From positions 1 to 64,000 of the forward strand of contig CAMBAL010000002.1 in the NCBI GenBank assembly GCA_945864225.1: 64,000 nt of DNA. The letters are read 5' to 3'. Both the position numbers and the translations under genes were made by a program. The notes beneath the pieces were generated by a model. That model had not been told where the DNA came from and did no database searches. It saw only the letters and a program-made list of their open reading frames with translations. Numbering within the stretch: the first letter of the stretch is position 1; each line of letters opens with the position of its first letter. Source of the stretch: an uncultured Blautia sp. (GTDB lineage Bacteria > Bacillota > Clostridia > Lachnospirales > Lachnospiraceae). Below, in pieces: positions 1-64,000 of the stretch.

Positions 1-54
1 TTATTAGTCAAAACCACTGCCGGAACAGTAATATCTACAGTTTATCGCTGATCA

Positions 55-90
55 AAAATAGAAGTGCTGTTACATTGCTTCTATTTTTTT
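55..90 (+). terminator. Rho-independent terminator of a gene left of the window
   Basis: A 10-bp stem (AAAATAGAAG at 55-64 with CTTCTATTTT at 78-87) is followed by further T residues. It lies upstream of the first promoter, so it most likely ends a transcript entering from outside the window. Confidence 0.7.
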
Positions 91-122
91 GAGCAATCAG
101 TCTGGATTCCATCGCGCATTCC

Positions 123-151
123 TTGCACTGGCGGAAGTTTTGGTGTATAAT
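123..151 (+). promoter_or_regulatory. Sigma-A type promoter of the first operon
   Basis: TTGCAC (123-128), a 17-bp spacer, then TATAAT (146-151). It precedes the TTG start at 315 by about 160 bases, leaving a leader of roughly 155 nt in which I recognise no riboswitch. Confidence 0.65.
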
Positions 152-314
152 TGTTGCTATTAGCAAAGAATATTAGCGAAATATGCCGGGAAAACGAATA
201 CATACAGTGCTCATTTCCTGTTTCTGTCAGAAGCGGAATCGCTTCAGGAATCGCATTTTGTCAGGAAACCTCCACCACCTTCCGGCGTATTTCAGAACGA
301 TAAGGGGAACTGCT

Positions 315-3300
315 TTGAAGAAAAAGATAGAACAATTGTTAAGTGGGAAATTTGAATATGAAAATCCGGCGCTTTTGTTTTCGCAGGAACGGATCTCCGT
401 CAGACTGAAGGCAGGAGAGACCTTCCGGGGAGACCTGTATTTCGGGACAGAGAACAACGAGCGCATCCGGGGATATGTGACCTCCTCCAGCAGAAGAATG
501 GTTTCGGGAATCGGCAAATTTTCGGGAACCACCATCTGCCTGCCCTACGGCGTGGATGCCACAGGCATGCAGCCCGGCGAAAACATAAGCGGATGGCTGT
601 GCTTTACCACGAACATCGGAGAATACCGCCTTCCGTTTTCCATTGAGACAGAAAAAGAAGAAATCCGAAGCTACGCAGGGGAACTTCATGATACAGAAGC
701 ATTCCATGAAATCGCGCGGAAAGATTTCCGGGAAGCATACCGCTTGTTCAAGGACAAGTCATTTTCCGGAATTATGGAGAACCGCAGTCAGAAAGAAAAA
801 GCCCTGTATGCGGGACTTTCCGTCCAGCCTGTCACCTACCAGCATCTGGAAGAATTCCTCATCAGCATGGGATACAAGGAACCGGTCACCATTTCCCTCA
901 AGCAGTCCGGCGGGGAATTTTATGATGTCAGTGAGACCATGCAGGAATCCTTTGATGTCCATAAGACCGGCTGGGGACACCTTCGTCTGGACATCGAAGC
1001 CCGCGGAGATTTCCTGGAAGTGGAGCATCATGTAGTGACCGATGAAGATTTCATTGGCAGCAGCTATCAGGTGGAATACGTGATTCGTAAGGATAAACTG
1101 GGCAAAGGCAGACAGTTCGGTGAGATCGTGATCAAAAGCCCGTACCAGGAACTGGTATACCCGGTCATTGCATCAAGAGACGGGAAGACCACCGTGGATA
1201 TCAGTGCCATAGAGAAAAAACACAGACTATCCCTGATGCGCGACTATATCGAATACCGCTGCGGCATCATGGACTTCAAGACCTGGGCAGGAAGTGTCCG
1301 CTTTGAGCTGAACCAGCTGCGGGAAGCCGGATGCTGCTATCCGGAATATCAGCTTCTGGAAGCCTACCTTCTTCATAAAGAAGACAATAATCCGGGAGCC
1401 ATTGAGATCCTGAAACAATTCCGTGACAAATCCTACTCCAGTGAAGATCTGGAATTTGCCGGTGTCTATCTGTATCTGTGCAGCCTTACCGGAATCTACC
1501 GTGACAGCGTACAGGCGCTCCGCAGAGTACAGAATTTCTATATGCAGAAAGAAGACAGCCTGATCCTGATGTGGATACAGCTTCAGCTGGACAGCGCATA
1601 TCGCCGTACTCCGTCCAAGGCCGTATTCCTTCTGGAAGAACAGTTTGACCGCGGATGCAGAAGCCCGCTTCTTTATCTGGAAGCATGGAATTACATCAGT
1701 GCAGACATGACCCTCCTTCACCGGATCAGCCGGTTCTGGGTGCAGGTCTTCCTTTTTGCAGGCAAAAAAGGCCTGCTGACAGAAGAACTGGTCATGCGTT
1801 TTTCCTATCTGTCCGGCTATGAGAAAAGCTTCAACAGAAGCCTCTACCGGGCCCTGGAACTGGGCTACGAGGCATTTCCGACAGACGATACCCTGGAAGC
1901 CATCTGCCGGTATATTATGATCGAAAACCCAAGAAAACCGGAATATTTCCGCTGGTTTTCCCTTGCAGTGGAGCACGGTCTGCGCCTGACAAGACTTTAT
2001 GAATACTATGTGGAGACCATGGACACTTCTTACCAGAGAGAACTGCCCAAGACCCTTCTGATGTATTTTACCTATAATGACAATACACTGGGGGATTCCC
2101 GGAAAGCCTACCTCTACGCCAATGTCATCGCCTACAAAGACAAAGAACCCGGCGTATACGAAAGCTATCGGGAGCATATCCGCAAATTTGCCCGTCAGAA
2201 ACTGGCGGAAGGCAGGATCAACGAGAATTATGCCGCCATTTACCAGGAATTCTGCATGGATCCCTCCAATGCAAAAGAAGCCCAGGCAGCAGCACGTCTG
2301 ATGTTTGCCTGCCGTTTATACTGCGATGACAAAAAAGTCCGTCAGGTAATCGTCCGCCACAGCCAGATGGCAAGAGAAGAAGCTTACCCCTGTGTACAGG
2401 GCGTGGCATATCCGCGTATTTACACAGAAGACGCCGTGATTTTGTTCCAGGATGAGAAACAGCGCCGCTATGCATCCACCGTGGATTATAATGTGACCAA
2501 ATTGATCGATGAACGGGAACTTCTCCCCCGCGTTCTGGAAAAAGGCGTGCGGGAACCGGGAACCCTGCTTCACTATTGCGAAAATACAGAACTGAACCGT
2601 GAAAACATGGAACTTTTCCAGTACCTGGCAGATTCCGACGCCTACACCGATGCCTACCGGAAAGCCACACGCAGGAAAATCCTGAACTATCTGGCAGCCC
2701 ATGCGCAGGAAGAAAATCTGGACGAGTATCTGGAAAACCTGAACCTGCGGGAATACACCATGGTAGACCGCAGCGCCCTCCTGGAAGTCCTGGTTTCCAG
2801 AAGAATGTTTGACAGAGCCATGTATGTGGTCCAGGAATTTGGCTACGAAGGCGTGGAATGGGGCAGCCTTCTGAAGCTTACCAGCCGCATGATCCTGCGC
2901 AGCGAAATGGCAGAAGACGAGGAGCTTCTGGCACTTGCCAGCGAAGTTTATCGTGCAGGCAAATACGATGAAGTGATCCTTCATTACCTGATGCAGTACC
3001 GTTTCGGTCCCACAGACGAGCTGCTGGCAATCTGGAAAAGCGCCCGCGGTTTTGACATGGACACCTACGATCTGGAAGAAAAAATCCTGAACATCCTGAT
3101 GTTCACCTCCGATTACCGCAAAGAAGGCGAGAACGTCCTGGAAGCCTACGTAAAACAGGCAGGCAAAGAACGGATCATCGGTGCCTACCTGACCCAGCTT
3201 TCCTACGGTGTATTTGTCCGCGAATACCCCATGAGCCCGTTTGTCCGGGAATGCCTGGAGCATGCTTTTGAGCGCAAATGGCCGGTGGACGAGGTCTGCC

Positions 3301-3872
3301 GCATGGCACTTCTCAAGGCTCTGGCAAAAGAAAAAGTGACCGATGCCAGACATCTGGAAATGGAACGGGAGCTTTTGAAGGACTGCGTCGGAGAGGGAAG
3401 GGCATTTGCTTTTTACCGGAAACTTCCGCCGGAACTTCTGAGCCCCTATCAGCTGGATGACAAGACTTACGTGGAATATCATGCAAGCCCCATGGCAAAG
3501 GTGACCTTATTCTATGCTTTGGATACCGGGCTTGGAATCGGGAAAGAATATAAGAGCGAACCGCTGAAAAATGTTTATGAGGGAATTTTTACCAAAACCT
3601 TTACCCTGTTTTACGGAGAAACCCTGCATTATTATTTCCGTATCGAAGAGGACGGCAAAATCCATACCACATCCGAACGTGTTCTTGCCATGAACCGCGT
3701 GGATGGAACCCCCATGAGCAAATATCAGCTCCTGAATCAGATGCTGTCCGCACGTAAACTGGACAAAGAACAGGAAGTGACCAGGAGAATGAAGCAGTAT
3801 CTTCGTCAGGAACAATATGTAAAAGAAATGTTTACCATAGAAAAGGAAACGGAAGATGAACGAAATTCGTGA
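315..3872 (+). CDS. Large helical-repeat protein, DUF5717-like (function unknown)
   Basis: A cytosolic protein of about 1,185 residues without signal peptide or membrane segment. The open frame extends upstream to 183, but that extension is basic and unlike the rest. The TTG at 315 has AAGGGG seven bases before it and gives an N-terminus reading LKKKIEQLLSGKFEYENP, so I place the start there. An N-terminal beta-rich part (roughly residues 20-120, with KAGETFRGDLYFGTEN) is followed by long helical stretches resembling TPR/HEAT-type solenoid repeats. From memory this corresponds to the Lachnospiraceae family DUF5717; no domain search was run. It overlaps the Hsp70-like gene by 17 bases, so the two are translated together and probably act in one complex. 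I assign no biochemical function. Confidence 0.8.
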   Translation: MKKKIEQLLSGKFEYENPALLFSQERISVRLKAGETFRGDLYFGTENNERIRGYVTSSSRRMVSGIGKFSGTTICLPYGVDATGMQPGENISGWLCFTTNIGEYRLPFSIETEKEEIRSYAGELHDTEAFHEIARKDFREAYRLFKDKSFSGIMENRSQKEKALYAGLSVQPVTYQHLEEFLISMGYKEPVTISLKQSGGEFYDVSETMQESFDVHKTGWGHLRLDIEARGDFLEVEHHVVTDEDFIGSSYQVEYVIRKDKLGKGRQFGEIVIKSPYQELVYPVIASRDGKTTVDISAIEKKHRLSLMRDYIEYRCGIMDFKTWAGSVRFELNQLREAGCCYPEYQLLEAYLLHKEDNNPGAIEILKQFRDKSYSSEDLEFAGVYLYLCSLTGIYRDSVQALRRVQNFYMQKEDSLILMWIQLQLDSAYRRTPSKAVFLLEEQFDRGCRSPLLYLEAWNYISADMTLLHRISRFWVQVFLFAGKKGLLTEELVMRFSYLSGYEKSFNRSLYRALELGYEAFPTDDTLEAICRYIMIENPRKPEYFRWFSLAVEHGLRLTRLYEYYVETMDTSYQRELPKTLLMYFTYNDNTLGDSRKAYLYANVIAYKDKEPGVYESYREHIRKFARQKLAEGRINENYAAIYQEFCMDPSNAKEAQAAARLMFACRLYCDDKKVRQVIVRHSQMAREEAYPCVQGVAYPRIYTEDAVILFQDEKQRRYASTVDYNVTKLIDERELLPRVLEKGVREPGTLLHYCENTELNRENMELFQYLADSDAYTDAYRKATRRKILNYLAAHAQEENLDEYLENLNLREYTMVDRSALLEVLVSRRMFDRAMYVVQEFGYEGVEWGSLLKLTSRMILRSEMAEDEELLALASEVYRAGKYDEVILHYLMQYRFGPTDELLAIWKSARGFDMDTYDLEEKILNILMFTSDYRKEGENVLEAYVKQAGKERIIGAYLTQLSYGVFVREYPMSPFVRECLEHAFERKWPVDEVCRMALLKALAKEKVTDARHLEMERELLKDCVGEGRAFAFYRKLPPELLSPYQLDDKTYVEYHASPMAKVTLFYALDTGLGIGKEYKSEPLKNVYEGIFTKTFTLFYGETLHYYFRIEEDGKIHTTSERVLAMNRVDGTPMSKYQLLNQMLSARKLDKEQEVTRRMKQYLRQEQYVKEMFTIEKETEDERNS

Positions 3873-5103
3873 CTTGATGATAGGAATTGATTTTGGGGAA
3901 AAATTTTCCCAGATATGTTATTACGACCGCAAAGCGGATGAGGCAAGATCCATCAGCATGAAGGTGGGAAGCAGTCAATATGAGGCACCCAGCTGTCTCT
4001 GCCGCAGGATCGAGCAGGGAGATTACTGCATAGGTCTGGAGGCCGAGTACTTTGCCAGAGAAAAAAACGGCATCATGCTGGATAACCTTTATGAACTGTC
4101 CGGAAGCACAGAGCGCATCCAGCTGGCAGGAGAGGAGCATGAACCATGGGAATTTCTGTCCATTTTCCTTAAGGGAATGCTGAAATTTCTGGGAATCCTG
4201 GACATCGTCAAAAACACCAGATGCATGGTGATCACCACCCCTTCCCTGACACCGGAACGGGTAAAAAACTTCCAGAAAGCATGCGCAGACATTGGTTTTC
4301 CGGAAGAGAAATTCATGCTGCTGGACTATGGCGAGAGCTTTTATTACTACATGCTTTCCCAGAAACGGGATACCTGGAACCGGAATGTGGCATGGTATGC
4401 GTTCACTCCGGAAAAAGTCACTTTCCGCAAAATGTCCATGACCTCCGCTACAAGACCGGTTCTGGTGCGACTGGAGGAGCCGCAGGAAACCGCTCTCAGT
4501 GAAGAGAAGGAAGTAAGAGATTCCGATTTCTGCCAGTTTATCCAGAAAACGTTAGGCATGGAACTTTATTCCAGCATTCAGATCACGGGCAACGGATTTG
4601 ACACTGAATGGGCGAAACAGTCGGTGAAATCCCTCTGCTACCAGAAACGCAAGGTGTTCTATGGAAACAATCTGTTTGCCAAAGGTGCCTGCGCAGCGGC
4701 TGTGGAACGCCTGGAAAAAAAGAACTTCAAAGGCTACCGCTACATGAGCGAGTCTCTGGTTCTGGCAGATGTGGGCATGGATATGAGAGTGATGGGCTCT
4801 CCGGCCTATTATCCGCTCATTGAGGCAGGCAATAACTGGTATGACTGCAAAGCCTGGTGCGAGCTGATCCTGGATGATACCGAAGAACTGATATTTACCG
4901 TAGCCACCATGGAAAAACCCGAAAAACGCCGTGTGGCCATGAGTCTTCCGGGACTGCCGAAACGGCCGAACAAGACCACCAGACTTCGCGTGGAACTTAA
5001 TTATGTATCTCCGAAAGAATGCGAGATCACCGTAAAAGACCTGGGCTTTGGCGACCTGTTCCCGGGCAGCGGCAAAGTCTGGAAAGAAACGGCCGCATGG
5101 TAA
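3856..5103 (+). CDS. Actin/Hsp70-fold ATPase-like protein (DUF5716-like)
   Basis: A 415-residue protein that begins MNEIRDLMIGIDFGEKFSQ. IGIDFG followed by a polar beta-hairpin is the phosphate-1 motif of the actin/Hsp70/sugar-kinase fold. A second feature, VLADVGMDMRV near residue 300, could be the phosphate-2 or adenosine strand. A substrate-binding domain of DnaK type is not evident: the C-terminal 100 residues (EELIFTVATMEKPEKRRVAMSLPGL) look like a small beta domain instead. The ATG at 3856 is preceded by AAGGAAACGGAAG and lies inside the end of the preceding gene, so the two are translationally coupled. I recall this family as DUF5716, always beside DUF5717. ATPase activity is inferred from the motif only. 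Confidence 0.75.
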   Translation: MNEIRDLMIGIDFGEKFSQICYYDRKADEARSISMKVGSSQYEAPSCLCRRIEQGDYCIGLEAEYFAREKNGIMLDNLYELSGSTERIQLAGEEHEPWEFLSIFLKGMLKFLGILDIVKNTRCMVITTPSLTPERVKNFQKACADIGFPEEKFMLLDYGESFYYYMLSQKRDTWNRNVAWYAFTPEKVTFRKMSMTSATRPVLVRLEEPQETALSEEKEVRDSDFCQFIQKTLGMELYSSIQITGNGFDTEWAKQSVKSLCYQKRKVFYGNNLFAKGACAAAVERLEKKNFKGYRYMSESLVLADVGMDMRVMGSPAYYPLIEAGNNWYDCKAWCELILDDTEELIFTVATMEKPEKRRVAMSLPGLPKRPNKTTRLRVELNYVSPKECEITVKDLGFGDLFPGSGKVWKETAAW

Positions 5104-5116
5104 AAGGGGGACGGAC

Positions 5117-5899
5117 ATGAGCGGATATATTTTATGCCAGACAAAAAAGGCAGAAACACCATATTTTATCGAGAATATCAGCACAAACATCTATACAATG
5201 GAGGAATTGTGCTACTATCTTTATCATAATCTGTATCTGGTGGATGATACAATTATCAATGAGGGGCTGTGCAGCTGGCTTTCCGGGGAACTGGACCTTC
5301 CGAAGCTGGCAGCGAAGCTCCGCCCGCATCTTGGCAAATTTGCGGCAGTGGAGGATATCCTGTATCCGATTTTTAAGGAAATCAATTACCTGACTTATGA
5401 AGAACTACGCGTTCTTGGCATGCAGCTTCAGAAGCTGAACATCCAGCCGCCTGCCATCCGTGAAAAAGAAAAAGGAGACGCCCTGGTGGAAAACGGCATG
5501 TACGTCAATGCCATCCGTGTTTACCAGAAGCTTCTGGAACGGGAGGATCTGGAAGAAGCGAGAGAAGGTCTGACAGAAAGCATTTACCACAACCTTGGCT
5601 GTGCCTGCAGTTACCTGTTCCAGATGGAAAAAGCAGTGGAGTGCTTCTGGAAAGCATACGAACAGGGACATGACCGTGCAGCACTGAAATGCTATCTCCT
5701 TGCGTTCCGCAGCATCCGGACGCCAAACGAATACGAGAGCAGGCTGACGGAACTGCATGTATCCGGAGAAATCCGTGCAGAAATCAAAGAAACCCTGGAT
5801 CAGTTCGCGAAGAAACCGGAAAAACAGGTAGATTCCCATCAGGTGGATGAACTGCTGGAGAAATTCACTCAGGAATATCACCGCAGCACCGGGTCATGA
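5117..5899 (+). CDS. TPR-like partner protein of the DUF5717/Hsp70-like operon
   Basis: The frame is open from 5048, but ATG 5117 has the strong site AAAAGGGGG just before it and lies 13 bases after the preceding stop, giving 260 residues (MSGYILCQTKKAETPYFIE). The first ~115 residues form a compact conserved-looking domain. Residues ~120-215 read as TPR-like helix pairs (GDALVENGMYVNAIRVYQKLLEREDLEEA; IYHNLGCACSYLFQMEKAVECFWKAYEQG). No signal peptide or membrane segment is present. It is the third gene of the operon after the solenoid protein and the Hsp70-like ATPase. I do not know a name for the family; the TPR assignment is by eye. Confidence 0.75.
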   Translation: MSGYILCQTKKAETPYFIENISTNIYTMEELCYYLYHNLYLVDDTIINEGLCSWLSGELDLPKLAAKLRPHLGKFAAVEDILYPIFKEINYLTYEELRVLGMQLQKLNIQPPAIREKEKGDALVENGMYVNAIRVYQKLLEREDLEEAREGLTESIYHNLGCACSYLFQMEKAVECFWKAYEQGHDRAALKCYLLAFRSIRTPNEYESRLTELHVSGEIRAEIKETLDQFAKKPEKQVDSHQVDELLEKFTQEYHRSTGS

Positions 5900-6026
5900 C
5901 AGGATGATTGCCGTGTGAATGATGTGGAAAAAGCATATGCAGATATAAAAAAGGAATGGTCATATGTTTTTGTACGAAAACAGGCATGAAAATGACAAAA
6001 AAGATGAAAGAAAATGATTTTTAAGG

Positions 6027-6055
6027 TTGACTTTCGCGTGGTAAATTGTTAATAT
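6027..6055 (+). promoter_or_regulatory. Promoter of the substrate-binding protein gene
   Basis: TTGACT (6027-6032), a 17-bp spacer and TAATAT (6050-6055), about 50 bases upstream of the ATG at 6104. The ribosome-binding site GCGAGGAG follows near 6087. Confidence 0.6.
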
Positions 6056-6103
6056 TGTACCGTAATCACCCAAAACAAATAATAAGCGAGGAGATCAACC
6101 GAT

Positions 6104-6895
6104 ATGAAAAAATTAATTGCAATGTTATTGACATCATCTATGATTTTTTCCATGACAGCCACAGCTTTTGCATCCACAGACGAGAGTGATGCAGCCTATG
6201 TAAAAGAGAACGGCAAGCTGGTAGTTGGTATTACCGATTTCGCACCGATGGATTATAAAGAAGAAGGAAGCGATGAATGGGTCGGATTTGACGCTGACAT
6301 GGCAGCTGCTTTTGCAGAAAGCCTTGGTGTGGAAGTAGAATTCGTAGAAATCGACTGGGATAATAAGATTATGGAACTGGAAGGCAAGACCATTGACTGC
6401 GTATGGAATGGTATGACACTGACCGATGAAGTAACCAGCTCCATGGAATGCTCCAATGCATACTGCAACAACGCACAGGTTGTTGTTGTTCCGGAAGACA
6501 AGGCAGATCAGTATCAGGATGTTGACAGCCTGGCAGATCTGAACTTTGCAGTAGAAGCAGGAAGCGCAGGAGAAGCAGAAATCAGCGCACTTGGACTGAA
6601 CTACACAGCAGTAAAAGCACAGTCTGACGCTCTGATGGAAGTATCTGCAGGAACCTCTGATGCAGCCGTAATCGACCTTCTGATGGCAGCAGCCATGATC
6701 GGTGAGGGAACCGGATACGAAAGCCTGACTCACACCGTAGAACTCAACAGCGAAGAATACGGCGTAGGATTCCGCAAAGGCTCCGACCTTGCAGAAGCAC
6801 TGAATGAATTCTTTGCTGCCAGCTACGAGGACGGCAGCATGCTGGAATGTGCTGAGAAATATGGCGTACAGGATGCAGTGATCGAGCAGAAATAA
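6104..6895 (+). CDS. Amino-acid ABC transporter substrate-binding protein without lipobox
   Basis: A 263-residue type 2 periplasmic-binding protein of the polar amino-acid (SBP_bac_3) family. GKLVVGITDFAPMDYKE, GFDADMAAAFAESLGVEVEFVEIDWDNKI and the later EYGVGFRKGSDLAEALNEF are the usual landmarks of that fold. The N-terminus is a Sec signal peptide (MKKLIAMLLTSSMIFSMTATAFAS) with an AFA-S signal-peptidase-I site. No cysteine lies at a lipobox position, although homologues in Gram-positive bacteria are normally lipoproteins. It sits before a permease and an ATPase of matching type but is separated from them by a terminator, so it is probably made in excess of them. Substrate cannot be told from sequence; polar amino acids such as glutamine or cystine are typical. 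Confidence 0.88.
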   Translation: MKKLIAMLLTSSMIFSMTATAFASTDESDAAYVKENGKLVVGITDFAPMDYKEEGSDEWVGFDADMAAAFAESLGVEVEFVEIDWDNKIMELEGKTIDCVWNGMTLTDEVTSSMECSNAYCNNAQVVVVPEDKADQYQDVDSLADLNFAVEAGSAGEAEISALGLNYTAVKAQSDALMEVSAGTSDAAVIDLLMAAAMIGEGTGYESLTHTVELNSEEYGVGFRKGSDLAEALNEFFAASYEDGSMLECAEKYGVQDAVIEQK

Positions 6896-7052
6896 TACTG
6901 ACAGACGAATCATACGAAGATGTATCATATAAAGATAAATCACACAAGGATGATTCATATTCATGTGAACAGAAATAGATAAAAGCATATTTTTAGAGAA
7001 TAGTTTGTATGATTTGCTATGCCGGACATCAAGAACATCACAACAAAATCAG

Positions 7053-7080
7053 AAAGAGCGGTTTTTACCGCTCTTTTCTA
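7053..7080 (+). terminator. Terminator/attenuator between binding protein and permease
   Basis: A perfect 10-bp stem, AAAGAGCGGT (7053-7062) and ACCGCTCTTT (7067-7076), with a TTTT loop and a short T-rich tail. It lies between the binding-protein gene and the permease gene, consistent with partial termination that sets their stoichiometry. Confidence 0.85.
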
Positions 7081-7199
7081 GCGTTATTCATACTGACAGT
7101 TTTATGAAAAAGTATTGAGAAAGACGGACATTTCATAATTAAGAAGACAATAAAACAATAATCAGGCAGTTAGAAAGAAATTAGAAAGCAGGATATGTT

Positions 7200-7886
7200 A
7201 TGGAACAGATTGTGGAACAGATGCCGATTGTTATCCACTCGCTGAACATCGGTTTTCTTCAGACATTAAAATTATTTTTCGTAACCCTGATCGGAGCCTT
7301 TCCCCTGGGACTGCTCATGGCCCTGGGCTCTACATCACGGTTCAAGCCGCTGAGCTGGGTTATCAAGCTTGTGATCTGGATCATAAGGGGAACCCCGCTG
7401 ATGATCCAGCTTCTGATCATTTACTATTTCCCCGGACTGGTACTGCACAATCCCATCTGGGGCGGCGGAGAAGGCGGCCGTTTCCTGGCTGCATCCTTTT
7501 CCTTCATCCTGAATTACTCCTGTTATTTTTCGGAAATCTACCGCGGAGGCATTCAGGGAGTTCCGGTGGGACAGGAAGAGGCAGGACTGGTGCTGGGCAT
7601 GACCAAAACCCAGATCTTTTTCCGCATCAAACTTCTTCAGGTAATCAAACGTATTGTGCCGCCTATGTCCAATGAAATCATAACTTTGGTAAAGGATACC
7701 TCCCTTGCCCGCATCATTGCACTGCAGGAGATCATCTGGGCAGGGCAGGCGTTTATGAAAGGCTCTCAGGGCATTTCCGGAGCCATCTGGCCGCTGTTTT
7801 TTACAGCCGTTTATTATCTGATCTTTAATGGAATCCTGACCATTCTCCTGGGAAGACTGGAGAAAAAACTGGATTATTTCAGGTAG
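7200..7886 (+). CDS. Amino-acid ABC transporter permease (HisM/GlnP type)
   Basis: A 228-residue membrane protein with about five hydrophobic segments. It carries the EAA loop of ABC importers (EEAGLVLGMTKTQIFFRIKLLQ, around residues 138-160) that contacts the ATPase. RGTPLMIQLLIIYYF is the characteristic N-terminal family signature of polar amino-acid permeases. The ribosome-binding site is weak (AAAGCAGGA). It is followed after 11 bases by the ATPase gene and forms the transporter with it and with the binding protein upstream. A single permease gene suggests a homodimeric channel. Confidence 0.9.
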   Translation: MEQIVEQMPIVIHSLNIGFLQTLKLFFVTLIGAFPLGLLMALGSTSRFKPLSWVIKLVIWIIRGTPLMIQLLIIYYFPGLVLHNPIWGGGEGGRFLAASFSFILNYSCYFSEIYRGGIQGVPVGQEEAGLVLGMTKTQIFFRIKLLQVIKRIVPPMSNEIITLVKDTSLARIIALQEIIWAGQAFMKGSQGISGAIWPLFFTAVYYLIFNGILTILLGRLEKKLDYFR

Positions 7887-7897
7887 GAGGAGCAAAC

Positions 7898-8683
7898 ATG
7901 GCAATTTTAGAAGTAGAACATATATGCAAATCGTTTAACCGTACCGAGATACTGAAGGACATCAGCTTTTCCCTGGATAAGGGACAGGTGGTCTCTATTA
8001 TCGGTTCCTCCGGAAGCGGAAAAACCACACTCCTGCGGTGCCTGAATTTTCTGGAAACACCGGACAGAGGAGTGATCCGTGTCAACAATGAGACACTATT
8101 TGATTCCGCGGATCCTTCTACGCAGAGGGAATCCACCATCCGCAAAAAACGGCTCCATTTTGGCCTTGTCTTTCAGTCTTTCAACCTTTTTCCACAGTAT
8201 ACCGCTCTGGAAAATGTGATGCTTGCCAAAGAACTGCTTGCCAAAGAACGGCCGGATTACAAAAGTCGCAAAAAAGAAATCCATGGAGAAATCCGTATAC
8301 AGGCAGAGGGACTTCTGAAACAGATGGGCCTGGAAAAACGCATGAACAACTATCCCCATCAGCTTTCGGGAGGACAGTGCCAGAGAGTGGCGATTGCCCG
8401 GGCACTGGCGCTGCAGCCGGATATTCTCTGCTTTGATGAACCGACTTCTGCACTGGATCCGGAGCTCACCGGAGAGGTGCTGAAAGTCATCAAAGAACTG
8501 GCAGACCAGAACACCACCATGATTATTGTGACTCATGAGATGGCATTTGCCAGAGATGTGGCCAATCAGGTAATCTTTATGGATGACGGCTACATTCTGG
8601 AGCAGGGCGACCCGAAACAGGTGTTTGAAAACCCGAGAGAAGAGCGTACGAAACAGTTCCTTTCCCGGTTTACACAGGGATGA
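7898..8683 (+). CDS. Amino-acid ABC transporter ATP-binding protein (GlnQ type)
   Basis: A 261-residue ATPase with every ABC motif in order: Walker A GSSGSGKTT (about residues 37-45), Q-loop VFQSFNLFPQ, signature LSGGQCQRVAIARAL, Walker B ILCFDEPTSALDPE, D-loop and the switch histidine in IVTHEM. Compared with GlnQ it carries roughly 15-20 extra residues between Walker A and the signature (around STQRESTIRKKRL and KERPDYKSRKKEIHGE). AGGAGG precedes the ATG, 11 bases after the permease stop. It energises uptake through the permease just upstream. Confidence 0.93.
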   Translation: MAILEVEHICKSFNRTEILKDISFSLDKGQVVSIIGSSGSGKTTLLRCLNFLETPDRGVIRVNNETLFDSADPSTQRESTIRKKRLHFGLVFQSFNLFPQYTALENVMLAKELLAKERPDYKSRKKEIHGEIRIQAEGLLKQMGLEKRMNNYPHQLSGGQCQRVAIARALALQPDILCFDEPTSALDPELTGEVLKVIKELADQNTTMIIVTHEMAFARDVANQVIFMDDGYILEQGDPKQVFENPREERTKQFLSRFTQG

Positions 8684-8884
8684 CAGTCCTTATTAACAGC
8701 ATATGTAACTGTTTTGTATTTTTACAGTTACGAGCAAAAAAAAATATTGGGAATTTGGCACAATATGGATCAAAATTCCAGTACGGTCAATGTACGGGAA
8801 TGATGCATCGGAAAATTCTTCTCAGGATATTCCAGTGAACAGTAACATTTCATCTATCTGTTATAATCCTGCAATTATTTTAGG

Positions 8885-8913
8885 TTGCTTTTGAGATTTG
8901 ATTGGTATATAAT
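8885..8913 (+). promoter_or_regulatory. Promoter of purB-purA
   Basis: TTGCTT (8885-8890), a 17-bp spacer and TATAAT (8908-8913), 47 bases before the purB start. The 200 bases between the ABC ATPase and this promoter hold no gene; they contain the sequence GTGAACAGTAACA (8835-8847), which also occurs elsewhere in the window. Confidence 0.7.
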
Positions 8914-8960
8914 TTCTACGATACAATGTATACAATAAACGCAAGATCAGGAGAGTGAAG

Positions 8961-10394
8961 ATGAGTACAGACAGATATGTAAGTCCTTTATCAGAACGTT
9001 ATGCAAGCAAGGAAATGCAGTACATCTTTTCCCCGGATATGAAATTCCGTACCTGGAGGAAATTATGGATCGCCCTTGCAGAAACAGAGAAGGAGCTGGG
9101 ACTGAACATTACCCAGGAGCAGATCGATGAACTGAAAGCACACGCAGACGATATCAACTACGACGTGGCGAAAGAACGTGAGCGCCAGGTACGTCACGAT
9201 GTTATGTCCCATGTGTACGCATACGGCGTACAGTGCCCGAAGGCTAAGGGAATCATCCATCTGGGAGCAACCTCCTGCTATGTAGGAGACAACACCGATA
9301 TTATCGTTATGACAGAAGCGCTGAAGCTGGTTCGCAAGAAACTGGTAAACGTCATCGCAGAACTGTCTAAATTCGCAGATAAATATAAAGCACAGCCGAC
9401 ACTGGCATTCACCCATTTCCAGCCGGCACAGCCGACAACCGTAGGCAAGCGCGCCACACTGTGGACACAGGAATTCCTTCTGGATCTGGAAGACCTGGAG
9501 TACGTACTTGGCACCATGAAGCTTCTCGGCTCCAAGGGAACCACAGGAACCCAGGCAAGCTTCCTGGAGCTCTTTGACGGAGATCAGGAGACCATCGACA
9601 AGATCGATCCGATGATCGCAGAGAAGATGGGATTTAAAGAATGCTATCCGGTATCCGGACAGACCTATTCCCGCAAGGTGGACACCCGTGTCCTGAACGT
9701 ACTTGCAGGTATTGCGGCAAGTGCACACAAGATGTCCAATGACATCCGTCTCCTTCAGCATCTGAAGGAAGTGGAAGAGCCGTTTGAGAAATCCCAGATC
9801 GGTTCCTCCGCAATGGCATACAAGAGAAACCCGATGAGAAGTGAGCGTATTGCTTCCCTTTCCAGATACGTGATGGTCGATGCACTGAACCCGGCTATCA
9901 CATCCGCAACCCAGTGGTTTGAGAGAACCCTGGATGACTCTGCTAACAAGAGACTGAGCATTCCGGAAGGTTTCCTCGCGATCGACGGTATCCTGGATCT
10001 CTGCCTGAACGTGGTAGACGGTCTGGTCGTATACCCGAAAGTAATCGAGAAACGCCTGATGTCTGAGCTGCCGTTCATGGCTACCGAGAACATCATGATG
10101 GATGCGGTCAAAGCCGGCGGAGATCGTCAGGAACTGCATGAGCGCATCCGTGAACTTTCCATGGAGGCAGGCCGCAATGTGAAGGTAGAAGGCAAGGACA
10201 ACAACCTTCTGGAACTGATCGCTGCAGACCCTGCATTCAACCTGACTCTGGAAGAACTCCAGAAGACCATGGATCCGACCAGATACGTAGGACGCGCCAC
10301 GGAACAGACAGAAGCATTCCTTGCTAAAGTGGTGAATCCTGTTCTGGAAGCCCGCAAAGACATGCTGGGCGTAAAGGCAGAAATCAACGTGTAA
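8961..10394 (+). CDS. purB: Adenylosuccinate lyase
   Basis: A 477-residue fumarase/aspartase-superfamily lyase. It cleaves SAICAR to AICAR and adenylosuccinate to AMP, releasing fumarate in both cases. The family signature loop is visible as GSSAMAYKRNP (around residue 280), and HLGATSCYVGDN and TFSHFQPAQPTT-like segments (here THFQPAQPTTVGKR) are the other two conserved regions. An in-frame GTG at 8955 is too close to the AGGAG at 8949-8953; ATG 8961, seven bases downstream of it, is preferred. purA follows 80 bases later, so the two steps of AMP formation from IMP are encoded together. Confidence 0.96.
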   Translation: MSTDRYVSPLSERYASKEMQYIFSPDMKFRTWRKLWIALAETEKELGLNITQEQIDELKAHADDINYDVAKERERQVRHDVMSHVYAYGVQCPKAKGIIHLGATSCYVGDNTDIIVMTEALKLVRKKLVNVIAELSKFADKYKAQPTLAFTHFQPAQPTTVGKRATLWTQEFLLDLEDLEYVLGTMKLLGSKGTTGTQASFLELFDGDQETIDKIDPMIAEKMGFKECYPVSGQTYSRKVDTRVLNVLAGIAASAHKMSNDIRLLQHLKEVEEPFEKSQIGSSAMAYKRNPMRSERIASLSRYVMVDALNPAITSATQWFERTLDDSANKRLSIPEGFLAIDGILDLCLNVVDGLVVYPKVIEKRLMSELPFMATENIMMDAVKAGGDRQELHERIRELSMEAGRNVKVEGKDNNLLELIAADPAFNLTLEELQKTMDPTRYVGRATEQTEAFLAKVVNPVLEARKDMLGVKAEINV

Positions 10395-10474
10395 GAGTCC
10401 GCGTGCAGAATCAATCAGAAATCTATGCACAGATAGTTAAGTAGTAATCAACACGCAAGGAGGAATATTGTGTT

Positions 10475-11755
10475 ATGATCACAGCAGTAGTGGGAGCGAA
10501 CTGGGGAGACGAGGGAAAAGGGAAGATTACCGACATGCTCGCTCAGGAAGCAGATATTATCGTAAGATTTCAGGGAGGTGCCAATGCGGGCCACACCATC
10601 GTCAATGACTATGGTAAATTTGCCCTTCATACACTCCCGTCCGGTGTGTTCTATGATCACACCACAAGCATCATCGGCAACGGCGTGGCACTGAACATCC
10701 CTGTGTTTTTTAAAGAGTATAACGAAGTAGTCAGCAGAGGCGTACCGGCTCCGAAGATCATGATCTCCGACAGAGCACAGATGGTAATGCCGTATCACAT
10801 CCTGTTTGACCAGTATGAAGAAGAACGTCTGGGCGGCAAGTCCTTCGGCTCTACCAAATCCGGTATTGCCCCGTTCTATTCTGACAAATATGCCAAAATC
10901 GGTTTCCAGGTAAGTGAACTCTTTGATGAGGAAGCACTCCATGAGAAACTGGTTCGTGTATGTGAGACCAAGAATGTTCTTCTGGAGCATCTGTATCACA
11001 AACCGCTTCTGGATCCGGATGAATTGATGAAAGAACTGATGGAATACAAGAAGATGGTAGAACCGTATGTAGGAGATGTATCTCTCTATCTCTGGAACGC
11101 ACTGAAAGAAGGCAAACAGATCCTTCTTGAGGGACAGCTTGGCTCCCTGAAGGATCCTGATCACGGAATTTATCCGATGGTTACTTCTTCTTCCACCCTG
11201 GCCGCTTACGGTGCCATCGGTGCAGGCGTACCTCCCTACGAGATTAAGAAAATCGTTACTGTATGCAAGGCATACTCCAGTGCAGTAGGCGCAGGTGCTT
11301 TTGTTTCCGAAATCTTCGGTGAAGAAGCGGACGAGCTCCGCAGAAGAGGAGGAGACGGCGGAGAATACGGCGCAACCACAGGACGTCCGAGACGTATGGG
11401 ATGGTTTGACTGTGTCGCTTCCAAATACGGCTGCCGTATGCAGGGAACCACAGATGTAGCTTTCACCGTACTGGATGTACTGGGATATCTGGATGAGATT
11501 CCGGTATGTACCGGATATGAGATCGACGGCAAAGTCACCACAGACTTCCCGACCACCGGCCTTCTGGAAAAAGCCAAACCGGTTCTGGAAGTACTTCCGG
11601 GATGGAAGAGCGATATCCGCGGAATCAGGAATTATGAAGACCTTCCGGAAAACTGCCGCAAATACATTGAGTTCGTAGAAGAGAAGATCGGCTTCCCGAT
11701 CACCATGATCTCCAACGGCCCGGGAAGAAACGATATTATCTACAGAAATAAATAA
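10475..11755 (+). CDS. purA: Adenylosuccinate synthetase
   Basis: A 426-residue GTP-dependent enzyme that joins IMP and aspartate to adenylosuccinate, the substrate of the purB product upstream. The N-terminal phosphate-binding signature VGANWGDEGKGK and the IMP-loop sequence GGANAGHTIV are both present, including the catalytic aspartate and histidine. EGQLGSLKDPDHGIYP-type and TGRPRRMGWFD segments are the other family landmarks. Length is normal (about 430). AAGGAGG lies at 10457-10463. A terminator follows at 11844. In the IMP site the family has a few variants and nothing here looks truncated. Confidence 0.97.
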   Translation: MITAVVGANWGDEGKGKITDMLAQEADIIVRFQGGANAGHTIVNDYGKFALHTLPSGVFYDHTTSIIGNGVALNIPVFFKEYNEVVSRGVPAPKIMISDRAQMVMPYHILFDQYEEERLGGKSFGSTKSGIAPFYSDKYAKIGFQVSELFDEEALHEKLVRVCETKNVLLEHLYHKPLLDPDELMKELMEYKKMVEPYVGDVSLYLWNALKEGKQILLEGQLGSLKDPDHGIYPMVTSSSTLAAYGAIGAGVPPYEIKKIVTVCKAYSSAVGAGAFVSEIFGEEADELRRRGGDGGEYGATTGRPRRMGWFDCVASKYGCRMQGTTDVAFTVLDVLGYLDEIPVCTGYEIDGKVTTDFPTTGLLEKAKPVLEVLPGWKSDIRGIRNYEDLPENCRKYIEFVEEKIGFPITMISNGPGRNDIIYRNK

Positions 11756-11843
11756 TTGGCTGGTGTATGGCACTGGGGCATTGCAGAAACGTACATGTGC
11801 CATAAAAAATGTTCTTCAGGAAAAAATCAGACAGAAAAGGTGT

Positions 11844-11874
11844 ACACGCCGGGGAATTCCTCCGGCGTGTTTTG
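11844..11874 (+). terminator. Terminator downstream of purA
   Basis: ACACGCCGG (11844-11852) pairs with CCGGCGTGT (11862-11870) around a short loop, followed by TTTT. Confidence 0.8.
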
Positions 11875-11972
11875 CGGCAGCAACAAATCTCAGTGAAAAA
11901 TGAGGAAATGCTCTGTGATGGAAACAAAAAGCAGTTTCCTGAAGAAAACAGAAAATATGAAGAGAGGATATT

Positions 11973-12821
11973 ATGAAAAACTGGAAACGAATAGCCGCTC
12001 TTGCAGCGGTAGTACTGTTACTGATTATATTCTGCCTCCCCATGGTCTTCGCTTTCGGCACGGATGGAGGCTCGCAGTCCGCGTTTCGCGCTTCCCTTGC
12101 GGCAGCCATCATGGTGCCGGTTATGGCATACATCTTCCTGCTGGGATACAAGTTCTTTGGCAAGAAGAAACCGGAATCAGAAAAAACAGGAGATTCCAGA
12201 GGAGGGAAAGAGCGGATGATCGAAAATATCATTTTTGATGTAGGAAAAGTTCTGGTGGAATTCGACTGGCAGGGTTACCTGAGAAGCTACGGTTTCCCCG
12301 AAGCGAAATACGAAAAGATTGCAGATGCCGTTTTCCGCAGCAAAGTCTGGGACGAACGGGACAGGGGACTGTATGATGAAGAGGAATATCTCCGTCAGTT
12401 CATTGCCCAGGCACCGGAATATGCAGACGATATCCGTGAGGTCATGCGCAGGAGTCCGGAAACCATACGCCATTACGACTATGCGGAGACCTGGGTAAAA
12501 TACCTGAAAAGCCAGGGATATCACCTGTATATCCTGTCCAATTACAGCCGGTATATGCTGGATCACACAATGAAAACAGAAATGCCGTTCCTGAAATACA
12601 TGGACGGAGCCGTTTTCTCCTGTGAAGTGAATGAAATGAAGCCGGAACCTGCCATCTACCGCAAACTTCTGAAAACCTATGGCCTGGATCCGGAGAAATC
12701 CGTCTTTCTGGATGACCGGCCGGAGAACTGTAAGGGAGCAGAGGCAGTGGGAATCCACGCCATCCAGTTCCGGAATTTTAAGCAGGCAGCGAAAGAACTG
12801 GAAAAATTACAGGTTGTATAG
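11973..12821 (+). CDS. HAD-family phosphatase with N-terminal two-helix membrane domain
   Basis: A 282-residue frame. Residues 1-70 contain two hydrophobic segments (IAALAAVVLLLIIFCLPMVFAF and ASLAAAIMVPVMAYIFLLGY). Residues ~82-282 are a complete HAD-IA phosphatase of the YihX type: motif I IIFDVGKVLVEFDW, motif II ILSNYSR, motif III lysine in EMKPEPAIY and motif IV VFLDDRPENCKGAEAVG. An internal in-frame ATG at 12216 begins exactly where free-standing YihX-like enzymes begin, and GGAGGG lies nine bases before it. The gene may therefore give both a membrane-anchored and a soluble form, or be two products fused in frame. Substrate unknown; YihX acts on sugar phosphates. Confidence 0.8.
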   Translation: MKNWKRIAALAAVVLLLIIFCLPMVFAFGTDGGSQSAFRASLAAAIMVPVMAYIFLLGYKFFGKKKPESEKTGDSRGGKERMIENIIFDVGKVLVEFDWQGYLRSYGFPEAKYEKIADAVFRSKVWDERDRGLYDEEEYLRQFIAQAPEYADDIREVMRRSPETIRHYDYAETWVKYLKSQGYHLYILSNYSRYMLDHTMKTEMPFLKYMDGAVFSCEVNEMKPEPAIYRKLLKTYGLDPEKSVFLDDRPENCKGAEAVGIHAIQFRNFKQAAKELEKLQVV

Positions 12822-13228
12822 CGATAGTCAGGCCCCCGGTTATTCTCATCTCAGTAAAAGTTGTGGATGGATTGGATCAGGCAATTTGTGCAGACACCAT
12901 AAACGTTAATTCAGGATTTGTTACCCAATATAGTATGTTGCAGAAAGGCTAAGACCGATGTAAAATAAAAGTAACTGGTGTGAAATGATATTTATTGGAA
13001 ATAAAAAATAGAACAATTTGCGATGTACTGGTTTCCATGAGTGTATTTCGTGGCAGACATCAGTTGCTTTTTACGAAAACTTTACCAATATTTTTACAAA
13101 ATCTTTACATTCTTCTTTACCGGATTTTTGAGTTTATGGATTATATTCAAAAAGTAGTAAACGATATTCCAGACAAGTTCTGGCTGATAAAAAATGCTCA
13201 ATAGGGTAAGAAAGGAGAACATAAGAGA
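12822..13228 (+). other. Intergenic stretch, no gene supported
   Basis: About 400 bases, AT-rich in the second half. A 69-codon frame from a TTG at 12995 lacks a ribosome-binding site and resembles no family. Nothing else is recognised apart from the ribosome-binding site AAAGGAG (13211-13217) of the following gene. Confidence 0.5.
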
Positions 13229-13558
13229 ATGAAAAAAATATATGGAATCATCAGAAAACTTGGAGTTACTTCCCATTACAAGGGTTACTTTTTTGTTGCA
13301 GATGCGATTCGGCTGGCAATGGATTCTCAGGATAAGCCCCTGAGGATTACCAAGGATATCTATCCATATCTTGCAAGAAAATATAAAACTACAACCCTGA
13401 GTATTGAACATGATATACGTACTGTGATTAACGTATGCTGGTAAATGAACAGGAAAGGAATGGCTGATATTGCCGGCTATCCTCTGGTTTACAAGCCGAC
13501 AAACAGTGAATTTATAGATATGGTTGCCTATTATCTCTTATCTGCACAGGAAAGATAA
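13229..13558 (+). pseudogene. Stand-alone Spo0A C-terminal-domain protein interrupted by an in-frame TAA
   Basis: The first 71 codons encode a typical Spo0A effector domain: LGVTSHYKGYFFVADAIRLA, then ITKDIYPYLARKYKTT, then SIEHDIRTVINVCW, covering the recognition-helix region. A TAA at 13442-13444 stops translation. The same frame then stays open for 37 more codons, reading MNRKGMADIAGYPLVYKPTN then SEFIDMVAYYLLS, which is the expected end of this domain, and closes at 13556-13558. There is no receiver domain, so this is an orphan DNA-binding domain, not Spo0A itself. A single C-to-T change (CAA to TAA) would explain the stop. The truncated 71-residue product may still exist but lacks the final helices. 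AAAGGAG lies 11 bases before the start. Confidence 0.82.
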
Positions 13559-13627
13559 GTCCCTGTAAATGTCGAAGGAAAGTTCAGTATTCACATTGAG
13601 ATAAATACTTTATTTTTGAGGTGAGTT

Positions 13628-14308
13628 ATGGCAACAATAGCTGTAATTGAAGATAATGTACTAACTGGAGACATGGTAGAAGAGATTTTAGTGGAGGAGG
13701 GTTTCCGTGTGATCCGGGCATATTCCGGAACGGAAGCGTTGTATCTGCTGAAACATGAGAAACCTGATTTGATACTTCTGGATTTGATACTTCCGGGTCT
13801 TGGAGGTGAAGGAGTATTGGAACATATTAAGGATATTCCTGTTATTATACTGAGTTCAAAAACGGATGTAGAGGATAAGATAAATCTCCTGAACGAGGGT
13901 GCCTGCGACTATATAACCAAACCATTTCATAAAAAAGAATTGATCGCCCGTATTCTGGTGCAGCTGCGCAAAGGGCAAATTCCTCGTAATTATGCAGAGG
14001 AATCTATCGTATCATTTGGTGATTTAACATTGGATCCCCTGTTGTTGGATGTGACTGTTCAGTCACGGACCGTTAAGCTGACAAAAACGGAATGTGTGAT
14101 CCTCAAACTGTTGATGAATCATTCCAGGTATATCATTTCCAGAGATTTACTCCTGGATAGTATCAGCTATGAAACACCGGATTGTACGGAGAAGTCTTTG
14201 AAACAGCATATTTACAATTTACGGAAGAAGCTGAATAGTATTGACAGTAGTATTCAGATTGAGACTGTGCGGGGCGTTGGATTTAAATTATCCAAGAACA
14301 GGGAGTAG
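13628..14308 (+). CDS. OmpR/PhoB-family response regulator (orphan)
   Basis: A 226-residue two-domain regulator. The receiver (residues 1-115) has acidic pair E8/D9, phospho-acceptor D52 (LLDLILPG), switch serines S76/S77 and K98 (YITKPF). The C-terminal winged helix (about 130-222) contains KLTKTECVILKLLMNH and the recognition part KSLKQHIYNLRKKL, ending with ETVRGVGFKL. No histidine kinase is adjacent, so its partner is unknown. It follows the broken Spo0A_C gene by 70 bases and has its own ribosome-binding site (TTGAGGTG). A terminator follows about 100 bases after the stop. Confidence 0.92.
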   Translation: MATIAVIEDNVLTGDMVEEILVEEGFRVIRAYSGTEALYLLKHEKPDLILLDLILPGLGGEGVLEHIKDIPVIILSSKTDVEDKINLLNEGACDYITKPFHKKELIARILVQLRKGQIPRNYAEESIVSFGDLTLDPLLLDVTVQSRTVKLTKTECVILKLLMNHSRYIISRDLLLDSISYETPDCTEKSLKQHIYNLRKKLNSIDSSIQIETVRGVGFKLSKNRE

Positions 14309-14404
14309 TCTTGGAAACAGTCCTGTTCCACCTTATTTGAGGGAGCCACCGGAGAGGAACATTGAGTTCAGGGACAATAAAAGAAAAAACAGTTTATGGG
14401 AAAA

Positions 14405-14432
14405 CATCTCGGAAAATCCGGGGTGCTTTTTT
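14405..14432 (+). terminator. Terminator after the response regulator gene
   Basis: CATCTCGG (14405-14412) pairs with CCGGGGTG (14418-14425) including two G-T pairs, then C and six T residues. The remainder of the 300-base gap to the next gene shows no coding potential that I can support. Confidence 0.7.
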
Positions 14433-14607
14433 CATGACTATTTTAGATTTTTCTCGCTTCTTTCGGAGAAGAGATTTGATTCTCAAATGCTTGTCTGGCG
14501 GTAAATAATATGATAAGATAAAAACGCTTCAAAAGTGGAAACCCGGAATTGATGAATCTGACGTTTCAATGCTTAGAAGAAATTCAGAAAAATCGATATG
14601 AAAATAC

Positions 14608-16584
14608 ATGAATGACAAGGAAATGGAAATTATGGAAATTTTTGAAAAACGTTTACAGAAGCTGGAAAAAGAACTGCGTAGTCTATACTTTTCTCTCTAT
14701 GATTCGGAAGAATCCTACAATGAACTGATTAACTCCATGAGAGAAGCCTATCGCGTGAGAAAACCGGAATTGAAAGAACAGGATCTTGTCCGTGAACAGA
14801 ATCCGAAATGGTTTTTGGATGAGTGTATGTTCGGTATGACCATGTACCCGACCCATTTTGCAGATGGAATCAATGGAATACGCGAACATCTGGATTATCT
14901 TTCGGATCTGGGAATTACCTATCTCCATCTGATGCCGCTGCTGAAAATGCCTTATCCTGATAATGACGGCGGATATGCCATCGAAGATTTTCGTCAGGTA
15001 GACCCGAAAATCGGAACTAATGAAGAGCTGGAAGCACTGGCAGATGAGCTTCGCGCCCGCGGCATCAGTCTCTGTCTTGATTTTGTCATGAATCATACCG
15101 CTGATACTCATGAATGGGCGATGCGGGCAAAAGCCGGAGAAAAGGAATATCAGGATTATTATTATTGCTACGATACCAGAGAAATTCCGGATAAATTTGA
15201 ACAGAATCTTCATGAGATTCTGCCTGCAGATGCCCCCGGCAACTTTGTTTATTCCGAAGAAATGGGTAAGTGGGTGATGTCCCGTTTTTATCCATTTCAG
15301 TGGGATCTTAACTACCACAACCCAAAAGTTATGCAGGAGAGAATTGAAACAGCTCTTTTCCTGGCTAACCTGGGTGCTGATGCTATCCGTCTGGATGCTG
15401 CAACCGGTATCTGGAAAGACACGGAAAATTACACAAGCACTCTGGAACCGGCTTACACGATTATTCGAATTATGCACATTGCTGCGGAGCTTGTATGTCC
15501 GTCTCTGATTTTTAAAGGCGAAGTTCTGGTGGTACCATGGCAGGTTCCTAATTTCTTCGGCACTCCGGATCATCAGCGCTGTCAGCTGCTTTATGGCGCC
15601 AATGGAATGGCTAATTTGTGGAATGCACTGGCAACGCAGGACACCCGTATGATGAAAATTTTGATGGATCAGTTCCATAGCCTGCCGGATAACTGCAATT
15701 TTGTTAATTATATTCGCTGCCACGATGATCTGGGCTGGGCGCTGGATCCGGAAGTCGAGCGTTCTCTGCTGATGGATCCTCAGCTTCACAAAGAATTCCT
15801 TTATCACTTCTATGAAGGAAGCATTCCGGGAAGCTGGTCCAGAGGATCCCTGTTCAATTATGATCCGGTGACCAGAGATGCCCGCAGCAATGGCCGTGCT
15901 GCAAGTCTCTGCGGAATTGAAACCGCTCTGGAAGCACATGACGAACAGAAAATCCAGGCTGGTATTTCACGACTCCTGCTGCTTAATGCTGCCGGTATGA
16001 GTTTTCGCGGCTTTTTGATGATTTATTCCGGTGACGAAGTCGCTCAGCTTAACGATTATACGTTTGAAAAAGATCCGCAGCTGGCAAAGGAAAACCGGAA
16101 CATTCACCGCAATCCTTTTGACTGGGATTGGGCAGCAAAACGAACCGAACCGGGTACCATTCAGCAAAAGGTTTATAATGGAATGCGCCGGATGGCTGCG
16201 ATTCGCAAACAGCATCCCTGCTTTGGTGCCGATGCTTATGTTTCCACCTGGGATGCCCGCATTCTGCCGGGAAGAAAGGGATATGATCCGGAAACTCCGT
16301 GGATTCAGCCGGTATTTGCCATTTACAGGGAATATAATGGGGAAACCGATAGTGAAAATAGCAGAGAAAACAATGTAGACTGCAGCAGCGTAAACGGCAG
16401 AGATAATCACGCAGGTAATATTAGAGAAAAAATGTACTGCCTGTCCAATTTTGCGGACAGAGAAGTGGAAGTTCAGTTGCCGACGGTAACCGGCGTATGG
16501 CAGGATCTTTTTACAGGTGAAACCATTGATCCGGACAGGATTTACATGGCACCGTGGCAGTATCGCTGGATTATTTTGCGATGA
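14608..16584 (+). CDS. GH13 amylosucrase-like alpha-glucan enzyme (subfamily 4 type)
   Basis: A 658-residue cytosolic protein colinear with amylosucrase: a helical N-terminal domain (1-90), a (beta/alpha)8 barrel with YLHLMPLLKMPYPDNDGGYA and FVMNHTADTHEWA, and a C-terminal beta domain. Catalytic residues are D263 (nucleophile, in DAIRLDAATGIWK), E305 (acid/base, in FKGEVLV) and D373 (RCHDDLGW). PGSWSRGSLFNYDP matches the amylosucrase insertion. Such enzymes make glucan from sucrose or hydrolyse/transglycosylate it; which applies is not settled by sequence. An insertion rich in Asn/Ser (about residues 578-607, DSENSRENNVDCSSVNGRDN) is unusual and sits in the C-terminal domain. The start is uncertain: ATG 14632 has a better-spaced AAGGA than ATG 14608. 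Confidence 0.87.
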   Translation: MNDKEMEIMEIFEKRLQKLEKELRSLYFSLYDSEESYNELINSMREAYRVRKPELKEQDLVREQNPKWFLDECMFGMTMYPTHFADGINGIREHLDYLSDLGITYLHLMPLLKMPYPDNDGGYAIEDFRQVDPKIGTNEELEALADELRARGISLCLDFVMNHTADTHEWAMRAKAGEKEYQDYYYCYDTREIPDKFEQNLHEILPADAPGNFVYSEEMGKWVMSRFYPFQWDLNYHNPKVMQERIETALFLANLGADAIRLDAATGIWKDTENYTSTLEPAYTIIRIMHIAAELVCPSLIFKGEVLVVPWQVPNFFGTPDHQRCQLLYGANGMANLWNALATQDTRMMKILMDQFHSLPDNCNFVNYIRCHDDLGWALDPEVERSLLMDPQLHKEFLYHFYEGSIPGSWSRGSLFNYDPVTRDARSNGRAASLCGIETALEAHDEQKIQAGISRLLLLNAAGMSFRGFLMIYSGDEVAQLNDYTFEKDPQLAKENRNIHRNPFDWDWAAKRTEPGTIQQKVYNGMRRMAAIRKQHPCFGADAYVSTWDARILPGRKGYDPETPWIQPVFAIYREYNGETDSENSRENNVDCSSVNGRDNHAGNIREKMYCLSNFADREVEVQLPTVTGVWQDLFTGETIDPDRIYMAPWQYRWIILR

Positions 16585-16706
16585 TAAACGAAACGGAAAT
16601 GTAGGCTTACGCAGACATCACCAATAATAAAAGTATAAATCAGTGAAAAAGTAAGAAACGAAGAGGCAAAGTGGTCGCAGAAGATTCGGAGGAAGGTGAA
16701 TCATTT

Positions 16707-18593
16707 ATGAATCTTGTCAAATGTGAAAAGGGTCATTTTCAAAAAACGGACAGGCCATATGTATTTATCAGCTATTCGCACAAAAATAATATTCAGAGAG
16801 CCGCTGTCTGTAACAAACTTTCAGAAAATCAGATACGTTACTGGTTTGATGATGGACTTCATTCCGGGGATGACTGGAACATGATGATTGCAGAATCTCT
16901 GCGCAAAGCCTCTGTATGTCTGCTGCTTTTGTCAGAAGATTCTGCATCTTCGGAATATGTAAAAAATGAATTGAACTTTGCTATGAATCACAGAATTCCG
17001 ATTCATGTTTTGTTGTTGGAGGAGTTTGTATTTCCATCGGATATTGAGATGATGCTTGGAAGAATACAGATGGTTTTTTTCGAAGAGGGATATATTGAAA
17101 AACTGGTTCGTTCATTCCCGCCGGAAGTTCAGATACAAAACTGTGGTCCGGCTGCGGAGGCTGTATCAGAACATCCGCTTTTTGACAGGAAAGGGTTATT
17201 ATTTGAGTGTCAGGGAACTTCCACTTATCTTGCGGTACATCGGACGTTGGGATACGAGTGCCTCCTGATGGAGGAAAATACAGGAGCTTATTCTCAGAAG
17301 GAAATTATCAGTCAGGCAAAAATTGCCGCGAAATTGAAACATCCTCTTTTTCCGGACATCTATGATATCAAATGCACAGGAAATCAGGTTCTTACCTGGC
17401 AGGAAAAAAGAAATGAGCAGTTTCTGAGTGAATATCTGAAAGAGCATGTTCTGTCTCAGGAGGAAATTCTTTATTATGCTGAACATATGACAGAAGGCAT
17501 GAATTATTTATACAAATGCAATCTGGCGATGAAGGATTTTCCAAGGGGAAGTGTTGTCGTACTTGATGGAAAAGACATTGGTCTGTTTCGCATGCAGAAT
17601 CCTTATTATGGACCGGTAAAGATGTCAGTTGAGAACCGGGAATATTATTTCGAAAAAATGCTTGAGAATCTTGCCATTTTTATATATCAGCTTTGTACAG
17701 GGGAAGAACCGGTATTGCCGATCGGAATAGTTCAGTCTGAAAACCTGGAAAAACTTTTTGCCAGAAAAATGAATCTGATTATTCAGAAAATGGTTCGTGA
17801 AAATAAGCATACGCGGTACTTGTCATTTGAGGAAGTGTTATCTGATCTGAAGAAAAACAGGATTACTCTTTCAGAAGAGATGTTTTTGCGGAAACGCGAA
17901 AAGAAATTAAAAGAATATCAGGAACTGAGAGAAAAACGCAAAATGATTTTTACTGAAGCTGCAGAAGAAAAGCTTAATTCCCTTTGGAATTCGAATTCGA
18001 TGGAGAAAGGAGAAAAACGTAGTCTCCTTTGGAATTCAAGACCGATAGAAAAAGGAGAAAAACGTAGTCCTTTTTGGAATTCGAATTCGATAGAGAAGGA
18101 TGGAATGATTCTGGAAATAAATCCGAAAGATTTAGAGCTTTATTCTGAGAAGGGTTTGCCGAATCTGGAAGAACAGTTTGGCTTTGACAGTACGGTAGTA
18201 CTTTCCAGGCAAGAGGAAAATAAACCAGGATCTGTGGAAGGAAATCCTTCTTTTTCCATTCTTATTTGCGCTACAGGAGAAGTCAGACATTTCCGGAAGG
18301 AAAGCATTCTGATCGGAAAATCGAAAGAAAAATGTGATCTGTGTATCAACCAGCCCGCGCTCAGCCGGATTCACGCAAAAATCGAATGCAGAGAAGATGG
18401 AACATACAGAGTGACAGATATGGATTCCATGAATGGGGTGTATTATACGGAGAAGGAAACAGGTGAAAAAAGGAAAATTCAACGGGAAGCGGTTGTTGAG
18501 GCCGGGACAGTGATCTGGATGGGGGAGATTGCGGTGAAGGTGATGGGATGGGTGAGAACCGATTACGCTGAAGAAAATCAGGTAGTAGAATAA
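16707..18593 (+). CDS. TIR - degenerate protein kinase - FHA multidomain protein
   Basis: The frame is open from 16671, but ATG 16707 follows GGAGGAAGG and gives 628 residues beginning MNLVKCEKGHF. A TIR domain spans about 18-137 (YVFISYSHKN; YWFDDGLHSGDDW; SEYVKNELNFA containing the candidate catalytic glutamate). A kinase-like fold spans about 163-385, but it is degenerate: the VAIK lysine is missing (YECLLMEE), HRD reads MKD without the following lysine, and DFG is not recognisable. A charged helical linker follows, with three 15-residue repeats (about 426-465). A C-terminal FHA domain (about 516-614: ILIGKSKEKCDLCI, ALSRIHAKIE, DMDSMNGVY) has the Arg/Ser/His/Asn residues of phosphothreonine binding. 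No membrane segment. A signalling or defence role is inferred; function unproven. Confidence 0.83.
   Translation: MNLVKCEKGHFQKTDRPYVFISYSHKNNIQRAAVCNKLSENQIRYWFDDGLHSGDDWNMMIAESLRKASVCLLLLSEDSASSEYVKNELNFAMNHRIPIHVLLLEEFVFPSDIEMMLGRIQMVFFEEGYIEKLVRSFPPEVQIQNCGPAAEAVSEHPLFDRKGLLFECQGTSTYLAVHRTLGYECLLMEENTGAYSQKEIISQAKIAAKLKHPLFPDIYDIKCTGNQVLTWQEKRNEQFLSEYLKEHVLSQEEILYYAEHMTEGMNYLYKCNLAMKDFPRGSVVVLDGKDIGLFRMQNPYYGPVKMSVENREYYFEKMLENLAIFIYQLCTGEEPVLPIGIVQSENLEKLFARKMNLIIQKMVRENKHTRYLSFEEVLSDLKKNRITLSEEMFLRKREKKLKEYQELREKRKMIFTEAAEEKLNSLWNSNSMEKGEKRSLLWNSRPIEKGEKRSPFWNSNSIEKDGMILEINPKDLELYSEKGLPNLEEQFGFDSTVVLSRQEENKPGSVEGNPSFSILICATGEVRHFRKESILIGKSKEKCDLCINQPALSRIHAKIECREDGTYRVTDMDSMNGVYYTEKETGEKRKIQREAVVEAGTVIWMGEIAVKVMGWVRTDYAEENQVVE
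17982..18103 (+). repeat. 45-bp tandem repeat inside the TIR/FHA gene (2.7 copies)
   Basis: Units start at 17982, 18027 and 18072 with the core TTTGGAATTC...GAGAAAGGAGAAAAACGTAG. Each encodes about LWNSNSMEKGEKRS. The period is a multiple of three, so copy number can vary without changing frame. It lies in the linker between the kinase-like and FHA domains. Confidence 0.85.
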
Positions 18594-18654
18594 AAGAAGC
18601 GGTTGCTGCATGAAACATATGACCTTTTGGCCCTTGTATCATGAGATATTACAA

Positions 18655-18708
18655 ACAAAAAATGCCCCGCCTATAGTTTTACTACTCCGGGTAATTATAG
18701 GCGGGGCA
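18655..18708 (-). terminator. Terminator of the M56 peptidase operon
   Basis: A perfect 13-bp stem, TGCCCCGCCTATA (18663-18675) with TATAGGCGGGGCA (18696-18708). On the minus strand it is followed by TTTTTTGTTTGT. It may also stop the plus-strand gene that ends at 18593, but the T tail is on the minus side. The remaining ~110 bases before the M56 stop hold nothing recognisable. Confidence 0.85.
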
Positions 18709-18821
18709 GATTTAACTGATGAAGTGAGATGATTCTATTTGATAATTAATCACCTTATAGCTAATTAATCCGTTATTTACAATAACCAATCTTTTATGCT
18801 ATATATTGCGAAAATACAGAT

Positions 18822-20117
18822 TTAATTGTCGTGTGGACAGGTAACGTAGGTATGTGTACTAATAAGGTCTCCGCCTACTAAATAGTTACATTTTGTGCAA
18901 ATCTGTGCACTATAGATTTTAACTGTACATCCTCCAGTGCTGTTGTGGATATGTTTTGCATATCTTCCGCTTGTAAATGTATGATTGCAGATGGCATATG
19001 AAGTATCACCGTTGTTATTAAGAAAAATATATTCGCCGGAGTCGGTAATAAACACATCATCGTATCCGGAAAAATCCATATCATCAATATTGTCGTAAAG
19101 AATAGCATCGTCGCCAAATGCAAAAGTCATATCATCACCATCGGAAAGTTCTGTAACAACATCTTCCGTACTCGACTGCATCGGTTCATACGCAAAAACC
19201 GTCAATGCACTTGCCATAACTGTAACTACTGAAACTACAACGGTAACTAATTTCTGAATTCTATTAAATCTTTTCTTCATAATATACGTTAGCCTCCTTT
19301 GGAATAGATATTTCGTGCTTGAGAAGTTATTTCTCCATACCACAGGCATAGCTTTTGCCGCAGCAACGTTCAGGAGTAAATTCGCATACTCTTTCCGTTT
19401 ATTCTGCTTCAATCCTTCCGTAGCATAATCATCGCACAGATACTCACACAGATTTCCGTATGAGAACAGCAGCAAGATTGCCAGTGGATTAAACCAGTGA
19501 AGACATACAATAATTAAGCAGACAAGCTTAATCAATGCATCGTAATTCTTTGCGTGACAATATTCATGCCTGTAAATTAAGGTGCTGTATTGGGATTCTG
19601 CCAGATTCTCTGGAAAGATGACATGAGGACGGATAAATCCAACCGTATAGGGTGTGTGAATATTGTTATTGATCAGAATGGAAACGGATCCTGTGCCAGG
19701 AAAATCGTAAACGTTTTCTTCTGAATTTGTCAGAAGATATTTCACAGTTTTTCTGTATTTCACTACCTGGTATATTGCGAAAAGAAAGACAACAATAAAC
19801 CAGATACACAGGATATAAAACATCCATCTCGGAACCCACATAAATCCATCATTAATGGTTACATACCGGGTGCTTCCATATTCAAAATGGAGCTGCGGTG
19901 TGGTTCGCAGTCTGATTTCCTCTGCAATAGTTGTATGATACATACTTTCCGGAAGAATTCGCGTAAGCAGCTGAAATGGCACTAAATAAAAGACCATGCT
20001 CAAATACAGCAGAATTTTTCCCAGAGAATAGTTGAAACTCTTTCTCTGTAAAAGCCACGTTAACAGAAAGATAACCAAAGGAATGGAACCGGCAATTGAC
20101 ATCCAAAGCAACAGCAT
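18822..20117 (-). CDS. M56 (BlaR1/MecR1-type) membrane metallopeptidase
   Basis: A 431-residue protein with about three N-terminal membrane helices, a cytosolic zinc-protease domain with HEYCH at 184-188 (HExxH) and the third-ligand region NLCEYLCDDYA, then a further membrane helix near 290-312. The region outside the membrane (about 313-431) is not a penicillin-binding domain. It is acidic and then Cys/His-rich (CNHTFTSGRYAKHIH, CTVKIYSAQICTKCNY, CPHDN), suggesting metal binding or disulfides. Family members sense a signal outside and cut a cytosolic repressor, normally of the BlaI type. No BlaI gene is adjacent; the small membrane gene upstream occupies its place. GGAGGA inside the upstream gene drives the ATG, which is one base after that gene's stop. 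Confidence 0.88.
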   Translation of the reverse strand: MLLLWMSIAGSIPLVIFLLTWLLQRKSFNYSLGKILLYLSMVFYLVPFQLLTRILPESMYHTTIAEEIRLRTTPQLHFEYGSTRYVTINDGFMWVPRWMFYILCIWFIVVFLFAIYQVVKYRKTVKYLLTNSEENVYDFPGTGSVSILINNNIHTPYTVGFIRPHVIFPENLAESQYSTLIYRHEYCHAKNYDALIKLVCLIIVCLHWFNPLAILLLFSYGNLCEYLCDDYATEGLKQNKRKEYANLLLNVAAAKAMPVVWRNNFSSTKYLFQRRLTYIMKKRFNRIQKLVTVVVSVVTVMASALTVFAYEPMQSSTEDVVTELSDGDDMTFAFGDDAILYDNIDDMDFSGYDDVFITDSGEYIFLNNNGDTSYAICNHTFTSGRYAKHIHNSTGGCTVKIYSAQICTKCNYLVGGDLISTHTYVTCPHDN

Positions 20118-20118
20118 A

Positions 20119-20484
20119 TTATTCCTCCGTATCAGGTTCTTCGAGGTTGTTTAAAAAACAACGCAGTTTGTCAATGTCATCGTTCGATAATTCGGTTTTA
20201 TCAAGAGCATTAACAAGTTCTGTAAAAGAACCCCGATAAGATTGATCCGGAATATTCCTGGTTTCTCTGACATTTTCATTTTCTGCCACTTTAAATGAAA
20301 ATATCTTAAAAATAGAATATCCGGAAAGACCGGAGACAATAATCGAAAATCCGGCGGCGCAGATCATGTATCTGATCGCAGCGCCATATTCCTGTGGAGC
20401 ACCTGCAACAAGGTTATAAAATAAACAGGCACATAACAGGACAGATAATATCACTGTAATGATAATGCGTATTATTTTCTTCAA
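20119..20484 (-). CDS. Small two-helix membrane protein, partner of the M56 peptidase
   Basis: The longest frame begins at 20601, but that is upstream of the promoter at 20537-20565. A TTG at 20484 preceded by GAGGGG gives 121 residues: two hydrophobic helices (IIRIIITVILSVLLCACLFY; YMICAAGFSIIVSGLSGYSIF) and a polar cytosolic tail of about 55 residues (RGSFTELVNALDKTELSNDD, DIDKLRCFLNNLEE). It resembles no family I can name. The stop is one base from the M56 start, so the two are tightly coupled. It might be the substrate, an inhibitor or an assembly partner of the protease; this is inference from position. Confidence 0.7.
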   Translation of the reverse strand: MKKIIRIIITVILSVLLCACLFYNLVAGAPQEYGAAIRYMICAAGFSIIVSGLSGYSIFKIFSFKVAENENVRETRNIPDQSYRGSFTELVNALDKTELSNDDIDKLRCFLNNLEEPDTEE

Positions 20485-20536
20485 AATAATTCCCCTCAAC
20501 AAAATAAATTGAATAAACAATTCTATGATTAAGCTC

Positions 20537-20565
20537 ATTGTAAACAATAGAGAAATAATTGTCAA
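20537..20565 (-). promoter_or_regulatory. Sigma-A promoter of the M56 operon
   Basis: On the minus strand TTGACA (20565-20560), a 17-bp spacer and TACAAT (20542-20537). Both hexamers are near consensus. The implied transcript start near 20530 supports the TTG start at 20484. Confidence 0.85.
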
Positions 20566-20646
20566 GAAATGAAAAAATTTTATCAGGATAAACACCATCA
20601 TATTATAAAAGGTATGGCAGATGCATTCTTCAGTTTACAATAAGAA

Positions 20647-20892
20647 GTGTGCAATCCGGTAATACTTGCGGAATTCATGTATTTTGTGGCAGAGAAAAAG
20701 ATTCAGGTTTTCAACTATGGAAACTGCAAGAGCGATTTCACTTATGCAGATAACATTGTCGAAGGTGTGAAGAGGTCTATGCAGGGAGCTTCGGAGAAGA
20801 ATAACAGAGAAGTTTTGAGGAAGTGTTTAAGTGAAAATAAAGACAGTAATGATACCGATCATATTTTCTGGAACCAGTATAATCCGCGATAA
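20647..20892 (+). pseudogene. Remnant of an NAD-dependent UDP-sugar epimerase
   Basis: An 81-codon frame containing KKIQVFNYGNCKSDFTYADN followed by IVEGVKRSMQ. This matches the internal segment of UDP-glucuronate 4-epimerase type enzymes (IxxFNxGxxxRDFTYxDDIVEGV). The Rossmann half and the C-terminus are missing, and after about residue 50 the sequence no longer resembles the family. It is therefore a decayed internal fragment. It ends inside the left arm of the 139-bp palindrome, so rearrangement there may have destroyed the gene. Confidence 0.7.
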
Positions 20893-21025
20893 ATAACCAT
20901 ATGTTTCGCTGGTCTGCTTTCCCGATAGCACAGTTGTAAAAGCCTCAGCGTAGCCCGCTACGCCTGCGTTTTTACAACTGTGCTATCGAAAAAGCATCCT
21001 CACCGAAACATATGGGTATTTATCG
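20887..21025. repeat. 139-bp near-perfect palindrome
   Basis: Outer arms CGATAAATAACCATATGTTTCG (20887-20908) and its near complement (21004-21025, one mismatch) enclose inner arms at 20923-20953 and 20958-20988, which match over GATAGCACAGTTGTAAAA and its complement. The axis is at about 20956. No coding frame explains the symmetry. It could be a MITE-like or REP-like element or a long hairpin. Confidence 0.85.
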
Positions 21026-21303
21026 TGGCTTATACTGGTTGCCGAGGCGATTGGAGTAACGGAGTAGTTGTTGAGTCGTTTTCAGATAAATCAGGCCGAA
21101 ATATTTGCTTAAGGCCGAAGGGGAATGAGCAACAAGAACCTCCGCAGACATACACCATTGTACATCCGCGGAGGTTATAAGGGGAGGATATAAGTATTTC
21201 TACATTTATCTTCGGTAACTGTTCGATTGAAGGGGGTTCCAATGAACATTAGTAGTATGTCCGGCGGGAAAGTTTTTATACAACTATTCAAAAAATAATA
21301 ATT

Positions 21304-21471
21304 GGAAATTTCATAAAGCATACTCAGAATCAGGAATATAATCAAAAACTCCTCAGAACAGAAATACAATCAGAAACTCCTCAGAACAGGAATATAATTA
21401 AAACCCCTCAGAACAGAAATACAATCAGAAACCCGTCAGAATTGGAATATAATCAGAAATTTCTCAGAATA
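21304..21471. repeat. 28-bp tandem repeat array (about 6 units)
   Basis: Units begin near 21304, 21333, 21361, 21389, 21416 and 21444, with the pattern GGAATATAATCAGAAACTCCTCAGAACA (alternating GGAATATAAT and GAAATACAAT starts). Unit lengths are 27-29 bases. There is no spacer diversity, so it is not a CRISPR array. It lies just upstream of the promoter region of the SEC-C gene. Confidence 0.85.
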
Positions 21472-21595
21472 GGATTTGTCTTTTGCCGGAAAAGGTGTTA
21501 TAATGGTGCAGAACTGTCGGAAACGGTGTGTTTCCGGTACACTCCGGCAGGAACTGACCGGACAGAAACGAATTTTGGAAAAGAGGAAGAAACAG

Positions 21596-22105
21596 ATGAG
21601 TGATAAAACTATCTTAGAGCAGTGGCGTTCCATCGCTTACGATCAGCAGGCTGACCGCAATAAACTCCAGCAGTTCTGGGCTAATTATTTTAACATCGAA
21701 AAAGGAATTTATGAGCAGCTTCTTACGAATCCGGATGAAGTAGTAACCGGAACTGTGAAGGAACTGGCTGAGAAATACGGACAGGAAGTTCTGACTATGG
21801 TTGGTTTCCTGGATGGCATCAATGACAGTCTGAAGGTGCCGAACCCGATTGATACCATGGATGAGGACACCGTTGTCAATCTCGGATTTGACAAAGAGCT
21901 TCTTTACAAGAACATGGTAGATGCAAGAGCTGACTGGCTGTACGAACTCCCGCAGTGGGATGCGATTTTCTCCGAGGAGAAACGGAAAGAACTCTATCTT
22001 GAGCAGAAGAAATCCGGTACAGTTGTGAAGGCTAAGAAAATCGGCCGTAACGATCCATGCCCGTGCGGAAGCGGAAAGAAATACAAATTCTGCTGCGGCA
22101 GATAA
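21596..22105 (+). CDS. SEC-C zinc-motif protein
   Basis: The frame is open from 21476, but ATG 21596, after AAGAGGAAG, gives 169 residues ([20 protein letters not shown]). The body is helical and acidic. The last 20 residues, [20 protein letters not shown], are a complete SEC-C motif (CPCGS...CC) that binds zinc and, in SecA, contacts SecB and ribosomes. The protein is far too short for SecA; free-standing SEC-C proteins of this size exist but their role is uncertain. A strong terminator follows 18 bases after the stop. The single gene has its own unit. Confidence 0.88.
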
Positions 22106-22122
22106 TTGCTCACAGACACAGT

Positions 22123-22155
22123 GGACTGTCGATATATGCGGCAGTCCGTTTTTTT
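22123..22155 (+). terminator. Terminator of the SEC-C gene
   Basis: GGACTGTCG (22123-22131) pairs with CGGCAGTCC (22139-22147) with one G-T pair; G and seven T residues follow. Confidence 0.85.
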
Positions 22156-22213
22156 ATATTACAGGAAAGTGCTCCGCATTTTCCTGTAATATAAAAAAGC
22201 CCTCCGGGCAGAA
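22150..22213. repeat. Dispersed stem-loop repeat, copy A (best preserved)
   Basis: TTTTTATATTACAGGAAA and TTTCCTGTAATATAAAAA flank the loop GTGCTCCGCA. A short second hairpin GCCCTCCGGGC follows, then AGAATCGTAC. Its left arm overlaps the terminator T-run. Similar elements occur at 23420, 35221, 42421 and, reduced, near 26575 and 50003. Confidence 0.8.
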
Positions 22214-22267
22214 TCGTACGTCGGCGGAGCGGAATTATATAGCTAAAGCAATGAAGGAGGAATGCGG

Positions 22268-23014
22268 ATGCAGGCAGTTTGCATCACATTGAGTATTTTG
22301 TGCCTGAGTTATTATCTGGTGCTGGTGATTTATGCGGGAATTACGGCGGATTTTGCCTGGATCTGGATACTGGCGGCAGTGATGCTTGGAGACACTGGAG
22401 GATGCCTGGCATATGGCAAAACACATCCCGGTTTTTTCCCTGTATGGCTGCGTGATACTGGATATACGGTGCTGGCAGTGGGATGCGCGGTATTTCTGTT
22501 TCTCTGTGTACAGATTTTTCGTGGAATGACATGGAGCGGAAGCGAAAATCTGGATTATGTGGTGGTTCTGGGTGCGCAGGTAAAAGGCACTGTCCCATCC
22601 AGAGCATTGAAGAAACGTCTGCAGAAGGCATTGGAATATGCGCAGAAAAATCAAGATACCATTCTGATTTTATCCGGCGGACAGGGCTCCGGTGAGGAAA
22701 TCACAGAAGCGGAGTGCATGAGACAGTATCTTGTTGATTGCGGAATCGGTGAAGAACGGCTGATACTGGAAGAAACATCCACCGATACGAAAGAAAACCT
22801 GGAGTTTTCCAACCGGCTGACTGGATGTGCAGATGCCCGGACAGGTGTGCTTTCCAACAATTTTCATGTTTATCGCGCAGTAAAACTGGCGCAGAAACTG
22901 GGGTACCGGCAGGCAGAGGGAATTGCTGCGCCTTCCGACCCGGTGATGCAGGTACACTATGTAGTGCGGGAAATTTTTGCACTTGTAAAAGAAAAATTAA
23001 AAGGGCAAATTTGA
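22268..23014 (+). CDS. YdcF-family (DUF218) membrane protein
   Basis: About 248 residues, starting at ATG 22268, eight bases after AAGGAGG (ATG 22262 is too close to it). Two or three hydrophobic segments occupy the first 90 residues, with a DUF218 domain behind them. DUF218 landmarks are DYVVVLGAQVKGTVPSRALK, ILSGGQGSGEEITEAECM, the EETSTDTKENLEFS segment and VLSNNFHVYRA. Family members such as SanA, ElyC and YdcF affect the envelope and peptidoglycan precursor handling, but the reaction is not established. The gene stands alone between repeat copy A and the T-box leader. Confidence 0.9.
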   Translation: MQAVCITLSILCLSYYLVLVIYAGITADFAWIWILAAVMLGDTGGCLAYGKTHPGFFPVWLRDTGYTVLAVGCAVFLFLCVQIFRGMTWSGSENLDYVVVLGAQVKGTVPSRALKKRLQKALEYAQKNQDTILILSGGQGSGEEITEAECMRQYLVDCGIGEERLILEETSTDTKENLEFSNRLTGCADARTGVLSNNFHVYRAVKLAQKLGYRQAEGIAAPSDPVMQVHYVVREIFALVKEKLKGQI

Positions 23015-23043
23015 CCATGCATGAAATAATATAACAGAAAGTT

Positions 23044-23139
23044 TTCTCTGAAATTCAGTGTTTTTTGCCATGTCCTTCCCTAAAACTCAGTGTTTTTTGT
23101 CATGGATTTCCCTGAAATTCTTTGATTCTTGTCATTGAC
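23044..23139. repeat. 32-bp tandem repeat ending in the thrS -35 box
   Basis: Three units (23044, 23076, 23108) of about TTCCCTGAAATTCAGTGTTTTTTGTCATG. The third, diverged unit ends in ATTGAC, which supplies most of the TTGACA -35 element of the thrS promoter. Confidence 0.75.
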
Positions 23140-23163
23140 AAACCAGTTTTGGGAATATATAAT
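23135..23163 (+). promoter_or_regulatory. Consensus promoter of the thrS T-box leader
   Basis: TTGACA (23135-23140), a 17-bp spacer and TATAAT (23158-23163). Both hexamers are exact consensus. Transcription would start near 23170 at the beginning of the T-box leader. Confidence 0.9.
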
Positions 23164-23169
23164 GAGGTG

Positions 23170-23424
23170 CATAGAAAAGAACACGTTGACGAGACGAGTA
23201 AACTGCGGAACGTTCCAGAGAGAGGCACAGATGCTGGAAGTGCCTTATCGGGAAACAGTTGAAAACTACCTCTGAGTGGCCCCAATCCGGTCCGGTGATT
23301 CCGTTATCATCAAATAAGTGGCTGAGTTGTTTCGAGGAAGAATGATTCAGCAAGCAGGGTGGAACCGCGAGCATAAGAGAACTCGTCCCTTACAGTGCAG
23401 TACGCATTGTAAGGGATTTTTTTT
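23170..23424 (+). promoter_or_regulatory. T-box riboswitch (threonyl) upstream of thrS
   Basis: The T-box sequence AGGGTGGAACCGCG is at 23356-23369. Its UGGA can pair with a tRNA 3' end UCCA, as in tRNA-Thr. Stem I holds the specifier region GAAAACTACCTCTGAG; ACC at 23268-23270 is the likely threonine specifier codon. The terminator is TCCCTTACAGTGC (23386-23398) with GCATTGTAAGGGA (23404-23416) and a run of T. Uncharged tRNA-Thr should stabilise the antiterminator and turn on thrS. Confidence 0.95.
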
Positions 23425-23482
23425 ATTACAGGAAAGTGCGTTGCATTTTACTATGATATAAAAAATCCCTCCGGGCAGAAGT
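23420..23482. repeat. Dispersed stem-loop repeat, copy B
   Basis: ATTACAGGAAAGTGCGTTGCATTTTACTATGATATAAAAAATCCCTCCGGGCAGAA shares its order of parts with copy A: hairpin, A-run, CCCTCCGGGCAGAA. The right arm has diverged, so the hairpin is weaker. It sits directly after the T-box terminator T-run. Confidence 0.75.
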
Positions 23483-23543
23483 CACCCTGGAAAAACTGCA
23501 TTTATTCAGTGGAAATACATGGGATAATAAGGAGGAAAAAATC

Positions 23544-25505
23544 ATGATTATCACATTGAAAGATGGATCCCAAAAAGAATATTCGGAAGCAAAATCAGTG
23601 ATCGATATTGCTTATGATATCAGTGAAGGACTTGCCCGTGCAGCATGTGCAGGCGAGGTAAACGGAGAGGTTGTAGATCTCCGTACCGTTGTGGACAGCG
23701 ATTGTGAAGTGAACATTCTTACGGCTAAGGACGAAAAAGGTCTTGCAGCACTTCGCCATACCGCTTCCCACGTTCTTGCAGAAGCAGTACAGCATTTATA
23801 TCCGGACGCAAAAGTTGCGATCGGACCATCCATTGACACCGGATTTTATTATGATTTCCAGTGTCCGCCATTCTCCCGTGAGGATCTGGATGAGATCGAA
23901 AAAGAGATGAAAAAAATCATCAAAAAAGGTGCAAAAATCGAGCGTTATACCAGGTCCAGAGAAGAGGCAATCGCATTCTTCAAGGAGAAAAATGAGCCAT
24001 ACAAAGTGGAACTGATCGAAGATCTTCCGGAAGATGCAGAGATTTCCTTCTATTCTCAGGGAGACTGGACAGATCTTTGTGCAGGCCCTCATCTGATGAG
24101 CACCAAGGGTGTCAAAGCGTTCAAACTTCTTTCTTCTTCCGGTGCATACTGGAGAGGAAGTGAAAAGAATCAGATGCTGACCCGTGTTTACGGAACTGCC
24201 TATGCATCCAAGGATGAACTGAAAGAACATCTGGATCAGATGGAAGAAGCCAAGAAGCGCGACCACAACAAGCTTGGACGTGAAATGAAGCTTTTCACAA
24301 CCGTAGATGTTATTGGCCAGGGTCTTCCTCTGATTATGCCGAACGGTGTGATTATGATGCAGGAACTTCAGCGCTGGATCGAGGATGAGGAAGCAAAACG
24401 CGGATACATCAGAACCAAAACACCGCTGATGGCCAAGAGTGATCTGTACAAGATTTCCGGACACTGGGATCACTACAAGGATGGTATGTTTGTCCTTGGA
24501 GATGAGGAAAAAGATAAAGAAGTCTATGCGCTTCGCCCGATGACCTGTCCGTTCCAGTATTATGTATACAAAGCAGAACAGCACAGCTACCGCGATCTGC
24601 CTCTGCGCTACGGTGAAACCTCCACTTTGTTCCGTAATGAGGATTCCGGTGAAATGCATGGTCTGACCCGTGTCCGCCAGTTCACGATTTCCGAAGGCCA
24701 CTTGATCGTCAGACCGGATCAGATGGTAAAAGAATTCAAAGACTGTATTGCGCTTGCACAGTATTGTCTGCAGGTTCTGGGTGTGGAAGAGGATGTTACC
24801 TATCACCTGTCCAAATGGGATCCGAATAACAGAGAGAAATATATCGGTGAACCGGAAGTCTGGGAAGAGACAGAAGGCCATATCCGCAACATGCTTCAGG
24901 AACTGAATATTCCGTTTGTAGAGGACGTGGGAGAAGCTGCCTTCTACGGACCGAAGGTAGATATCAATGCCAAAAACGTATACGGCAAGGAAGATACCAT
25001 GATCACGATTCAGTGGGATGCTCTTCTGGCTGAACAGTTTGATATGTATTACATTGACGAAGACGGTTCCAAAAAACGTCCGTATATCATTCATCGTACA
25101 TCCATGGGATGCTATGAGAGAACTCTTGCATGGCTTATCGAGAAATACGCAGGCATGTTCCCGACCTGGCTGTGCCCGGAACAGGTAAGAATTATCCCGA
25201 TTTCCGAGAAGTTCCATGATTATGCGGCAAAAGTGGAAGCTGCACTGAAAGATAACAATATCCGCTGCTCTGTTGACCAGCGTTCCGAAAAAATGGGCTA
25301 TAAGATCCGCGAGGCCCGTCTTGCCCGTGTTCCGTACATGCTCATTGTAGGTGCAAAAGAAGAAGAGGAAAACAAAGTGTCTGTAAGAAGCCGTTATCTT
25401 GGCGATGAGGGCATGAAAGAACTGGATTCCTTTATCGATTTCATCAAAGATGAAATTAAGACAAAACGTATCCGCAAGATTGAAGTGGAAGAGCAGGCAA
25501 AGTAA
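23544..25505 (+). CDS. thrS: Threonyl-tRNA synthetase
   Basis: A 653-residue class II synthetase that charges tRNA-Thr. The order is TGS domain (1-62), the editing/second additional domain with HTASHVLAEAVQHLYP (HxxxH zinc-type editing residues) and CAGPH, the catalytic domain with motif 1 region, motif 2 (TLFRNEDSGEMHGLTRVRQFT) and motif 3 near GCYERTLAWLIEKYAG, and the anticodon-binding domain (LCPEQVRIIPIS onward). The catalytic zinc ligands are Cys in RPMTCPF, His in EGH and His in YIIHRTS. AAGGAGG precedes the ATG. Expression is set by the T-box just upstream. Length and motifs are normal. Confidence 0.97.
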   Translation: MIITLKDGSQKEYSEAKSVIDIAYDISEGLARAACAGEVNGEVVDLRTVVDSDCEVNILTAKDEKGLAALRHTASHVLAEAVQHLYPDAKVAIGPSIDTGFYYDFQCPPFSREDLDEIEKEMKKIIKKGAKIERYTRSREEAIAFFKEKNEPYKVELIEDLPEDAEISFYSQGDWTDLCAGPHLMSTKGVKAFKLLSSSGAYWRGSEKNQMLTRVYGTAYASKDELKEHLDQMEEAKKRDHNKLGREMKLFTTVDVIGQGLPLIMPNGVIMMQELQRWIEDEEAKRGYIRTKTPLMAKSDLYKISGHWDHYKDGMFVLGDEEKDKEVYALRPMTCPFQYYVYKAEQHSYRDLPLRYGETSTLFRNEDSGEMHGLTRVRQFTISEGHLIVRPDQMVKEFKDCIALAQYCLQVLGVEEDVTYHLSKWDPNNREKYIGEPEVWEETEGHIRNMLQELNIPFVEDVGEAAFYGPKVDINAKNVYGKEDTMITIQWDALLAEQFDMYYIDEDGSKKRPYIIHRTSMGCYERTLAWLIEKYAGMFPTWLCPEQVRIIPISEKFHDYAAKVEAALKDNNIRCSVDQRSEKMGYKIREARLARVPYMLIVGAKEEEENKVSVRSRYLGDEGMKELDSFIDFIKDEIKTKRIRKIEVEEQAK

Positions 25506-25507
25506 TA

Positions 25508-25545
25508 TAAAAAGGCCGCCGGTGCGAACTGGCGGCCTTATATAA
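25508..25545 (+). terminator. Terminator after thrS
   Basis: AAGGCCGCC (25512-25520) pairs with GGCGGCCTT (25531-25539). The stem extends into flanking A/T bases, but the T tail is weak (ATATAAAATTT). Confidence 0.7.
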
Positions 25546-25575
25546 AATTTGCAGGAACTGGAATCGTACTGTGGT

Positions 25576-25651
25576 GGAAAGGAAATACTTTTCTGAAGCA
25601 ATTCACCGCGGGCGGAAAGGAAATACTTTTCTGAAGCAATTCACCGCGGGC
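25576..25651. repeat. Perfect 38-bp tandem duplication
   Basis: Two identical 38-bp units at 25576-25613 and 25614-25651 (GGAAAGGAAATACTTTTCTG ... CACCGCGGGC). The array lies between the convergent thrS and aroE genes and ends six bases before the aroE stop codon. Identity of the units means the duplication is recent. Confidence 0.92.
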
Positions 25652-25657
25652 GGACAG

Positions 25658-26530
25658 TTATTTCTGAGAGAAAAATTTCTCTTTGATCAGTGCCACTGGC
25701 ATGTCATGGCCTGTCCAGAGACGGAAGGCTTCGGCTCCCTGATAAAGAAGCATATACATGCCGTTGAACGTCTGACAACCGGCTTCTTTTGCCTGGCGCA
25801 GAAGCAGGGTTTCCTGCGGGTTGTAGATGACGTCGGATACAACCAGATCCGGTCGGAAAATGGAAGTGTCCGGAATAATGGAAGCATCTGTATGAGGCGC
25901 CATTCCCACAGAAGTGGCATTGAGAAGCAGATAACTCTCGGCAGCAGCGGCTTTCAGTGCAGCGGTGTCTGCATTGTCGTGAAGGACCGCTTCACAGGAG
26001 GTGCTGGAATTGATCGTATTCACAAGATTCTGTGTTCTTTCCCGGAAACGGCTGGTCGGGCGGGCAAAAATGTGGATTTTTTTCACTCCGTCCAGTGCAG
26101 CCTGTGCACAGATGGCTGTGGCAGCTCCGCCTGCTCCCATCACTGTGATGACTTTGCCGGTAAGGTCGTGTCCTGCGTCTCTGGCAGCCTGCATATAGCC
26201 GATGCCGTCTGTATTATATCCGATTAATTTTCCCCCGTCATTGACAACGGTGTTTACTGCGCCGATCATGCGGGCTGCGGGAGAAAGCTCATCCAGAAGT
26301 TCCACGATTTTATTTTTGTTCGGCATGGTCAGATTAAAACCGCGGATTCCGCAAGTTTTCAGTCCTGCAACTGCTTCCGGAAGAGTATCCTCTGTGACTT
26401 CAAAGCAGAGATATACATAGTCCAGTCCAAGCTGACGGAAAGCTTCATTATGCATCAGCGGGGAGATGCTGTGAGAAACCGGGCTTCCAAGAAGTGCCGT
26501 GAGTCCGGTATGACCTGTAATTGTATTCAT
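25658..26530 (-). CDS. aroE: Shikimate dehydrogenase
   Basis: About 290 residues; reduces 3-dehydroshikimate to shikimate with NADPH. The upstream ATG at 26545 overlaps the GGAGG that serves ATG 26530, so the latter is chosen (MNTITGHTGLTALLGSPVSH). The shikimate-binding SxS motif (SHSISPLMHN), catalytic lysine in LTMPNKNKIVE and aspartate in NTDGIGY are present. The nucleotide loop is GAGGAATAICAQAA. After it the usual NR(T/D) reads ARPTSRF, so the cofactor 2'-phosphate contact differs slightly from E. coli AroE. It is divergent from aroD, with about 100 bases between the starts. Confidence 0.94.
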   Translation of the reverse strand: MNTITGHTGLTALLGSPVSHSISPLMHNEAFRQLGLDYVYLCFEVTEDTLPEAVAGLKTCGIRGFNLTMPNKNKIVELLDELSPAARMIGAVNTVVNDGGKLIGYNTDGIGYMQAARDAGHDLTGKVITVMGAGGAATAICAQAALDGVKKIHIFARPTSRFRERTQNLVNTINSSTSCEAVLHDNADTAALKAAAAESYLLLNATSVGMAPHTDASIIPDTSIFRPDLVVSDVIYNPQETLLLRQAKEAGCQTFNGMYMLLYQGAEAFRLWTGHDMPVALIKEKFFSQK

Positions 26531-26634
26531 AGGTAAATCCTCCATTATGTAATGATTTTTTGCAGGGACATCGTGTGTGTAAGAAAGTACTTTGCATTTT
26601 TTTATTTTATTCTACAAGAAAGGAGATGTCAACA

Positions 26635-27411
26635 ATGACAAAACCAATCCAGATCAGGAACTTGATTCTTGGAAACGGATTTCCGAAAATCTGTGTTCCT
26701 CTTACCGGTACAACAGCGGAAGGACTCTTTGGTGAGGCCGAAGCTGCCAGAGAGGCAGGCGCCGATCTTGTTGAATGGCGTGCCGATTTTTATGACCATT
26801 TATCTGAGACTGCCCTTATGTTGGAAACTCTTGCAAAAATAAACGATATTCTTGGTGAAATTCCTCTGCTGTTCACCATTCGGACAAAAGCGGAAGGTGG
26901 AAACCGTGAAATTTCCACAGAGGATTACGTCAGTCTCTGCATTGCAGCTGCAGCCTCGGGAAAAGCAGATCTGATCGATGTGGAAGTGTTTGGAGAGGAA
27001 GAGAAGAAAAAGGCGCTGATTTGTGAAATTCAGAAAAAAGGCGCAAAAGTCATTGGTTCCAGCCATGACTTTGAAAAGACCGATGATAAAGAAACACTAC
27101 TGAGGAGATTTCAGGCAATCGATGCAGCAGGGGCAGATATTCTGAAGATGGCTGTGATGCCGGATGAATTTGAGGATGTGGCTGCCATTATGCAGGTGAC
27201 CAGTCAGATGACAGCGGAATATACAGAAAAACCGGTGATTTCCATGTCTATGGGAAGCCTTGGCTCCATCAGCCGGATTGCCGGAGAAAATTTCGGTTCT
27301 GCTGTGACCTTCGCCACAGTCGGCGCTGCGTCTGCTCCGGGGCAGTTTCCGATTAAAGAGCTTCGCATGATGATGGAAGCTTTGCATGCAAAGAATGACA
27401 GCAGCCTGTAA
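26635..27411 (+). CDS. aroD: 3-Dehydroquinate dehydratase, type I
   Basis: About 258 residues. It converts 3-dehydroquinate to 3-dehydroshikimate, the substrate of the aroE product encoded divergently. Type I residues are visible: glutamate in VEWRADFYDH, the histidine of SSHDFEKT and the Schiff-base lysine in ILKMAVMP. MSMGSLGSISR and GSAVTFATVG form the C-terminal phosphate-site region. The frame is open from 26560, but AAAGGAG at 26619-26625 supports ATG 26635 (ATG 26626 is too close). The stretch upstream (26575-26612) resembles a reduced copy of the dispersed stem-loop repeat. Confidence 0.95.
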   Translation: MTKPIQIRNLILGNGFPKICVPLTGTTAEGLFGEAEAAREAGADLVEWRADFYDHLSETALMLETLAKINDILGEIPLLFTIRTKAEGGNREISTEDYVSLCIAAAASGKADLIDVEVFGEEEKKKALICEIQKKGAKVIGSSHDFEKTDDKETLLRRFQAIDAAGADILKMAVMPDEFEDVAAIMQVTSQMTAEYTEKPVISMSMGSLGSISRIAGENFGSAVTFATVGAASAPGQFPIKELRMMMEALHAKNDSSL

Positions 27412-27502
27412 TTCGGATTAGTGATCTATGCATGTGAGGTCTGTGATTTATCAATTAATAAATATGCATAATTGAATGATTCGTACCAGTTTTATAGGGA
27501 AA

Positions 27503-27579
27503 TGTCGAAACATCACGAGAAATTCTGAGGATATGCTCCCCTGTTTTGACAAAATCCGCACCCCCTGTGACCGTATAAT
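27503..27579 (+). promoter_or_regulatory. Spo0A-dependent spoIIG-type promoter (22-bp spacer)
   Basis: TTGACA (27546-27551) and TATAAT (27574-27579) are exact consensus hexamers but are 22 bp apart, the same abnormal spacing as B. subtilis spoIIG. A perfect 0A box TGTCGAA lies at 27503-27509, about 80 bases before the likely start. A one-mismatch box (TGTCAAA on the minus strand) overlaps the -35. This predicts activation by phosphorylated Spo0A with sigma-A RNA polymerase. Confidence 0.85.
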
Positions 27580-27626
27580 GAGCTCACTTACCAAAGTGAA
27601 GGATTGACAGGTCATAGGGGGTTTTT

Positions 27627-28478
27627 ATGTATTATGAAGTATACATAGATGTCGTCTTTGTGACGAATCTCTTGATGGACTATATTCTTTTGCGTCTTGT
27701 AGGAAAGCTGTTCCGATGCAGGAGGACACGCGGGAGATCCCTTCTTGCGGCGGCTGTCGGCGCCCTGTTTTCCTGTTTCATTCTGTATGTACAGATGGAT
27801 GGATTTCTTCCGGTGGTTATTCTTCTTCATGGCGCATGTGCCATGGGAATGATCCGGACAGGTCTCGGACTGAAAAAAGGCAGTCTTTTGGTAAAGGCAA
27901 TGCTTGCCATGTATCTTATGGCGTTTCTGCTGGGCGGCTTTCTGGAAGCTGCGGCAGCAGGCACAGAGATGACATGGAAAATGTTCGGGCTTCTGGCGGT
28001 CAGTGCATATTTGGGGCTGAGCGGCCTGATGTATCTGTCTGACTCTGTTCGTGCGCAGCGAAAGAATATTTATCCTTTAACCCTGTCCTATCAGGGAAAA
28101 GTACAGTCCGCTTACGGGTATTATGATACAGGCAATCTGTTGTCAGATCCTGTGAGCGGTGCGCCGGTTTCTGTGATGAAACCGGAACTTCTGGAAACAA
28201 TGCTGCCGGGAGAATTATTAGACGGGCTGAAACACCTGAATGAGAACCCAGGGGAGGCGGAAAGTACAGAGCTTGTTTTGCTGAAACCCCGATTTCTGCC
28301 ATACAGGACAGTAGGGCAGGAGGAAGGAGTGATGCTGGCAATCACGCTTGAGGACCTTTGTATCCATACTCCCGGAGAAGTGATTCATGTTTCGGCACCG
28401 GTGTTTGCTCTGGCCTTTGAACCTTCTGCTTTGGGAAAAGAGTACAAAGTACTGCTGAATTCCAGATTATTGCATTAG
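27627..28478 (+). CDS. spoIIGA: Sigma-E processing peptidase SpoIIGA
   Basis: A 283-residue membrane protease that removes the pro-sequence of sigma-E in the mother cell at the septum. Five hydrophobic segments fill residues 1-135 (MYYEVYIDVVFVTNLLMDYI is the typical start). The cytosolic C-terminal half is an aspartic protease-like domain with YYDTGNLLSDP; D167 is the catalytic aspartate of the D-T/S-G motif. It works as a dimer and needs the forespore signal SpoIIR. sigE follows 12 bases after the stop, the standard order. The promoter upstream has Spo0A features. Confidence 0.95.
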   Translation: MYYEVYIDVVFVTNLLMDYILLRLVGKLFRCRRTRGRSLLAAAVGALFSCFILYVQMDGFLPVVILLHGACAMGMIRTGLGLKKGSLLVKAMLAMYLMAFLLGGFLEAAAAGTEMTWKMFGLLAVSAYLGLSGLMYLSDSVRAQRKNIYPLTLSYQGKVQSAYGYYDTGNLLSDPVSGAPVSVMKPELLETMLPGELLDGLKHLNENPGEAESTELVLLKPRFLPYRTVGQEEGVMLAITLEDLCIHTPGEVIHVSAPVFALAFEPSALGKEYKVLLNSRLLH

Positions 28479-28490
28479 GAGGGGTCATAT

Positions 28491-29216
28491 ATGAACACGA
28501 ACGCAGCAGGAAGTTATCCGCTTCCGGTCCTTTCCAGACTGGTTTTTTCCAGGCCGAAGGAGCTTTATTATATTGGCGGCAATGATGTTTTGCCGGCACC
28601 GCTGACACCACAGAAAGAAGCTTTTGTGATTGAGGAGCTTGGTACAGAAAAGGAAAAAGAGGCCAAAGCACTGCTGATCGAACATAATCTTCGTCTGGTG
28701 GTATACATTGCCAGAAAATTTGACAATACCGGAGTGGGAGTGGAGGATCTGATTTCCATTGGAACCATAGGACTGATCAAGGCAATTAATACATTTAATC
28801 CGGTAAAAAATATTAAACTTGCAACCTATGCATCCCGATGCATCGAAAACGAGATTCTGATGTATCTGCGCCGCAACAGCAAGACAAAGATGGAGGTATC
28901 CATCGATGAGCCGCTGAATGTGGACTGGGATGGAAATGAACTGCTTCTTTCGGATATCCTGGGAACGGATGATGATGTGATCTCCCGCAAAATGGAGGAT
29001 GAAGTGGAGATCAGTCTTCTTGGCAAAGCCATCAGCAAGCTTTCTCCAAGGGAACAGACAATCATCCGGCTGCGTTTTGGGCTGAATAATGAAGATGGAA
29101 AAGAAAAAACCCAGAAAGAGGTGGCTGATCTCCTGGGCATTTCGCAATCCTATATTTCCCGGCTGGAAAAACGAATTATGAAACGACTTAAAAAAGAAAT
29201 TATAAAGTACGAATAA
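28491..29216 (+). CDS. sigE: RNA polymerase sporulation sigma factor sigma-E (pro-form)
   Basis: 241 residues, the expected length. The N-terminal ~25 residues ([20 protein letters not shown]) are the pro-sequence region removed by SpoIIGA. Region 2 is complete ([60 protein letters not shown]). Region 4 ends the protein ([35 protein letters not shown]). GGAGGGG precedes the ATG. sigG, which follows sigE in many Clostridia, is not present here: an AraC gene on the other strand follows instead. Confidence 0.96.
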
Positions 29217-29227
29217 AGTGTCAGTAA

Positions 29228-29300
29228 ACAAAAAAGAAACAGATAAATAAGCAAATAAATAAGCAGATAAAAAAGCTAATAAAAAAGCAAATAAAAGGCA
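29228..29300. repeat. A-rich low-complexity stretch after sigE
   Basis: Irregular repetition of AAATAAGCAGATAAAAAAGC-like words of about 12-16 bases. No coding meaning on either strand is supported; stop codons are frequent. Confidence 0.6.
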
Positions 29301-29325
29301 ATGGATGTGCCATCGTGATCAAAAG

Positions 29326-29370
29326 AACCGTCGTCCGGGGAAGAGACCTATTCCGTGGGCGGCGGTTTTC
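29326..29370. terminator. Probably bidirectional terminator between sigE and the AraC gene
   Basis: AACCGTCGTCC (29326-29336) pairs with GGGCGGCGGTT (29357-29367), including G-T pairs. TTTT follows on the plus strand and CTTTTG on the minus strand, so both converging transcripts can end here. Confidence 0.75.
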
Positions 29371-29375
29371 CGGTA

Positions 29376-30299
29376 TTATCCGAACTGATTTCCGTTTTCG
29401 TTGCGAAAATGTCTGTTTCGGTATTCTTTGGGTGTGCATCCCTTCGTCTGCTTGAATTTGCGGATGAAATAACTGACATTTTCAAACCCGCAGTCCAGAC
29501 AGATGCTGAGGATGGGACTGGTGGTTTCGGTAAGAAGCGTACAGGCATGTTCGATCCGGCAGGAAATCAGATACTGCATGGGAGATGTTCCCGTGATCTC
29601 CCTGAAAAAACGGCACAGATACTGAGGATTGCAGGAGATGAGATCTGCCAGGTCCTGCAGTGTTATGGAGCGGGAATAGTGCTGTTCCATATAAGAAACC
29701 AGACTTTTGTATCGCACAATTTTCAGTTCGTCTCCGGCAGAAAGATTCTGGTCTGAGGAAAGCAGCAGCCCGTATTCATGCATACGGTTGATAAAGTGCA
29801 GCAGAAGAAGCTTGCAGGAAACATACCATTCGTTTTTTTGCTCCAGAGAAAGCTTCATCAGCTGTGCAAGCACAGTCCGGAGTTCTTCATAATGTTCGTC
29901 TGTCGGACGCAGAAAGTGAGGCAGAATTTTACGTTTGTCCGCAAAAGGGGACAAAACGGATTCCTGCCATTCATCGTGATATGTAAATTCCAGAATTCTG
30001 GAATCAAAAATCAGTACCTCATGTCGGGTATCCGGTTCCATACCGGTGATCTGATGCAGATCTTCGCCGTTCAGAAAACAAAAATCTCCTTCTGAGAGAT
30101 GATATTCTTCAAGATTGATTTCAAAAAGATAAGTCCCTTTGGTAATATAAAGAATTTCCACAGTAGGGTGCCAGTGTCTGGCAACAAAAAAATGATCCGG
30201 AAAATCAGTACCGGGACCTGATTCGAAATGAATTCCCGTGATAGGGTTCTGCTCTGTTCCATGGGTGACATTTTCTTTCAGGGATGAATCAGGATGCAT
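29376..30299 (-). CDS. AraC-family transcriptional regulator
   Basis: 307 residues: an N-terminal cupin (about 20-110, HFFVARHWHPTVEILYITKG, the pattern HWHxxxEI) for ligand sensing and a C-terminal double helix-turn-helix (about 200-300: LQDLADLISCNPQYLCRFFR; ILSICLDCGFENVSYFIRKF). Such regulators sense sugars or glycosides and activate neighbouring genes. It is divergent from the GH31 alpha-glucosidase, whose product or substrate is the natural candidate effector. GGAGG lies nine bases before the ATG. The 115-base intergenic region holds both promoters. Confidence 0.93.
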   Translation of the reverse strand: MHPDSSLKENVTHGTEQNPITGIHFESGPGTDFPDHFFVARHWHPTVEILYITKGTYLFEINLEEYHLSEGDFCFLNGEDLHQITGMEPDTRHEVLIFDSRILEFTYHDEWQESVLSPFADKRKILPHFLRPTDEHYEELRTVLAQLMKLSLEQKNEWYVSCKLLLLHFINRMHEYGLLLSSDQNLSAGDELKIVRYKSLVSYMEQHYSRSITLQDLADLISCNPQYLCRFFREITGTSPMQYLISCRIEHACTLLTETTSPILSICLDCGFENVSYFIRKFKQTKGCTPKEYRNRHFRNENGNQFG

Positions 30300-30334
30300 A
30301 GAAACAAACCTCCAAAAGTCAAGATTGTGTTATT

Positions 30335-30363
30335 ATTATACAGAATGGTGCAAGAGGATTCAA
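30335..30363 (-). promoter_or_regulatory. AraC promoter; overlaps the GH31 promoter region
   Basis: On the minus strand TTGAAT (30363-30358), a 17-bp spacer and TATAAT (30340-30335). On the plus strand a TATAAT at 30375-30380 serves GH31 but has only AAGAGG at the -35 position, as expected of a promoter needing an activator. Confidence 0.6.
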
Positions 30364-30413
30364 GAAAAACAGAGTATAATTATTGTAAAGAAAAACACAG
30401 GAGGAATCAAACG

Positions 30414-32405
30414 ATGATACGGAAATATGTTTATGGAGAGCCCTTTGATACAGAGGCAGTTACAGAGAAGACAGAAATTTCCGGAGGCATGCCTTCCCAT
30501 GGGGAAATCTGTACAGAAGATGGGTTTTCCTTTACCCTGGAAATGGATGAAGAGGACATTGTCTATGGTCTGGGAGAAGCGAACCGCGGACTGAATAAGC
30601 GTGGATACTGTTATGTCAGCAACTGTACCGATGATCCGCATCATACAGAGGATAAACGGTCACTGTATGCTGCACACAATTTTATTGTGATTTCAGGCAA
30701 AGAGAATTTTGGTTTGTTTTTTGATTATCCGGCAAAAATCACCTTTGACATCGGATATACCAGATATGATGTCCTGAAAGTAAGCTGTGAAGCTACGGAT
30801 CTGAACCTGTATGTGATTGAAGGAGAAAATGCCTATGATATCGTAAAGCAGTTCCGCGGTATGATCGGAAGAAGCTATATTCCGCCGAAATTTGCGTTTG
30901 GTTTCGGACAGAGCCGCTGGGGCTACACGACAAAAGAAGATTTTCGGAAGGTTGCGGAAGGATATCGCAGCAATCAGATTCCGCTGGATATGATCTATAT
31001 GGATATTGATTATATGGAGAATTACAAAGACTTTACCCTGAATCAGGAAAACTTTCCGGATTTTCCGGAATTTGTCCGTGAAATGAAAGATGAGGGAATC
31101 CGTCTGGTTCCGATTATTGACGCGGGAGTGAAAGTGGAAGAAGGCTATTCCGTATATGAAGAAGGTGTCAGAAATAATTATTTCTGCAAACGGGAAGATG
31201 GCAGTGATTTTGTGGCTGCTGTATGGCCGGGAGATACGCATTTTCCGGATGTCCTGAATGAAGATGTGAGAAAGTGGTTTGGTGATCACTATCGCGTGCT
31301 GATTGATCAGGGAATCGAGGGATTCTGGAATGATATGAATGAACCGGCGATTTTTTACTCCAGAGAGGGTATGGAAGAACTGAAGGAGATAATCCGGAAG
31401 TATGCGGAGGAAGAGATTGAAACCATTCCTGTATGGGAACTGGGGGCGGCCGTGGAAGGTGTTGCCAATAATCCTGAAGACTATAAGAGGTTTTATCATA
31501 ATGTAAACGGCAAAAAAATCCGTCATGACAAAGTACATAATCTTTTTGGCTATAACATGACAAGGGCGGCAGGAGAAGCTTTCGAGAGAATTGACCCGGA
31601 CAGACGTTTTCTGATGTTTTCCCGTTCATCCTATGTGGGAATGCATCGTTACGGAGGAATCTGGACAGGCGATAACAAATCCTGGTGGTCTCATATCCTT
31701 CTGAATCTGAAAATGATGCCGTCCCTGAATATGTGCGGATTCCTGTACACAGGTGCAGATCTGGGCGGATTTGGGGCAGATGCCACCAGAGATCTGGTAC
31801 TTCGCTGGCTGGCGCTGGGAGTTTTTACACCGTTGATGCGCAATCATTCTGCACTTGGAACGAGAGAGCAGGAATGCTATCAATTTGGAAATACCGATGA
31901 TTTCCGCGGAATTATTGAGACACGTTACCGTCTTGTTCCGTATTTATACAGCGAATATATGAAAGCAGCGCTGAATAATGATCTGTATTTTAAGCCACTG
32001 GCATTTGTTTATCCGGAGGATGATTTTGCAGTGCGTGTAGAAGATCAGATGATGATCGGCAATGAGATAATGATCGCACCTGTTTATACCCAGAATGCAA
32101 AGGGGCGTTATGTATATCTTCCGGAACGTATGAAATTTGTGAAATTTACAAAAGACAATCAGTTCACAGAGGAAGTTCTGGAAAAGGGACATCACTATGT
32201 GGAGATTGCGCTGAATGAAGTACCGCTTTTTATCCGGGAGGGAAAATGTATTCCGGTGGCAAAAACTGCGCAGAATGTGGAATCGCTGGATACCGCAAAT
32301 CTGGAACTTCTCGGTTTTGATGGCGCAGAATATGAACTTTATGAGGATGACGGAGTTCACAAAGATTATGAAAATCCGGAGAATTACAGAACTCTGAAAA
32401 AATAA
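30414..32405 (+). CDS. GH31 alpha-glucosidase, Ro-alphaG1-like
   Basis: 663 residues from ATG 30414 (GGAGG upstream; the frame is open from 30294). It removes terminal glucose from alpha-linked oligosaccharides. The nucleophile is D307 in GFWNDMNEPAIF and the acid/base is D420 in GDNKSWW. W169 lies in SRWGYTTKEDF. These three numbers and the length agree with my recollection of Ruminococcus obeum alpha-glucosidase Ro-alphaG1, in which W169 underlies preference for alpha-1,6-linked isomaltose. No signal peptide is present, so it acts on imported sugars. It is divergent from the AraC gene; no transporter is adjacent. Confidence 0.94.
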   Translation: MIRKYVYGEPFDTEAVTEKTEISGGMPSHGEICTEDGFSFTLEMDEEDIVYGLGEANRGLNKRGYCYVSNCTDDPHHTEDKRSLYAAHNFIVISGKENFGLFFDYPAKITFDIGYTRYDVLKVSCEATDLNLYVIEGENAYDIVKQFRGMIGRSYIPPKFAFGFGQSRWGYTTKEDFRKVAEGYRSNQIPLDMIYMDIDYMENYKDFTLNQENFPDFPEFVREMKDEGIRLVPIIDAGVKVEEGYSVYEEGVRNNYFCKREDGSDFVAAVWPGDTHFPDVLNEDVRKWFGDHYRVLIDQGIEGFWNDMNEPAIFYSREGMEELKEIIRKYAEEEIETIPVWELGAAVEGVANNPEDYKRFYHNVNGKKIRHDKVHNLFGYNMTRAAGEAFERIDPDRRFLMFSRSSYVGMHRYGGIWTGDNKSWWSHILLNLKMMPSLNMCGFLYTGADLGGFGADATRDLVLRWLALGVFTPLMRNHSALGTREQECYQFGNTDDFRGIIETRYRLVPYLYSEYMKAALNNDLYFKPLAFVYPEDDFAVRVEDQMMIGNEIMIAPVYTQNAKGRYVYLPERMKFVKFTKDNQFTEEVLEKGHHYVEIALNEVPLFIREGKCIPVAKTAQNVESLDTANLELLGFDGAEYELYEDDGVHKDYENPENYRTLKK

Positions 32406-32510
32406 TTTATGATAAGATGGATTTTGAATAACTGTGCGTCGGATTCTCATTATTTCGGTGATGAGTCAGATGGACAAATTTTGATAAGAGGACTGCAGAG
32501 GAAGAACAAA

Positions 32511-33044
32511 ATGAAATTGGAAAACGGAAGACCGGAAAACACAAATGACAGACTGGAAAAAGAAATCCGGGTATATGACCTGCTGGATTCTCTCGGCGTG
32601 GAATATCAGAGAATCGATCATGAAGCTGCTATGACTATGGCGGTATGTGAGGATATTGACAGAGTGCTGGAGGCGACAATCTGCAAAAATCTGTTCCTGT
32701 GTAATCGGCAGGAAACGGATTTTTATCTTCTGATGATCAGAGGAGACAAAAAATTCAAAACAAAAGATATTTCTGCTCAGATTCATTCTGCGCGGCTGTC
32801 CTTTGCAAAAGAAGAATATATGGAGAAATTCCTGGATATCACGCCGGGTTCTGTAAGCGTGATGGGACTGATGAATGATAAAGAGAACCAGGTGAAGCTT
32901 CTGATGGATGAGGATGTACTGAAAGGAGAGTATATCGGATGTCATCCCTGTATCAATACCTCAAGCCTGAGAATCCGTACGCAGGACATGATGGAGCGGA
33001 TCATCCCCGCCATGCATCATACACCGCAGGTTGTGCATTTATAA
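32511..33044 (+). CDS. YbaK/ProX-type aminoacyl-tRNA deacylase (PrdX-like)
   Basis: The frame is open from 32409, but ATG 32511 follows GAGGAAG and gives 177 residues. The sequence after residue 20 (VYDLLDSLGVEYQRIDHE, CKNLFLCNRQETDFYLLMIR, GDKKFKTKDIS) is the YbaK/prolyl-tRNA editing fold with the conserved lysine region. PrdX/ProXp proteins free tRNA-Pro mischarged with alanine. The C-terminal part (ITPGSVSVMGLMND, IGCHPCINTSSLRI) is also typical. It is in line with GH31 upstream but not related in pathway. Confidence 0.87.
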   Translation: MKLENGRPENTNDRLEKEIRVYDLLDSLGVEYQRIDHEAAMTMAVCEDIDRVLEATICKNLFLCNRQETDFYLLMIRGDKKFKTKDISAQIHSARLSFAKEEYMEKFLDITPGSVSVMGLMNDKENQVKLLMDEDVLKGEYIGCHPCINTSSLRIRTQDMMERIIPAMHHTPQVVHL

Positions 33045-33112
33045 CCTGTGATTACAATATCAACATTCTGTGCAAAACGACTAAAAAAAACTGCATTCTA
33101 ATAAAATTTTTG

Positions 33113-33141
33113 TTTACGTTAATACAATAAAGTGGTATATT
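33113..33141 (+). promoter_or_regulatory. Promoter of the CoA-ligase gene
   Basis: TTTACG (33113-33118), a 17-bp spacer and TATATT (33136-33141), about 95 bases before the start at 33236. Confidence 0.5.
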
Positions 33142-33235
33142 TAGTACATCGGAGAATAAATCGAAAAGACAAATGTATCAGTTATTTCATTTACGGTGTG
33201 CTGATATCAGAAACGACGCAGAAAGGATAAAAAAT

Positions 33236-34543
33236 ATGGAGAGATATTATCAGCCAGAGATTGAATGCGCTTCCAGAGAACAGATTCGGGAGTGGCAGAG
33301 TGAACGACTGGTAAAACAGGTGCAGAATGTATGGGATAACGTACCGTTTTACAAAAAGAAAATGCAGGAACAGGGACTGGAACCGGGAGATATCAAGTCT
33401 GTTGACGATTTACATAAACTTCCGTTTGTTACAAAGGATGACCTTCGTGACTGTTATCCTTATGGACTCCTGGCACGTCCGTTGAGTGAGTGTGTGAGAA
33501 TTCAGTCTACCAGCGGTACGACAGGAAGAAGAGTCGTGGCTTTTTATACACAGCATGATATTGATCTTTGGGAGGACTGCTGTGCAAGAGCAATCGTTGC
33601 AGCAGGCGGCACCAATGAGGATGTCTGCCATGTAAGTTATGGTTATGGTCTTTTTACCGGCGGCCCTGGACTGAACGGCGGTTCTCATAAGGTTGGATGT
33701 CTGACTCTGCCGATGTCTTCCGGTAATACAGAACGCCAGATTCAGTTTATGACAGACCTTGGTTCTACGATTTTGTGCTGTACTCCATCTTATGCAGCGT
33801 ATCTTGCAGAAAGCATTCATGAGAAAGGCGTACGTGATCAGATCAAATTAAAAGCAGGTATTTTTGGTGCAGAAGCATGGACAGAAGAAATGCGTCATGA
33901 TATCGAAGAGAAGCTTGGAATCAAAGCTTACGATATTTACGGACTGACAGAAATCTCCGGCCCGGGTGTTTCTTTTGAGTGTTCCGCACAGTCAGGCATG
34001 CATGTAAACGAAGATCATTTTATCGCAGAAGTCATTAATCCGAAGACCGGTGAAGTTCTTCCGGATGGTGAAAAGGGAGAACTTGTATTTACCAGCATTA
34101 CGAAAGAAGCATTCCCGCTGATCCGTTATCGTACCCGTGATATCTGCATCTTAAGCAGAGAAAAATGTGCCTGCGGAAGAACACACGTAAAAATGACGAA
34201 ACCGCTGGGCAGAAGTGATGATATGCTGATCGTAAAAGGTGTCAACGTATTCCCGTCCCAGATTGAGACGGTTCTGATGAACAAGGGATATCCTGCAAAC
34301 TATCAGATTATTGTTGACCGTGTCAACAACAGTGATACCATTGAAGTACAGGTGGAAATGACTTCGGAAATGTTCTCCGACAGTCTGAGTGCTGTTTCTG
34401 CCAAGGAAAAAGAACTGGTTGACGCATTAAAGGCAATGCTGGGTATTTACGCGAAGGTGAAACTGGTAAATCCGAAAGCCATCACGAGAAGTGAAGGCAA
34501 GGCAGTGCGTGTCATCGACAAACGTAATCTGTATCAGCAGTAA
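33236..34543 (+). CDS. Phenylacetate-CoA ligase-like adenylate-forming enzyme
   Basis: 435 residues from ATG 33236 (GAAAGGA upstream). It activates an aryl- or acyl-acid as adenylate and transfers it to CoA. Family marks are the N-terminal YYQPEIECASREQIREWQSE, the P-loop STSGTTGRRV, GAEAWTEEMR, the A5 motif YGLTEISGPGVSFEC and the hinge region GRSDDMLIVKGVNVFPSQIE. The C-terminal lysine is in RSEGKAVRV. In gut anaerobes this protein is commonly paired with an ACT-domain protein and linked to aromatic amino-acid ferments. No indolepyruvate ferredoxin oxidoreductase genes are adjacent here, so the substrate is open. The tandem-ACT gene follows. Confidence 0.92.
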   Translation: MERYYQPEIECASREQIREWQSERLVKQVQNVWDNVPFYKKKMQEQGLEPGDIKSVDDLHKLPFVTKDDLRDCYPYGLLARPLSECVRIQSTSGTTGRRVVAFYTQHDIDLWEDCCARAIVAAGGTNEDVCHVSYGYGLFTGGPGLNGGSHKVGCLTLPMSSGNTERQIQFMTDLGSTILCCTPSYAAYLAESIHEKGVRDQIKLKAGIFGAEAWTEEMRHDIEEKLGIKAYDIYGLTEISGPGVSFECSAQSGMHVNEDHFIAEVINPKTGEVLPDGEKGELVFTSITKEAFPLIRYRTRDICILSREKCACGRTHVKMTKPLGRSDDMLIVKGVNVFPSQIETVLMNKGYPANYQIIVDRVNNSDTIEVQVEMTSEMFSDSLSAVSAKEKELVDALKAMLGIYAKVKLVNPKAITRSEGKAVRVIDKRNLYQQ

Positions 34544-34552
34544 TTTGGTGAA

Positions 34553-34625
34553 GGATTTGTCGGTTTCTTATTGAGAATTCTGACGGAAATATTTGTCGGT
34601 TTCCTGCAGGAAATTCCGACGGAAA
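34553..34625. repeat. Two tandem ~37-bp hairpin repeats between ligase and ACT gene
   Basis: ATTTGTCGGTTTCTTATTGAGAATTCTGACGGAAA and ATTTGTCGGTTTCCTGCAGGAAATTCCGACGGAAA follow each other. Each folds back on itself (GTCGG...CCGAC with TTTCC...GGAAA inside). They are not followed by T runs, so they are not ordinary terminators; they may be stability or processing elements. Confidence 0.75.
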
Positions 34626-34656
34626 AGTTTGTATTTGAAAAAAAGGAGGACTTTCT

Positions 34657-35088
34657 ATGACGGTAAAACAGATATCTGTATTCCTGGAAAATAAACCTGG
34701 CAGACTTGCTGAATTTACAGATGTTTTGTCAGAGAATAATATTAATATGAGAGCAATGTCTCTTGCAGAGGCGTCCGATTTTGGAATTGCCCGGGTAATT
34801 GTGGATGATGTATACAATGCTGTTACAGTGCTGAAGGACAACGACTATATAGTTTCCATTACCAAGGTTCTTGCAGTGGAAATGCCGGATGAACCGGGAG
34901 CACTTTCCAGAGTCATCAAAGTTCTTGGCGACAGTGATGTAAATGTGGAATATATGTATGCGTTTACTGCACGCAAAAAAGACTGTGCTTATATGATCAT
35001 CCGTGTGGCAGACAACAAAAAAGCAATCGAAGTGCTGCAGCAAAACGGCATTCGTCCTGTATGCCAGGATGAACTGGTTGAATTATAA
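34657..35088 (+). CDS. Tandem ACT-domain protein
   Basis: 143 residues with two ACT domains: 1-65 (VKQISVFLENKPGRLAEFTD, INMRAMSLAEASDFGIARVI) and 70-140 (VLAVEMPDEPGALSRVIKVL, NVEYMYAFTARKKDCAYMII). ACT domains bind amino acids, so this is probably an amino-acid sensing subunit. AAAGGAGGA precedes the ATG. It follows the CoA ligase on the same strand with only hairpin repeats between. This pair is frequently seen together in anaerobic Firmicutes. A terminator follows about 95 bases after the stop. Confidence 0.92.
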   Translation: MTVKQISVFLENKPGRLAEFTDVLSENNINMRAMSLAEASDFGIARVIVDDVYNAVTVLKDNDYIVSITKVLAVEMPDEPGALSRVIKVLGDSDVNVEYMYAFTARKKDCAYMIIRVADNKKAIEVLQQNGIRPVCQDELVEL

Positions 35089-35183
35089 GAAGCTTCCGGG
35101 ATGAGTCAACGCGTGAAAGAAAACAGAACAGATTGTTGCTGAGGCCTGCAGAGTGTGCTGCGGTGAATGAGGAGTGATTATTT

Positions 35184-35223
35184 AAACCGGTACATACGGG
35201 AATTTGTGTGTACCGGTTTTTTA
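35184..35223 (+). terminator. Terminator after the ACT gene
   Basis: AAACCGGTACA (35184-35194) pairs with TGTACCGGTTT (35209-35219), followed by a T run. Confidence 0.88.
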
Positions 35224-35252
35224 TTATACCATAGGAAAATGCTCCGCATTTG
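35221..35252. repeat. Dispersed stem-loop repeat, copy D (partial)
   Basis: TTATTATACCATAGGAAAATGCTCCGCATTTGC matches the left half of the repeat family. The right arm and the CCCTCCGGGC part are missing. It again begins in a terminator T-run. Confidence 0.6.
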
Positions 35253-35356
35253 CAAACCAAACATGCGCTATGACTATTGACAAAAAGCGGAAGGTGAGTA
35301 ATAATAAAGACAACTTTGATAAAGCGTTTTATAAAACAATATATGGGAGGTTCTTT

Positions 35357-36382
35357 ATGTTACAGCAGATTATGACAAAACCAGGAGAGATTATTTTTGA
35401 AGAAGTGCCGGTTCCGGAAGTAGGAGCAGGTCAGGTAAAGGTAAAAATCATGAATATCGGAATCTGTGGTTCTGATATCCATGTTTATCACGGCAAACAT
35501 CCTTTCACCTCTTACCCGGTAACACAGGGCCATGAGGTTTCCGGTGAAATTGTGGAGCTTGGAGCAGATGTGACAGGACTGACTGTCGGACAGAAAGTGA
35601 CCATTGAGCCGCAGGTGACCTGTGGAAAATGTCATCCGTGCCGCCATGGCAAATATAATCTCTGTGAAGAGCTGAAGGTTATGGGATTCCAGACAACAGG
35701 AACGGCATCCGAATATTTTGTTGTCGATGCATCCAAGATTACTCCGATTCCGCAGGAAATGTCCTACGAGGAAGGTGCGATGATCGAACCGCTGGCAGTT
35801 GCTGTGCACGGTGTAAAACAGATGGGTGATGTATCCGGTATGGATATTGTGGTTATCGGAGCCGGCCCGATCGGTAATCTGGTTGCACAGACTGCCAAAG
35901 GTATGGGTGCCCGCAAAGTAATGATCACAGATGTCAGCGACCTTCGTCTGGAAAAAGCGAAGGAATGCGGCATTGACGTATGTGTAAACACCAGAAACAA
36001 AGATTTCGGTGAAGCGATGGTGGAAGCATTCGGTCCGGACAAGGCAGATGTGATCTATGACTGTGCAGGCAACAATATCACGATGGGTCAGGCAATCAAG
36101 TATGCAAGAAAAGGCAGCGTGATTGTCCTTGTTGCAGTATTTGCATCCATGGCAGAAATCGATCTGGCAGTTGCCAATGACCATGAACTGGATATTAAGA
36201 GCACCATGATGTATCGCCATGAGGATTATGTCGATGCGATCCGTCTGGTAAATGAAGACAAAGTACATTTACGCCCGCTGATTTCCAAAACATTTGCTTT
36301 CCGTGATTTCAAAAAAGCATATGAATATATCGATGCCAATCGTGAGACAACCATGAAAGTTCTGATCAATGTTCAGGAATAA
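35357..36382 (+). CDS. Zinc-dependent polyol/sugar dehydrogenase (MDR family)
   Basis: 341 residues from ATG 35357 (GGGAGG six bases upstream; open from 35204). Catalytic zinc ligands are C37, H59 and E60 (GHE). The structural zinc site is C89, C92, C95 and C103. The nucleotide loop GAGPIGNLVAQTAKGMGA is followed by acidic ITDVSD, indicating NAD rather than NADP. It resembles sorbitol/L-iditol and threonine dehydrogenases; the substrate cannot be fixed. It has its own terminator and precedes the GH78 gene, so it may serve the same carbohydrate island. Confidence 0.88.
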   Translation: MLQQIMTKPGEIIFEEVPVPEVGAGQVKVKIMNIGICGSDIHVYHGKHPFTSYPVTQGHEVSGEIVELGADVTGLTVGQKVTIEPQVTCGKCHPCRHGKYNLCEELKVMGFQTTGTASEYFVVDASKITPIPQEMSYEEGAMIEPLAVAVHGVKQMGDVSGMDIVVIGAGPIGNLVAQTAKGMGARKVMITDVSDLRLEKAKECGIDVCVNTRNKDFGEAMVEAFGPDKADVIYDCAGNNITMGQAIKYARKGSVIVLVAVFASMAEIDLAVANDHELDIKSTMMYRHEDYVDAIRLVNEDKVHLRPLISKTFAFRDFKKAYEYIDANRETTMKVLINVQE

Positions 36383-36399
36383 CAGGAAGTTATAAATCC

Positions 36400-36442
36400 A
36401 AAGCCCCATAAATGAAACTGCCGGATCGTTTATGGGGCTTTT
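36400..36442 (+). terminator. Terminator after the Zn-dehydrogenase gene
   Basis: A perfect 13-bp stem AAAGCCCCATAAA (36400-36412) with TTTATGGGGCTTT (36429-36441), then TTGG. It separates the dehydrogenase from the GH78 gene. Confidence 0.88.
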
Positions 36443-36517
36443 GGTTCATGAACTGAAGATATTACAGGAAAAATGCAGAGAAACAGAATTTTTATAGAAA
36501 TAATGGAGGGTATTAAA

Positions 36518-39163
36518 ATGTTGAAAATAACAAAGATTCTTATGGATTATGAAACGTCGCAGGTGGGGATTACCCATATGCCGCAGTTCGGATGGATTCT
36601 GGAAAGTGATAAGAGAAATGTGATGCAGGACTCTTACGAACTGGAGATCGCGCTGGATGACGCGTTTGCAGAAAAAGTATATGCCAGCGGAAGGGTAGAA
36701 TCCGATGCATCAGCCCAGGTTGAACCGAAAGAAACAGACCTGAAATCCCAGACACGTTATTATGTCCGTGTCCGTGCGACAGCAGCAGGAGAAGAAACCG
36801 AATGGACGGAAACCTCCTTTGTGACCGGTTTCATGGACAACCGCGAATGGAAAGCAGAATTTGTTTCCGCAGAGGAAGAGGCAGACAAAGACAATTCCAA
36901 AGGTACCTATGTGCGCAGAACGTTTTCACTGAAAGGCAAAGTAAAAGAGGCGTTTGCCAGCACCACAGCCCTTGGATTATATAATTTTTATATCAATGGC
37001 AAAAAAGTGGGTACAGACGAACTGACTCCCGGATGGACCTCTTACCGCAAACATCTCTGTTATCAGACATATGATGTGACAGAGTACCTGAAAGAAGGGG
37101 AAAATGCCATGGGAGCCATGCTGGGCGCCGGATGGTACAAGGGAAAAATGGGCTTTCTGGAAGTCCGCAACAACTATGGCACAAGAACTGCTTTTCTTGC
37201 GCAGATGGTGGTGCGTTACGAGGACGGCACAGAAGAAGTATTCGTAACTGACAAAGAATGGACAGGAGCCGATTCTCCGATCGTTTTTGCGGAAATTTAT
37301 GATGGAGAAATTTATGATGCATCCGGAGAAATTCCGGGATGGTCAGAAGCGGGAGATGTTACCGGAAACTGGAAACCGGTATCCTGTGTGGACTTTTCGA
37401 AAGAAGTTCTTGCAGGGCAGGGAAGCGGAAAAGTGGCCGAGATGGATGAAGTATGTGCAAAACGGATCTTTACCACACCGGAAGGAGATACAGTCATTGA
37501 CTTTGGACAGAATATGACCGGTCATATCCATGTAAAAGCATACGGAAAACCGGGGGATGTGATCGAGCTGCATTGTTTCGAGGTGCTGGATGCGGCAGGA
37601 AATGTATATCTGGATAACCTTCGCGGCGCAAAAGAGTCCATGAAATACACCTTTGCAAAAGAAGGCGAAGTAGAATATACCACTACCTTTACATTTATGG
37701 GATTCCAGTATGCGAAGATTGTCTCTTATCCGGGCACACCATCAGTGGAGGATTTTACAGCATATACCCTGCATACTAGGATGAATCAGACCGGAAGACT
37801 GGAATTTTCCAATCCTGATCTGAATCAGCTTGCACATAATATTCTCTGGGGTCTCAAAGGAAACTTTGTGGATGTTCCGACAGACTGTCCGCAGAGAAAC
37901 GAACGTCTGGGCTGGACAGGAGACGCGCAGATTTTCTGCAGAACTGCCTGCTTCCTGGAAAATACCTATAATTTCTACAGAAAATGGCTGGTGGATGTGG
38001 AGGCAGACCAGACACCGGAAGGCGGAGTTGCTCACGTGGTACCGGATCTTCTGACCGGAAGGCCGGAAATCGTGAATGACTGGCTTCTTGGTCAGGGAAG
38101 TCACTCTGCAGCAGCCTGGGCAGATGTGGCAGTCATCAATCCGTGGACCATGTATCTGACATTTGGCGACAAAGAAATCCTGAGACAGCAGTATCAGAGC
38201 ATGAAGGGCTGGATCAGTTTCATGAAGGAACATGCGGAGGATTATATCTGGAATTATAAGCTGCAGTTTGGTGACTGGGTGGCACTGGATGCGGAAGAAG
38301 GCAGTTATTTCGGTGCTACTCCGAACGACCTTACCTGTACTGCATATTTTGCATATTCCACCGGACTTTTTGTAAAAATCGCAGAAGTGCTGGGCAACGA
38401 GGAGGATGCAGAGGAATACAGAAAACTTTACGCAAAGATTGTGGAGAAATTCCAGAATACCTTCTTTGATGAAAACGGAGTTATGACCGCACAGACGCAG
38501 ACGGCTCATATTGTGGCACTCTACTTTGGCCTGACGCCGGAAAACTATAAAGAAACAACCATCAACAATCTTCTGAAGCTTCTGGAAAAAGAAAACGGAC
38601 ATCTGGTGACCGGATTTGTGGGAACTCCGTACTTCTGTCATGCATTAAGTCAGAATGGTCATGTAAAAGAAGCGTACGACCTGCTTCTGAAAGACGATTT
38701 CCCGTCCTGGCTGTATCAGGTAAAGATGGGAGCAACGACGGTATGGGAACACTGGGATGGAATGAAACCGGACGGTACCATGTGGAGCCCGGATATGAAC
38801 TCCTTTAACCACTATGCATACGGAGCCATTGGAGAATGGATGGTTCGCGTGGCAGGCGGTCTGGAAGTGGATGAAACAAAACCGGGTTATAAGCATTCCG
38901 TAATTTATCCGAGACTGGGCGGCGGACTTGACTATATGAAGTGTGAATACGATTCTGTCTATGGTACCGTGAAGAGCTTCTGGGAAGACCGCGGGGACAG
39001 CGCAGTGCTTCATGTGACAGTGCCGGTAAATACAACTGCGACCATTTGTCTGGACGGAGCAAAAACAGTGACAGATGCAGATGGTCTGGCATTTGCTGAT
39101 GACGGCAGCGGAATGAAAGCAGAAGCCGGTTCCGGAGAGTATTGTATTTCTTTTGAAAAATAA
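36518..39163 (+). CDS. GH78 alpha-L-rhamnosidase
   Basis: 881 residues from ATG 36518 (GGAGGG seven bases upstream). N-terminal beta-sandwich domains (1-400, including the rhamnose-binding type domain with YNFYINGKKVGTDELTPGWT) precede an (alpha/alpha)6 barrel and a C-terminal beta domain. The catalytic signature DCPQRNERLGWTGD covers residues 456-469, with E462 as general acid. E744 in TTVWEHWDG is the second catalytic acid. No signal peptide is seen, so it acts on imported rhamnosides, such as flavonoid or pectin-derived oligosaccharides. The LacI regulator follows. Confidence 0.94.
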   Translation: MLKITKILMDYETSQVGITHMPQFGWILESDKRNVMQDSYELEIALDDAFAEKVYASGRVESDASAQVEPKETDLKSQTRYYVRVRATAAGEETEWTETSFVTGFMDNREWKAEFVSAEEEADKDNSKGTYVRRTFSLKGKVKEAFASTTALGLYNFYINGKKVGTDELTPGWTSYRKHLCYQTYDVTEYLKEGENAMGAMLGAGWYKGKMGFLEVRNNYGTRTAFLAQMVVRYEDGTEEVFVTDKEWTGADSPIVFAEIYDGEIYDASGEIPGWSEAGDVTGNWKPVSCVDFSKEVLAGQGSGKVAEMDEVCAKRIFTTPEGDTVIDFGQNMTGHIHVKAYGKPGDVIELHCFEVLDAAGNVYLDNLRGAKESMKYTFAKEGEVEYTTTFTFMGFQYAKIVSYPGTPSVEDFTAYTLHTRMNQTGRLEFSNPDLNQLAHNILWGLKGNFVDVPTDCPQRNERLGWTGDAQIFCRTACFLENTYNFYRKWLVDVEADQTPEGGVAHVVPDLLTGRPEIVNDWLLGQGSHSAAAWADVAVINPWTMYLTFGDKEILRQQYQSMKGWISFMKEHAEDYIWNYKLQFGDWVALDAEEGSYFGATPNDLTCTAYFAYSTGLFVKIAEVLGNEEDAEEYRKLYAKIVEKFQNTFFDENGVMTAQTQTAHIVALYFGLTPENYKETTINNLLKLLEKENGHLVTGFVGTPYFCHALSQNGHVKEAYDLLLKDDFPSWLYQVKMGATTVWEHWDGMKPDGTMWSPDMNSFNHYAYGAIGEWMVRVAGGLEVDETKPGYKHSVIYPRLGGGLDYMKCEYDSVYGTVKSFWEDRGDSAVLHVTVPVNTTATICLDGAKTVTDADGLAFADDGSGMKAEAGSGEYCISFEK

Positions 39164-39211
39164 AAAGTAAACAATCATGTGAAAAATTTACAAAAAAATA
39201 TAAAAATGGAT

Positions 39212-39240
39212 TTGAAATTTGTAAAAGAAAATGATATAGT
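39212..39240 (+). promoter_or_regulatory. Promoter of the LacI-family regulator
   Basis: TTGAAA (39212-39217), a 17-bp spacer and TATAGT (39235-39240), about 75 bases before the start. Confidence 0.55.
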
Positions 39241-39316
39241 GAAATTAATTAAGTATCAGTGATCTTATTTGCCTGACTCTGACAGATTGACCTCTTAAAA
39301 GTCAGGAGTTGAAAAG

Positions 39317-40321
39317 ATGAAAGTAAGTATACGCGACTTGAGCAAAATGACCGGCTTTTCTCCGGCAACCGTTTCCAATGCGCTCAATCACAAAAAAGGT
39401 GTGAACAAAGAGACTGCTGAAGAAATTTTTCGCGTTGCCAAAGAGACCGGCTATTTAAGTGCAAATGCAGTGACGAAGATCAGACTGCTTATTTTTAAAA
39501 AAAATGGCCTGATTATTGATGATACGCCTTTTTTTCAGAGCCTGATTGAAGGGTTTGAGGAGGAGTGCCACAGACTGGGCTACGAAATGGTGATTTCCCG
39601 GGCGGATCAGAGAGAACCGGATTATCTGAATCAGGTACAGGAGATTCTCAGAGAGCAGGGAGCGGCGGTTGTTGTTCTTGCTACAGAAATGATGGACGGG
39701 GATCTGGAACCATTCCGGAATCCTCCGTGTCCTCTGGTGATTCTTGACCACTGGTCTGAGTCCATGGAACTGAACGCAGTTCTGATCAATAATGCGGATG
39801 CTGCCCGTATGATCACAGAACATGTCCTGGATTATGGACATACAGAAGTAGGTTATCTTCGCGGCTCATTCCGAATCAAGGGATTTCGTTCCCGTTTTGT
39901 CGGATTTCAGACTGCATTGAAAAAACGCAGGCTGCCTTACCGGGAAGAATATACAGTAACCCTGGGAACTTCTATGAATGATGCATATCAGGATATGCTT
40001 CAGTATCTGAAAAAAAATCCGAAACTGCCTACCGCCTTTTTTGCGGATAATGACATGATTGCCCTTGGAGCTATGAAAGCTCTTCAGGAGAGAGGCTATC
40101 GTATACCGGAAGATGTTTCCATCGTGGGATTTGACGACCTGTCTTTCAGTGCGATCTCTTCCCCTGCACTGACAACCCTTCGTGTGCCGAATAAGGAAAT
40201 GGGCAAGATTGCAGTGCGCAGACTCGTGGAGCTGGTAGAGGGAATAGGCACTGACACAGTGACCAAGACCCAGGTCTGCCCCAGCATCATATACCGTGAC
40301 ACTGTAAAAAAGATGGAATAG
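39317..40321 (+). CDS. LacI-family transcriptional regulator
   Basis: 334 residues. The N-terminal helix-turn-helix (SIRDLSKMTGFSPATVSNAL) is followed by the hinge and a periplasmic-binding-like effector domain (about 60-330; FFQSLIEGFEEECHRLGYE, FADNDMIALGAMKALQERG, VSIVGFDDLSFSAISSPALT). The normal hinge NPNARAL-type segment reads SANAVTKIRL, so operator contacts may be atypical. It lies between the GH78 gene and the isomerase-kinase-transketolase genes. Palindromes in the downstream promoter (40698-40857) are candidate operators. Confidence 0.92.
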   Translation: MKVSIRDLSKMTGFSPATVSNALNHKKGVNKETAEEIFRVAKETGYLSANAVTKIRLLIFKKNGLIIDDTPFFQSLIEGFEEECHRLGYEMVISRADQREPDYLNQVQEILREQGAAVVVLATEMMDGDLEPFRNPPCPLVILDHWSESMELNAVLINNADAARMITEHVLDYGHTEVGYLRGSFRIKGFRSRFVGFQTALKKRRLPYREEYTVTLGTSMNDAYQDMLQYLKKNPKLPTAFFADNDMIALGAMKALQERGYRIPEDVSIVGFDDLSFSAISSPALTTLRVPNKEMGKIAVRRLVELVEGIGTDTVTKTQVCPSIIYRDTVKKME

Positions 40322-40330
40322 ATAAAAATA

Positions 40331-40359
40331 TGTTACTGTGAACGGAGTGAACAGTAACA
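40331..40359. repeat. Short palindrome TGTTACTGT/ACAGTAACA
   Basis: TGTTACTGT (40331-40339) and ACAGTAACA (40351-40359) around GAACGGAGTGA. No T run follows. The half ...GTGAACAGTAAC recurs at 8835 and, near-identically, at 47652. Confidence 0.6.
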
Positions 40360-40500
40360 GAAATATTGGAATATGAAAGTCTGGAGAAACATGAAAGTTT
40401 CGAGGCTTTCTGAAAAGATTCAGGATAGAGCATTGTGTATGATACATGGTGCTCTTCTTTTTATGCAGAATAAGGAAGCAACTGGTAAGATATCTTGTCA

Positions 40501-40671
40501 TTATTGGTCCCCTTCCGGATTTTTCACTTTTTTCTTCCAGTGAAACCTAACTGCACACAGAAGACCCGGGCTGCCCTCAGGGACTCTCTTTTGCGTACGG
40601 TTTTTCACGCCCCGTACCTTCTCACAGCGTCTCGCTCTGAACGGAGGTTCCGGCGAAAGCAATAATCTCAT
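40501..40671 (-). CDS. Short ORF of 56 residues, possibly part of a dispersed repeat
   Basis: A GC-rich island in an AT-rich gap. On the minus strand an ATG at 40671 opens a 56-codon frame rich in Arg, Lys and Pro (NRTQKRVPEGSPGLLCAVRF, HWKKKVKNPEGDQ). No good ribosome-binding site precedes it. I have the impression of similar short hypothetical frames recurring in Lachnospiraceae genomes, which would indicate a repeated non-coding element rather than a gene; not verified. Confidence 0.35.
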   Translation of the reverse strand: MRLLLSPEPPFRARRCEKVRGVKNRTQKRVPEGSPGLLCAVRFHWKKKVKNPEGDQ

Positions 40672-40697
40672 AACAAAAATAAAATATGTTTAGAAAT

Positions 40698-40857
40698 GTT
40701 TATATAAACGTTTAATATCCATGTGTGGAGGAAACAACAAAAACCAGAAATAATCTATGCATTATAAACAAAAACCACGAAATAAGATTGTGAAAAACGA
40801 TGTTTGCATGAAAAAATAGAAAAAAGGTATTGAAAAAATATATAAACAGTTTATAAT
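40698..40857 (+). promoter_or_regulatory. Promoter and operator-like palindromes of the isomerase operon
   Basis: TTGAAA (40830-40835), a 16-bp spacer and TATAAT (40852-40857). The perfect palindrome TATAAAC-A-GTTTATA (40841-40855) overlaps the spacer and -10. A second site, GTTTATATAAAC with AAACGTTT, lies at 40698-40713. They share the AAAC/GTTT half-site, and spacing of about 145 bases would allow looping by one regulator. The LacI protein encoded upstream is the obvious candidate. Confidence 0.72.
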
Positions 40858-40966
40858 AGCGTTTAGAAAGAAGGTCAATCTGCCAGCAAGGCAAAGAACA
40901 CAAAAAAACATAGAAAACTCAGAAATTCATGAAACCACGCAAAGGTAAAATAAAGGAGGAAACAAC

Positions 40967-42367
40967 ATGGATCACATTAAATTAGGTTATGCACCTACAA
41001 GAAGAAGCATTTTCAGTGCACCGGATGCTATCAAGTACAGAGGCCTCACAGCTGACCGTCTGACAGAGCTGGGAATTGATTTTGTAGACATTACCGATAT
41101 CAATGAAGAAGGACTTCTTTACAACGATGACGATATGAAGAAAATCGCCGAGAAGTTCAAAGCAGAAAAAATCGATGGCTTATTCCTTCCGCACTGCAAC
41201 TTCGGAACAGAATATGAGTGTGCACGTCTTGCAAAAGAACTGAACGTACCGGTACTTCTCTGGGGACCGCTGGATGAGCGTCCGGAGCCGAACGGCGTAC
41301 GCCTTCGTGATACCCAGTGCGGACTTTTTGCAACAGGAAAAGTATTAAGAAGATTTCGTATTCCGTTTACCTATATGACCAACTGCCGTCTGAGCGACCC
41401 GGTATTTGAGAGAGGCATCAGAGATTTTATGGCAGTCTGCAATGTCGTTAAGAAATTCCGCAACATCCGCATCCTCCAGATTTCCACAAGACCGTTTGAT
41501 TTCTGGACCACCATGTGCAACGAGGGCGAGCTTCTGGAAAGATTCAACATCCAGATTTCCCCGATTCCGATGCCGGAACTGACTGACGAAGTGAAGAAAG
41601 TAAAAGCAGAAAAAACAGAAGTTGCCAAAGTTATGGAATACTGCAGAACCAACATGATCATCGACGTCAAAGACGAAGAGCTGGAAAATGTAGCGGCTCT
41701 GAAAGTAGCCATGAAAAACCTGATCAATAAATACGGCTGCCAGGCAGGAGCAATCCAGTGCTGGAACCAGCTTCAGAGCGAACTTGGCATTATGCCGTGT
41801 GCAGCAAACTCTCTTCTGAATGAAGAAGGAATTCCGGTTGTCTGTGAGACAGATATCCATGGAGCAATCACCGCTCTTATGGTAGAGGCAGCAGGCATGG
41901 GAGAGACCAGAAGCTTCTTTGCTGACTGGACCATCCGTCATCCTGACATTGAGAACGGCGAACTCCTTCAGCACTGCGGACCATGGCCGATCTCTGTTGC
42001 AAAAGAAACTCCGAAGATTACCTATCCGCTGGCATTTGATCATCCGGGAGCAATTACCGCAGAAGCAAAACACGGCGATATCACACTGGCACGTTTTGAC
42101 GGCGACAACGGCGAATATTCCCTTCTTCTTGGAAATGCCAAAGGTGTTGACGGTCCGAAAGGAATGGGAACCTACCTCTGGATCGAAGTGGAAAATATCA
42201 AACGTCTGGAAGCAAAAATTGTGGAAGGACCATATATCCATCACTGTGTCGGCATTCACAAGGATGTTGTTCCGGTGCTTTACGAGGCATGTAAATATAT
42301 CGGCGTGAAACCGGATCTGTACGACCCGATCGAGGAAGATGTAAAAGCTTACCTTCGCGGTGAATGA
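40967..42367 (+). CDS. L-fucose/L-arabinose isomerase-family protein
   Basis: 466 residues; FucI/AraA-type fold with an N-terminal Rossmann-like half (IDGLFLPHCNFGTEYECARLA) and a C-terminal FucI-C domain. VCETDIHGAITALMVEAA and HCGPWP correspond to the metal- and substrate-binding regions of this superfamily. It should convert an aldose to a ketose. It is about 120 residues shorter than E. coli FucI and lacks its N-terminal region, so the natural sugar may differ. AAGGAGG precedes the ATG. The transketolase and kinase genes follow on the same strand. Confidence 0.8.
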   Translation: MDHIKLGYAPTRRSIFSAPDAIKYRGLTADRLTELGIDFVDITDINEEGLLYNDDDMKKIAEKFKAEKIDGLFLPHCNFGTEYECARLAKELNVPVLLWGPLDERPEPNGVRLRDTQCGLFATGKVLRRFRIPFTYMTNCRLSDPVFERGIRDFMAVCNVVKKFRNIRILQISTRPFDFWTTMCNEGELLERFNIQISPIPMPELTDEVKKVKAEKTEVAKVMEYCRTNMIIDVKDEELENVAALKVAMKNLINKYGCQAGAIQCWNQLQSELGIMPCAANSLLNEEGIPVVCETDIHGAITALMVEAAGMGETRSFFADWTIRHPDIENGELLQHCGPWPISVAKETPKITYPLAFDHPGAITAEAKHGDITLARFDGDNGEYSLLLGNAKGVDGPKGMGTYLWIEVENIKRLEAKIVEGPYIHHCVGIHKDVVPVLYEACKYIGVKPDLYDPIEEDVKAYLRGE

Positions 42368-42420
42368 TTTGCATAGAAGCAGGCAGAGCAAGGCAGAGGG
42401 AACAGCAACAGGAAGCGTTC

Positions 42421-42484
42421 GTTTTATCATAGGAAAGTGCTTTGCGTTTTCCTATGATAAAATAAAGCCCTCCGGGCAGGATTC
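42421..42484. repeat. Dispersed stem-loop repeat, copy C
   Basis: TTTTATCATAGGAAA and TTTCCTATGATAAAA pair perfectly around GTGCTTTGCG; AAAGCCCTCCGGGCAGGATTCT follows as in copy A. It lies between the isomerase and transketolase genes and could act as an internal processing or stabilising hairpin. Confidence 0.8.
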
Positions 42485-42540
42485 TATCTTATCTGCTTTG
42501 CCCGGACTGTTCAGATATATAACAGAAAGGAAAATAAAAA

Positions 42541-43374
42541 ATGGAAAACCTGACCGCTTTATCTTATGATTTAAGAAAAGATGTCATCGAAATCATCTGT
42601 GCCGGAAAAGCCGGACACATTGGCGGTGACATGAGTGTCATTGACACATTAATTACCCTGTATTTCAAACAGATGAACATCAGCCCGGAGAATATGGATG
42701 ATCCCAACCGTGACCGTTTTGTCATGAGTAAAGGTCATTCGGTAGAAGCCCTTTATGCAGTTCTTGCGAAGAAAGGCTTTTTCACACTGGAAGAAGTTCT
42801 GGAGAACTTCAGCAAATTCGGTTCCAAATTCATCGGTCATCCGAACAACAAGCTTCCGGGTATCGAAATGAACTCCGGTTCTCTGGGACATGGACTTCCG
42901 GTATGTGTGGGCATGGCTCTGGCAGGTAAGATGAATCATCAGGATTACCGTGTATATACCGTAATGGGTGACGGTGAACTTGCAGAAGGTTCCGTATGGG
43001 AAGGTGCTATGGCAGCAAGCCATTACAAACTTGACAATCTCTGTGCAGTGGTAGACCGCAACCGTCTGCAGATTTCCGGAAATACCGAAGATGTGATGCA
43101 TCACGACGATCTTCATGAGCGTTTCAGAAGCTTCGGATGGAATGTGATCGATGTCAAAGACGGCAACAGCATTGATGAGCTGAACGCTGCTTTTGACGAA
43201 GCAAAGACCGTAAAAGGAAAACCGACCGTACTTATCGCCAACACTGTAAAGGGCTGTGGTTCCCCGGTTATGGAAAACAAAGCGGCATGGCATCATCATG
43301 TACCGAGTGAGGAAGAATATACACAGATCATGAAAGATCTGGAAGCAAGAAAGGAGGCTGCTCTTCATGAGTAA
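42541..43374 (+). CDS. Transketolase, N-terminal (thiamine-diphosphate) subunit
   Basis: 277 residues corresponding to the first half of transketolase. The ThDP/Mg motif GDGELAEGSVWEGAMAASHY ... VVDRNRLQ (GDG-x(~26)-NxN type) is intact. GHIGGDMS, SKGHSVEALYA and GSLGHGLPVCVGMA supply the histidines for substrate and cofactor. It overlaps the C-terminal subunit gene by eight bases, so the enzyme is a two-subunit transketolase. Full-length transketolases occur for central metabolism; split forms linked to a kinase and an isomerase typically serve a dedicated sugar pathway, as in D-apiose catabolism. Confidence 0.92.
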   Translation: MENLTALSYDLRKDVIEIICAGKAGHIGGDMSVIDTLITLYFKQMNISPENMDDPNRDRFVMSKGHSVEALYAVLAKKGFFTLEEVLENFSKFGSKFIGHPNNKLPGIEMNSGSLGHGLPVCVGMALAGKMNHQDYRVYTVMGDGELAEGSVWEGAMAASHYKLDNLCAVVDRNRLQISGNTEDVMHHDDLHERFRSFGWNVIDVKDGNSIDELNAAFDEAKTVKGKPTVLIANTVKGCGSPVMENKAAWHHHVPSEEEYTQIMKDLEARKEAALHE

Positions 43375-44299
43375 GATTGCTAATAAACAGATGATTTGCG
43401 AAGTCCTGATGGAGGCAGCAAAAACAGATAAAGATATCGTTGCACTGTGCAGCGATTCCAGAGGAAGCGGTTCCTTTACTCCATTTGCAGATACCTATCC
43501 GGAGCAGTTCGTTGAGACCGGTATCGCAGAACAGAACCTGGTAAGTATTTCCGCAGGCCTTGCAAAATGCGGCAAAAAAGCTTATGCAGTTTCCCCTGCA
43601 TGCTTCCTTTCCACCAGAAGTTATGAGCAGGCAAAAGTTGACGTAGCTTACTCCAACACAAACGTAAAACTGATCGGTATCAGCGGCGGTGTCAGCTACG
43701 GCGCACTGGGCATGAGCCATCATTCCGCACAGGATATTGCAGCTATGGCAGCTATTCCGAATATGCGTGTTTATATTCCGAGTGATCATCTTCAGACAAA
43801 GGAACTGGTAAAAGCTCTTCTGAAAGATGAGAAACCGGCTTACATCCGTGTAGGACGTAATGCTGTAGATCCTGTTTATGAAGAAGGCAATGTTCCGTTT
43901 GAAATGGACAAAGCTACCGTTGTATGCGAAGGTACAGACGTTGCCATCATCGCATGCGGTGAAATGGTAAAACCGGCCAAAGACGCTGCAGAAATCCTGA
44001 AAGAACAGGGAATCAGCGCAACCGTACTTGATATGTACTGTGTAAAACCGCTGGATAAAGATGCAGTGGTAAAGGCAGCTGAGAATGCAAAAGCAGTGAT
44101 CACAGTGGAAGAAGCATCTCCATTCGGCGGTCTTGGCTCCATGGTAAGCCAGGTTGTGGGAAGTGAATGTCCGCGCAAAGTGATCAACATGAGTCTTCCG
44201 GATGCACCGGTAATCACAGGAACATCCAAAGAAGTTTTTGATTATTATGGATTAAACGCTGAAGGCATTGCTCAAAAAGCAGCGGAACTGGTGAAATAA
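43367..44299 (+). CDS. Transketolase, C-terminal (pyrimidine-binding) subunit
   Basis: 310 residues, the second half of transketolase. The catalytic glutamate that activates thiamine is in VETGIAEQNLVSISAGLA. VSYGALGMSHHSAQDIAAM and PSDHLQTKELVKALL are family marks, and the C-terminal domain follows (ISATVLDMYCVKPLDKDAVV). AAGGAGG for its start lies inside the N-subunit gene. The kinase gene follows with one base between stop and ATG, so all three are translated as a unit. Confidence 0.92.
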   Translation: MSKIANKQMICEVLMEAAKTDKDIVALCSDSRGSGSFTPFADTYPEQFVETGIAEQNLVSISAGLAKCGKKAYAVSPACFLSTRSYEQAKVDVAYSNTNVKLIGISGGVSYGALGMSHHSAQDIAAMAAIPNMRVYIPSDHLQTKELVKALLKDEKPAYIRVGRNAVDPVYEEGNVPFEMDKATVVCEGTDVAIIACGEMVKPAKDAAEILKEQGISATVLDMYCVKPLDKDAVVKAAENAKAVITVEEASPFGGLGSMVSQVVGSECPRKVINMSLPDAPVITGTSKEVFDYYGLNAEGIAQKAAELVK

Positions 44300-44300
44300 T

Positions 44301-45779
44301 ATGAGTAAATATGTATTGGGAATCGATCAGAGCACGCAGGGCACCAAGGCACTTCTTTTTGATGAAGAAGGAAGCCTGATCTGCCGCAGTGACGTGCCTC
44401 ATAAACAGTATATTGACGAGAGGGGCTGGGTAGAGCATGATCCTGAAGAAATCTACCGCAATACCCTTTCTGTTGTAAAGATTCTGGTGGAAAAGGCCGG
44501 AATCGACAAAAATGAAATTGTGACACTTGGTATCAGCAACCAGAGAGAAACGGCGATGGTATGGGATCGTGCCACAGGAAAACCGGTATACAATGCGGTG
44601 GTATGGCAGTGTGCCCGCGGCGCGGAAATCTGTGCGAAGATTGAAGCAGCAGGACACGGAGAGATGATCCGCTCCCATACAGGTCTTCAGCTTTCTCCGT
44701 ATTTCTCTGCTGCCAAGATTGCCTGGGTACTTCAGAATGTGGAAGGTGCACAGGAAAGAGCAGACAGAGGAGAGCTTTGCTGCGGTACCATTGACAGCTG
44801 GCTGGTATATAAACTGACCGGCGGCAAAGAATTCCGTACCGATTATTCCAATGCCTCCCGTACCCAGATGTTTAACATCACTTCTCTGGCATGGGATCCG
44901 GAGGTATGCGGCCTGTTTGGAATTCCGGTATCCTGTCTGGCAGAGCTGACAGATTCTGACGGCGAGTATGGTATGACGGATTTTGACGGATTCCTGGATG
45001 CACCGATTCCGATCCGTGGTGTCCTGGGTGACTCCCATGGAGCACTTTTCGGACAGGGATGTGTAGAAAAAGGTATGATCAAAACTACATACGGCACAGG
45101 TTCTTCCGTTATGATGAATATCGGCAAAGATCCTGTATTCAGCAAACGTGTGGTAACTTCTCTCGCATGGAAGCTGAACGGAGAAGTAAACTACGTGCTG
45201 GAAGGAAATATCAATTATACAGGTGCAGTCATTACCTGGCTGAAGGATGATCTGGAATTGATCACTTCCCCGGGCGAGACAGAAGCACTTGCGCTTGCCG
45301 CAAATCCCAAGGATAAAACCTATCTTGTTCCTGCGTTTACAGGGCTGAGTGCTCCTTACTGGGACAGCGAAGCAGCCGGTATCATCAGCGGTATGACCAG
45401 AACCACCAAACGGGCGGAAATCGTCCGCGCAGGTCTGGACTGTATTGCATATCAGATCACAGATGTGATCGAAGCTATGAGCGAGGAGTCCGGGATTGCG
45501 ATCGGCGAACTTCGTGTAGATGGCGGTCCTACCAGAAACCGTTATCTTATGCAGTTCCAGAGTGATATGGCGCACGTGACGGTACAGGTTCCGTCTGCAG
45601 AAGAATTATCCGGTATCGGAGCTGCCTATGCGGCAGGAATCGCAGTGGGACTTTATGTACGCGATGAAGTGTTTGCAAAAATGAGCCGTACAAAATTTGA
45701 GCCGGCTATGGATGCAGAAACACGCAATGAGAAATACGAGGGATGGAAACATGCCGTATCTCAGGTCCTGACTAAATAA
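44301..45779 (+). CDS. FGGY-family carbohydrate kinase (glycerol-kinase-like)
   Basis: 492 residues. FGGY signature and phosphate loops are present: VLGIDQSTQGTKALLFD, GISNQRETAMVWD, GVLGDSHGALFGQGC, TTYGTGSSVMMNIG and DGGPTRNRYLMQFQSD. Overall it tracks the glycerol kinase subfamily closely (NAVVWQCARGAEICAK, TDYSNASRTQMFNI). In this context (isomerase, split transketolase, GH78) it more likely phosphorylates a ketose. Glycerol cannot be excluded by sequence. It starts one base after the transketolase stop. Confidence 0.88.
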   Translation: MSKYVLGIDQSTQGTKALLFDEEGSLICRSDVPHKQYIDERGWVEHDPEEIYRNTLSVVKILVEKAGIDKNEIVTLGISNQRETAMVWDRATGKPVYNAVVWQCARGAEICAKIEAAGHGEMIRSHTGLQLSPYFSAAKIAWVLQNVEGAQERADRGELCCGTIDSWLVYKLTGGKEFRTDYSNASRTQMFNITSLAWDPEVCGLFGIPVSCLAELTDSDGEYGMTDFDGFLDAPIPIRGVLGDSHGALFGQGCVEKGMIKTTYGTGSSVMMNIGKDPVFSKRVVTSLAWKLNGEVNYVLEGNINYTGAVITWLKDDLELITSPGETEALALAANPKDKTYLVPAFTGLSAPYWDSEAAGIISGMTRTTKRAEIVRAGLDCIAYQITDVIEAMSEESGIAIGELRVDGGPTRNRYLMQFQSDMAHVTVQVPSAEELSGIGAAYAAGIAVGLYVRDEVFAKMSRTKFEPAMDAETRNEKYEGWKHAVSQVLTK

Positions 45780-45797
45780 AGAATGGATGGAAGAAAA

Positions 45798-45836
45798 GGG
45801 CAGCAGCTGTGGTGAATTGTGCAGTTGCTGCCTGTA
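45798..45836 (+). other. Intergenic hairpin between kinase and GH78-like genes
   Basis: GGCAGCAGCTG and CAGTTGCTGCC can pair (one G-T). No T run follows, so termination is doubtful; a transcript boundary or stability element is possible. Confidence 0.4.
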
Positions 45837-45945
45837 TTGCTGTGGAAAGAAATGTGATTTTCTTTGCAAAACCGGCACTTAATTTTGGCGGAAAGCAGTA
45901 ATCAGAGCTGGTTATAACGAAAAAGAAAAACAGGGAGGTATAAAC

Positions 45946-47520
45946 ATGGGAGATCAATTAATCAGCATTATTCCGGATATGGAACGAAAAACAGTAGATG
46001 CATTTGTAAACAAGGCTGTGGAGCTGGATCATCCGCTTCTGGAAAAAACAGTGAAGCCGGTGCGTCTGGTGGAAATCGGAAGAGATGAAAAAGGAAACGG
46101 AGTTCCCGTATCAACAGAAGCAATCGAAGAGATGCCCGGTAAGCTTCTTAGAAAAGGCGACAGTATCTGCATGGATTTTGGTGATCATTATGTGGGATAT
46201 GTGACGCTGAAACTGAAGTCTGCAGGAAGTCCGCAGGATGCACCGGCATTTCTGCGCCTGAAATTTGCCGAGATCGCCAGTGAGATTCTGGATGATTCTT
46301 CTGTCTATGAGGGATGGATCAGCAAAGGATGGATTCAGGAGGAATTTATCCATATTGATGTGCTGCCCTGTGAACTGAAGCTGCCGAGACGTTATGCTTT
46401 CCGTTACCTGGAGGTTCTGGCAATTGATACTTCACAGAAATTCCAGGTGGTGGTGGAAGATGCGGAAATGACAGCAGTTTCTTCCGTTTCCATGGAGGAT
46501 GTGAAACCAATCGAGGGGATTTCGGAGGATCTTCAGAAAATTGACCGTGCCAGTCTGAAAACGCTTCAGGATTGTATGCAGCATGTGTTTGAGGACGGAC
46601 CGAAGCGTGACCGCCGTCTGTGGATCGGTGACCTTCGCCTGCAGGCAAAGGCAAATTATGTGACATTCAAAAATTATGATCTGGTAAAACGCTGCATGTA
46701 TCTGTTTGCAGGTCTTACGAGAGGGGACGGCAAGATTGGCGCATGTCTGTTTACAGAGCCGGTAATGCAGGTAGATGATACGTTCCTTTGGGATTATTCG
46801 CTGTTTTTTGTATCCATTCTTCATGATTATTATCAGGAAACAAAAGATCTGGAAATTGTAAAGGAACTGTGGCCGACTGCCTATACACAGATCCGTCTTG
46901 CTCTGGACGATATGAAAGATGGGGTGCTGGATACTTCCGAAAATCCGATGGTGGCATTTATTGACTGGAAAGAGGGACTTGACCGTCAGGCTGCCGCACA
47001 GGGGGTATGGATTTACTGTCTGCGACACGGAAAGGTGCTGGCACAGCTGGCAGGAGATACCAGCGCACTGGAAGAACTGGATGGTCTTTTGAATGATGCA
47101 GTGGAAAAGGCAGTTTCTCATTTCTGGGATGAAGAACAGGGCTTCTTTGTAAGCGGAGAAACCCGTCAGGTGTCCTGGTCCAGTCAGGCATGGATGGTGC
47201 TTGCGGATGTGTTTGATCAGGAAAAGAGCCGGGAACTGATGCTGCATCTTCTGGATGTAAAGCCTGCTATGGGTGTGATGACACCATATGCTTACCATCA
47301 TGTGATCGAGGCACTTCTCCATGTGGGAGAAAAGGACAAAGCTCTGGAACTTATGAGAACCTACTGGGGCGGTATGATCGATCTTGGTGCAGATACGTTC
47401 TGGGAAGCATTTGATCCGGAAGATCCGCTGGCTTCTCCTTACGGAAATATGCAGGTAAACAGTTTCTGCCACGCATGGAGCTGTACACCGGCATGGCTTT
47501 TGAGAGAATATTTTGAATAA
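45946..47520 (+). CDS. GH78-like (alpha-rhamnosidase-related) hydrolase, short form
   Basis: 524 residues, much shorter than the GH78 enzyme upstream. It has a beta-sandwich start (residues 1-170; LLRKGDSICMDFGDHYVGYV) and an (alpha/alpha)6 barrel. The signature DGPKRDRRLWIGD (residues 217-229) aligns with GH78 DCPQRERLGWTGD with D217 and D229 conserved and the general acid Glu replaced by D222. E487 in DTFWEAFDPEDP is the second acid. The altered motif suggests a different glycoside or mechanism variant. GGGAGGT precedes the ATG. No signal peptide, so cytosolic. A terminator follows. Confidence 0.83.
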   Translation: MGDQLISIIPDMERKTVDAFVNKAVELDHPLLEKTVKPVRLVEIGRDEKGNGVPVSTEAIEEMPGKLLRKGDSICMDFGDHYVGYVTLKLKSAGSPQDAPAFLRLKFAEIASEILDDSSVYEGWISKGWIQEEFIHIDVLPCELKLPRRYAFRYLEVLAIDTSQKFQVVVEDAEMTAVSSVSMEDVKPIEGISEDLQKIDRASLKTLQDCMQHVFEDGPKRDRRLWIGDLRLQAKANYVTFKNYDLVKRCMYLFAGLTRGDGKIGACLFTEPVMQVDDTFLWDYSLFFVSILHDYYQETKDLEIVKELWPTAYTQIRLALDDMKDGVLDTSENPMVAFIDWKEGLDRQAAAQGVWIYCLRHGKVLAQLAGDTSALEELDGLLNDAVEKAVSHFWDEEQGFFVSGETRQVSWSSQAWMVLADVFDQEKSRELMLHLLDVKPAMGVMTPYAYHHVIEALLHVGEKDKALELMRTYWGGMIDLGADTFWEAFDPEDPLASPYGNMQVNSFCHAWSCTPAWLLREYFE

Positions 47521-47539
47521 AGAATTGGTATATGATAAG

Positions 47540-47576
47540 AACCTCTGCTTTTTCATGGGAAAAGCGGAGGTTTTTT
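47540..47576 (+). terminator. Terminator closing the carbohydrate island
   Basis: AACCTCTGCTTTTT and GAAAAGCGGAGGTT pair around CATGG (one or two G-T pairs); TTTTT follows. Confidence 0.88.
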
Positions 47577-47704
47577 GCAAGGTGCGATTGGTGATACGCA
47601 GAAATTATTCGTTCCGTAATAATTCGTATGTTGACGGTATCGGGATTTTCTGTGAACAGTAATACAAAATGCTTCAAAAAAATTAAAATAATTGTAAAAA
47701 AGAG

Positions 47705-47760
47705 TTCCATTTCTATGGGAATTGGTATACAATCATGGTATGAATTGACATTTTGTCAAT
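47705..47760 (+). promoter_or_regulatory. Promoter with operator-like palindrome before the SH3-protein gene
   Basis: TACAAT (47728-47733) preceded at 17 bp by a weak -35 TTCCAT (47705-47710). The perfect palindrome ATTGACA-TTT-TGTCAAT (47744-47760) sits just after the expected transcription start. A repressor binding there would block the promoter. Confidence 0.55.
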
Positions 47761-47779
47761 AAATCAGGAGGAAATATCG

Positions 47780-48958
47780 ATGAAGAATCAGATAGTGAAA
47801 CGAATGATATATGCGTCTGCAGCGGCTATGCTGTGTATGAGTACACCTGCAGCGGTTTTGGCAGAGGAAGCAGCGGCGCAGACAGAGCAGGCGGCTGAGA
47901 ATGCTGCGGAAGGTGCAGCGGAGAATTCTGCAGATGCCGGCGAAGAAAAGGAAGAAGAACGTATTCCGGAAGATGTAACGGTATCTCTTCAGACTGGAGA
48001 TGTGGTAGTAAAGAACGAAACCAAACGTTTTTTTGCAAATGCTGAATATAAAAGAGCAGAATCAAAAGTTGTGGAAATGGAAACTGCAGAAGAAACAGCA
48101 GATACGCAGGATGAGGGAACAGAAGTGGTAGCACAGACATGGAACCTGATCCTGACAGAAGAACCTACAGTGGAAGAAGTGGATGGAGAGAAGAAAGAAA
48201 AGGCAGGGGAAGTACATACGTTTGATGATGTGAGAGCAGATAAGTGGACAGACCCTGTACTGACCGAAGAGTTCGGATTTCTTTATATCAAATATACGGA
48301 TGAAAACCTGGAAGAGAAGGAAGCTGCAGAGACCGCAGAAGAGAAAGAACTGGAAAAACCTGTGACGATTTATGTCACAACAGAGGTGAATGTTCGTCAG
48401 AGTGCAGATGTGGAGGCAGATCTGGTGACAGTCACCACATTTGGAGAAGAATGGACGGCAGTTGCATCTGTACCAGGCTGGGTCAAAGTGGAAAAAGATG
48501 GAAAGACCGGATATGTCCGTCATGAATATGTGACCGATGACAAGGCGAAACTGGAGGAATTGAAAAACCAGAAGGCAACTCCGACATCTGTACCGGAACA
48601 GAAGGATTACCAGCAGTCTCAGAGCAGCAGTCAGGATGCAGATTATTCTTATGATCAGTCTTCAGGCTCTTCATCCGGAAGTTCCTCATCCGGAGGTTCT
48701 TCATCCGGAAGTTCCTCATCCGGAAGTTCTTCCTCAGGCGGACAGTCGGGTTCCGGAAGTTCTTCCAATGGCAGTGATGTGGACTATGTAGAGGAACCGG
48801 TAGATCCTGATGAAATATTTGAACCGGATACTCCGGAAACGCCTGAGGAACCGGATACTCCGTCAGAACCGATTGAAGATCCGCCTGCATCGGAGGATAT
48901 CGGAGGCGCAGGAGAAATATACGAGAGCGGTACGGAAGAGGAAACAAATGAAGCCTGA
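47780..48958 (+). CDS. Secreted SH3-domain protein with Ser/Gly- and Pro/Glu-rich tail
   Basis: 392 residues from ATG 47780 (AGGAGGAAA upstream). A Sec signal peptide (MKNQIVKRMIYASAAAMLCM ... AVLAEE) is followed by an acidic Ala-rich segment. A bacterial SH3 domain covers about residues 195-262 (TEVNVRQSADVEADLVTVTT, WVKVEKDGKTGYVRHEYVTD). A Ser/Gly low-complexity stretch (about 290-330) and a Pro/Glu/Asp tail end the protein. No LPXTG, no catalytic domain. SH3b domains bind peptidoglycan, so wall attachment is inferred. The end overlaps the radical SAM gene by 11 bases. Confidence 0.87.
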   Translation: MKNQIVKRMIYASAAAMLCMSTPAAVLAEEAAAQTEQAAENAAEGAAENSADAGEEKEEERIPEDVTVSLQTGDVVVKNETKRFFANAEYKRAESKVVEMETAEETADTQDEGTEVVAQTWNLILTEEPTVEEVDGEKKEKAGEVHTFDDVRADKWTDPVLTEEFGFLYIKYTDENLEEKEAAETAEEKELEKPVTIYVTTEVNVRQSADVEADLVTVTTFGEEWTAVASVPGWVKVEKDGKTGYVRHEYVTDDKAKLEELKNQKATPTSVPEQKDYQQSQSSSQDADYSYDQSSGSSSGSSSSGGSSSGSSSSGSSSSGGQSGSGSSSNGSDVDYVEEPVDPDEIFEPDTPETPEEPDTPSEPIEDPPASEDIGGAGEIYESGTEEETNEA

Positions 48959-49922
48959 GCAGATGGAACTGTTATTGCGGGACTGTACGCTCTGTCCCCG
49001 TGAGTGTCATGCAGATCGTCTGCATGGAAAAAAAGGGTATTGCGGCATGGGAAGCACGGTAGTGGCTGCCCGTGCCGCTTTGCATATGTGGGAGGAACCC
49101 TGTATTTCCGGAAGAAGAGGTTCCGGAGCTGTGTTTTTTACTGGATGCGGGCTGAAGTGCTGCTTTTGTCAGAATCGTGAGATTGCTATCGGAGACAGTG
49201 GGCTGGAGATTTCGACGGAAAGACTGGCGGATATTTTTCTGGAATTGGAACAGGAAGGCGCTGCAAACCTGAATCTGGTGACAGGGGCGCATGATGTGCC
49301 TCAGATTTTGAATGCTCTTGAGGTTGCACATCAAAAAGGATTTGAGCTTCCTGTGGTTTATAATTCCAGCGGATATGAAAAGGTGGAAACACTCCGGCTG
49401 CTGAAGGGGTATGTGGATGTATATCTTCCGGATCTGAAATATATGGAGTCAGAACTGGCGGGAGCTTTTTCTCACGCACAGGATTATCCGGAAAGAGCGA
49501 AAGCTGCGATATGCGAGATGGTCAGACAGACAGGACCCTGTGAATTCGGAGAAGACGGATATATCAGAAAAGGTACGATTGTCCGTCATCTGATTCTGCC
49601 CGGTCACACCAGAAATTCCATAAAAGTGCTGGAATATCTTCATGAAACTTACGGGAATGAAATTTATATCAGCATTATGAATCAGTTTACTCCGATTTAT
49701 CATCAGGAGAACTATCCGGAATTGAATCGCAGAGTGACAGCAAGAGAATATGAAAAGGTTCTGGATGCGGCTGTGGAACTGGGGATTGAAAACGGATTTT
49801 TCCAGGAAGGGGAAACGGCAAAAGAAAGCTTTATCCCGGCTTTTGATTACGAAGGTGTTCAAACACATTCTAAAACGGAAGACAGAGTGAAAATAAGAAA
49901 GGGTGAAAATAAAAAAGAATAG
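48948..49922 (+). CDS. Radical SAM protein of the PflA/PflX type
   Basis: 324 residues from ATG 48948 (frame open from 48810). The radical SAM cluster motif CxxxCxxC is C67-C71-C74 in FTGCGLKCCFCQN. An N-terminal four-cysteine cluster (C13, C16, C20, C32) precedes it, as in PflA-like proteins of the AmmeMemoRadiSam/PflX group. SAM-binding regions follow (NLVTGAHDVPQIL, VYNSSGYEKVETL). No glycyl-radical enzyme gene is nearby, so the target is unknown. The last 20 residues are lysine-rich. Confidence 0.9.
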   Translation: MKPEQMELLLRDCTLCPRECHADRLHGKKGYCGMGSTVVAARAALHMWEEPCISGRRGSGAVFFTGCGLKCCFCQNREIAIGDSGLEISTERLADIFLELEQEGAANLNLVTGAHDVPQILNALEVAHQKGFELPVVYNSSGYEKVETLRLLKGYVDVYLPDLKYMESELAGAFSHAQDYPERAKAAICEMVRQTGPCEFGEDGYIRKGTIVRHLILPGHTRNSIKVLEYLHETYGNEIYISIMNQFTPIYHQENYPELNRRVTAREYEKVLDAAVELGIENGFFQEGETAKESFIPAFDYEGVQTHSKTEDRVKIRKGENKKE

Positions 49923-49961
49923 AAACAGTGAAAGAATAAAAAATCCCATAAATGGAAGGAG

Positions 49962-50035
49962 GCCGGTACTTACGTACCGGCGCGTATGAAAAAGAAAAAT
50001 ATTTAATAGAAAGTGTTTCGCTTTCTATGCAAAAT
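49962..50035. repeat. Perfect hairpin followed by a reduced copy of the dispersed repeat
   Basis: GCCGGTAC-TTAC-GTACCGGC (49962-49981) is a perfect 8-bp hairpin with no T run. Then AATAGAAAGTGTTTCGCTTTCTATGC (about 50003-50028) resembles the AGGAAAGTGC repeat core. Nothing coding is seen between 49923 and 50100. Confidence 0.6.
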
Positions 50036-50101
50036 ACTATAAAAAAGAAATGTGAAAATTCTGTGATGAGCATTTGAAAAAAATGTGAAAATATAGGGGA
50101 A

Positions 50102-50130
50102 TTGTCAAATAAGGTTTTCTATGTTATCCT
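50102..50130 (+). promoter_or_regulatory. Promoter of the sensor kinase operon leader
   Basis: TTGTCA (50102-50107), a 17-bp spacer and TATCCT (50125-50130). Transcription starting near 50137 gives a leader of about 125 nt before the TTG start. Confidence 0.6.
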
Positions 50131-50206
50131 ATTAGGAAACAAGGACTGCAGCAGAAAAATGTTGGCGGTCGGCAGGAAACCATCAATACAGATATTATGC
50201 ACAATG

Positions 50207-50246
50207 AGGTGCTTTGCAGCGAGGGTGGCGGCAGAGCACCTTTTTA
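50207..50246 (+). terminator. Leader terminator/attenuator before the sensor kinase
   Basis: AGGTGCTTTGC (50207-50217) pairs with GCAGAGCACCT (50231-50241, one G-T), followed by TTTT, only 15 bases from the kinase start and downstream of a promoter. It would end transcription before the operon unless overridden. The 70 bases of leader before it match no riboswitch I know. Confidence 0.75.
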
Positions 50247-50260
50247 AAGAGGTATAAAAG

Positions 50261-52045
50261 TTGAAAAAGATAAAAAAAATTACAATTCTCCAGATTCTTC
50301 TAATTAGCATGATGGCAGTTGTCCTTCTGTTCGTTTGGATAAAAAGCAGCCAGGCAGCTATGTCTTTTCCGCTACCTGCGAAGTTTTTTGGAGAATACTG
50401 CCAGGGCGACGGGGAATGGGAAATATTTACAGAGAAAACCAGTCTGTCGGCCATGGATGGAGACGTGACGTTGCGGGGACATTTTGAATATGAGCTTCCG
50501 GAAGGAATGGAAATGTGTCTGTATGTAAATCATATAGGCTATCGTCTGTCTGTGAACGGAACGGTGATTGATGAAAATGCTGCCATGACGCAGAAACTGA
50601 TTCCGGATTATTGCGGAAGAGTATGGATGACATTCGTCTCTCCTGGCATTACCGCTGAGGATGAAGTGGAAATTACGCTGCATAATCCTCATACATATGG
50701 GAACTCCCATGCATACAATGAGTTCCTGGGGTTGATGTTTGCTGGCTCGGATACAGTCGTAAAACATTACCTGGATCCATACTGCAGTCCCTTTCGAACA
50801 TTTGGAATACTTCTGATTAGCATGTCTATCCTGCTGGCAGGAGGAGCGATTGCCTCTGTTTTTCTTCGAAGTAAAGGGACATCGTTTTTATGGAGTGGAA
50901 GCACTGTATATTTTTGCGCAGGACTATATGTATGCCTGGATACGGCGGATTGCTTTTTTGAGCGGGGGACGCTGGCCTTGTTTACCTATTCACAGGCGCT
51001 TGTCATGATATTGTTTCCCTTTTTCTTAAGCCTCGCGGCAATGGAATGCATGCGAAAAAAGGAAAGAAAGACGGCAGAAAGGGCAATTGCGATTTCCGGA
51101 GTGTTTGATCTGACGCTGATGATATTATCTGTCAGCGGTTTTGCAGTGATTTATGATCTGACAAAGTACTGGGTGATTATAGAAGTTGTCTTTTGTGTTC
51201 TGTTTTTTATTTTGTGTATCCGGTCAATGAAGGATACAGGAAAGAGAAAGAAGACTGCACTGGCTTTCTTTGCGCTTCTGTTTCTCACGTTGCTGTTCGA
51301 TATGGCAGGTCTGGGAGAAAGTGTGTATTCTCGTGCGGTATGTACAAAAACGATATTTATGGTGATGACAGTGCTTTATATTGTGCTGTTGATCCGAGAT
51401 GTCATTGTGAATCGTAAAGCGGTTGCCCGTATGGAAAAACTGGACAAGGAACTGGAGGAGAGCAGGATAGCCGTTATGCTGACTCAGATTCAGCCTCATT
51501 TTTTATATAATTGTCTGAATACGATTTATTACCTGTGCGGCAAAGATGCAGCGATGGCACAGCAGGCAATCAGTGATTTTTCTGATTATCTGCAGATAAA
51601 TCTGAAATCTTTGAATCAGAAACATCTGGTTCTTTTTACGAAAGAGTTAAAGCATGTAAAAACATACCTGAAGCTGGAACAGCTCCGGTTTGAGGATGAT
51701 CTGCATATTGTTTATCAAATCGGCCCGGACAACTTCAGCATTCCGGCTTTGTCCCTGCAGCCTCTGGTGGAAAATGCGGTAAAGCATGGGATCTGCCCGA
51801 AAGAAGGAGGCGGAACCGTGACCATCGAAACATGGGAAACAAAAGAAGACTTCGTTATTGCTGTAAAAGATGACGGCGTGGGCTTTGATGTGCAAAGCAT
51901 CATAGAAGAAGGCGGGAAACATATCGGAATAGACAATGTCCGCCGTAGATTATGGGCAATGAGTAAAGCAATACTTGAAATAGACAGCTTACCCGGAAAG
52001 GGAACAACAGCCACGATCCGAATCCCAAAGGAGGTGACCAGATGA
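50261..52045 (+). CDS. Sensor histidine kinase, LytS/YesM type
   Basis: 594 residues from a TTG start with AAAGAGGT eight bases upstream. An N-terminal helix and an extracellular beta-rich domain (about 35-170, HFEYELPEGMEMCLYVNHIG) are followed by seven or eight membrane helices (about 185-385), a 7TM-type sensor. The kinase part has the His_kinase H-box TQIQPHFLYNCLNTIYYL and an HATPase with LVENAVKHG, DDGVGFD and HIGIDNVRRRL. The response regulator gene overlaps its end by four bases. It faces the promoter of the giant adhesin gene. Confidence 0.93.
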   Translation: MKKIKKITILQILLISMMAVVLLFVWIKSSQAAMSFPLPAKFFGEYCQGDGEWEIFTEKTSLSAMDGDVTLRGHFEYELPEGMEMCLYVNHIGYRLSVNGTVIDENAAMTQKLIPDYCGRVWMTFVSPGITAEDEVEITLHNPHTYGNSHAYNEFLGLMFAGSDTVVKHYLDPYCSPFRTFGILLISMSILLAGGAIASVFLRSKGTSFLWSGSTVYFCAGLYVCLDTADCFFERGTLALFTYSQALVMILFPFFLSLAAMECMRKKERKTAERAIAISGVFDLTLMILSVSGFAVIYDLTKYWVIIEVVFCVLFFILCIRSMKDTGKRKKTALAFFALLFLTLLFDMAGLGESVYSRAVCTKTIFMVMTVLYIVLLIRDVIVNRKAVARMEKLDKELEESRIAVMLTQIQPHFLYNCLNTIYYLCGKDAAMAQQAISDFSDYLQINLKSLNQKHLVLFTKELKHVKTYLKLEQLRFEDDLHIVYQIGPDNFSIPALSLQPLVENAVKHGICPKEGGGTVTIETWETKEDFVIAVKDDGVGFDVQSIIEEGGKHIGIDNVRRRLWAMSKAILEIDSLPGKGTTATIRIPKEVTR

Positions 52046-52827
52046 GAATTCTCGCCGTAGATGATGAGAAAATAGCTTTGGAAGTATTGGTATCTTCCAT
52101 AAAAAACGCAGACCCCTCTGCAGAGGTGATAAGCTTCGACAATCCGAAGGATGCTTTGGAATTTGTAAAGGATACCCCATGTGAGACTGCATTTCTGGAT
52201 ATTCAGATGCGGCACTACAACGGCATCCGGCTGGCGCAGGAGATGAAGATTCTTAATCCGCACGTGAATATCGTATTTGCCACCGGATATGACGAGTACA
52301 TGGAGGAAGCATTCGGCATGCACGCCAGCGGCTATGTGCGAAAACCCATCACTCCGGAAAAGGTATGGCGGGAATTGACGGATCTTCGTTATGTCCCTAG
52401 GACGAAAGGAAAAAAACGAGTGCGGTTCCAGACATTCGGATCTTTCGAGATGTTTGTAGATGAAAAAACGGTGTCATTCAGGTACGACAAGACGAAAGAA
52501 ATGGTGGCATACCTGGTTGACCGGGAAGGATCCTTGTGCAGCAACAACGAAATCATGGCGCGTTTGTGGCAGGATGACCACCATGCCAGCTATCTGCGAA
52601 GGTTGAAAAAAGACCTGATGGATACCATGGGTGATTTGGAATGTGCGGATATTGTGGTACAGGCATGGGGAAGAATCGGCATTCTTACGCAAAAAGTGGA
52701 CTGTGATTATTACGATTGGAAAAAAGGAAAACCATACGCGTTGAATGCGTATATCGGGGAATATATGGCACAGTATGAATGGGCAGAGCTGACCAACGGG
52801 GGGCTTGCACATTCGAAAAAAAAGTAA
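52042..52827 (+). CDS. Response regulator with SARP/winged-helix-like output domain
   Basis: 261 residues. The receiver (1-120) has D7/D8, phospho-acceptor D53 (FLDIQMRHYNG), T80-type FATGYDEY and the lysine in VRKPITPEK. The output (about 128-235: RVRFQTFGSFEMFVDEKTVS, NNEIMARLWQDDHHASYLRR) resembles the SARP/BTAD-type winged helix rather than LytTR, although LytS-type kinases usually pair with LytTR regulators. ATG overlaps the kinase stop. It is likely a transcription factor for the gene downstream. Confidence 0.88.
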   Translation: MRILAVDDEKIALEVLVSSIKNADPSAEVISFDNPKDALEFVKDTPCETAFLDIQMRHYNGIRLAQEMKILNPHVNIVFATGYDEYMEEAFGMHASGYVRKPITPEKVWRELTDLRYVPRTKGKKRVRFQTFGSFEMFVDEKTVSFRYDKTKEMVAYLVDREGSLCSNNEIMARLWQDDHHASYLRRLKKDLMDTMGDLECADIVVQAWGRIGILTQKVDCDYYDWKKGKPYALNAYIGEYMAQYEWAELTNGGLAHSKKK

Positions 52828-52872
52828 CCTTGGAAACGCCTTTCATTATTTGGTGTAACACTTTTGTAACGG

Positions 52873-52895
52873 TTGATGTGTTAAAATAACATCAA
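52873..52895. promoter_or_regulatory. Inverted repeat upstream of the giant adhesin gene
   Basis: TTGATGT (52873-52879) and ACATCAA (52889-52895) separated by nine bases. It lies about 120 bases before the adhesin start and just after the response regulator gene, so it is a candidate regulator binding site. No convincing -35/-10 pair could be fixed in this 186-base gap. Confidence 0.45.
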
Positions 52896-53013
52896 ATGTT
52901 TTGTGATTTTTGTGAATAATGGATATTATCAGATAACAGCATCTGTGGATCCGATTTGCAAAGCGTAAAAATAGTTTAATTTCGTGTACGACTGGGAATG
53001 AAGGGCAATGAGA

Positions 53014-56000
53014 ATGGGTAAATCTTTAAAAAAAATGATGTGTGCAGTATTGTCGGCTGCACTGTGCTTTTCCAATCTGAATATAACTGCAATTTCAGCA
53101 GAAGCGGTATTTGATTCCTCAATGACTTCCGAAGATATCCTGATTTCAGATGGAACAGAGGAAAATGGGACAGATCTGATTTTTGATGATGGAAGTGATG
53201 CGGACTTTTCCGATGGTATGGAAGAAGCGGGGAACGGTTCTGCTGCCGAAAATCAGGAAGAGAATGCAGCAGAGGAAGAGGAGAATATCATCTATGATCC
53301 GGTAAACCGGATTCATGAAACGGATCAGCTGGAGGTGAAGCTGACCGACTGGTGGTATAAAAACCCGCAAGGCGAAACGCAGAAAATAGAAACAACGGTA
53401 TCATCAGAAGAAGAGAAGAACAATGTTGTCTGTGATCTGTCACAGATAAAGGAAGATAATTATTCGGAAGCGGGCTTCGATCTTTCCTTCACATTTTTAA
53501 AAGAAGGAGAGGAGCGGAATGTGCAGGCATCGGATTATCTTTCCTTTACGCTGCCTGCATGTTTTAAAGAACTGTCGGTTACGGGAGCGCAGGAGGATTA
53601 TTATACATACACCCTGCAAGAGCAGGAAGATCATTCCTATAAGATGACGGTTACTTTCCAGACCATTCCGGAAACACCGGATATAAGCGGAACGATACAT
53701 ATGGCGTTTTCTCTGGGGGAGACAATGGAAAATGAGGCAGGAAGCACCTGCCTTTTTGTGCTGCAGGGAAATCAGACTCAGCCGATGGCAAGTGTATCCT
53801 ACGAAGTGATTTTTCCGGAGCAATCAGTGGAAGAAGCCGCCGGGGAAGATACGGAGGAAAATGGGGAAGAAGATACAGAAGAAGATACAGAAGAAGATAC
53901 AGAGGGAGATGGCGTGAATGCTGCGCAGGGTGAGGAAGAAGAACATGCGGAGGATTTTGCGCAGGAGAATACAGAAGAGGGCGTGGAGGATTTTACGCAG
54001 GAGAATACAGAAGAAGGAGTGGAGAATTCTTCGAAGGAGAACACAGAAGAAAATGCCGGTAATTCTGCGGAAGAAAACATGGAAGAGGAAGAACCGGATG
54101 CTGCAGCTATGCCAATGTTGATGACGGTTGGAGATAACGGAGAAGAGTCTTCGGTGGAAGCCGTGGGTGAATCGGAAAATGGAAGCGATACCGGTTCACC
54201 GCTGGTTCAGGGAGAATTCAGTGTTTCCGGGACAATTGCATTTGATGAAACACTGAATGGAACAGACTGGCGTGAGCTGGTGCGCCCGAATGAGTTTGAT
54301 ACAGATAATACGATTAGGATCGTGCTGTCTTATACGGATAATAATGGAGCAGGACAAAGTATTGAAACATATGCACAGGACAATCTTTCCACGGATAATT
54401 TTTATTTGAAATTTACCCATGATGGAGAAGGCGGAGGCGACTTTGTCATCGAGCATGTGCCGAAGACCGTGATGGTTGATGGGAAAGAGTATCAGGTAAA
54501 CAGCTATGAGATAGCTATTGCACCCAAGCAAAAGTACTATCAGAGTAAAGATATCATCAATATTAAATTTCAGAATTTTAGTGATAAGACAAAAGTGATT
54601 GGTACGTTGAGTCTTGCTCTGAAATATCAAACACTTACTCTGCAGCCGACGGTGAAGCCAGATGGTGGAACGGATAATCCGTCGTTTAAAATGAATGTGG
54701 TATTTAAAAATGGGATTGAATCAAATGTTGCCGCGTCAGGTGGAAAAACGCTGTCCTATAAACCTTACGTATCCACACCATCCAAAATTTCTGTTCCGCT
54801 GGGAATTTCCTATCAGGTGACACAGGAGGTTACTTCCGGGTATAAATTTGATCAGAATTATACAACTACGATTACCGGGGAAGGATTAGAGGATTCAAGC
54901 TTAACAGGTACAACCGCAACAGGAATAATCGAGGCAGGAAAGAATATCACGATATCTACGGTAAACTATGCCCAGAATGTTTCGGTTGGTTTCTATGTAA
55001 AATGGAATGACAATAACTCTGCAACGCGTCCGGCAGCGTTGACTAAAGAGAATTTCGTTTTACAGTATCGAACTGGAGAGGGAGAATGGACAGAGCTTAC
55101 AGAAGAGCGTTTTAGTGAACTTGGAGTGAATCAAATGCCCGGTTTTGATGATTCGTTGGCACTTACGGGGAAATTTTCGTTTACAGGGCTGCCGGCAATA
55201 GACGCAAAGAATCGGTCATTGATTTATCAGGTGGCGATAAAAGAGGAACAGGTTCCGAACGGATACATTGTCGCTCCGTTGGCTGTTGAGAATGGAGGTA
55301 CGTTTACATTCAGGGAAACCACAAGCTTTACTGCGGATATAGTATGGAATGATGACAGCAATATAAAAAAATTGCGGCCGGGCACAATTGAAGAGCTGAA
55401 GCTTTACCGAAGAGCTGAAAACGGGACTTATGAATTGGTATGTGATACGATTCCGGAGAACTCTATAACGAAAAGTGGAAATACCTGGTCTGTTTCATTG
55501 AATAATCTGCCAAGATATAATGAGCAGAATCAGGAATATGATTATGTGCTGGTGCAGGGAACCATTGGTACAGACAACGTTGTTCAGCAGAAGTCCATTG
55601 AAAACTACAAAACGTATTATGATAACGGTTCCGGAAGCTATGGAAATGATGTTTCCCTTTGCCATAACAATGGAAAAATAACAGAAGTTCTTTATGATAC
55701 GATTGATTTTACAGCAAAGAAAATATGGCTGGATCCACATACAAATAAAAGTGATCGTCCAACAACAAATGATCGGCCAACAACAAAGGTAACTCTTTGG
55801 CGATATGTGAAAAGTGAGGCAAAGGATCTTGACGCTGCCTATCAGAATGGTAAGGCAGCCCAGGTCGTATTCCAGAAGGAAAACGACGGTCAGGATAATA
55901 TTGTCGAAAATATAGTCTCCTATTCGCTTAATACAAGTATTAATGAGAATACAATTAAGTTTAATTCTGCTTCGGTTACTGGATTGAGCGCAAGTTATAC

Positions 56001-59000
56001 ATTTCCCCTCTATGATGATCAGGGCAGGGAGTATGTGTATTTCGTCAGGGAAACTCTCACAGGTGAGAATGAAGAGAATTATGAAATACAATATAAGGAC
56101 AAAGACGGCACGGTTCATACGAATGGTACGTTAACTGGCGGTACCATTACCAATATCCGCCGTGAAAAGGCAGCAGTGGCTATCACAAAAGTATGGCAGA
56201 ATCCAGCTGACCTTGCCAGTATTTCGGGTACACAGGTACAGATGAAAATCGAAGCCCCTTTGCTTGGAGCAGCAGAAGAAAATCCAAAATATAAGGAACT
56301 GACAGTATATTCCGATACGAGGAATTCATATGAGAAGCTGAATGAAAACGACAAAGCCACAGCTCAGACGGCATCCGGTTTTTCCTCCAGCATTTCTTCG
56401 GCAGAGGTTGTTTATTATGTGAATATCTACGACGAATCCGGCAGACCTTATGATATGACTAAGGCAAAGATCCGGGAGGTGATCACGAAAGATGGTCAGA
56501 CGTTGACTTTGGGTAGAGACAGTACATTTACAATGGGTGAGGACACTTATAAAGCCAGTACACAATATGTAGAGCAGATTGTGCTTGCGGATGGAACAAA
56601 GCAATTCACTTATACCCAGAAAAATACCATTACAGGTACCAGAGATTATACAATTATAAAGAAATGGGATGAAAGTATTTCACCGGAAAAATACGCTGAC
56701 ATTGCTTATGTAAATTTCACACTCCAGCGTCGTACCACCAGGGATAATCCGGATGGAACACAGGCTGCTTTTGAGACGCTTGAAGGGAATTATCAGATAA
56801 ACCGTGTGGATGGGGAAAAAACATGGACAACAGTTTTGCATGATCTGCCTAAATATGATGACGAAGGGTATGCGTATGAGTACCGTGCTACAGAAGTAAG
56901 CTTCACGAAAAATGATGGAACAATATTTACTACGACTGAGGCCTATAATGATCCGGATCGTGGATGGTCGGTGAATCATGATCGTACTCCGGATCAGACA
57001 ACAGCTATCAACTATATCAGTACCAGCGGGAGTGGCTTCTTCCAGGTGAGCAAAAACTGGGTAGATAATGGAGACACGGAGAACAGAAAGCCTGTGACGG
57101 TACGAGTCTATTATAGGGAGAATCTGTTAAAACAGTTGACGGATTTACAGGAAACCAACAGTGAGAAAGATGCTGATATTGTAGATTTGACGCAATTAAC
57201 ACACTTTAAAGAATATACAATTACCGACGCCAATAACTGGACCATCAATATTTCTTATAATGATTTGCATGATGCGACGGGTACAGAAGATTTAGAGGAT
57301 GCCATTAAGAACAACTGGCAGAACTATATTGTGGTGGAATACCGGATCGGAACAGAGGGAACAGGGACAGAAACTACCGAAGCTGCAGGTGACGGAGCGC
57401 AGCCGGCACAATATACATACGGCGTATTGAAAGCAGCAGCCAGCATGACAAAGAGTGCCACAGACGAAACCGGCGAAACGAGTAGTGAGAATGCATATTA
57501 TTCTTTTGCCGGCACCGCGGAGAATGCCAGCCGCCTGTATAAGACGACGACTTTGGTTGATGACAGCAATCATTATGGTCATGTGTACATCACAAATACC
57601 CGTATCGGCACAACAGATATCACAGTAACAAAAACCTGGAGGGATGACAGCGATGCTACCGGTAACCGTCCGTTATCTGTAGAGTTTCAGCTTTATCAGG
57701 ATGGAAGCGCGTATACTTCGATTCCGGATACCGTTTCCATAACCGGAACCTCCGAAACAGTGGTAGAATTAAATCGTGAGACAGGTGTGGTAACGATTCG
57801 AAATCCTAAGGAGGATTCGTGGTCGTTTACCTTAAGCGGACTTTTCATGTTTAATTCCCATGCCGTGCCGCATTCCTATGACATAGAAGAAAAAGTGCTG
57901 TCTGCAGGAAATACGTCGAACAGTTATATTCAGGAACAGGGAACAACTGTGGTAACTGGAACAGACAAGAACCAGAATTATGCCTTTTCTTTTACCAACA
58001 CGATTACCGGTATGATCAGCCATGTTGCCTACAAGTACTGGAAGGATCCGGATCCGGCGTCTTATGCGGCGAATCGGCCGGACTTGTATCTTTCATTGTT
58101 CCAGTATTTAAAAAGCGAGAAGAAAGCAAACCCGGATACGGAACTTAGTAATCTGGAATCTTATAAAAAATATACAGATTATAAAGACCAGATCTGGACA
58201 CCAGAGAAGACGGATAGTAACTCATCAGGAGATTATGAAAAAGAATACAACTGGAAGATTACGATCAAAGATCTGCCGCAGTTTGATGAGAATGGAAATG
58301 AGTATGGCTATGTGTTCGTGGAATCCATGAACAATGATGGACAGACTGTACTGGGTAAATATGTGGGTACCTCTGAAACAAAACAGATTAGCGGAAGCAG
58401 TGACACCTATGAAGTTTTTACGAATGTGATTCAGGATTACATGACAGTAAAGGGACTCAAAACATGGACTGGTCTGGAGGGTTACCATATCGATAATAAT
58501 GATCTTCCCGACCCGTTGATTTCCCTGTACTGTACGACCGATTCCACAATTACAAATATCCAGAATTGTACAGACGAACAGATTGCGGAATGGGTGAAGG
58601 CTGAAAAAATTATCTTGGTGGACACCACCCATTTGGATGCGAGTAAGACAACATATGCCTTTCCCACAGAAAACGGAGTAAAAATAGGTGGTTTTGTCCA
58701 GGAAGTAAACGGCAAACGGATGCTGCCAAAATTTGATCAAAACGGCAAGCGATACACCTACCTTATCCGAGAGACCATCGAGGATCCCATTGCCAGTCAG
58801 CTTTATACCAAAACGAATGCAAACGGTACCCTGGCGAATGTGTTCCGCAAGGATTTAAACCGCCGTACGATCACGGTCACAAAAACATGGTTAGGTAGAG
58901 AGAATCTTGCAGACAATGAAAAGAAATATCCTTCTGTTACCTACACACTGTATCGTTACGAGGCAGGAGAAGAAGAAACAACCACTGAAAAAATCGCAAC

Positions 59001-62000
59001 ACACAAGATCGATGCCAATGATTTTGTTGGGACAAATGGAGCGGCGAGCTATGTATTTGAGGATTTGTTGGTTTATTCTCCTGCAGGAGTACAGTATTGC
59101 TATTATATAACCGAAAATGAAGCGACAGAAAACAAAATAAATGGTTATAGCATAGAATACATAGACGAAACAGGGATAAGGGAGAATACCCTTGTGGGCC
59201 AGGAAATTGTGACAGGGCCCAACTCAAAAGAACAAATCACCCAAGACCAGCTCGATCAACTGAAGAGGAATAACCGAATCGACGTCATCAGCCTTCCGAG
59301 TAATTGGAATAATACAGAAGCGACAGACGATGACAAGAATGTTTCAGTTGGAACTCGCAATGTGTATAACCAAAAAGGAAACATCACAATTTCCGGTGAA
59401 AAAGAATGGAACGATTATGATGACATGGAAGGTCTCCGCCCGGAGTCGATTACGGTAAAATTGACACGTCATACCAATAATGAAAGCGGACAAAACAATA
59501 AGGTTAGTTCAACAGAGGTTACGCTTGATGTAAGGAATGCGGAAGATCCATCTCTGGCAACACCTTATATTGTCTGGAGTGATACGGATACCAGCAAGTG
59601 GAAATATACCATCTATAATCTGGAACGTTATGCCCCTAATGGTATGTCTTACATTTATACTTTGTCAGAAGAAAAAGTTTCGGGATATAAACAGGCGAAT
59701 TCTGTAACCAGTACAGCGAATTCCGATGCGCTTACGATGACAGCAATCGATAATCGTTTCGAAGGTACTTATTATGTCCGCAAAAACTGGATGGACGGCT
59801 ATAATAAATACAATCTTCGTCCTGCGAATATTACAGTAAAATTGCAGAGAAGCAAAGATGGAGAGAATTGGAGCGATATTATCTGGAAAGAGAGCTACGG
59901 ATCCTATGACAAAGCGAGCGGTACATGGACAGGTCTTCCGAGTGTGATGACGAATGAAGACGGAGATCAAATTGTTTCTATAACCTTAAGCTCCAAAAAC
60001 GAGATTAACAATACGAGACACAGTTCCTGGCAATACACGTTTACCAATCTGCCGACACAGTACAAAAAAAGCGACAACACATATGGACCTTATAAGTACC
60101 GTTGTGTGGAAACTGCAATTGGTGGTGTGCCTGTAGAAAAGGATACGGATGGCAAATTAATCGCAGGCGCATATGAGTGTAACTATACAACGCAGACGAA
60201 GACAAAAACAGTCATCGAAAATACGCTTAAATCCACGTCTCTTGTGGTTACTAAGGAATGGAAAGACGATCAGGAAGACCTATACAATTCGCGTCCGGAA
60301 TCACTGACTTTTAAGCTTCAGAAGAGAGGCTATATTGTTAATAATGAAGAGGAAGCACAAAGTCCCACACCGGAGCCAGCTGAAGGCGTAACCCCAGCTC
60401 CCACACCGGAGCCGTCGGGGAAAACGGGTGAATTGTCGAAATGGAAAGATGTTACGCTTGCAAACGGTGATCCTTATACGTTTACGATTTCTTACAGAGG
60501 AAATTGGACAACAACCCTGGAGGATCTTCCGGTTGCAGAGGTTTATTTGGATGAAAATGGAACCAGCTATACAATCTATTCGCTGTATTTCCGTGCGGTA
60601 GAAGTGCATACGGATGATAATAGCACAAGTATAGGAACCAAACCGGATGGCGCACAGAACTATACAGATGTTACGAACTATGAGCTGGGCAGCGCTGAGA
60701 ATCCAAATCTTGATCATTACTATGATACGGAAAATAGCTATAACAAAAGCAATATTAAGAACCAGCTTATTTTGGACAATCCAGCGAAAACGATCACCAT
60801 TAAAAAAATCTGGCATCGCGTACAAGGAGAGTCTGTCACAGCGGAATTTGAGCTTCTGTATAAAACAGTAAACGAAACAGAGTGGCATTGCTACGGCGGC
60901 CAGGAACTGAAGAAACAGCAGAGCTCCCAGGAAACATCGTCGAATGAACTGTCACAGAACACAGATGACTGGTCTGCACATACAGAAGAGAATGGATGTA
61001 AGTTACAGACAGTTACATCTACAGGAACTGATGGAAAAGTTATATCCTGGACAAACCTTCCGAAATATGATCGATCTGGAAACAAGCTTGTCTATAAAGT
61101 AGTGGAGCATCCCATTGAAGGATACCGGACAGATGTGGAAGATAATATGGCAGAGGGGTCTTCGTATGCCACGGAGTATACCTTCACAAATACAGAACTG
61201 CAGAGCTATACGGTAGAAAAAGTCTGGCAAAATGCAGACTATGCCCAGAAGACGAAGAATGGTTTTACAGCAGAATTTAAGCTTCAGCAAAAGATTGGTT
61301 CCAACGGGGCATGGACAGATATTTCCGGCAGTGAGATTACTCTGACCAGTACAAGTGCAAATGATGATAAACAGAAGTATACATGGACGAATCTTCCGAA
61401 ATATAGCTACAAATATGAGAACAATGTGGTGTCATGTGAGGAAATTACTTACCGTGCTGTTGAGACAAAGATCAATGGCATAGAAGTAGAAAGTAATACA
61501 AATGGATCGTATATAGTTTCCTACAAATACGGAGGAGAGTCCGCAGAAAATGCTGTTTCTGCATTTGGAGATACTGTAACGAAAGCCACTAACCGCATGA
61601 TTTACGGATTTGTGAACTTAAGTAAGACGGCGGCTTATTTAGCAATCAATGATCAAGGTAATCCGGACATTACGGAGGAAAACGTAAAATTAGCAGGCGT
61701 GAAATTCAATATCTATGCGGGAACGGACACCACTGCAACTCCATATGTTTCAAATGTAACGACGGATGAAAATGGAAATCTAATTAATTCTAATGGAACG
61801 TATGGTGATGAGGGTAAATATCTGGTTTCAGGTACCTATACCATAGTAGAAAGCGAAAGCAATCCTGATTTTAGTATCTGGTCAAAAGGTATCAGTTTCA
61901 CTGTTGGTAAAGGTGAAAAAGACGGCAGAGACAATTTGACAGATACTGGAGAACATGGAACAGCATGGATTAGTACGACTAGTACGCCAAGCCTTAATAG

Positions 62001-64000
62001 TCTGTTATTTGGATTGACGGTAAAATATATAGCAGCCACTGGTTCAGAACATACTTTTAAGGATAACTGTACGGAGAATAAAGACGGCGGTAGTGCTGCA
62101 GTAAACCTGGAAAGCCGTGGTGTTTTAACTTTCACGAAAAAGGGAGAAAACGGCGGCACATTAATCTCCCACAGTGGTGCAAGTGGGGAACAACAGGCAT
62201 ACTTTGGTGTGTATACAGATGAGACTTGCCAAAATCAGGTAGCCGGAATGAGACCGTCTGAAGCCTATGGAACAACCATGATTCTGACAAATTTAGCATT
62301 AGATGGTTCAGTACTAAATAGAAATAATGAAAAGGGTATACCATACTTGAGACGATTTGGAAACGAAAGTTTGTCGTACAAGGATTATCCATACACTCTT
62401 TTGTCAGGAACATATTATATTAAGGAACTTGTTGCTCCTGCTGGTTACAAATTGGACAAAACCATACGAAAAGCAGTGATTTCCAAGATATCAAGTACTG
62501 CATTGGATACAGATCTTTCGAAGGTTTACCAAAGTAATAAAGCGCAGATCATGCTTGCAGGAGATACAACAGGTACAACCGATTATAAATGGAGTAATGA
62601 TCCAAATGTTGTGAAACTGTATAAGAGAGATCAGTACGGCAGAAACGTCACTTTAAAGAATAACGGTTATCTGATACTTTCCATTTGTGATGGAGAAGGT
62701 GAGAATAATACGTTTCCTACTGGTGAGAAATCTATCTATCTATATCAAAGCAGTACGACACCAGCAAAAAAGATGGACGGCAGCACAGCGGCTCTTTCGA
62801 ATCATGTGGTGTATACAAAAGATAGAACCATTGATGGGAAGTCAGTCGAAGTCGGTGAATGGATCATCACAGGTTTGTTGGAAGCAGGAAAAGAATACAT
62901 ACTGTCAGAACCTGAAGGCAGCATTCCAGACAATAATATCGGGGCACAATCCATCACATTCCGCATGAAAGAAGATGGAAGTATCGAAGTAGCTCCATAT
63001 ACAAGACCAACGGAAAATGATACATCAGATACCATTCCGAAAGATAATCCTCTGCAGGTAGATGGGCAGGATTATAAGAATTATTATAAATCCGGTACAA
63101 CGGAAAATGTAGTGGTTATGCGTGACGTATCCCGTTATCTGAAAGATGTTGCACTGGAGAAAAGGGATTCTGTAACAGATGCGGTAATTCCCAACATTTC
63201 ATTTGAACTGTATAAATATGATGGGAAAGATGAAAATGGAGTGCAGTCGGTTTTAGAAGATGGAGTATATCTGACTACAAACAGCGCAGGAAAGATTGTT
63301 CTGTATGAACAGGATGGAAAAATCAAAAACAAAATCACTGGCTGTGCACTAAAGTATGGTCTTGATGTTGGCAAGTATTACTTTAAAGAAGTGGAGCGTG
63401 GAGCATCAGATAAATATCGTCTTGTTGATGACATTTTCTTTGAGATTACACCGACGCAAACGGCTGGTAATAAGGAAGACTATAGTGACTATGCCAAAGT
63501 AACATTCACTACAAATAATCATGTTTCCCAGACACAGTCAGATGGAAAAACAGCAACAGTAACAAATGATCCGGTAGATAATACAAAGATCTTGAATTTG
63601 AGTAAGGTAGATAGCCAGGATAGTACAAAGAAACTTGAAGGTGCAAGGTTTGTTTTGAAATATACTTCTGTTAACGATGGTGATCCGGGAGCAGATATAC
63701 AAAAAGAAACGAAATGCATGATAGGTGCCGACAGAAATCTCTTCTGTCTTGACGAAAGTGGAGAACTCACATCTACGAAGCCGGATATTTCCAGAAAAGG
63801 AACGTATACATTAATAGAAACACAGGCACCGGATGGTTACATGACTCGAACAGAAAATGGCAGTCCAGTCACGATGGTTACTTTCCGGGTGGATTCAGAT
63901 AACACAATCAAAGAGATTCAGCGCTACAGTGGAGCAGGTGATCTTGTAAGTTATACGATATCCAAGGATGCAAACAATGAGAAAACCTCTCTTAATCTCA
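53014..64000 (+). CDS. Giant secreted multi-Cna_B/SpaA-domain surface protein (3' end outside window)
   Basis: An uninterrupted frame to the window edge: at least 3,662 residues, incomplete at the C-terminus. ATG 53014 has AAGGG eight bases upstream (53008 is too close). It has a signal peptide (MGKSLKKMMCAVLSAALCFS ... ISAEA), an acidic head, and a Glu/Asp/Thr-rich stretch at 53820-54090 with EDTEE and QENTEEGVE repeats. From about 54,960 to 61,560 there are 15 Cna_B-type modules, each opening with a K-x-W segment (for example ITVTKTWRDD) and ending with Y-x-V-x-E. From about 61,600 on come SpaA-type domains (LSKTAAYLA, VALEKRDSVTDAV, LSKVDSQDS ... LIETQAPDGYM) with Lys/Glu of isopeptide bonds. 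An LPXTG anchor is expected beyond the window. It is probably an adhesin or stalk on the cell wall. Confidence 0.88.
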   Translation, partial: MGKSLKKMMCAVLSAALCFSNLNITAISAEAVFDSSMTSEDILISDGTEENGTDLIFDDGSDADFSDGMEEAGNGSAAENQEENAAEEEENIIYDPVNRIHETDQLEVKLTDWWYKNPQGETQKIETTVSSEEEKNNVVCDLSQIKEDNYSEAGFDLSFTFLKEGEERNVQASDYLSFTLPACFKELSVTGAQEDYYTYTLQEQEDHSYKMTVTFQTIPETPDISGTIHMAFSLGETMENEAGSTCLFVLQGNQTQPMASVSYEVIFPEQSVEEAAGEDTEENGEEDTEEDTEEDTEGDGVNAAQGEEEEHAEDFAQENTEEGVEDFTQENTEEGVENSSKENTEENAGNSAEENMEEEEPDAAAMPMLMTVGDNGEESSVEAVGESENGSDTGSPLVQGEFSVSGTIAFDETLNGTDWRELVRPNEFDTDNTIRIVLSYTDNNGAGQSIETYAQDNLSTDNFYLKFTHDGEGGGDFVIEHVPKTVMVDGKEYQVNSYEIAIAPKQKYYQSKDIINIKFQNFSDKTKVIGTLSLALKYQTLTLQPTVKPDGGTDNPSFKMNVVFKNGIESNVAASGGKTLSYKPYVSTPSKISVPLGISYQVTQEVTSGYKFDQNYTTTITGEGLEDSSLTGTTATGIIEAGKNITISTVNYAQNVSVGFYVKWNDNNSATRPAALTKENFVLQYRTGEGEWTELTEERFSELGVNQMPGFDDSLALTGKFSFTGLPAIDAKNRSLIYQVAIKEEQVPNGYIVAPLAVENGGTFTFRETTSFTADIVWNDDSNIKKLRPGTIEELKLYRRAENGTYELVCDTIPENSITKSGNTWSVSLNNLPRYNEQNQEYDYVLVQGTIGTDNVVQQKSIENYKTYYDNGSGSYGNDVSLCHNNGKITEVLYDTIDFTAKKIWLDPHTNKSDRPTTNDRPTTKVTLWRYVKSEAKDLDAAYQNGKAAQVVFQKENDGQDNIVENIVSYSLNTSINENTIKFNSASVTGLSASYTFPLYDDQGREYVYFVRETLTGENEENYEIQYKDKDGTVHTNGTLTGGTITNIRREKAAVAITKVWQNPADLASISGTQVQMKIEAPLLGAAEENPKYKELTVYSDTRNSYEKLNENDKATAQTASGFSSSISSAEVVYYVNIYDESGRPYDMTKAKIREVITKDGQTLTLGRDSTFTMGEDTYKASTQYVEQIVLADGTKQFTYTQKNTITGTRDYTIIKKWDESISPEKYADIAYVNFTLQRRTTRDNPDGTQAAFETLEGNYQINRVDGEKTWTTVLHDLPKYDDEGYAYEYRATEVSFTKNDGTIFTTTEAYNDPDRGWSVNHDRTPDQTTAINYISTSGSGFFQVSKNWVDNGDTENRKPVTVRVYYRENLLKQLTDLQETNSEKDADIVDLTQLTHFKEYTITDANNWTINISYNDLHDATGTEDLEDAIKNNWQNYIVVEYRIGTEGTGTETTEAAGDGAQPAQYTYGVLKAAASMTKSATDETGETSSENAYYSFAGTAENASRLYKTTTLVDDSNHYGHVYITNTRIGTTDITVTKTWRDDSDATGNRPLSVEFQLYQDGSAYTSIPDTVSITGTSETVVELNRETGVVTIRNPKEDSWSFTLSGLFMFNSHAVPHSYDIEEKVLSAGNTSNSYIQEQGTTVVTGTDKNQNYAFSFTNTITGMISHVAYKYWKDPDPASYAANRPDLYLSLFQYLKSEKKANPDTELSNLESYKKYTDYKDQIWTPEKTDSNSSGDYEKEYNWKITIKDLPQFDENGNEYGYVFVESMNNDGQTVLGKYVGTSETKQISGSSDTYEVFTNVIQDYMTVKGLKTWTGLEGYHIDNNDLPDPLISLYCTTDSTITNIQNCTDEQIAEWVKAEKIILVDTTHLDASKTTYAFPTENGVKIGGFVQEVNGKRMLPKFDQNGKRYTYLIRETIEDPIASQLYTKTNANGTLANVFRKDLNRRTITVTKTWLGRENLADNEKKYPSVTYTLYRYEAGEEETTTEKIATHKIDANDFVGTNGAASYVFEDLLVYSPAGVQYCYYITENEATENKINGYSIEYIDETGIRENTLVGQEIVTGPNSKEQITQDQLDQLKRNNRIDVISLPSNWNNTEATDDDKNVSVGTRNVYNQKGNITISGEKEWNDYDDMEGLRPESITVKLTRHTNNESGQNNKVSSTEVTLDVRNAEDPSLATPYIVWSDTDTSKWKYTIYNLERYAPNGMSYIYTLSEEKVSGYKQANSVTSTANSDALTMTAIDNRFEGTYYVRKNWMDGYNKYNLRPANITVKLQRSKDGENWSDIIWKESYGSYDKASGTWTGLPSVMTNEDGDQIVSITLSSKNEINNTRHSSWQYTFTNLPTQYKKSDNTYGPYKYRCVETAIGGVPVEKDTDGKLIAGAYECNYTTQTKTKTVIENTLKSTSLVVTKEWKDDQEDLYNSRPESLTFKLQKRGYIVNNEEEAQSPTPEPAEGVTPAPTPEPSGKTGELSKWKDVTLANGDPYTFTISYRGNWTTTLEDLPVAEVYLDENGTSYTIYSLYFRAVEVHTDDNSTSIGTKPDGAQNYTDVTNYELGSAENPNLDHYYDTENSYNKSNIKNQLILDNPAKTITIKKIWHRVQGESVTAEFELLYKTVNETEWHCYGGQELKKQQSSQETSSNELSQNTDDWSAHTEENGCKLQTVTSTGTDGKVISWTNLPKYDRSGNKLVYKVVEHPIEGYRTDVEDNMAEGSSYATEYTFTNTELQSYTVEKVWQNADYAQKTKNGFTAEFKLQQKIGSNGAWTDISGSEITLTSTSANDDKQKYTWTNLPKYSYKYENNVVSCEEITYRAVETKINGIEVESNTNGSYIVSYKYGGESAENAVSAFGDTVTKATNRMIYGFVNLSKTAAYLAINDQGNPDITEENVKLAGVKFNIYAGTDTTATPYVSNVTTDENGNLINSNGTYGDEGKYLVSGTYTIVESESNPDFSIWSKGISFTVGKGEKDGRDNLTDTGEHGTAWISTTSTPSLNSLLFGLTVKYIAATGSEHTFKDNCTENKDGGSAAVNLESRGVLTFTKKGENGGTLISHSGASGEQQAYFGVYTDETCQNQVAGMRPSEAYGTTMILTNLALDGSVLNRNNEKGIPYLRRFGNESLSYKDYPYTLLSGTYYIKELVAPAGYKLDKTIRKAVISKISSTALDTDLSKVYQSNKAQIMLAGDTTGTTDYKWSNDPNVVKLYKRDQYGRNVTLKNNGYLILSICDGEGENNTFPTGEKSIYLYQSSTTPAKKMDGSTAALSNHVVYTKDRTIDGKSVEVGEWIITGLLEAGKEYILSEPEGSIPDNNIGAQSITFRMKEDGSIEVAPYTRPTENDTSDTIPKDNPLQVDGQDYKNYYKSGTTENVVVMRDVSRYLKDVALEKRDSVTDAVIPNISFELYKYDGKDENGVQSVLEDGVYLTTNSAGKIVLYEQDGKIKNKITGCALKYGLDVGKYYFKEVERGASDKYRLVDDIFFEITPTQTAGNKEDYSDYAKVTFTTNNHVSQTQSDGKTATVTNDPVDNTKILNLSKVDSQDSTKKLEGARFVLKYTSVNDGDPGADIQKETKCMIGADRNLFCLDESGELTSTKPDISRKGTYTLIETQAPDGYMTRTENGSPVTMVTFRVDSDNTIKEIQRYSGAGDLVSYTISKDANNEKTSLNL

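Follow-up and report, generated by a model that had tools for sequence, protein, structure and literature searches.

Gene and domain architecture

The window (the whole stretch of DNA that was analysed, 64,000 nucleotides) holds a gene whose product carries a TIR domain, a pseudokinase domain and an FHA domain in one chain, and this gene lies inside an accessory insert. The features are listed with their positions in the window and their strand.

16707..18593, + strand: TIR–pseudokinase–FHA gene, 628 amino acids, with an alternative GTG start at 16671
16690..16696, + strand: Shine-Dalgarno-like AGGAAGG, read in the sequence 5' of the ATG at 16707
16707..16739, + strand: MNLVKCEKGHF, similar to a zinc ribbon's first half, with no conservation across the family
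16746..17129, + strand: TIR domain, residues 14–141
16968..16970, + strand: candidate catalytic Glu88 (KNELNFA), present in 89/89 relatives
17169..17858, + strand: pseudokinase domain, residues ~155–384
17265..17267, + strand: Leu187 at the position of the VAIK Lys, which is Lys in 0/89 relatives
17535..17552, + strand: D277–S282, degenerate catalytic loop, with Asn replaced by Ser in 87/89
17589..17591, + strand: Arg295 at the position of the DFG Asp (Arg in 88/89, Lys in 1/89)
17966..18097, + strand: 45-bp in-frame tandem repeat (2.9 copies) in the linker, with a copy number that varies among close relatives
18162..18203, + strand: conserved linker island NLEEQFGFDSTVVL, residues 486–499
18192..18194, + strand: Thr496, candidate phosphorylation site, Thr in 85/89 relatives
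18252..18545, + strand: FHA domain, residues 516–613
12822..22261, no strand: accessory insert holding the gene, mostly of low GC; in the congener G002 these flanking genes are separated by 624 bp

The presence of TIR, kinase-like and FHA domains in one protein, which an earlier note had read from this DNA, is borne out and is seen across the 89 relatives, and we regard it as a real, rare TIR effector-type architecture. The note had also suggested that the architecture would be new. This holds in the sense that no description of a TIR–pseudokinase–FHA protein was recognised in the open-access literature searched (PMC; bioRxiv was outside the scope), but a family of relatives exists and the protein is not a one-off. 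Passages of PMC7159879 and PMC8195603 count TIR, kinase and FHA among the alternative effector domains of conflict systems, and in these passages the three were not found in the order of our protein within one chain.

Relatives and distribution

A protein search scored 7993 candidates and 101 were kept, among them 94 relatives (P0001–P0094) that are 35–99% identical to our protein over 62–98% of its length. Organism names are given for few of the relatives, and judging from the source labels most seem to stem from metagenome assemblies. The alignment contains our protein and 89 of the 101 kept proteins, and the conservation counts are calculated over these 89 relatives, a few of which are incomplete (e.g. 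P0090 at the TIR end). Left out were five longer or fused proteins (P0015, P0036, P0074, P0091 and P0092) and the partial or distant P0095–P0101. The 45-bp tandem repeat is present in about three copies in our gene and in P0001, and in one copy in P0002 and P0003.

Several of the fused proteins add further parts to the common unit. In P0036 and P0074, a PP2C-like N-terminal domain (residues 1 to ~265) precedes TIR–pseudokinase–FHA. In Pfam these domains stay below threshold (best E = 0.02 and 0.088, respectively), and they have lost the metal-binding motifs VADG (ICSG, VCKG) and CSDG (CSST, CSPD); judged by these residues, they are probably pseudophosphatases. The N-terminal part of P0092 is REase-like: the PADLOC REase–TIR model matches it over residues 1–280 (E = 1.5e-7) and, below threshold, so does Mrr_cat (E = 0.035). 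A PDB sequence search with P0092 as query gave no match. In P0015 the TIR–pseudokinase–FHA unit is combined with a ribbon, a kinase-like part and a further TIR. Some of these fusions (P0036, P0074, P0092 and P0015) could be products of assembly or gene calling.

The first residues of our protein had been interpreted as half of a zinc ribbon known from FHA proteins of these bacteria. MNLVKCEKGHF does resemble such a first half, but the family does not conserve it: among the 101 kept proteins the half pattern occurs in P0001 and P0003, a one-residue variant in P0002 and the complete pattern in P0015, there with the separate kinase-like part. In the window and the other loci examined, only the TIR–pseudokinase–FHA gene matches the pattern, and a different, complete ribbon type (MYCPHCG...CPFCG) stands before an FHA domain of the genus at L098. 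Since the ribbon is confined to our protein and its closest relatives, it falls outside the conserved machine, and we rejected it as a functional part.

Among the best 80 of 203 relatives, full-length relatives in genome contigs number three (L009, L010 and L011, the last one cut by the contig end). Their records are titled Lachnospiraceae, Oscillospiraceae and Erysipelotrichaceae, and by eye their genes stand beside different neighbours, so that the gene is rare, patchy and apparently stand-alone. No family member was found outside the own genome among 397 genomes of the family, 392 of the order and 398 of the phylum (the samples overlap). A search of 61 genomes gave matches in four other genomes, each spanning a single domain (TIR or FHA). 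The protein had no match in the searches of viral contigs and of plasmids, and the phage search returned one TIR-only match that covers 20% of it.

The TIR domain

Both the fold and a profile match above the curated cut-off place the domain in the TIR superfamily. The structure model recovers the TIR fold that had been proposed from the sequence; the closest folds are SPARTA TIR-APAZ, Hydra TRR-2 and SARM1, and MyD88 is nearly as close. The TIR alone gave no match in a PDB sequence search, and a profile (A2) built from 34 TIRs, mostly from outside the family, found the CRISPR-associated TIR Cat1 filament as its best PDB match.

The candidate catalytic glutamate pointed out in the note is kept throughout (E88 in 89 relatives), together with D48, G54 and D56 (88 each) and W57 (87), and the loop W[YF]D-x-GLHSGDDWN is nearly invariant among relatives down to 35% identity. 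This Glu is located in the helix that follows the third strand and corresponds to the one with a catalytic role in SARM1 and AbTir. However, the equivalent Glu is also kept in the scaffold TIRs TLR1 and TLR15, and thus it is not diagnostic for a TIR NADase.

SPARTA TIR-APAZ and the CRISPR-associated TIR Cat1 are bacterial TIR NADases in which Argonaute with nucleic acid, or a CRISPR signal, acts as the gate. In contrast, our protein has a pseudokinase and an FHA domain instead, and no APAZ. SPARTA is described in PMC11156904 as a tetrameric oligomer that hydrolyses NAD(P)+, and the PDB entry 8spo is titled 'Tetramerized activation of MapSPARTA bound with NAD+'.

ThsB models give an ambiguous picture for the TIR domain: PF08937 scores 22.1 bits, slightly above its cut-off of 21.2 and far below TIR_2, and the PADLOC ThsB model gives E = 8e-8 over 76 residues. 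The PADLOC scan of seven neighbours yielded no ThsA match, and an assignment to Thoeris is not supported.

The pseudokinase domain

The kinase positions come from a profile-profile alignment with six kinase domains encoded in the loci (probability 99%). The kinase fold is present and the catalytic residues are lost. At the position of the VAIK Lys the relatives have V (43), I (36), L (6), A (2) or M (2) and never Lys, and at the alpha-C Glu position Q (40), L (18), R (14) and others. The HRD-type Asp is D in 80 and E in 7, the catalytic-loop Asn is S in 87 and N in 2, and the DFG Asp is R in 88 and K in 1; our protein has L187, S282 and R295 at three catalytic positions. The loss of the VAIK lysine and of a normal HRD/DFG, noticed before in the single protein, therefore extends to its relatives.

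Because the VAIK Lys, the Asn and the DFG Asp are gone, the kinase is dead by sequence in the aligned family, and an active Hanks-type kinase was rejected on these residues (two relatives keep the Asn). The activation segment is ~14 residues shorter (a 19-column gap against a 5-column insertion in the profile-profile alignment). On the other hand, the domain has a motif of its own, RDFxRGS...R-L-QN-x-YYG, that is strongly kept across the aligned family, which argues for a preserved non-catalytic role.

Alternatively, the whole protein might be a non-enzymatic scaffold, in which TIR, pseudokinase and FHA all act as interaction modules of a signalling complex and the TIR has no NADase activity. 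It would agree with this that two of the three domains are, by their sequence or their kind, not enzymes, that scaffold TIRs share the Glu and that MyD88 is a near structural match. However, E88 in every relative and the nearly invariant GLHSGDDWN loop, held down to 35% identity, speak against it, as does P0092, where the REase-like domain adjoining the TIR suggests use as an effector. We consider a pure scaffold improbable.

Genomic setting

The flanking HAD and DUF218 genes are 9.4 kb apart here, compared with the 624 bp in G002. The insert contains genes for a response regulator, an alpha-amylase-family protein, the TIR protein, an M56 protein, a MecI-like protein and a SEC-C protein. Most of 12.5–21.5 kb has a GC of 0.37–0.43 (up to 0.48 in the amylase gene), and that of the flanks is 0.47–0.49 on the left and 0.42–0.48 on the right. 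The M56/BlaR1-like and MecI-like genes form a pair (window 18822–20601, - strand) that adjoins the TIR gene inside the insert. Between the convergent TIR and M56 genes there is a 12-bp inverted repeat, GCCCCGCCTATA...TATAGGCGGGGC (window 18664–18707), terminator-like by eye.

We scanned nine neighbours with Pfam and seven with PADLOC and NCBIfam (for PADLOC, three insert neighbours and four flanking genes). No defence system was recognised beside the gene in these scans, and by eye neither a shared partner gene nor a defence system was recognised at L009, L010 and L011; the proximity to defence islands, for which the note had proposed a search, is not seen at these places. Among the seven PADLOC-scanned neighbours, at 10.5–25.5 kb, only the amylase-family gene gave a match (GlgB model C3a214, E = 7e-23; weakly PtuA, E = 0.016), and we take this to reflect its enzyme family, not a defence system.

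These data bear on the possibility that we see a dedicated anti-phage abortive-infection protein, triggered by a phosphorylation state that a phage has altered. TIR NADases are common defence effectors, the gene is rare, patchy and located in an accessory insert, and one relative (P0092) is REase-fused. Against this, the amylase-family gene is the only one of the seven neighbours with PADLOC matches, and the partners in the insert are the response regulator, amylase-family, M56, MecI-like and SEC-C genes. Furthermore, the neighbours at L009 and L010 differ and by eye look like housekeeping genes, and every PADLOC model covers at most one domain of the protein. A dedicated defence role thus seems unlikely to us.

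The own genome has three ORFs above the kinase cut-off. One of them, located on contig C93, encodes a PknB-type kinase that by eye carries PASTA-like repeats, and it lies directly 3' of a PP2C-type gene, so that a Hanks-type kinase/phosphatase pair, for which the earlier note had proposed a search, does exist elsewhere in the genome, along with two more kinases. One further FHA protein is encoded on contig C66. As the genome is 84% complete, absences from it carry little weight.

At the far end of the window there is a giant ORF (53008–63999, + strand, open at the window end) of at least 3664 amino acids with five Cna_B stretches and two SpaA-type stretches, probably a surface adhesin.

The FHA domain and the Thr496 island

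The FHA profile scores 41.6 bits versus 20.7. The motifs G-[RK], S-R-x-H and N-G are present, with Lys538 for Arg in our protein, and the retention of the phosphothreonine-binding residues extends to the family, in which the pocket residues are kept in 84–88 of the 89 relatives (G537 88, R/K538 87, S553, R554 and H556 86 each, N576 84; G577 77). The domain is predicted to be of the phosphothreonine-binding type and competent at the level of its sequence.

The linker between kinase and FHA is hypervariable except for residues 486–499, which read [NS]LEE-x-FGF[DE]-x-T-V-x-L. The column entropy is 0.27 bit at T496, compared with 3.4–3.8 bits at 480–485 and 2.8–3.6 bits at 500–504, and T496 is found in 85 relatives, V at +1 in 71 and L at +3 in 70. 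From T496 to the column of Cys521, in the first FHA strand, there are 18–35 residues (median 20; 86 rows including our protein). The idea of a phosphopeptide-gated TIR thereby gains a concrete candidate phosphosite.

A search of 60 genomes of the genus found FHA in 59, and 29 new loci were kept (L096–L124). They contain 33 FHA-matching ORFs; three with fewer than 32 residues before the domain were dropped, and in the remaining 30 we scanned up to 80 residues upstream of the FHA and 8 inside it. The strict motif [DE]-x(0-2)-T-V-x-L is present in 10 of the 30 (mean 0.26 and maximum 4 in 2000 shuffles) and a loose form in 15 (mean 3.6, maximum 11). The 30 proteins are not independent, since 11 form one orthologue group (the C66 type; 11 loose, 8 strict) and the other 19 contribute four loose and two strict cases (the strict split was read off the listing). 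Evidence for the motif beyond the family thus comes from a few lineages only. We infer that a Thr motif upstream of FHA domains may be a recurring phosphoacceptor code.

Proposed mechanism

We favour, with a probability of about 0.4, the reading that the protein is a TIR effector that cleaves NAD+ and whose assembly is switched on when phosphorylated Thr496 is bound by the FHA domain of a neighbouring copy. A cellular Ser/Thr kinase, with the PknB-type kinase on C93 as first candidate, would phosphorylate Thr496; the FHA domain of the neighbouring copy would bind it in trans, this binding would lead to TIR oligomers or clustering, and the clustered TIR domains would cleave NAD+. The pseudokinase may serve for docking or sensing and thereby present the linker to the kinase. 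The benefit may lie in phage defence or in a different stress or suicide response.

By analogy, the island resembles the phosphothreonine switches of GarA/OdhI and TIFA. Passages of PMC2784874 describe for OdhI and GarA a phosphothreonine N-terminal to the FHA domain that is bound by the protein's own FHA. Our family shares with them a conserved Thr in an acidic context N-terminal to the FHA, a candidate PknB-type site. However, GarA and OdhI are ~15-kDa metabolic inhibitors with neither TIR nor kinase, their phosphomotif is ETTS (according to passages of PMC12321487) as opposed to FGF[DE]xTVxL, and our protein scores 17.1 bits with the OdhI NCBIfam model (cut-off 200), outside that family; the likeness is mechanistic only.

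This precedent, the closest one in bacteria, could also suggest a phosphorylation lock: phosphorylated Thr496, bound in cis by its own FHA, would keep the TIR off, and the protein would fire when the mark is removed, e.g. upon loss of the kinase or its inhibition by an invader. The PP2C–PknB-type pair in the genome makes a constitutive mark plausible. On the other hand, the median spacing of 20 residues leaves a tighter, though conceivable, cis reach than the 28–29 residues between T14/T15 and residue 43 (the start of the FHA) that passages of PMC2784874 give for OdhI, and SPARTA, the nearest TIR by fold, is active as tetramers according to its PDB title. A cis lock appears quite unlikely to us.

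Assembly in trans, as we prefer it, has its nearest counterpart in human TIFA, an FHA protein of innate immunity that forms large oligomers after phosphorylation of the near-N-terminal Thr9 (PMC10113258). Unlike our protein, TIFA is eukaryotic and has no TIR or kinase domain. A bacterial pseudokinase paired with phosphothreonine recognition by an FHA domain is seen in mycobacterial MurJ (MviN), whose pseudokinase is a phosphorylation substrate of PknB and associates with FhaA in a complex (passages of PMC6180346). However, these are two proteins, a membrane flippase is involved, the process is cell-wall control and there is no TIR.

A more far-reaching version would be a phosphothreonine signalosome, in which housekeeping kinases write Thr496, neighbouring FHA domains read it and polymerise, clustered TIRs destroy NAD+ and the dead kinase is the docking or sensing platform. 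We regard this full picture as doubtful. If it is true, a TIR effector would be wired directly to the Ser/Thr phosphorylation network of the cell, as a one-protein bacterial counterpart of TIFA plus TIR logic.

Nucleic acids, phage proteins and nucleotide signals are known triggers of TIR effectors. In a chain that unites a TIR with a phosphothreonine reader, a conserved candidate phosphosite and a pseudokinase, reversible Ser/Thr phosphorylation would be tied to NAD+ depletion. The role of an orphan bacterial pseudokinase would also become open to direct testing with a few point mutants.

TIR and FHA in one chain are also found at L040 (5–13 kb), L048 (4.5–15 kb) and L050 (4.8–11.6 kb), but these proteins have no pseudokinase and their TIR is 29–34% identical to ours. 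Upstream of the FHA, the L040 protein has DDDETVTL, the L050 protein has GERKTVLDE, which fails the strict motif, and the L048 protein has no such Thr. By eye, all three genes have two C39/ABC-exporter-like genes shortly upstream, a kinase gene adjoins the one in L040, and PP2C and kinase genes follow a few genes downstream in L048. Alongside its TIR–FHA, PP2C and kinase genes, L048 also encodes a small membrane protein (10764–11120) with four TVY/TLY-centred repeats after acidic residues, possibly a multi-site FHA ligand.
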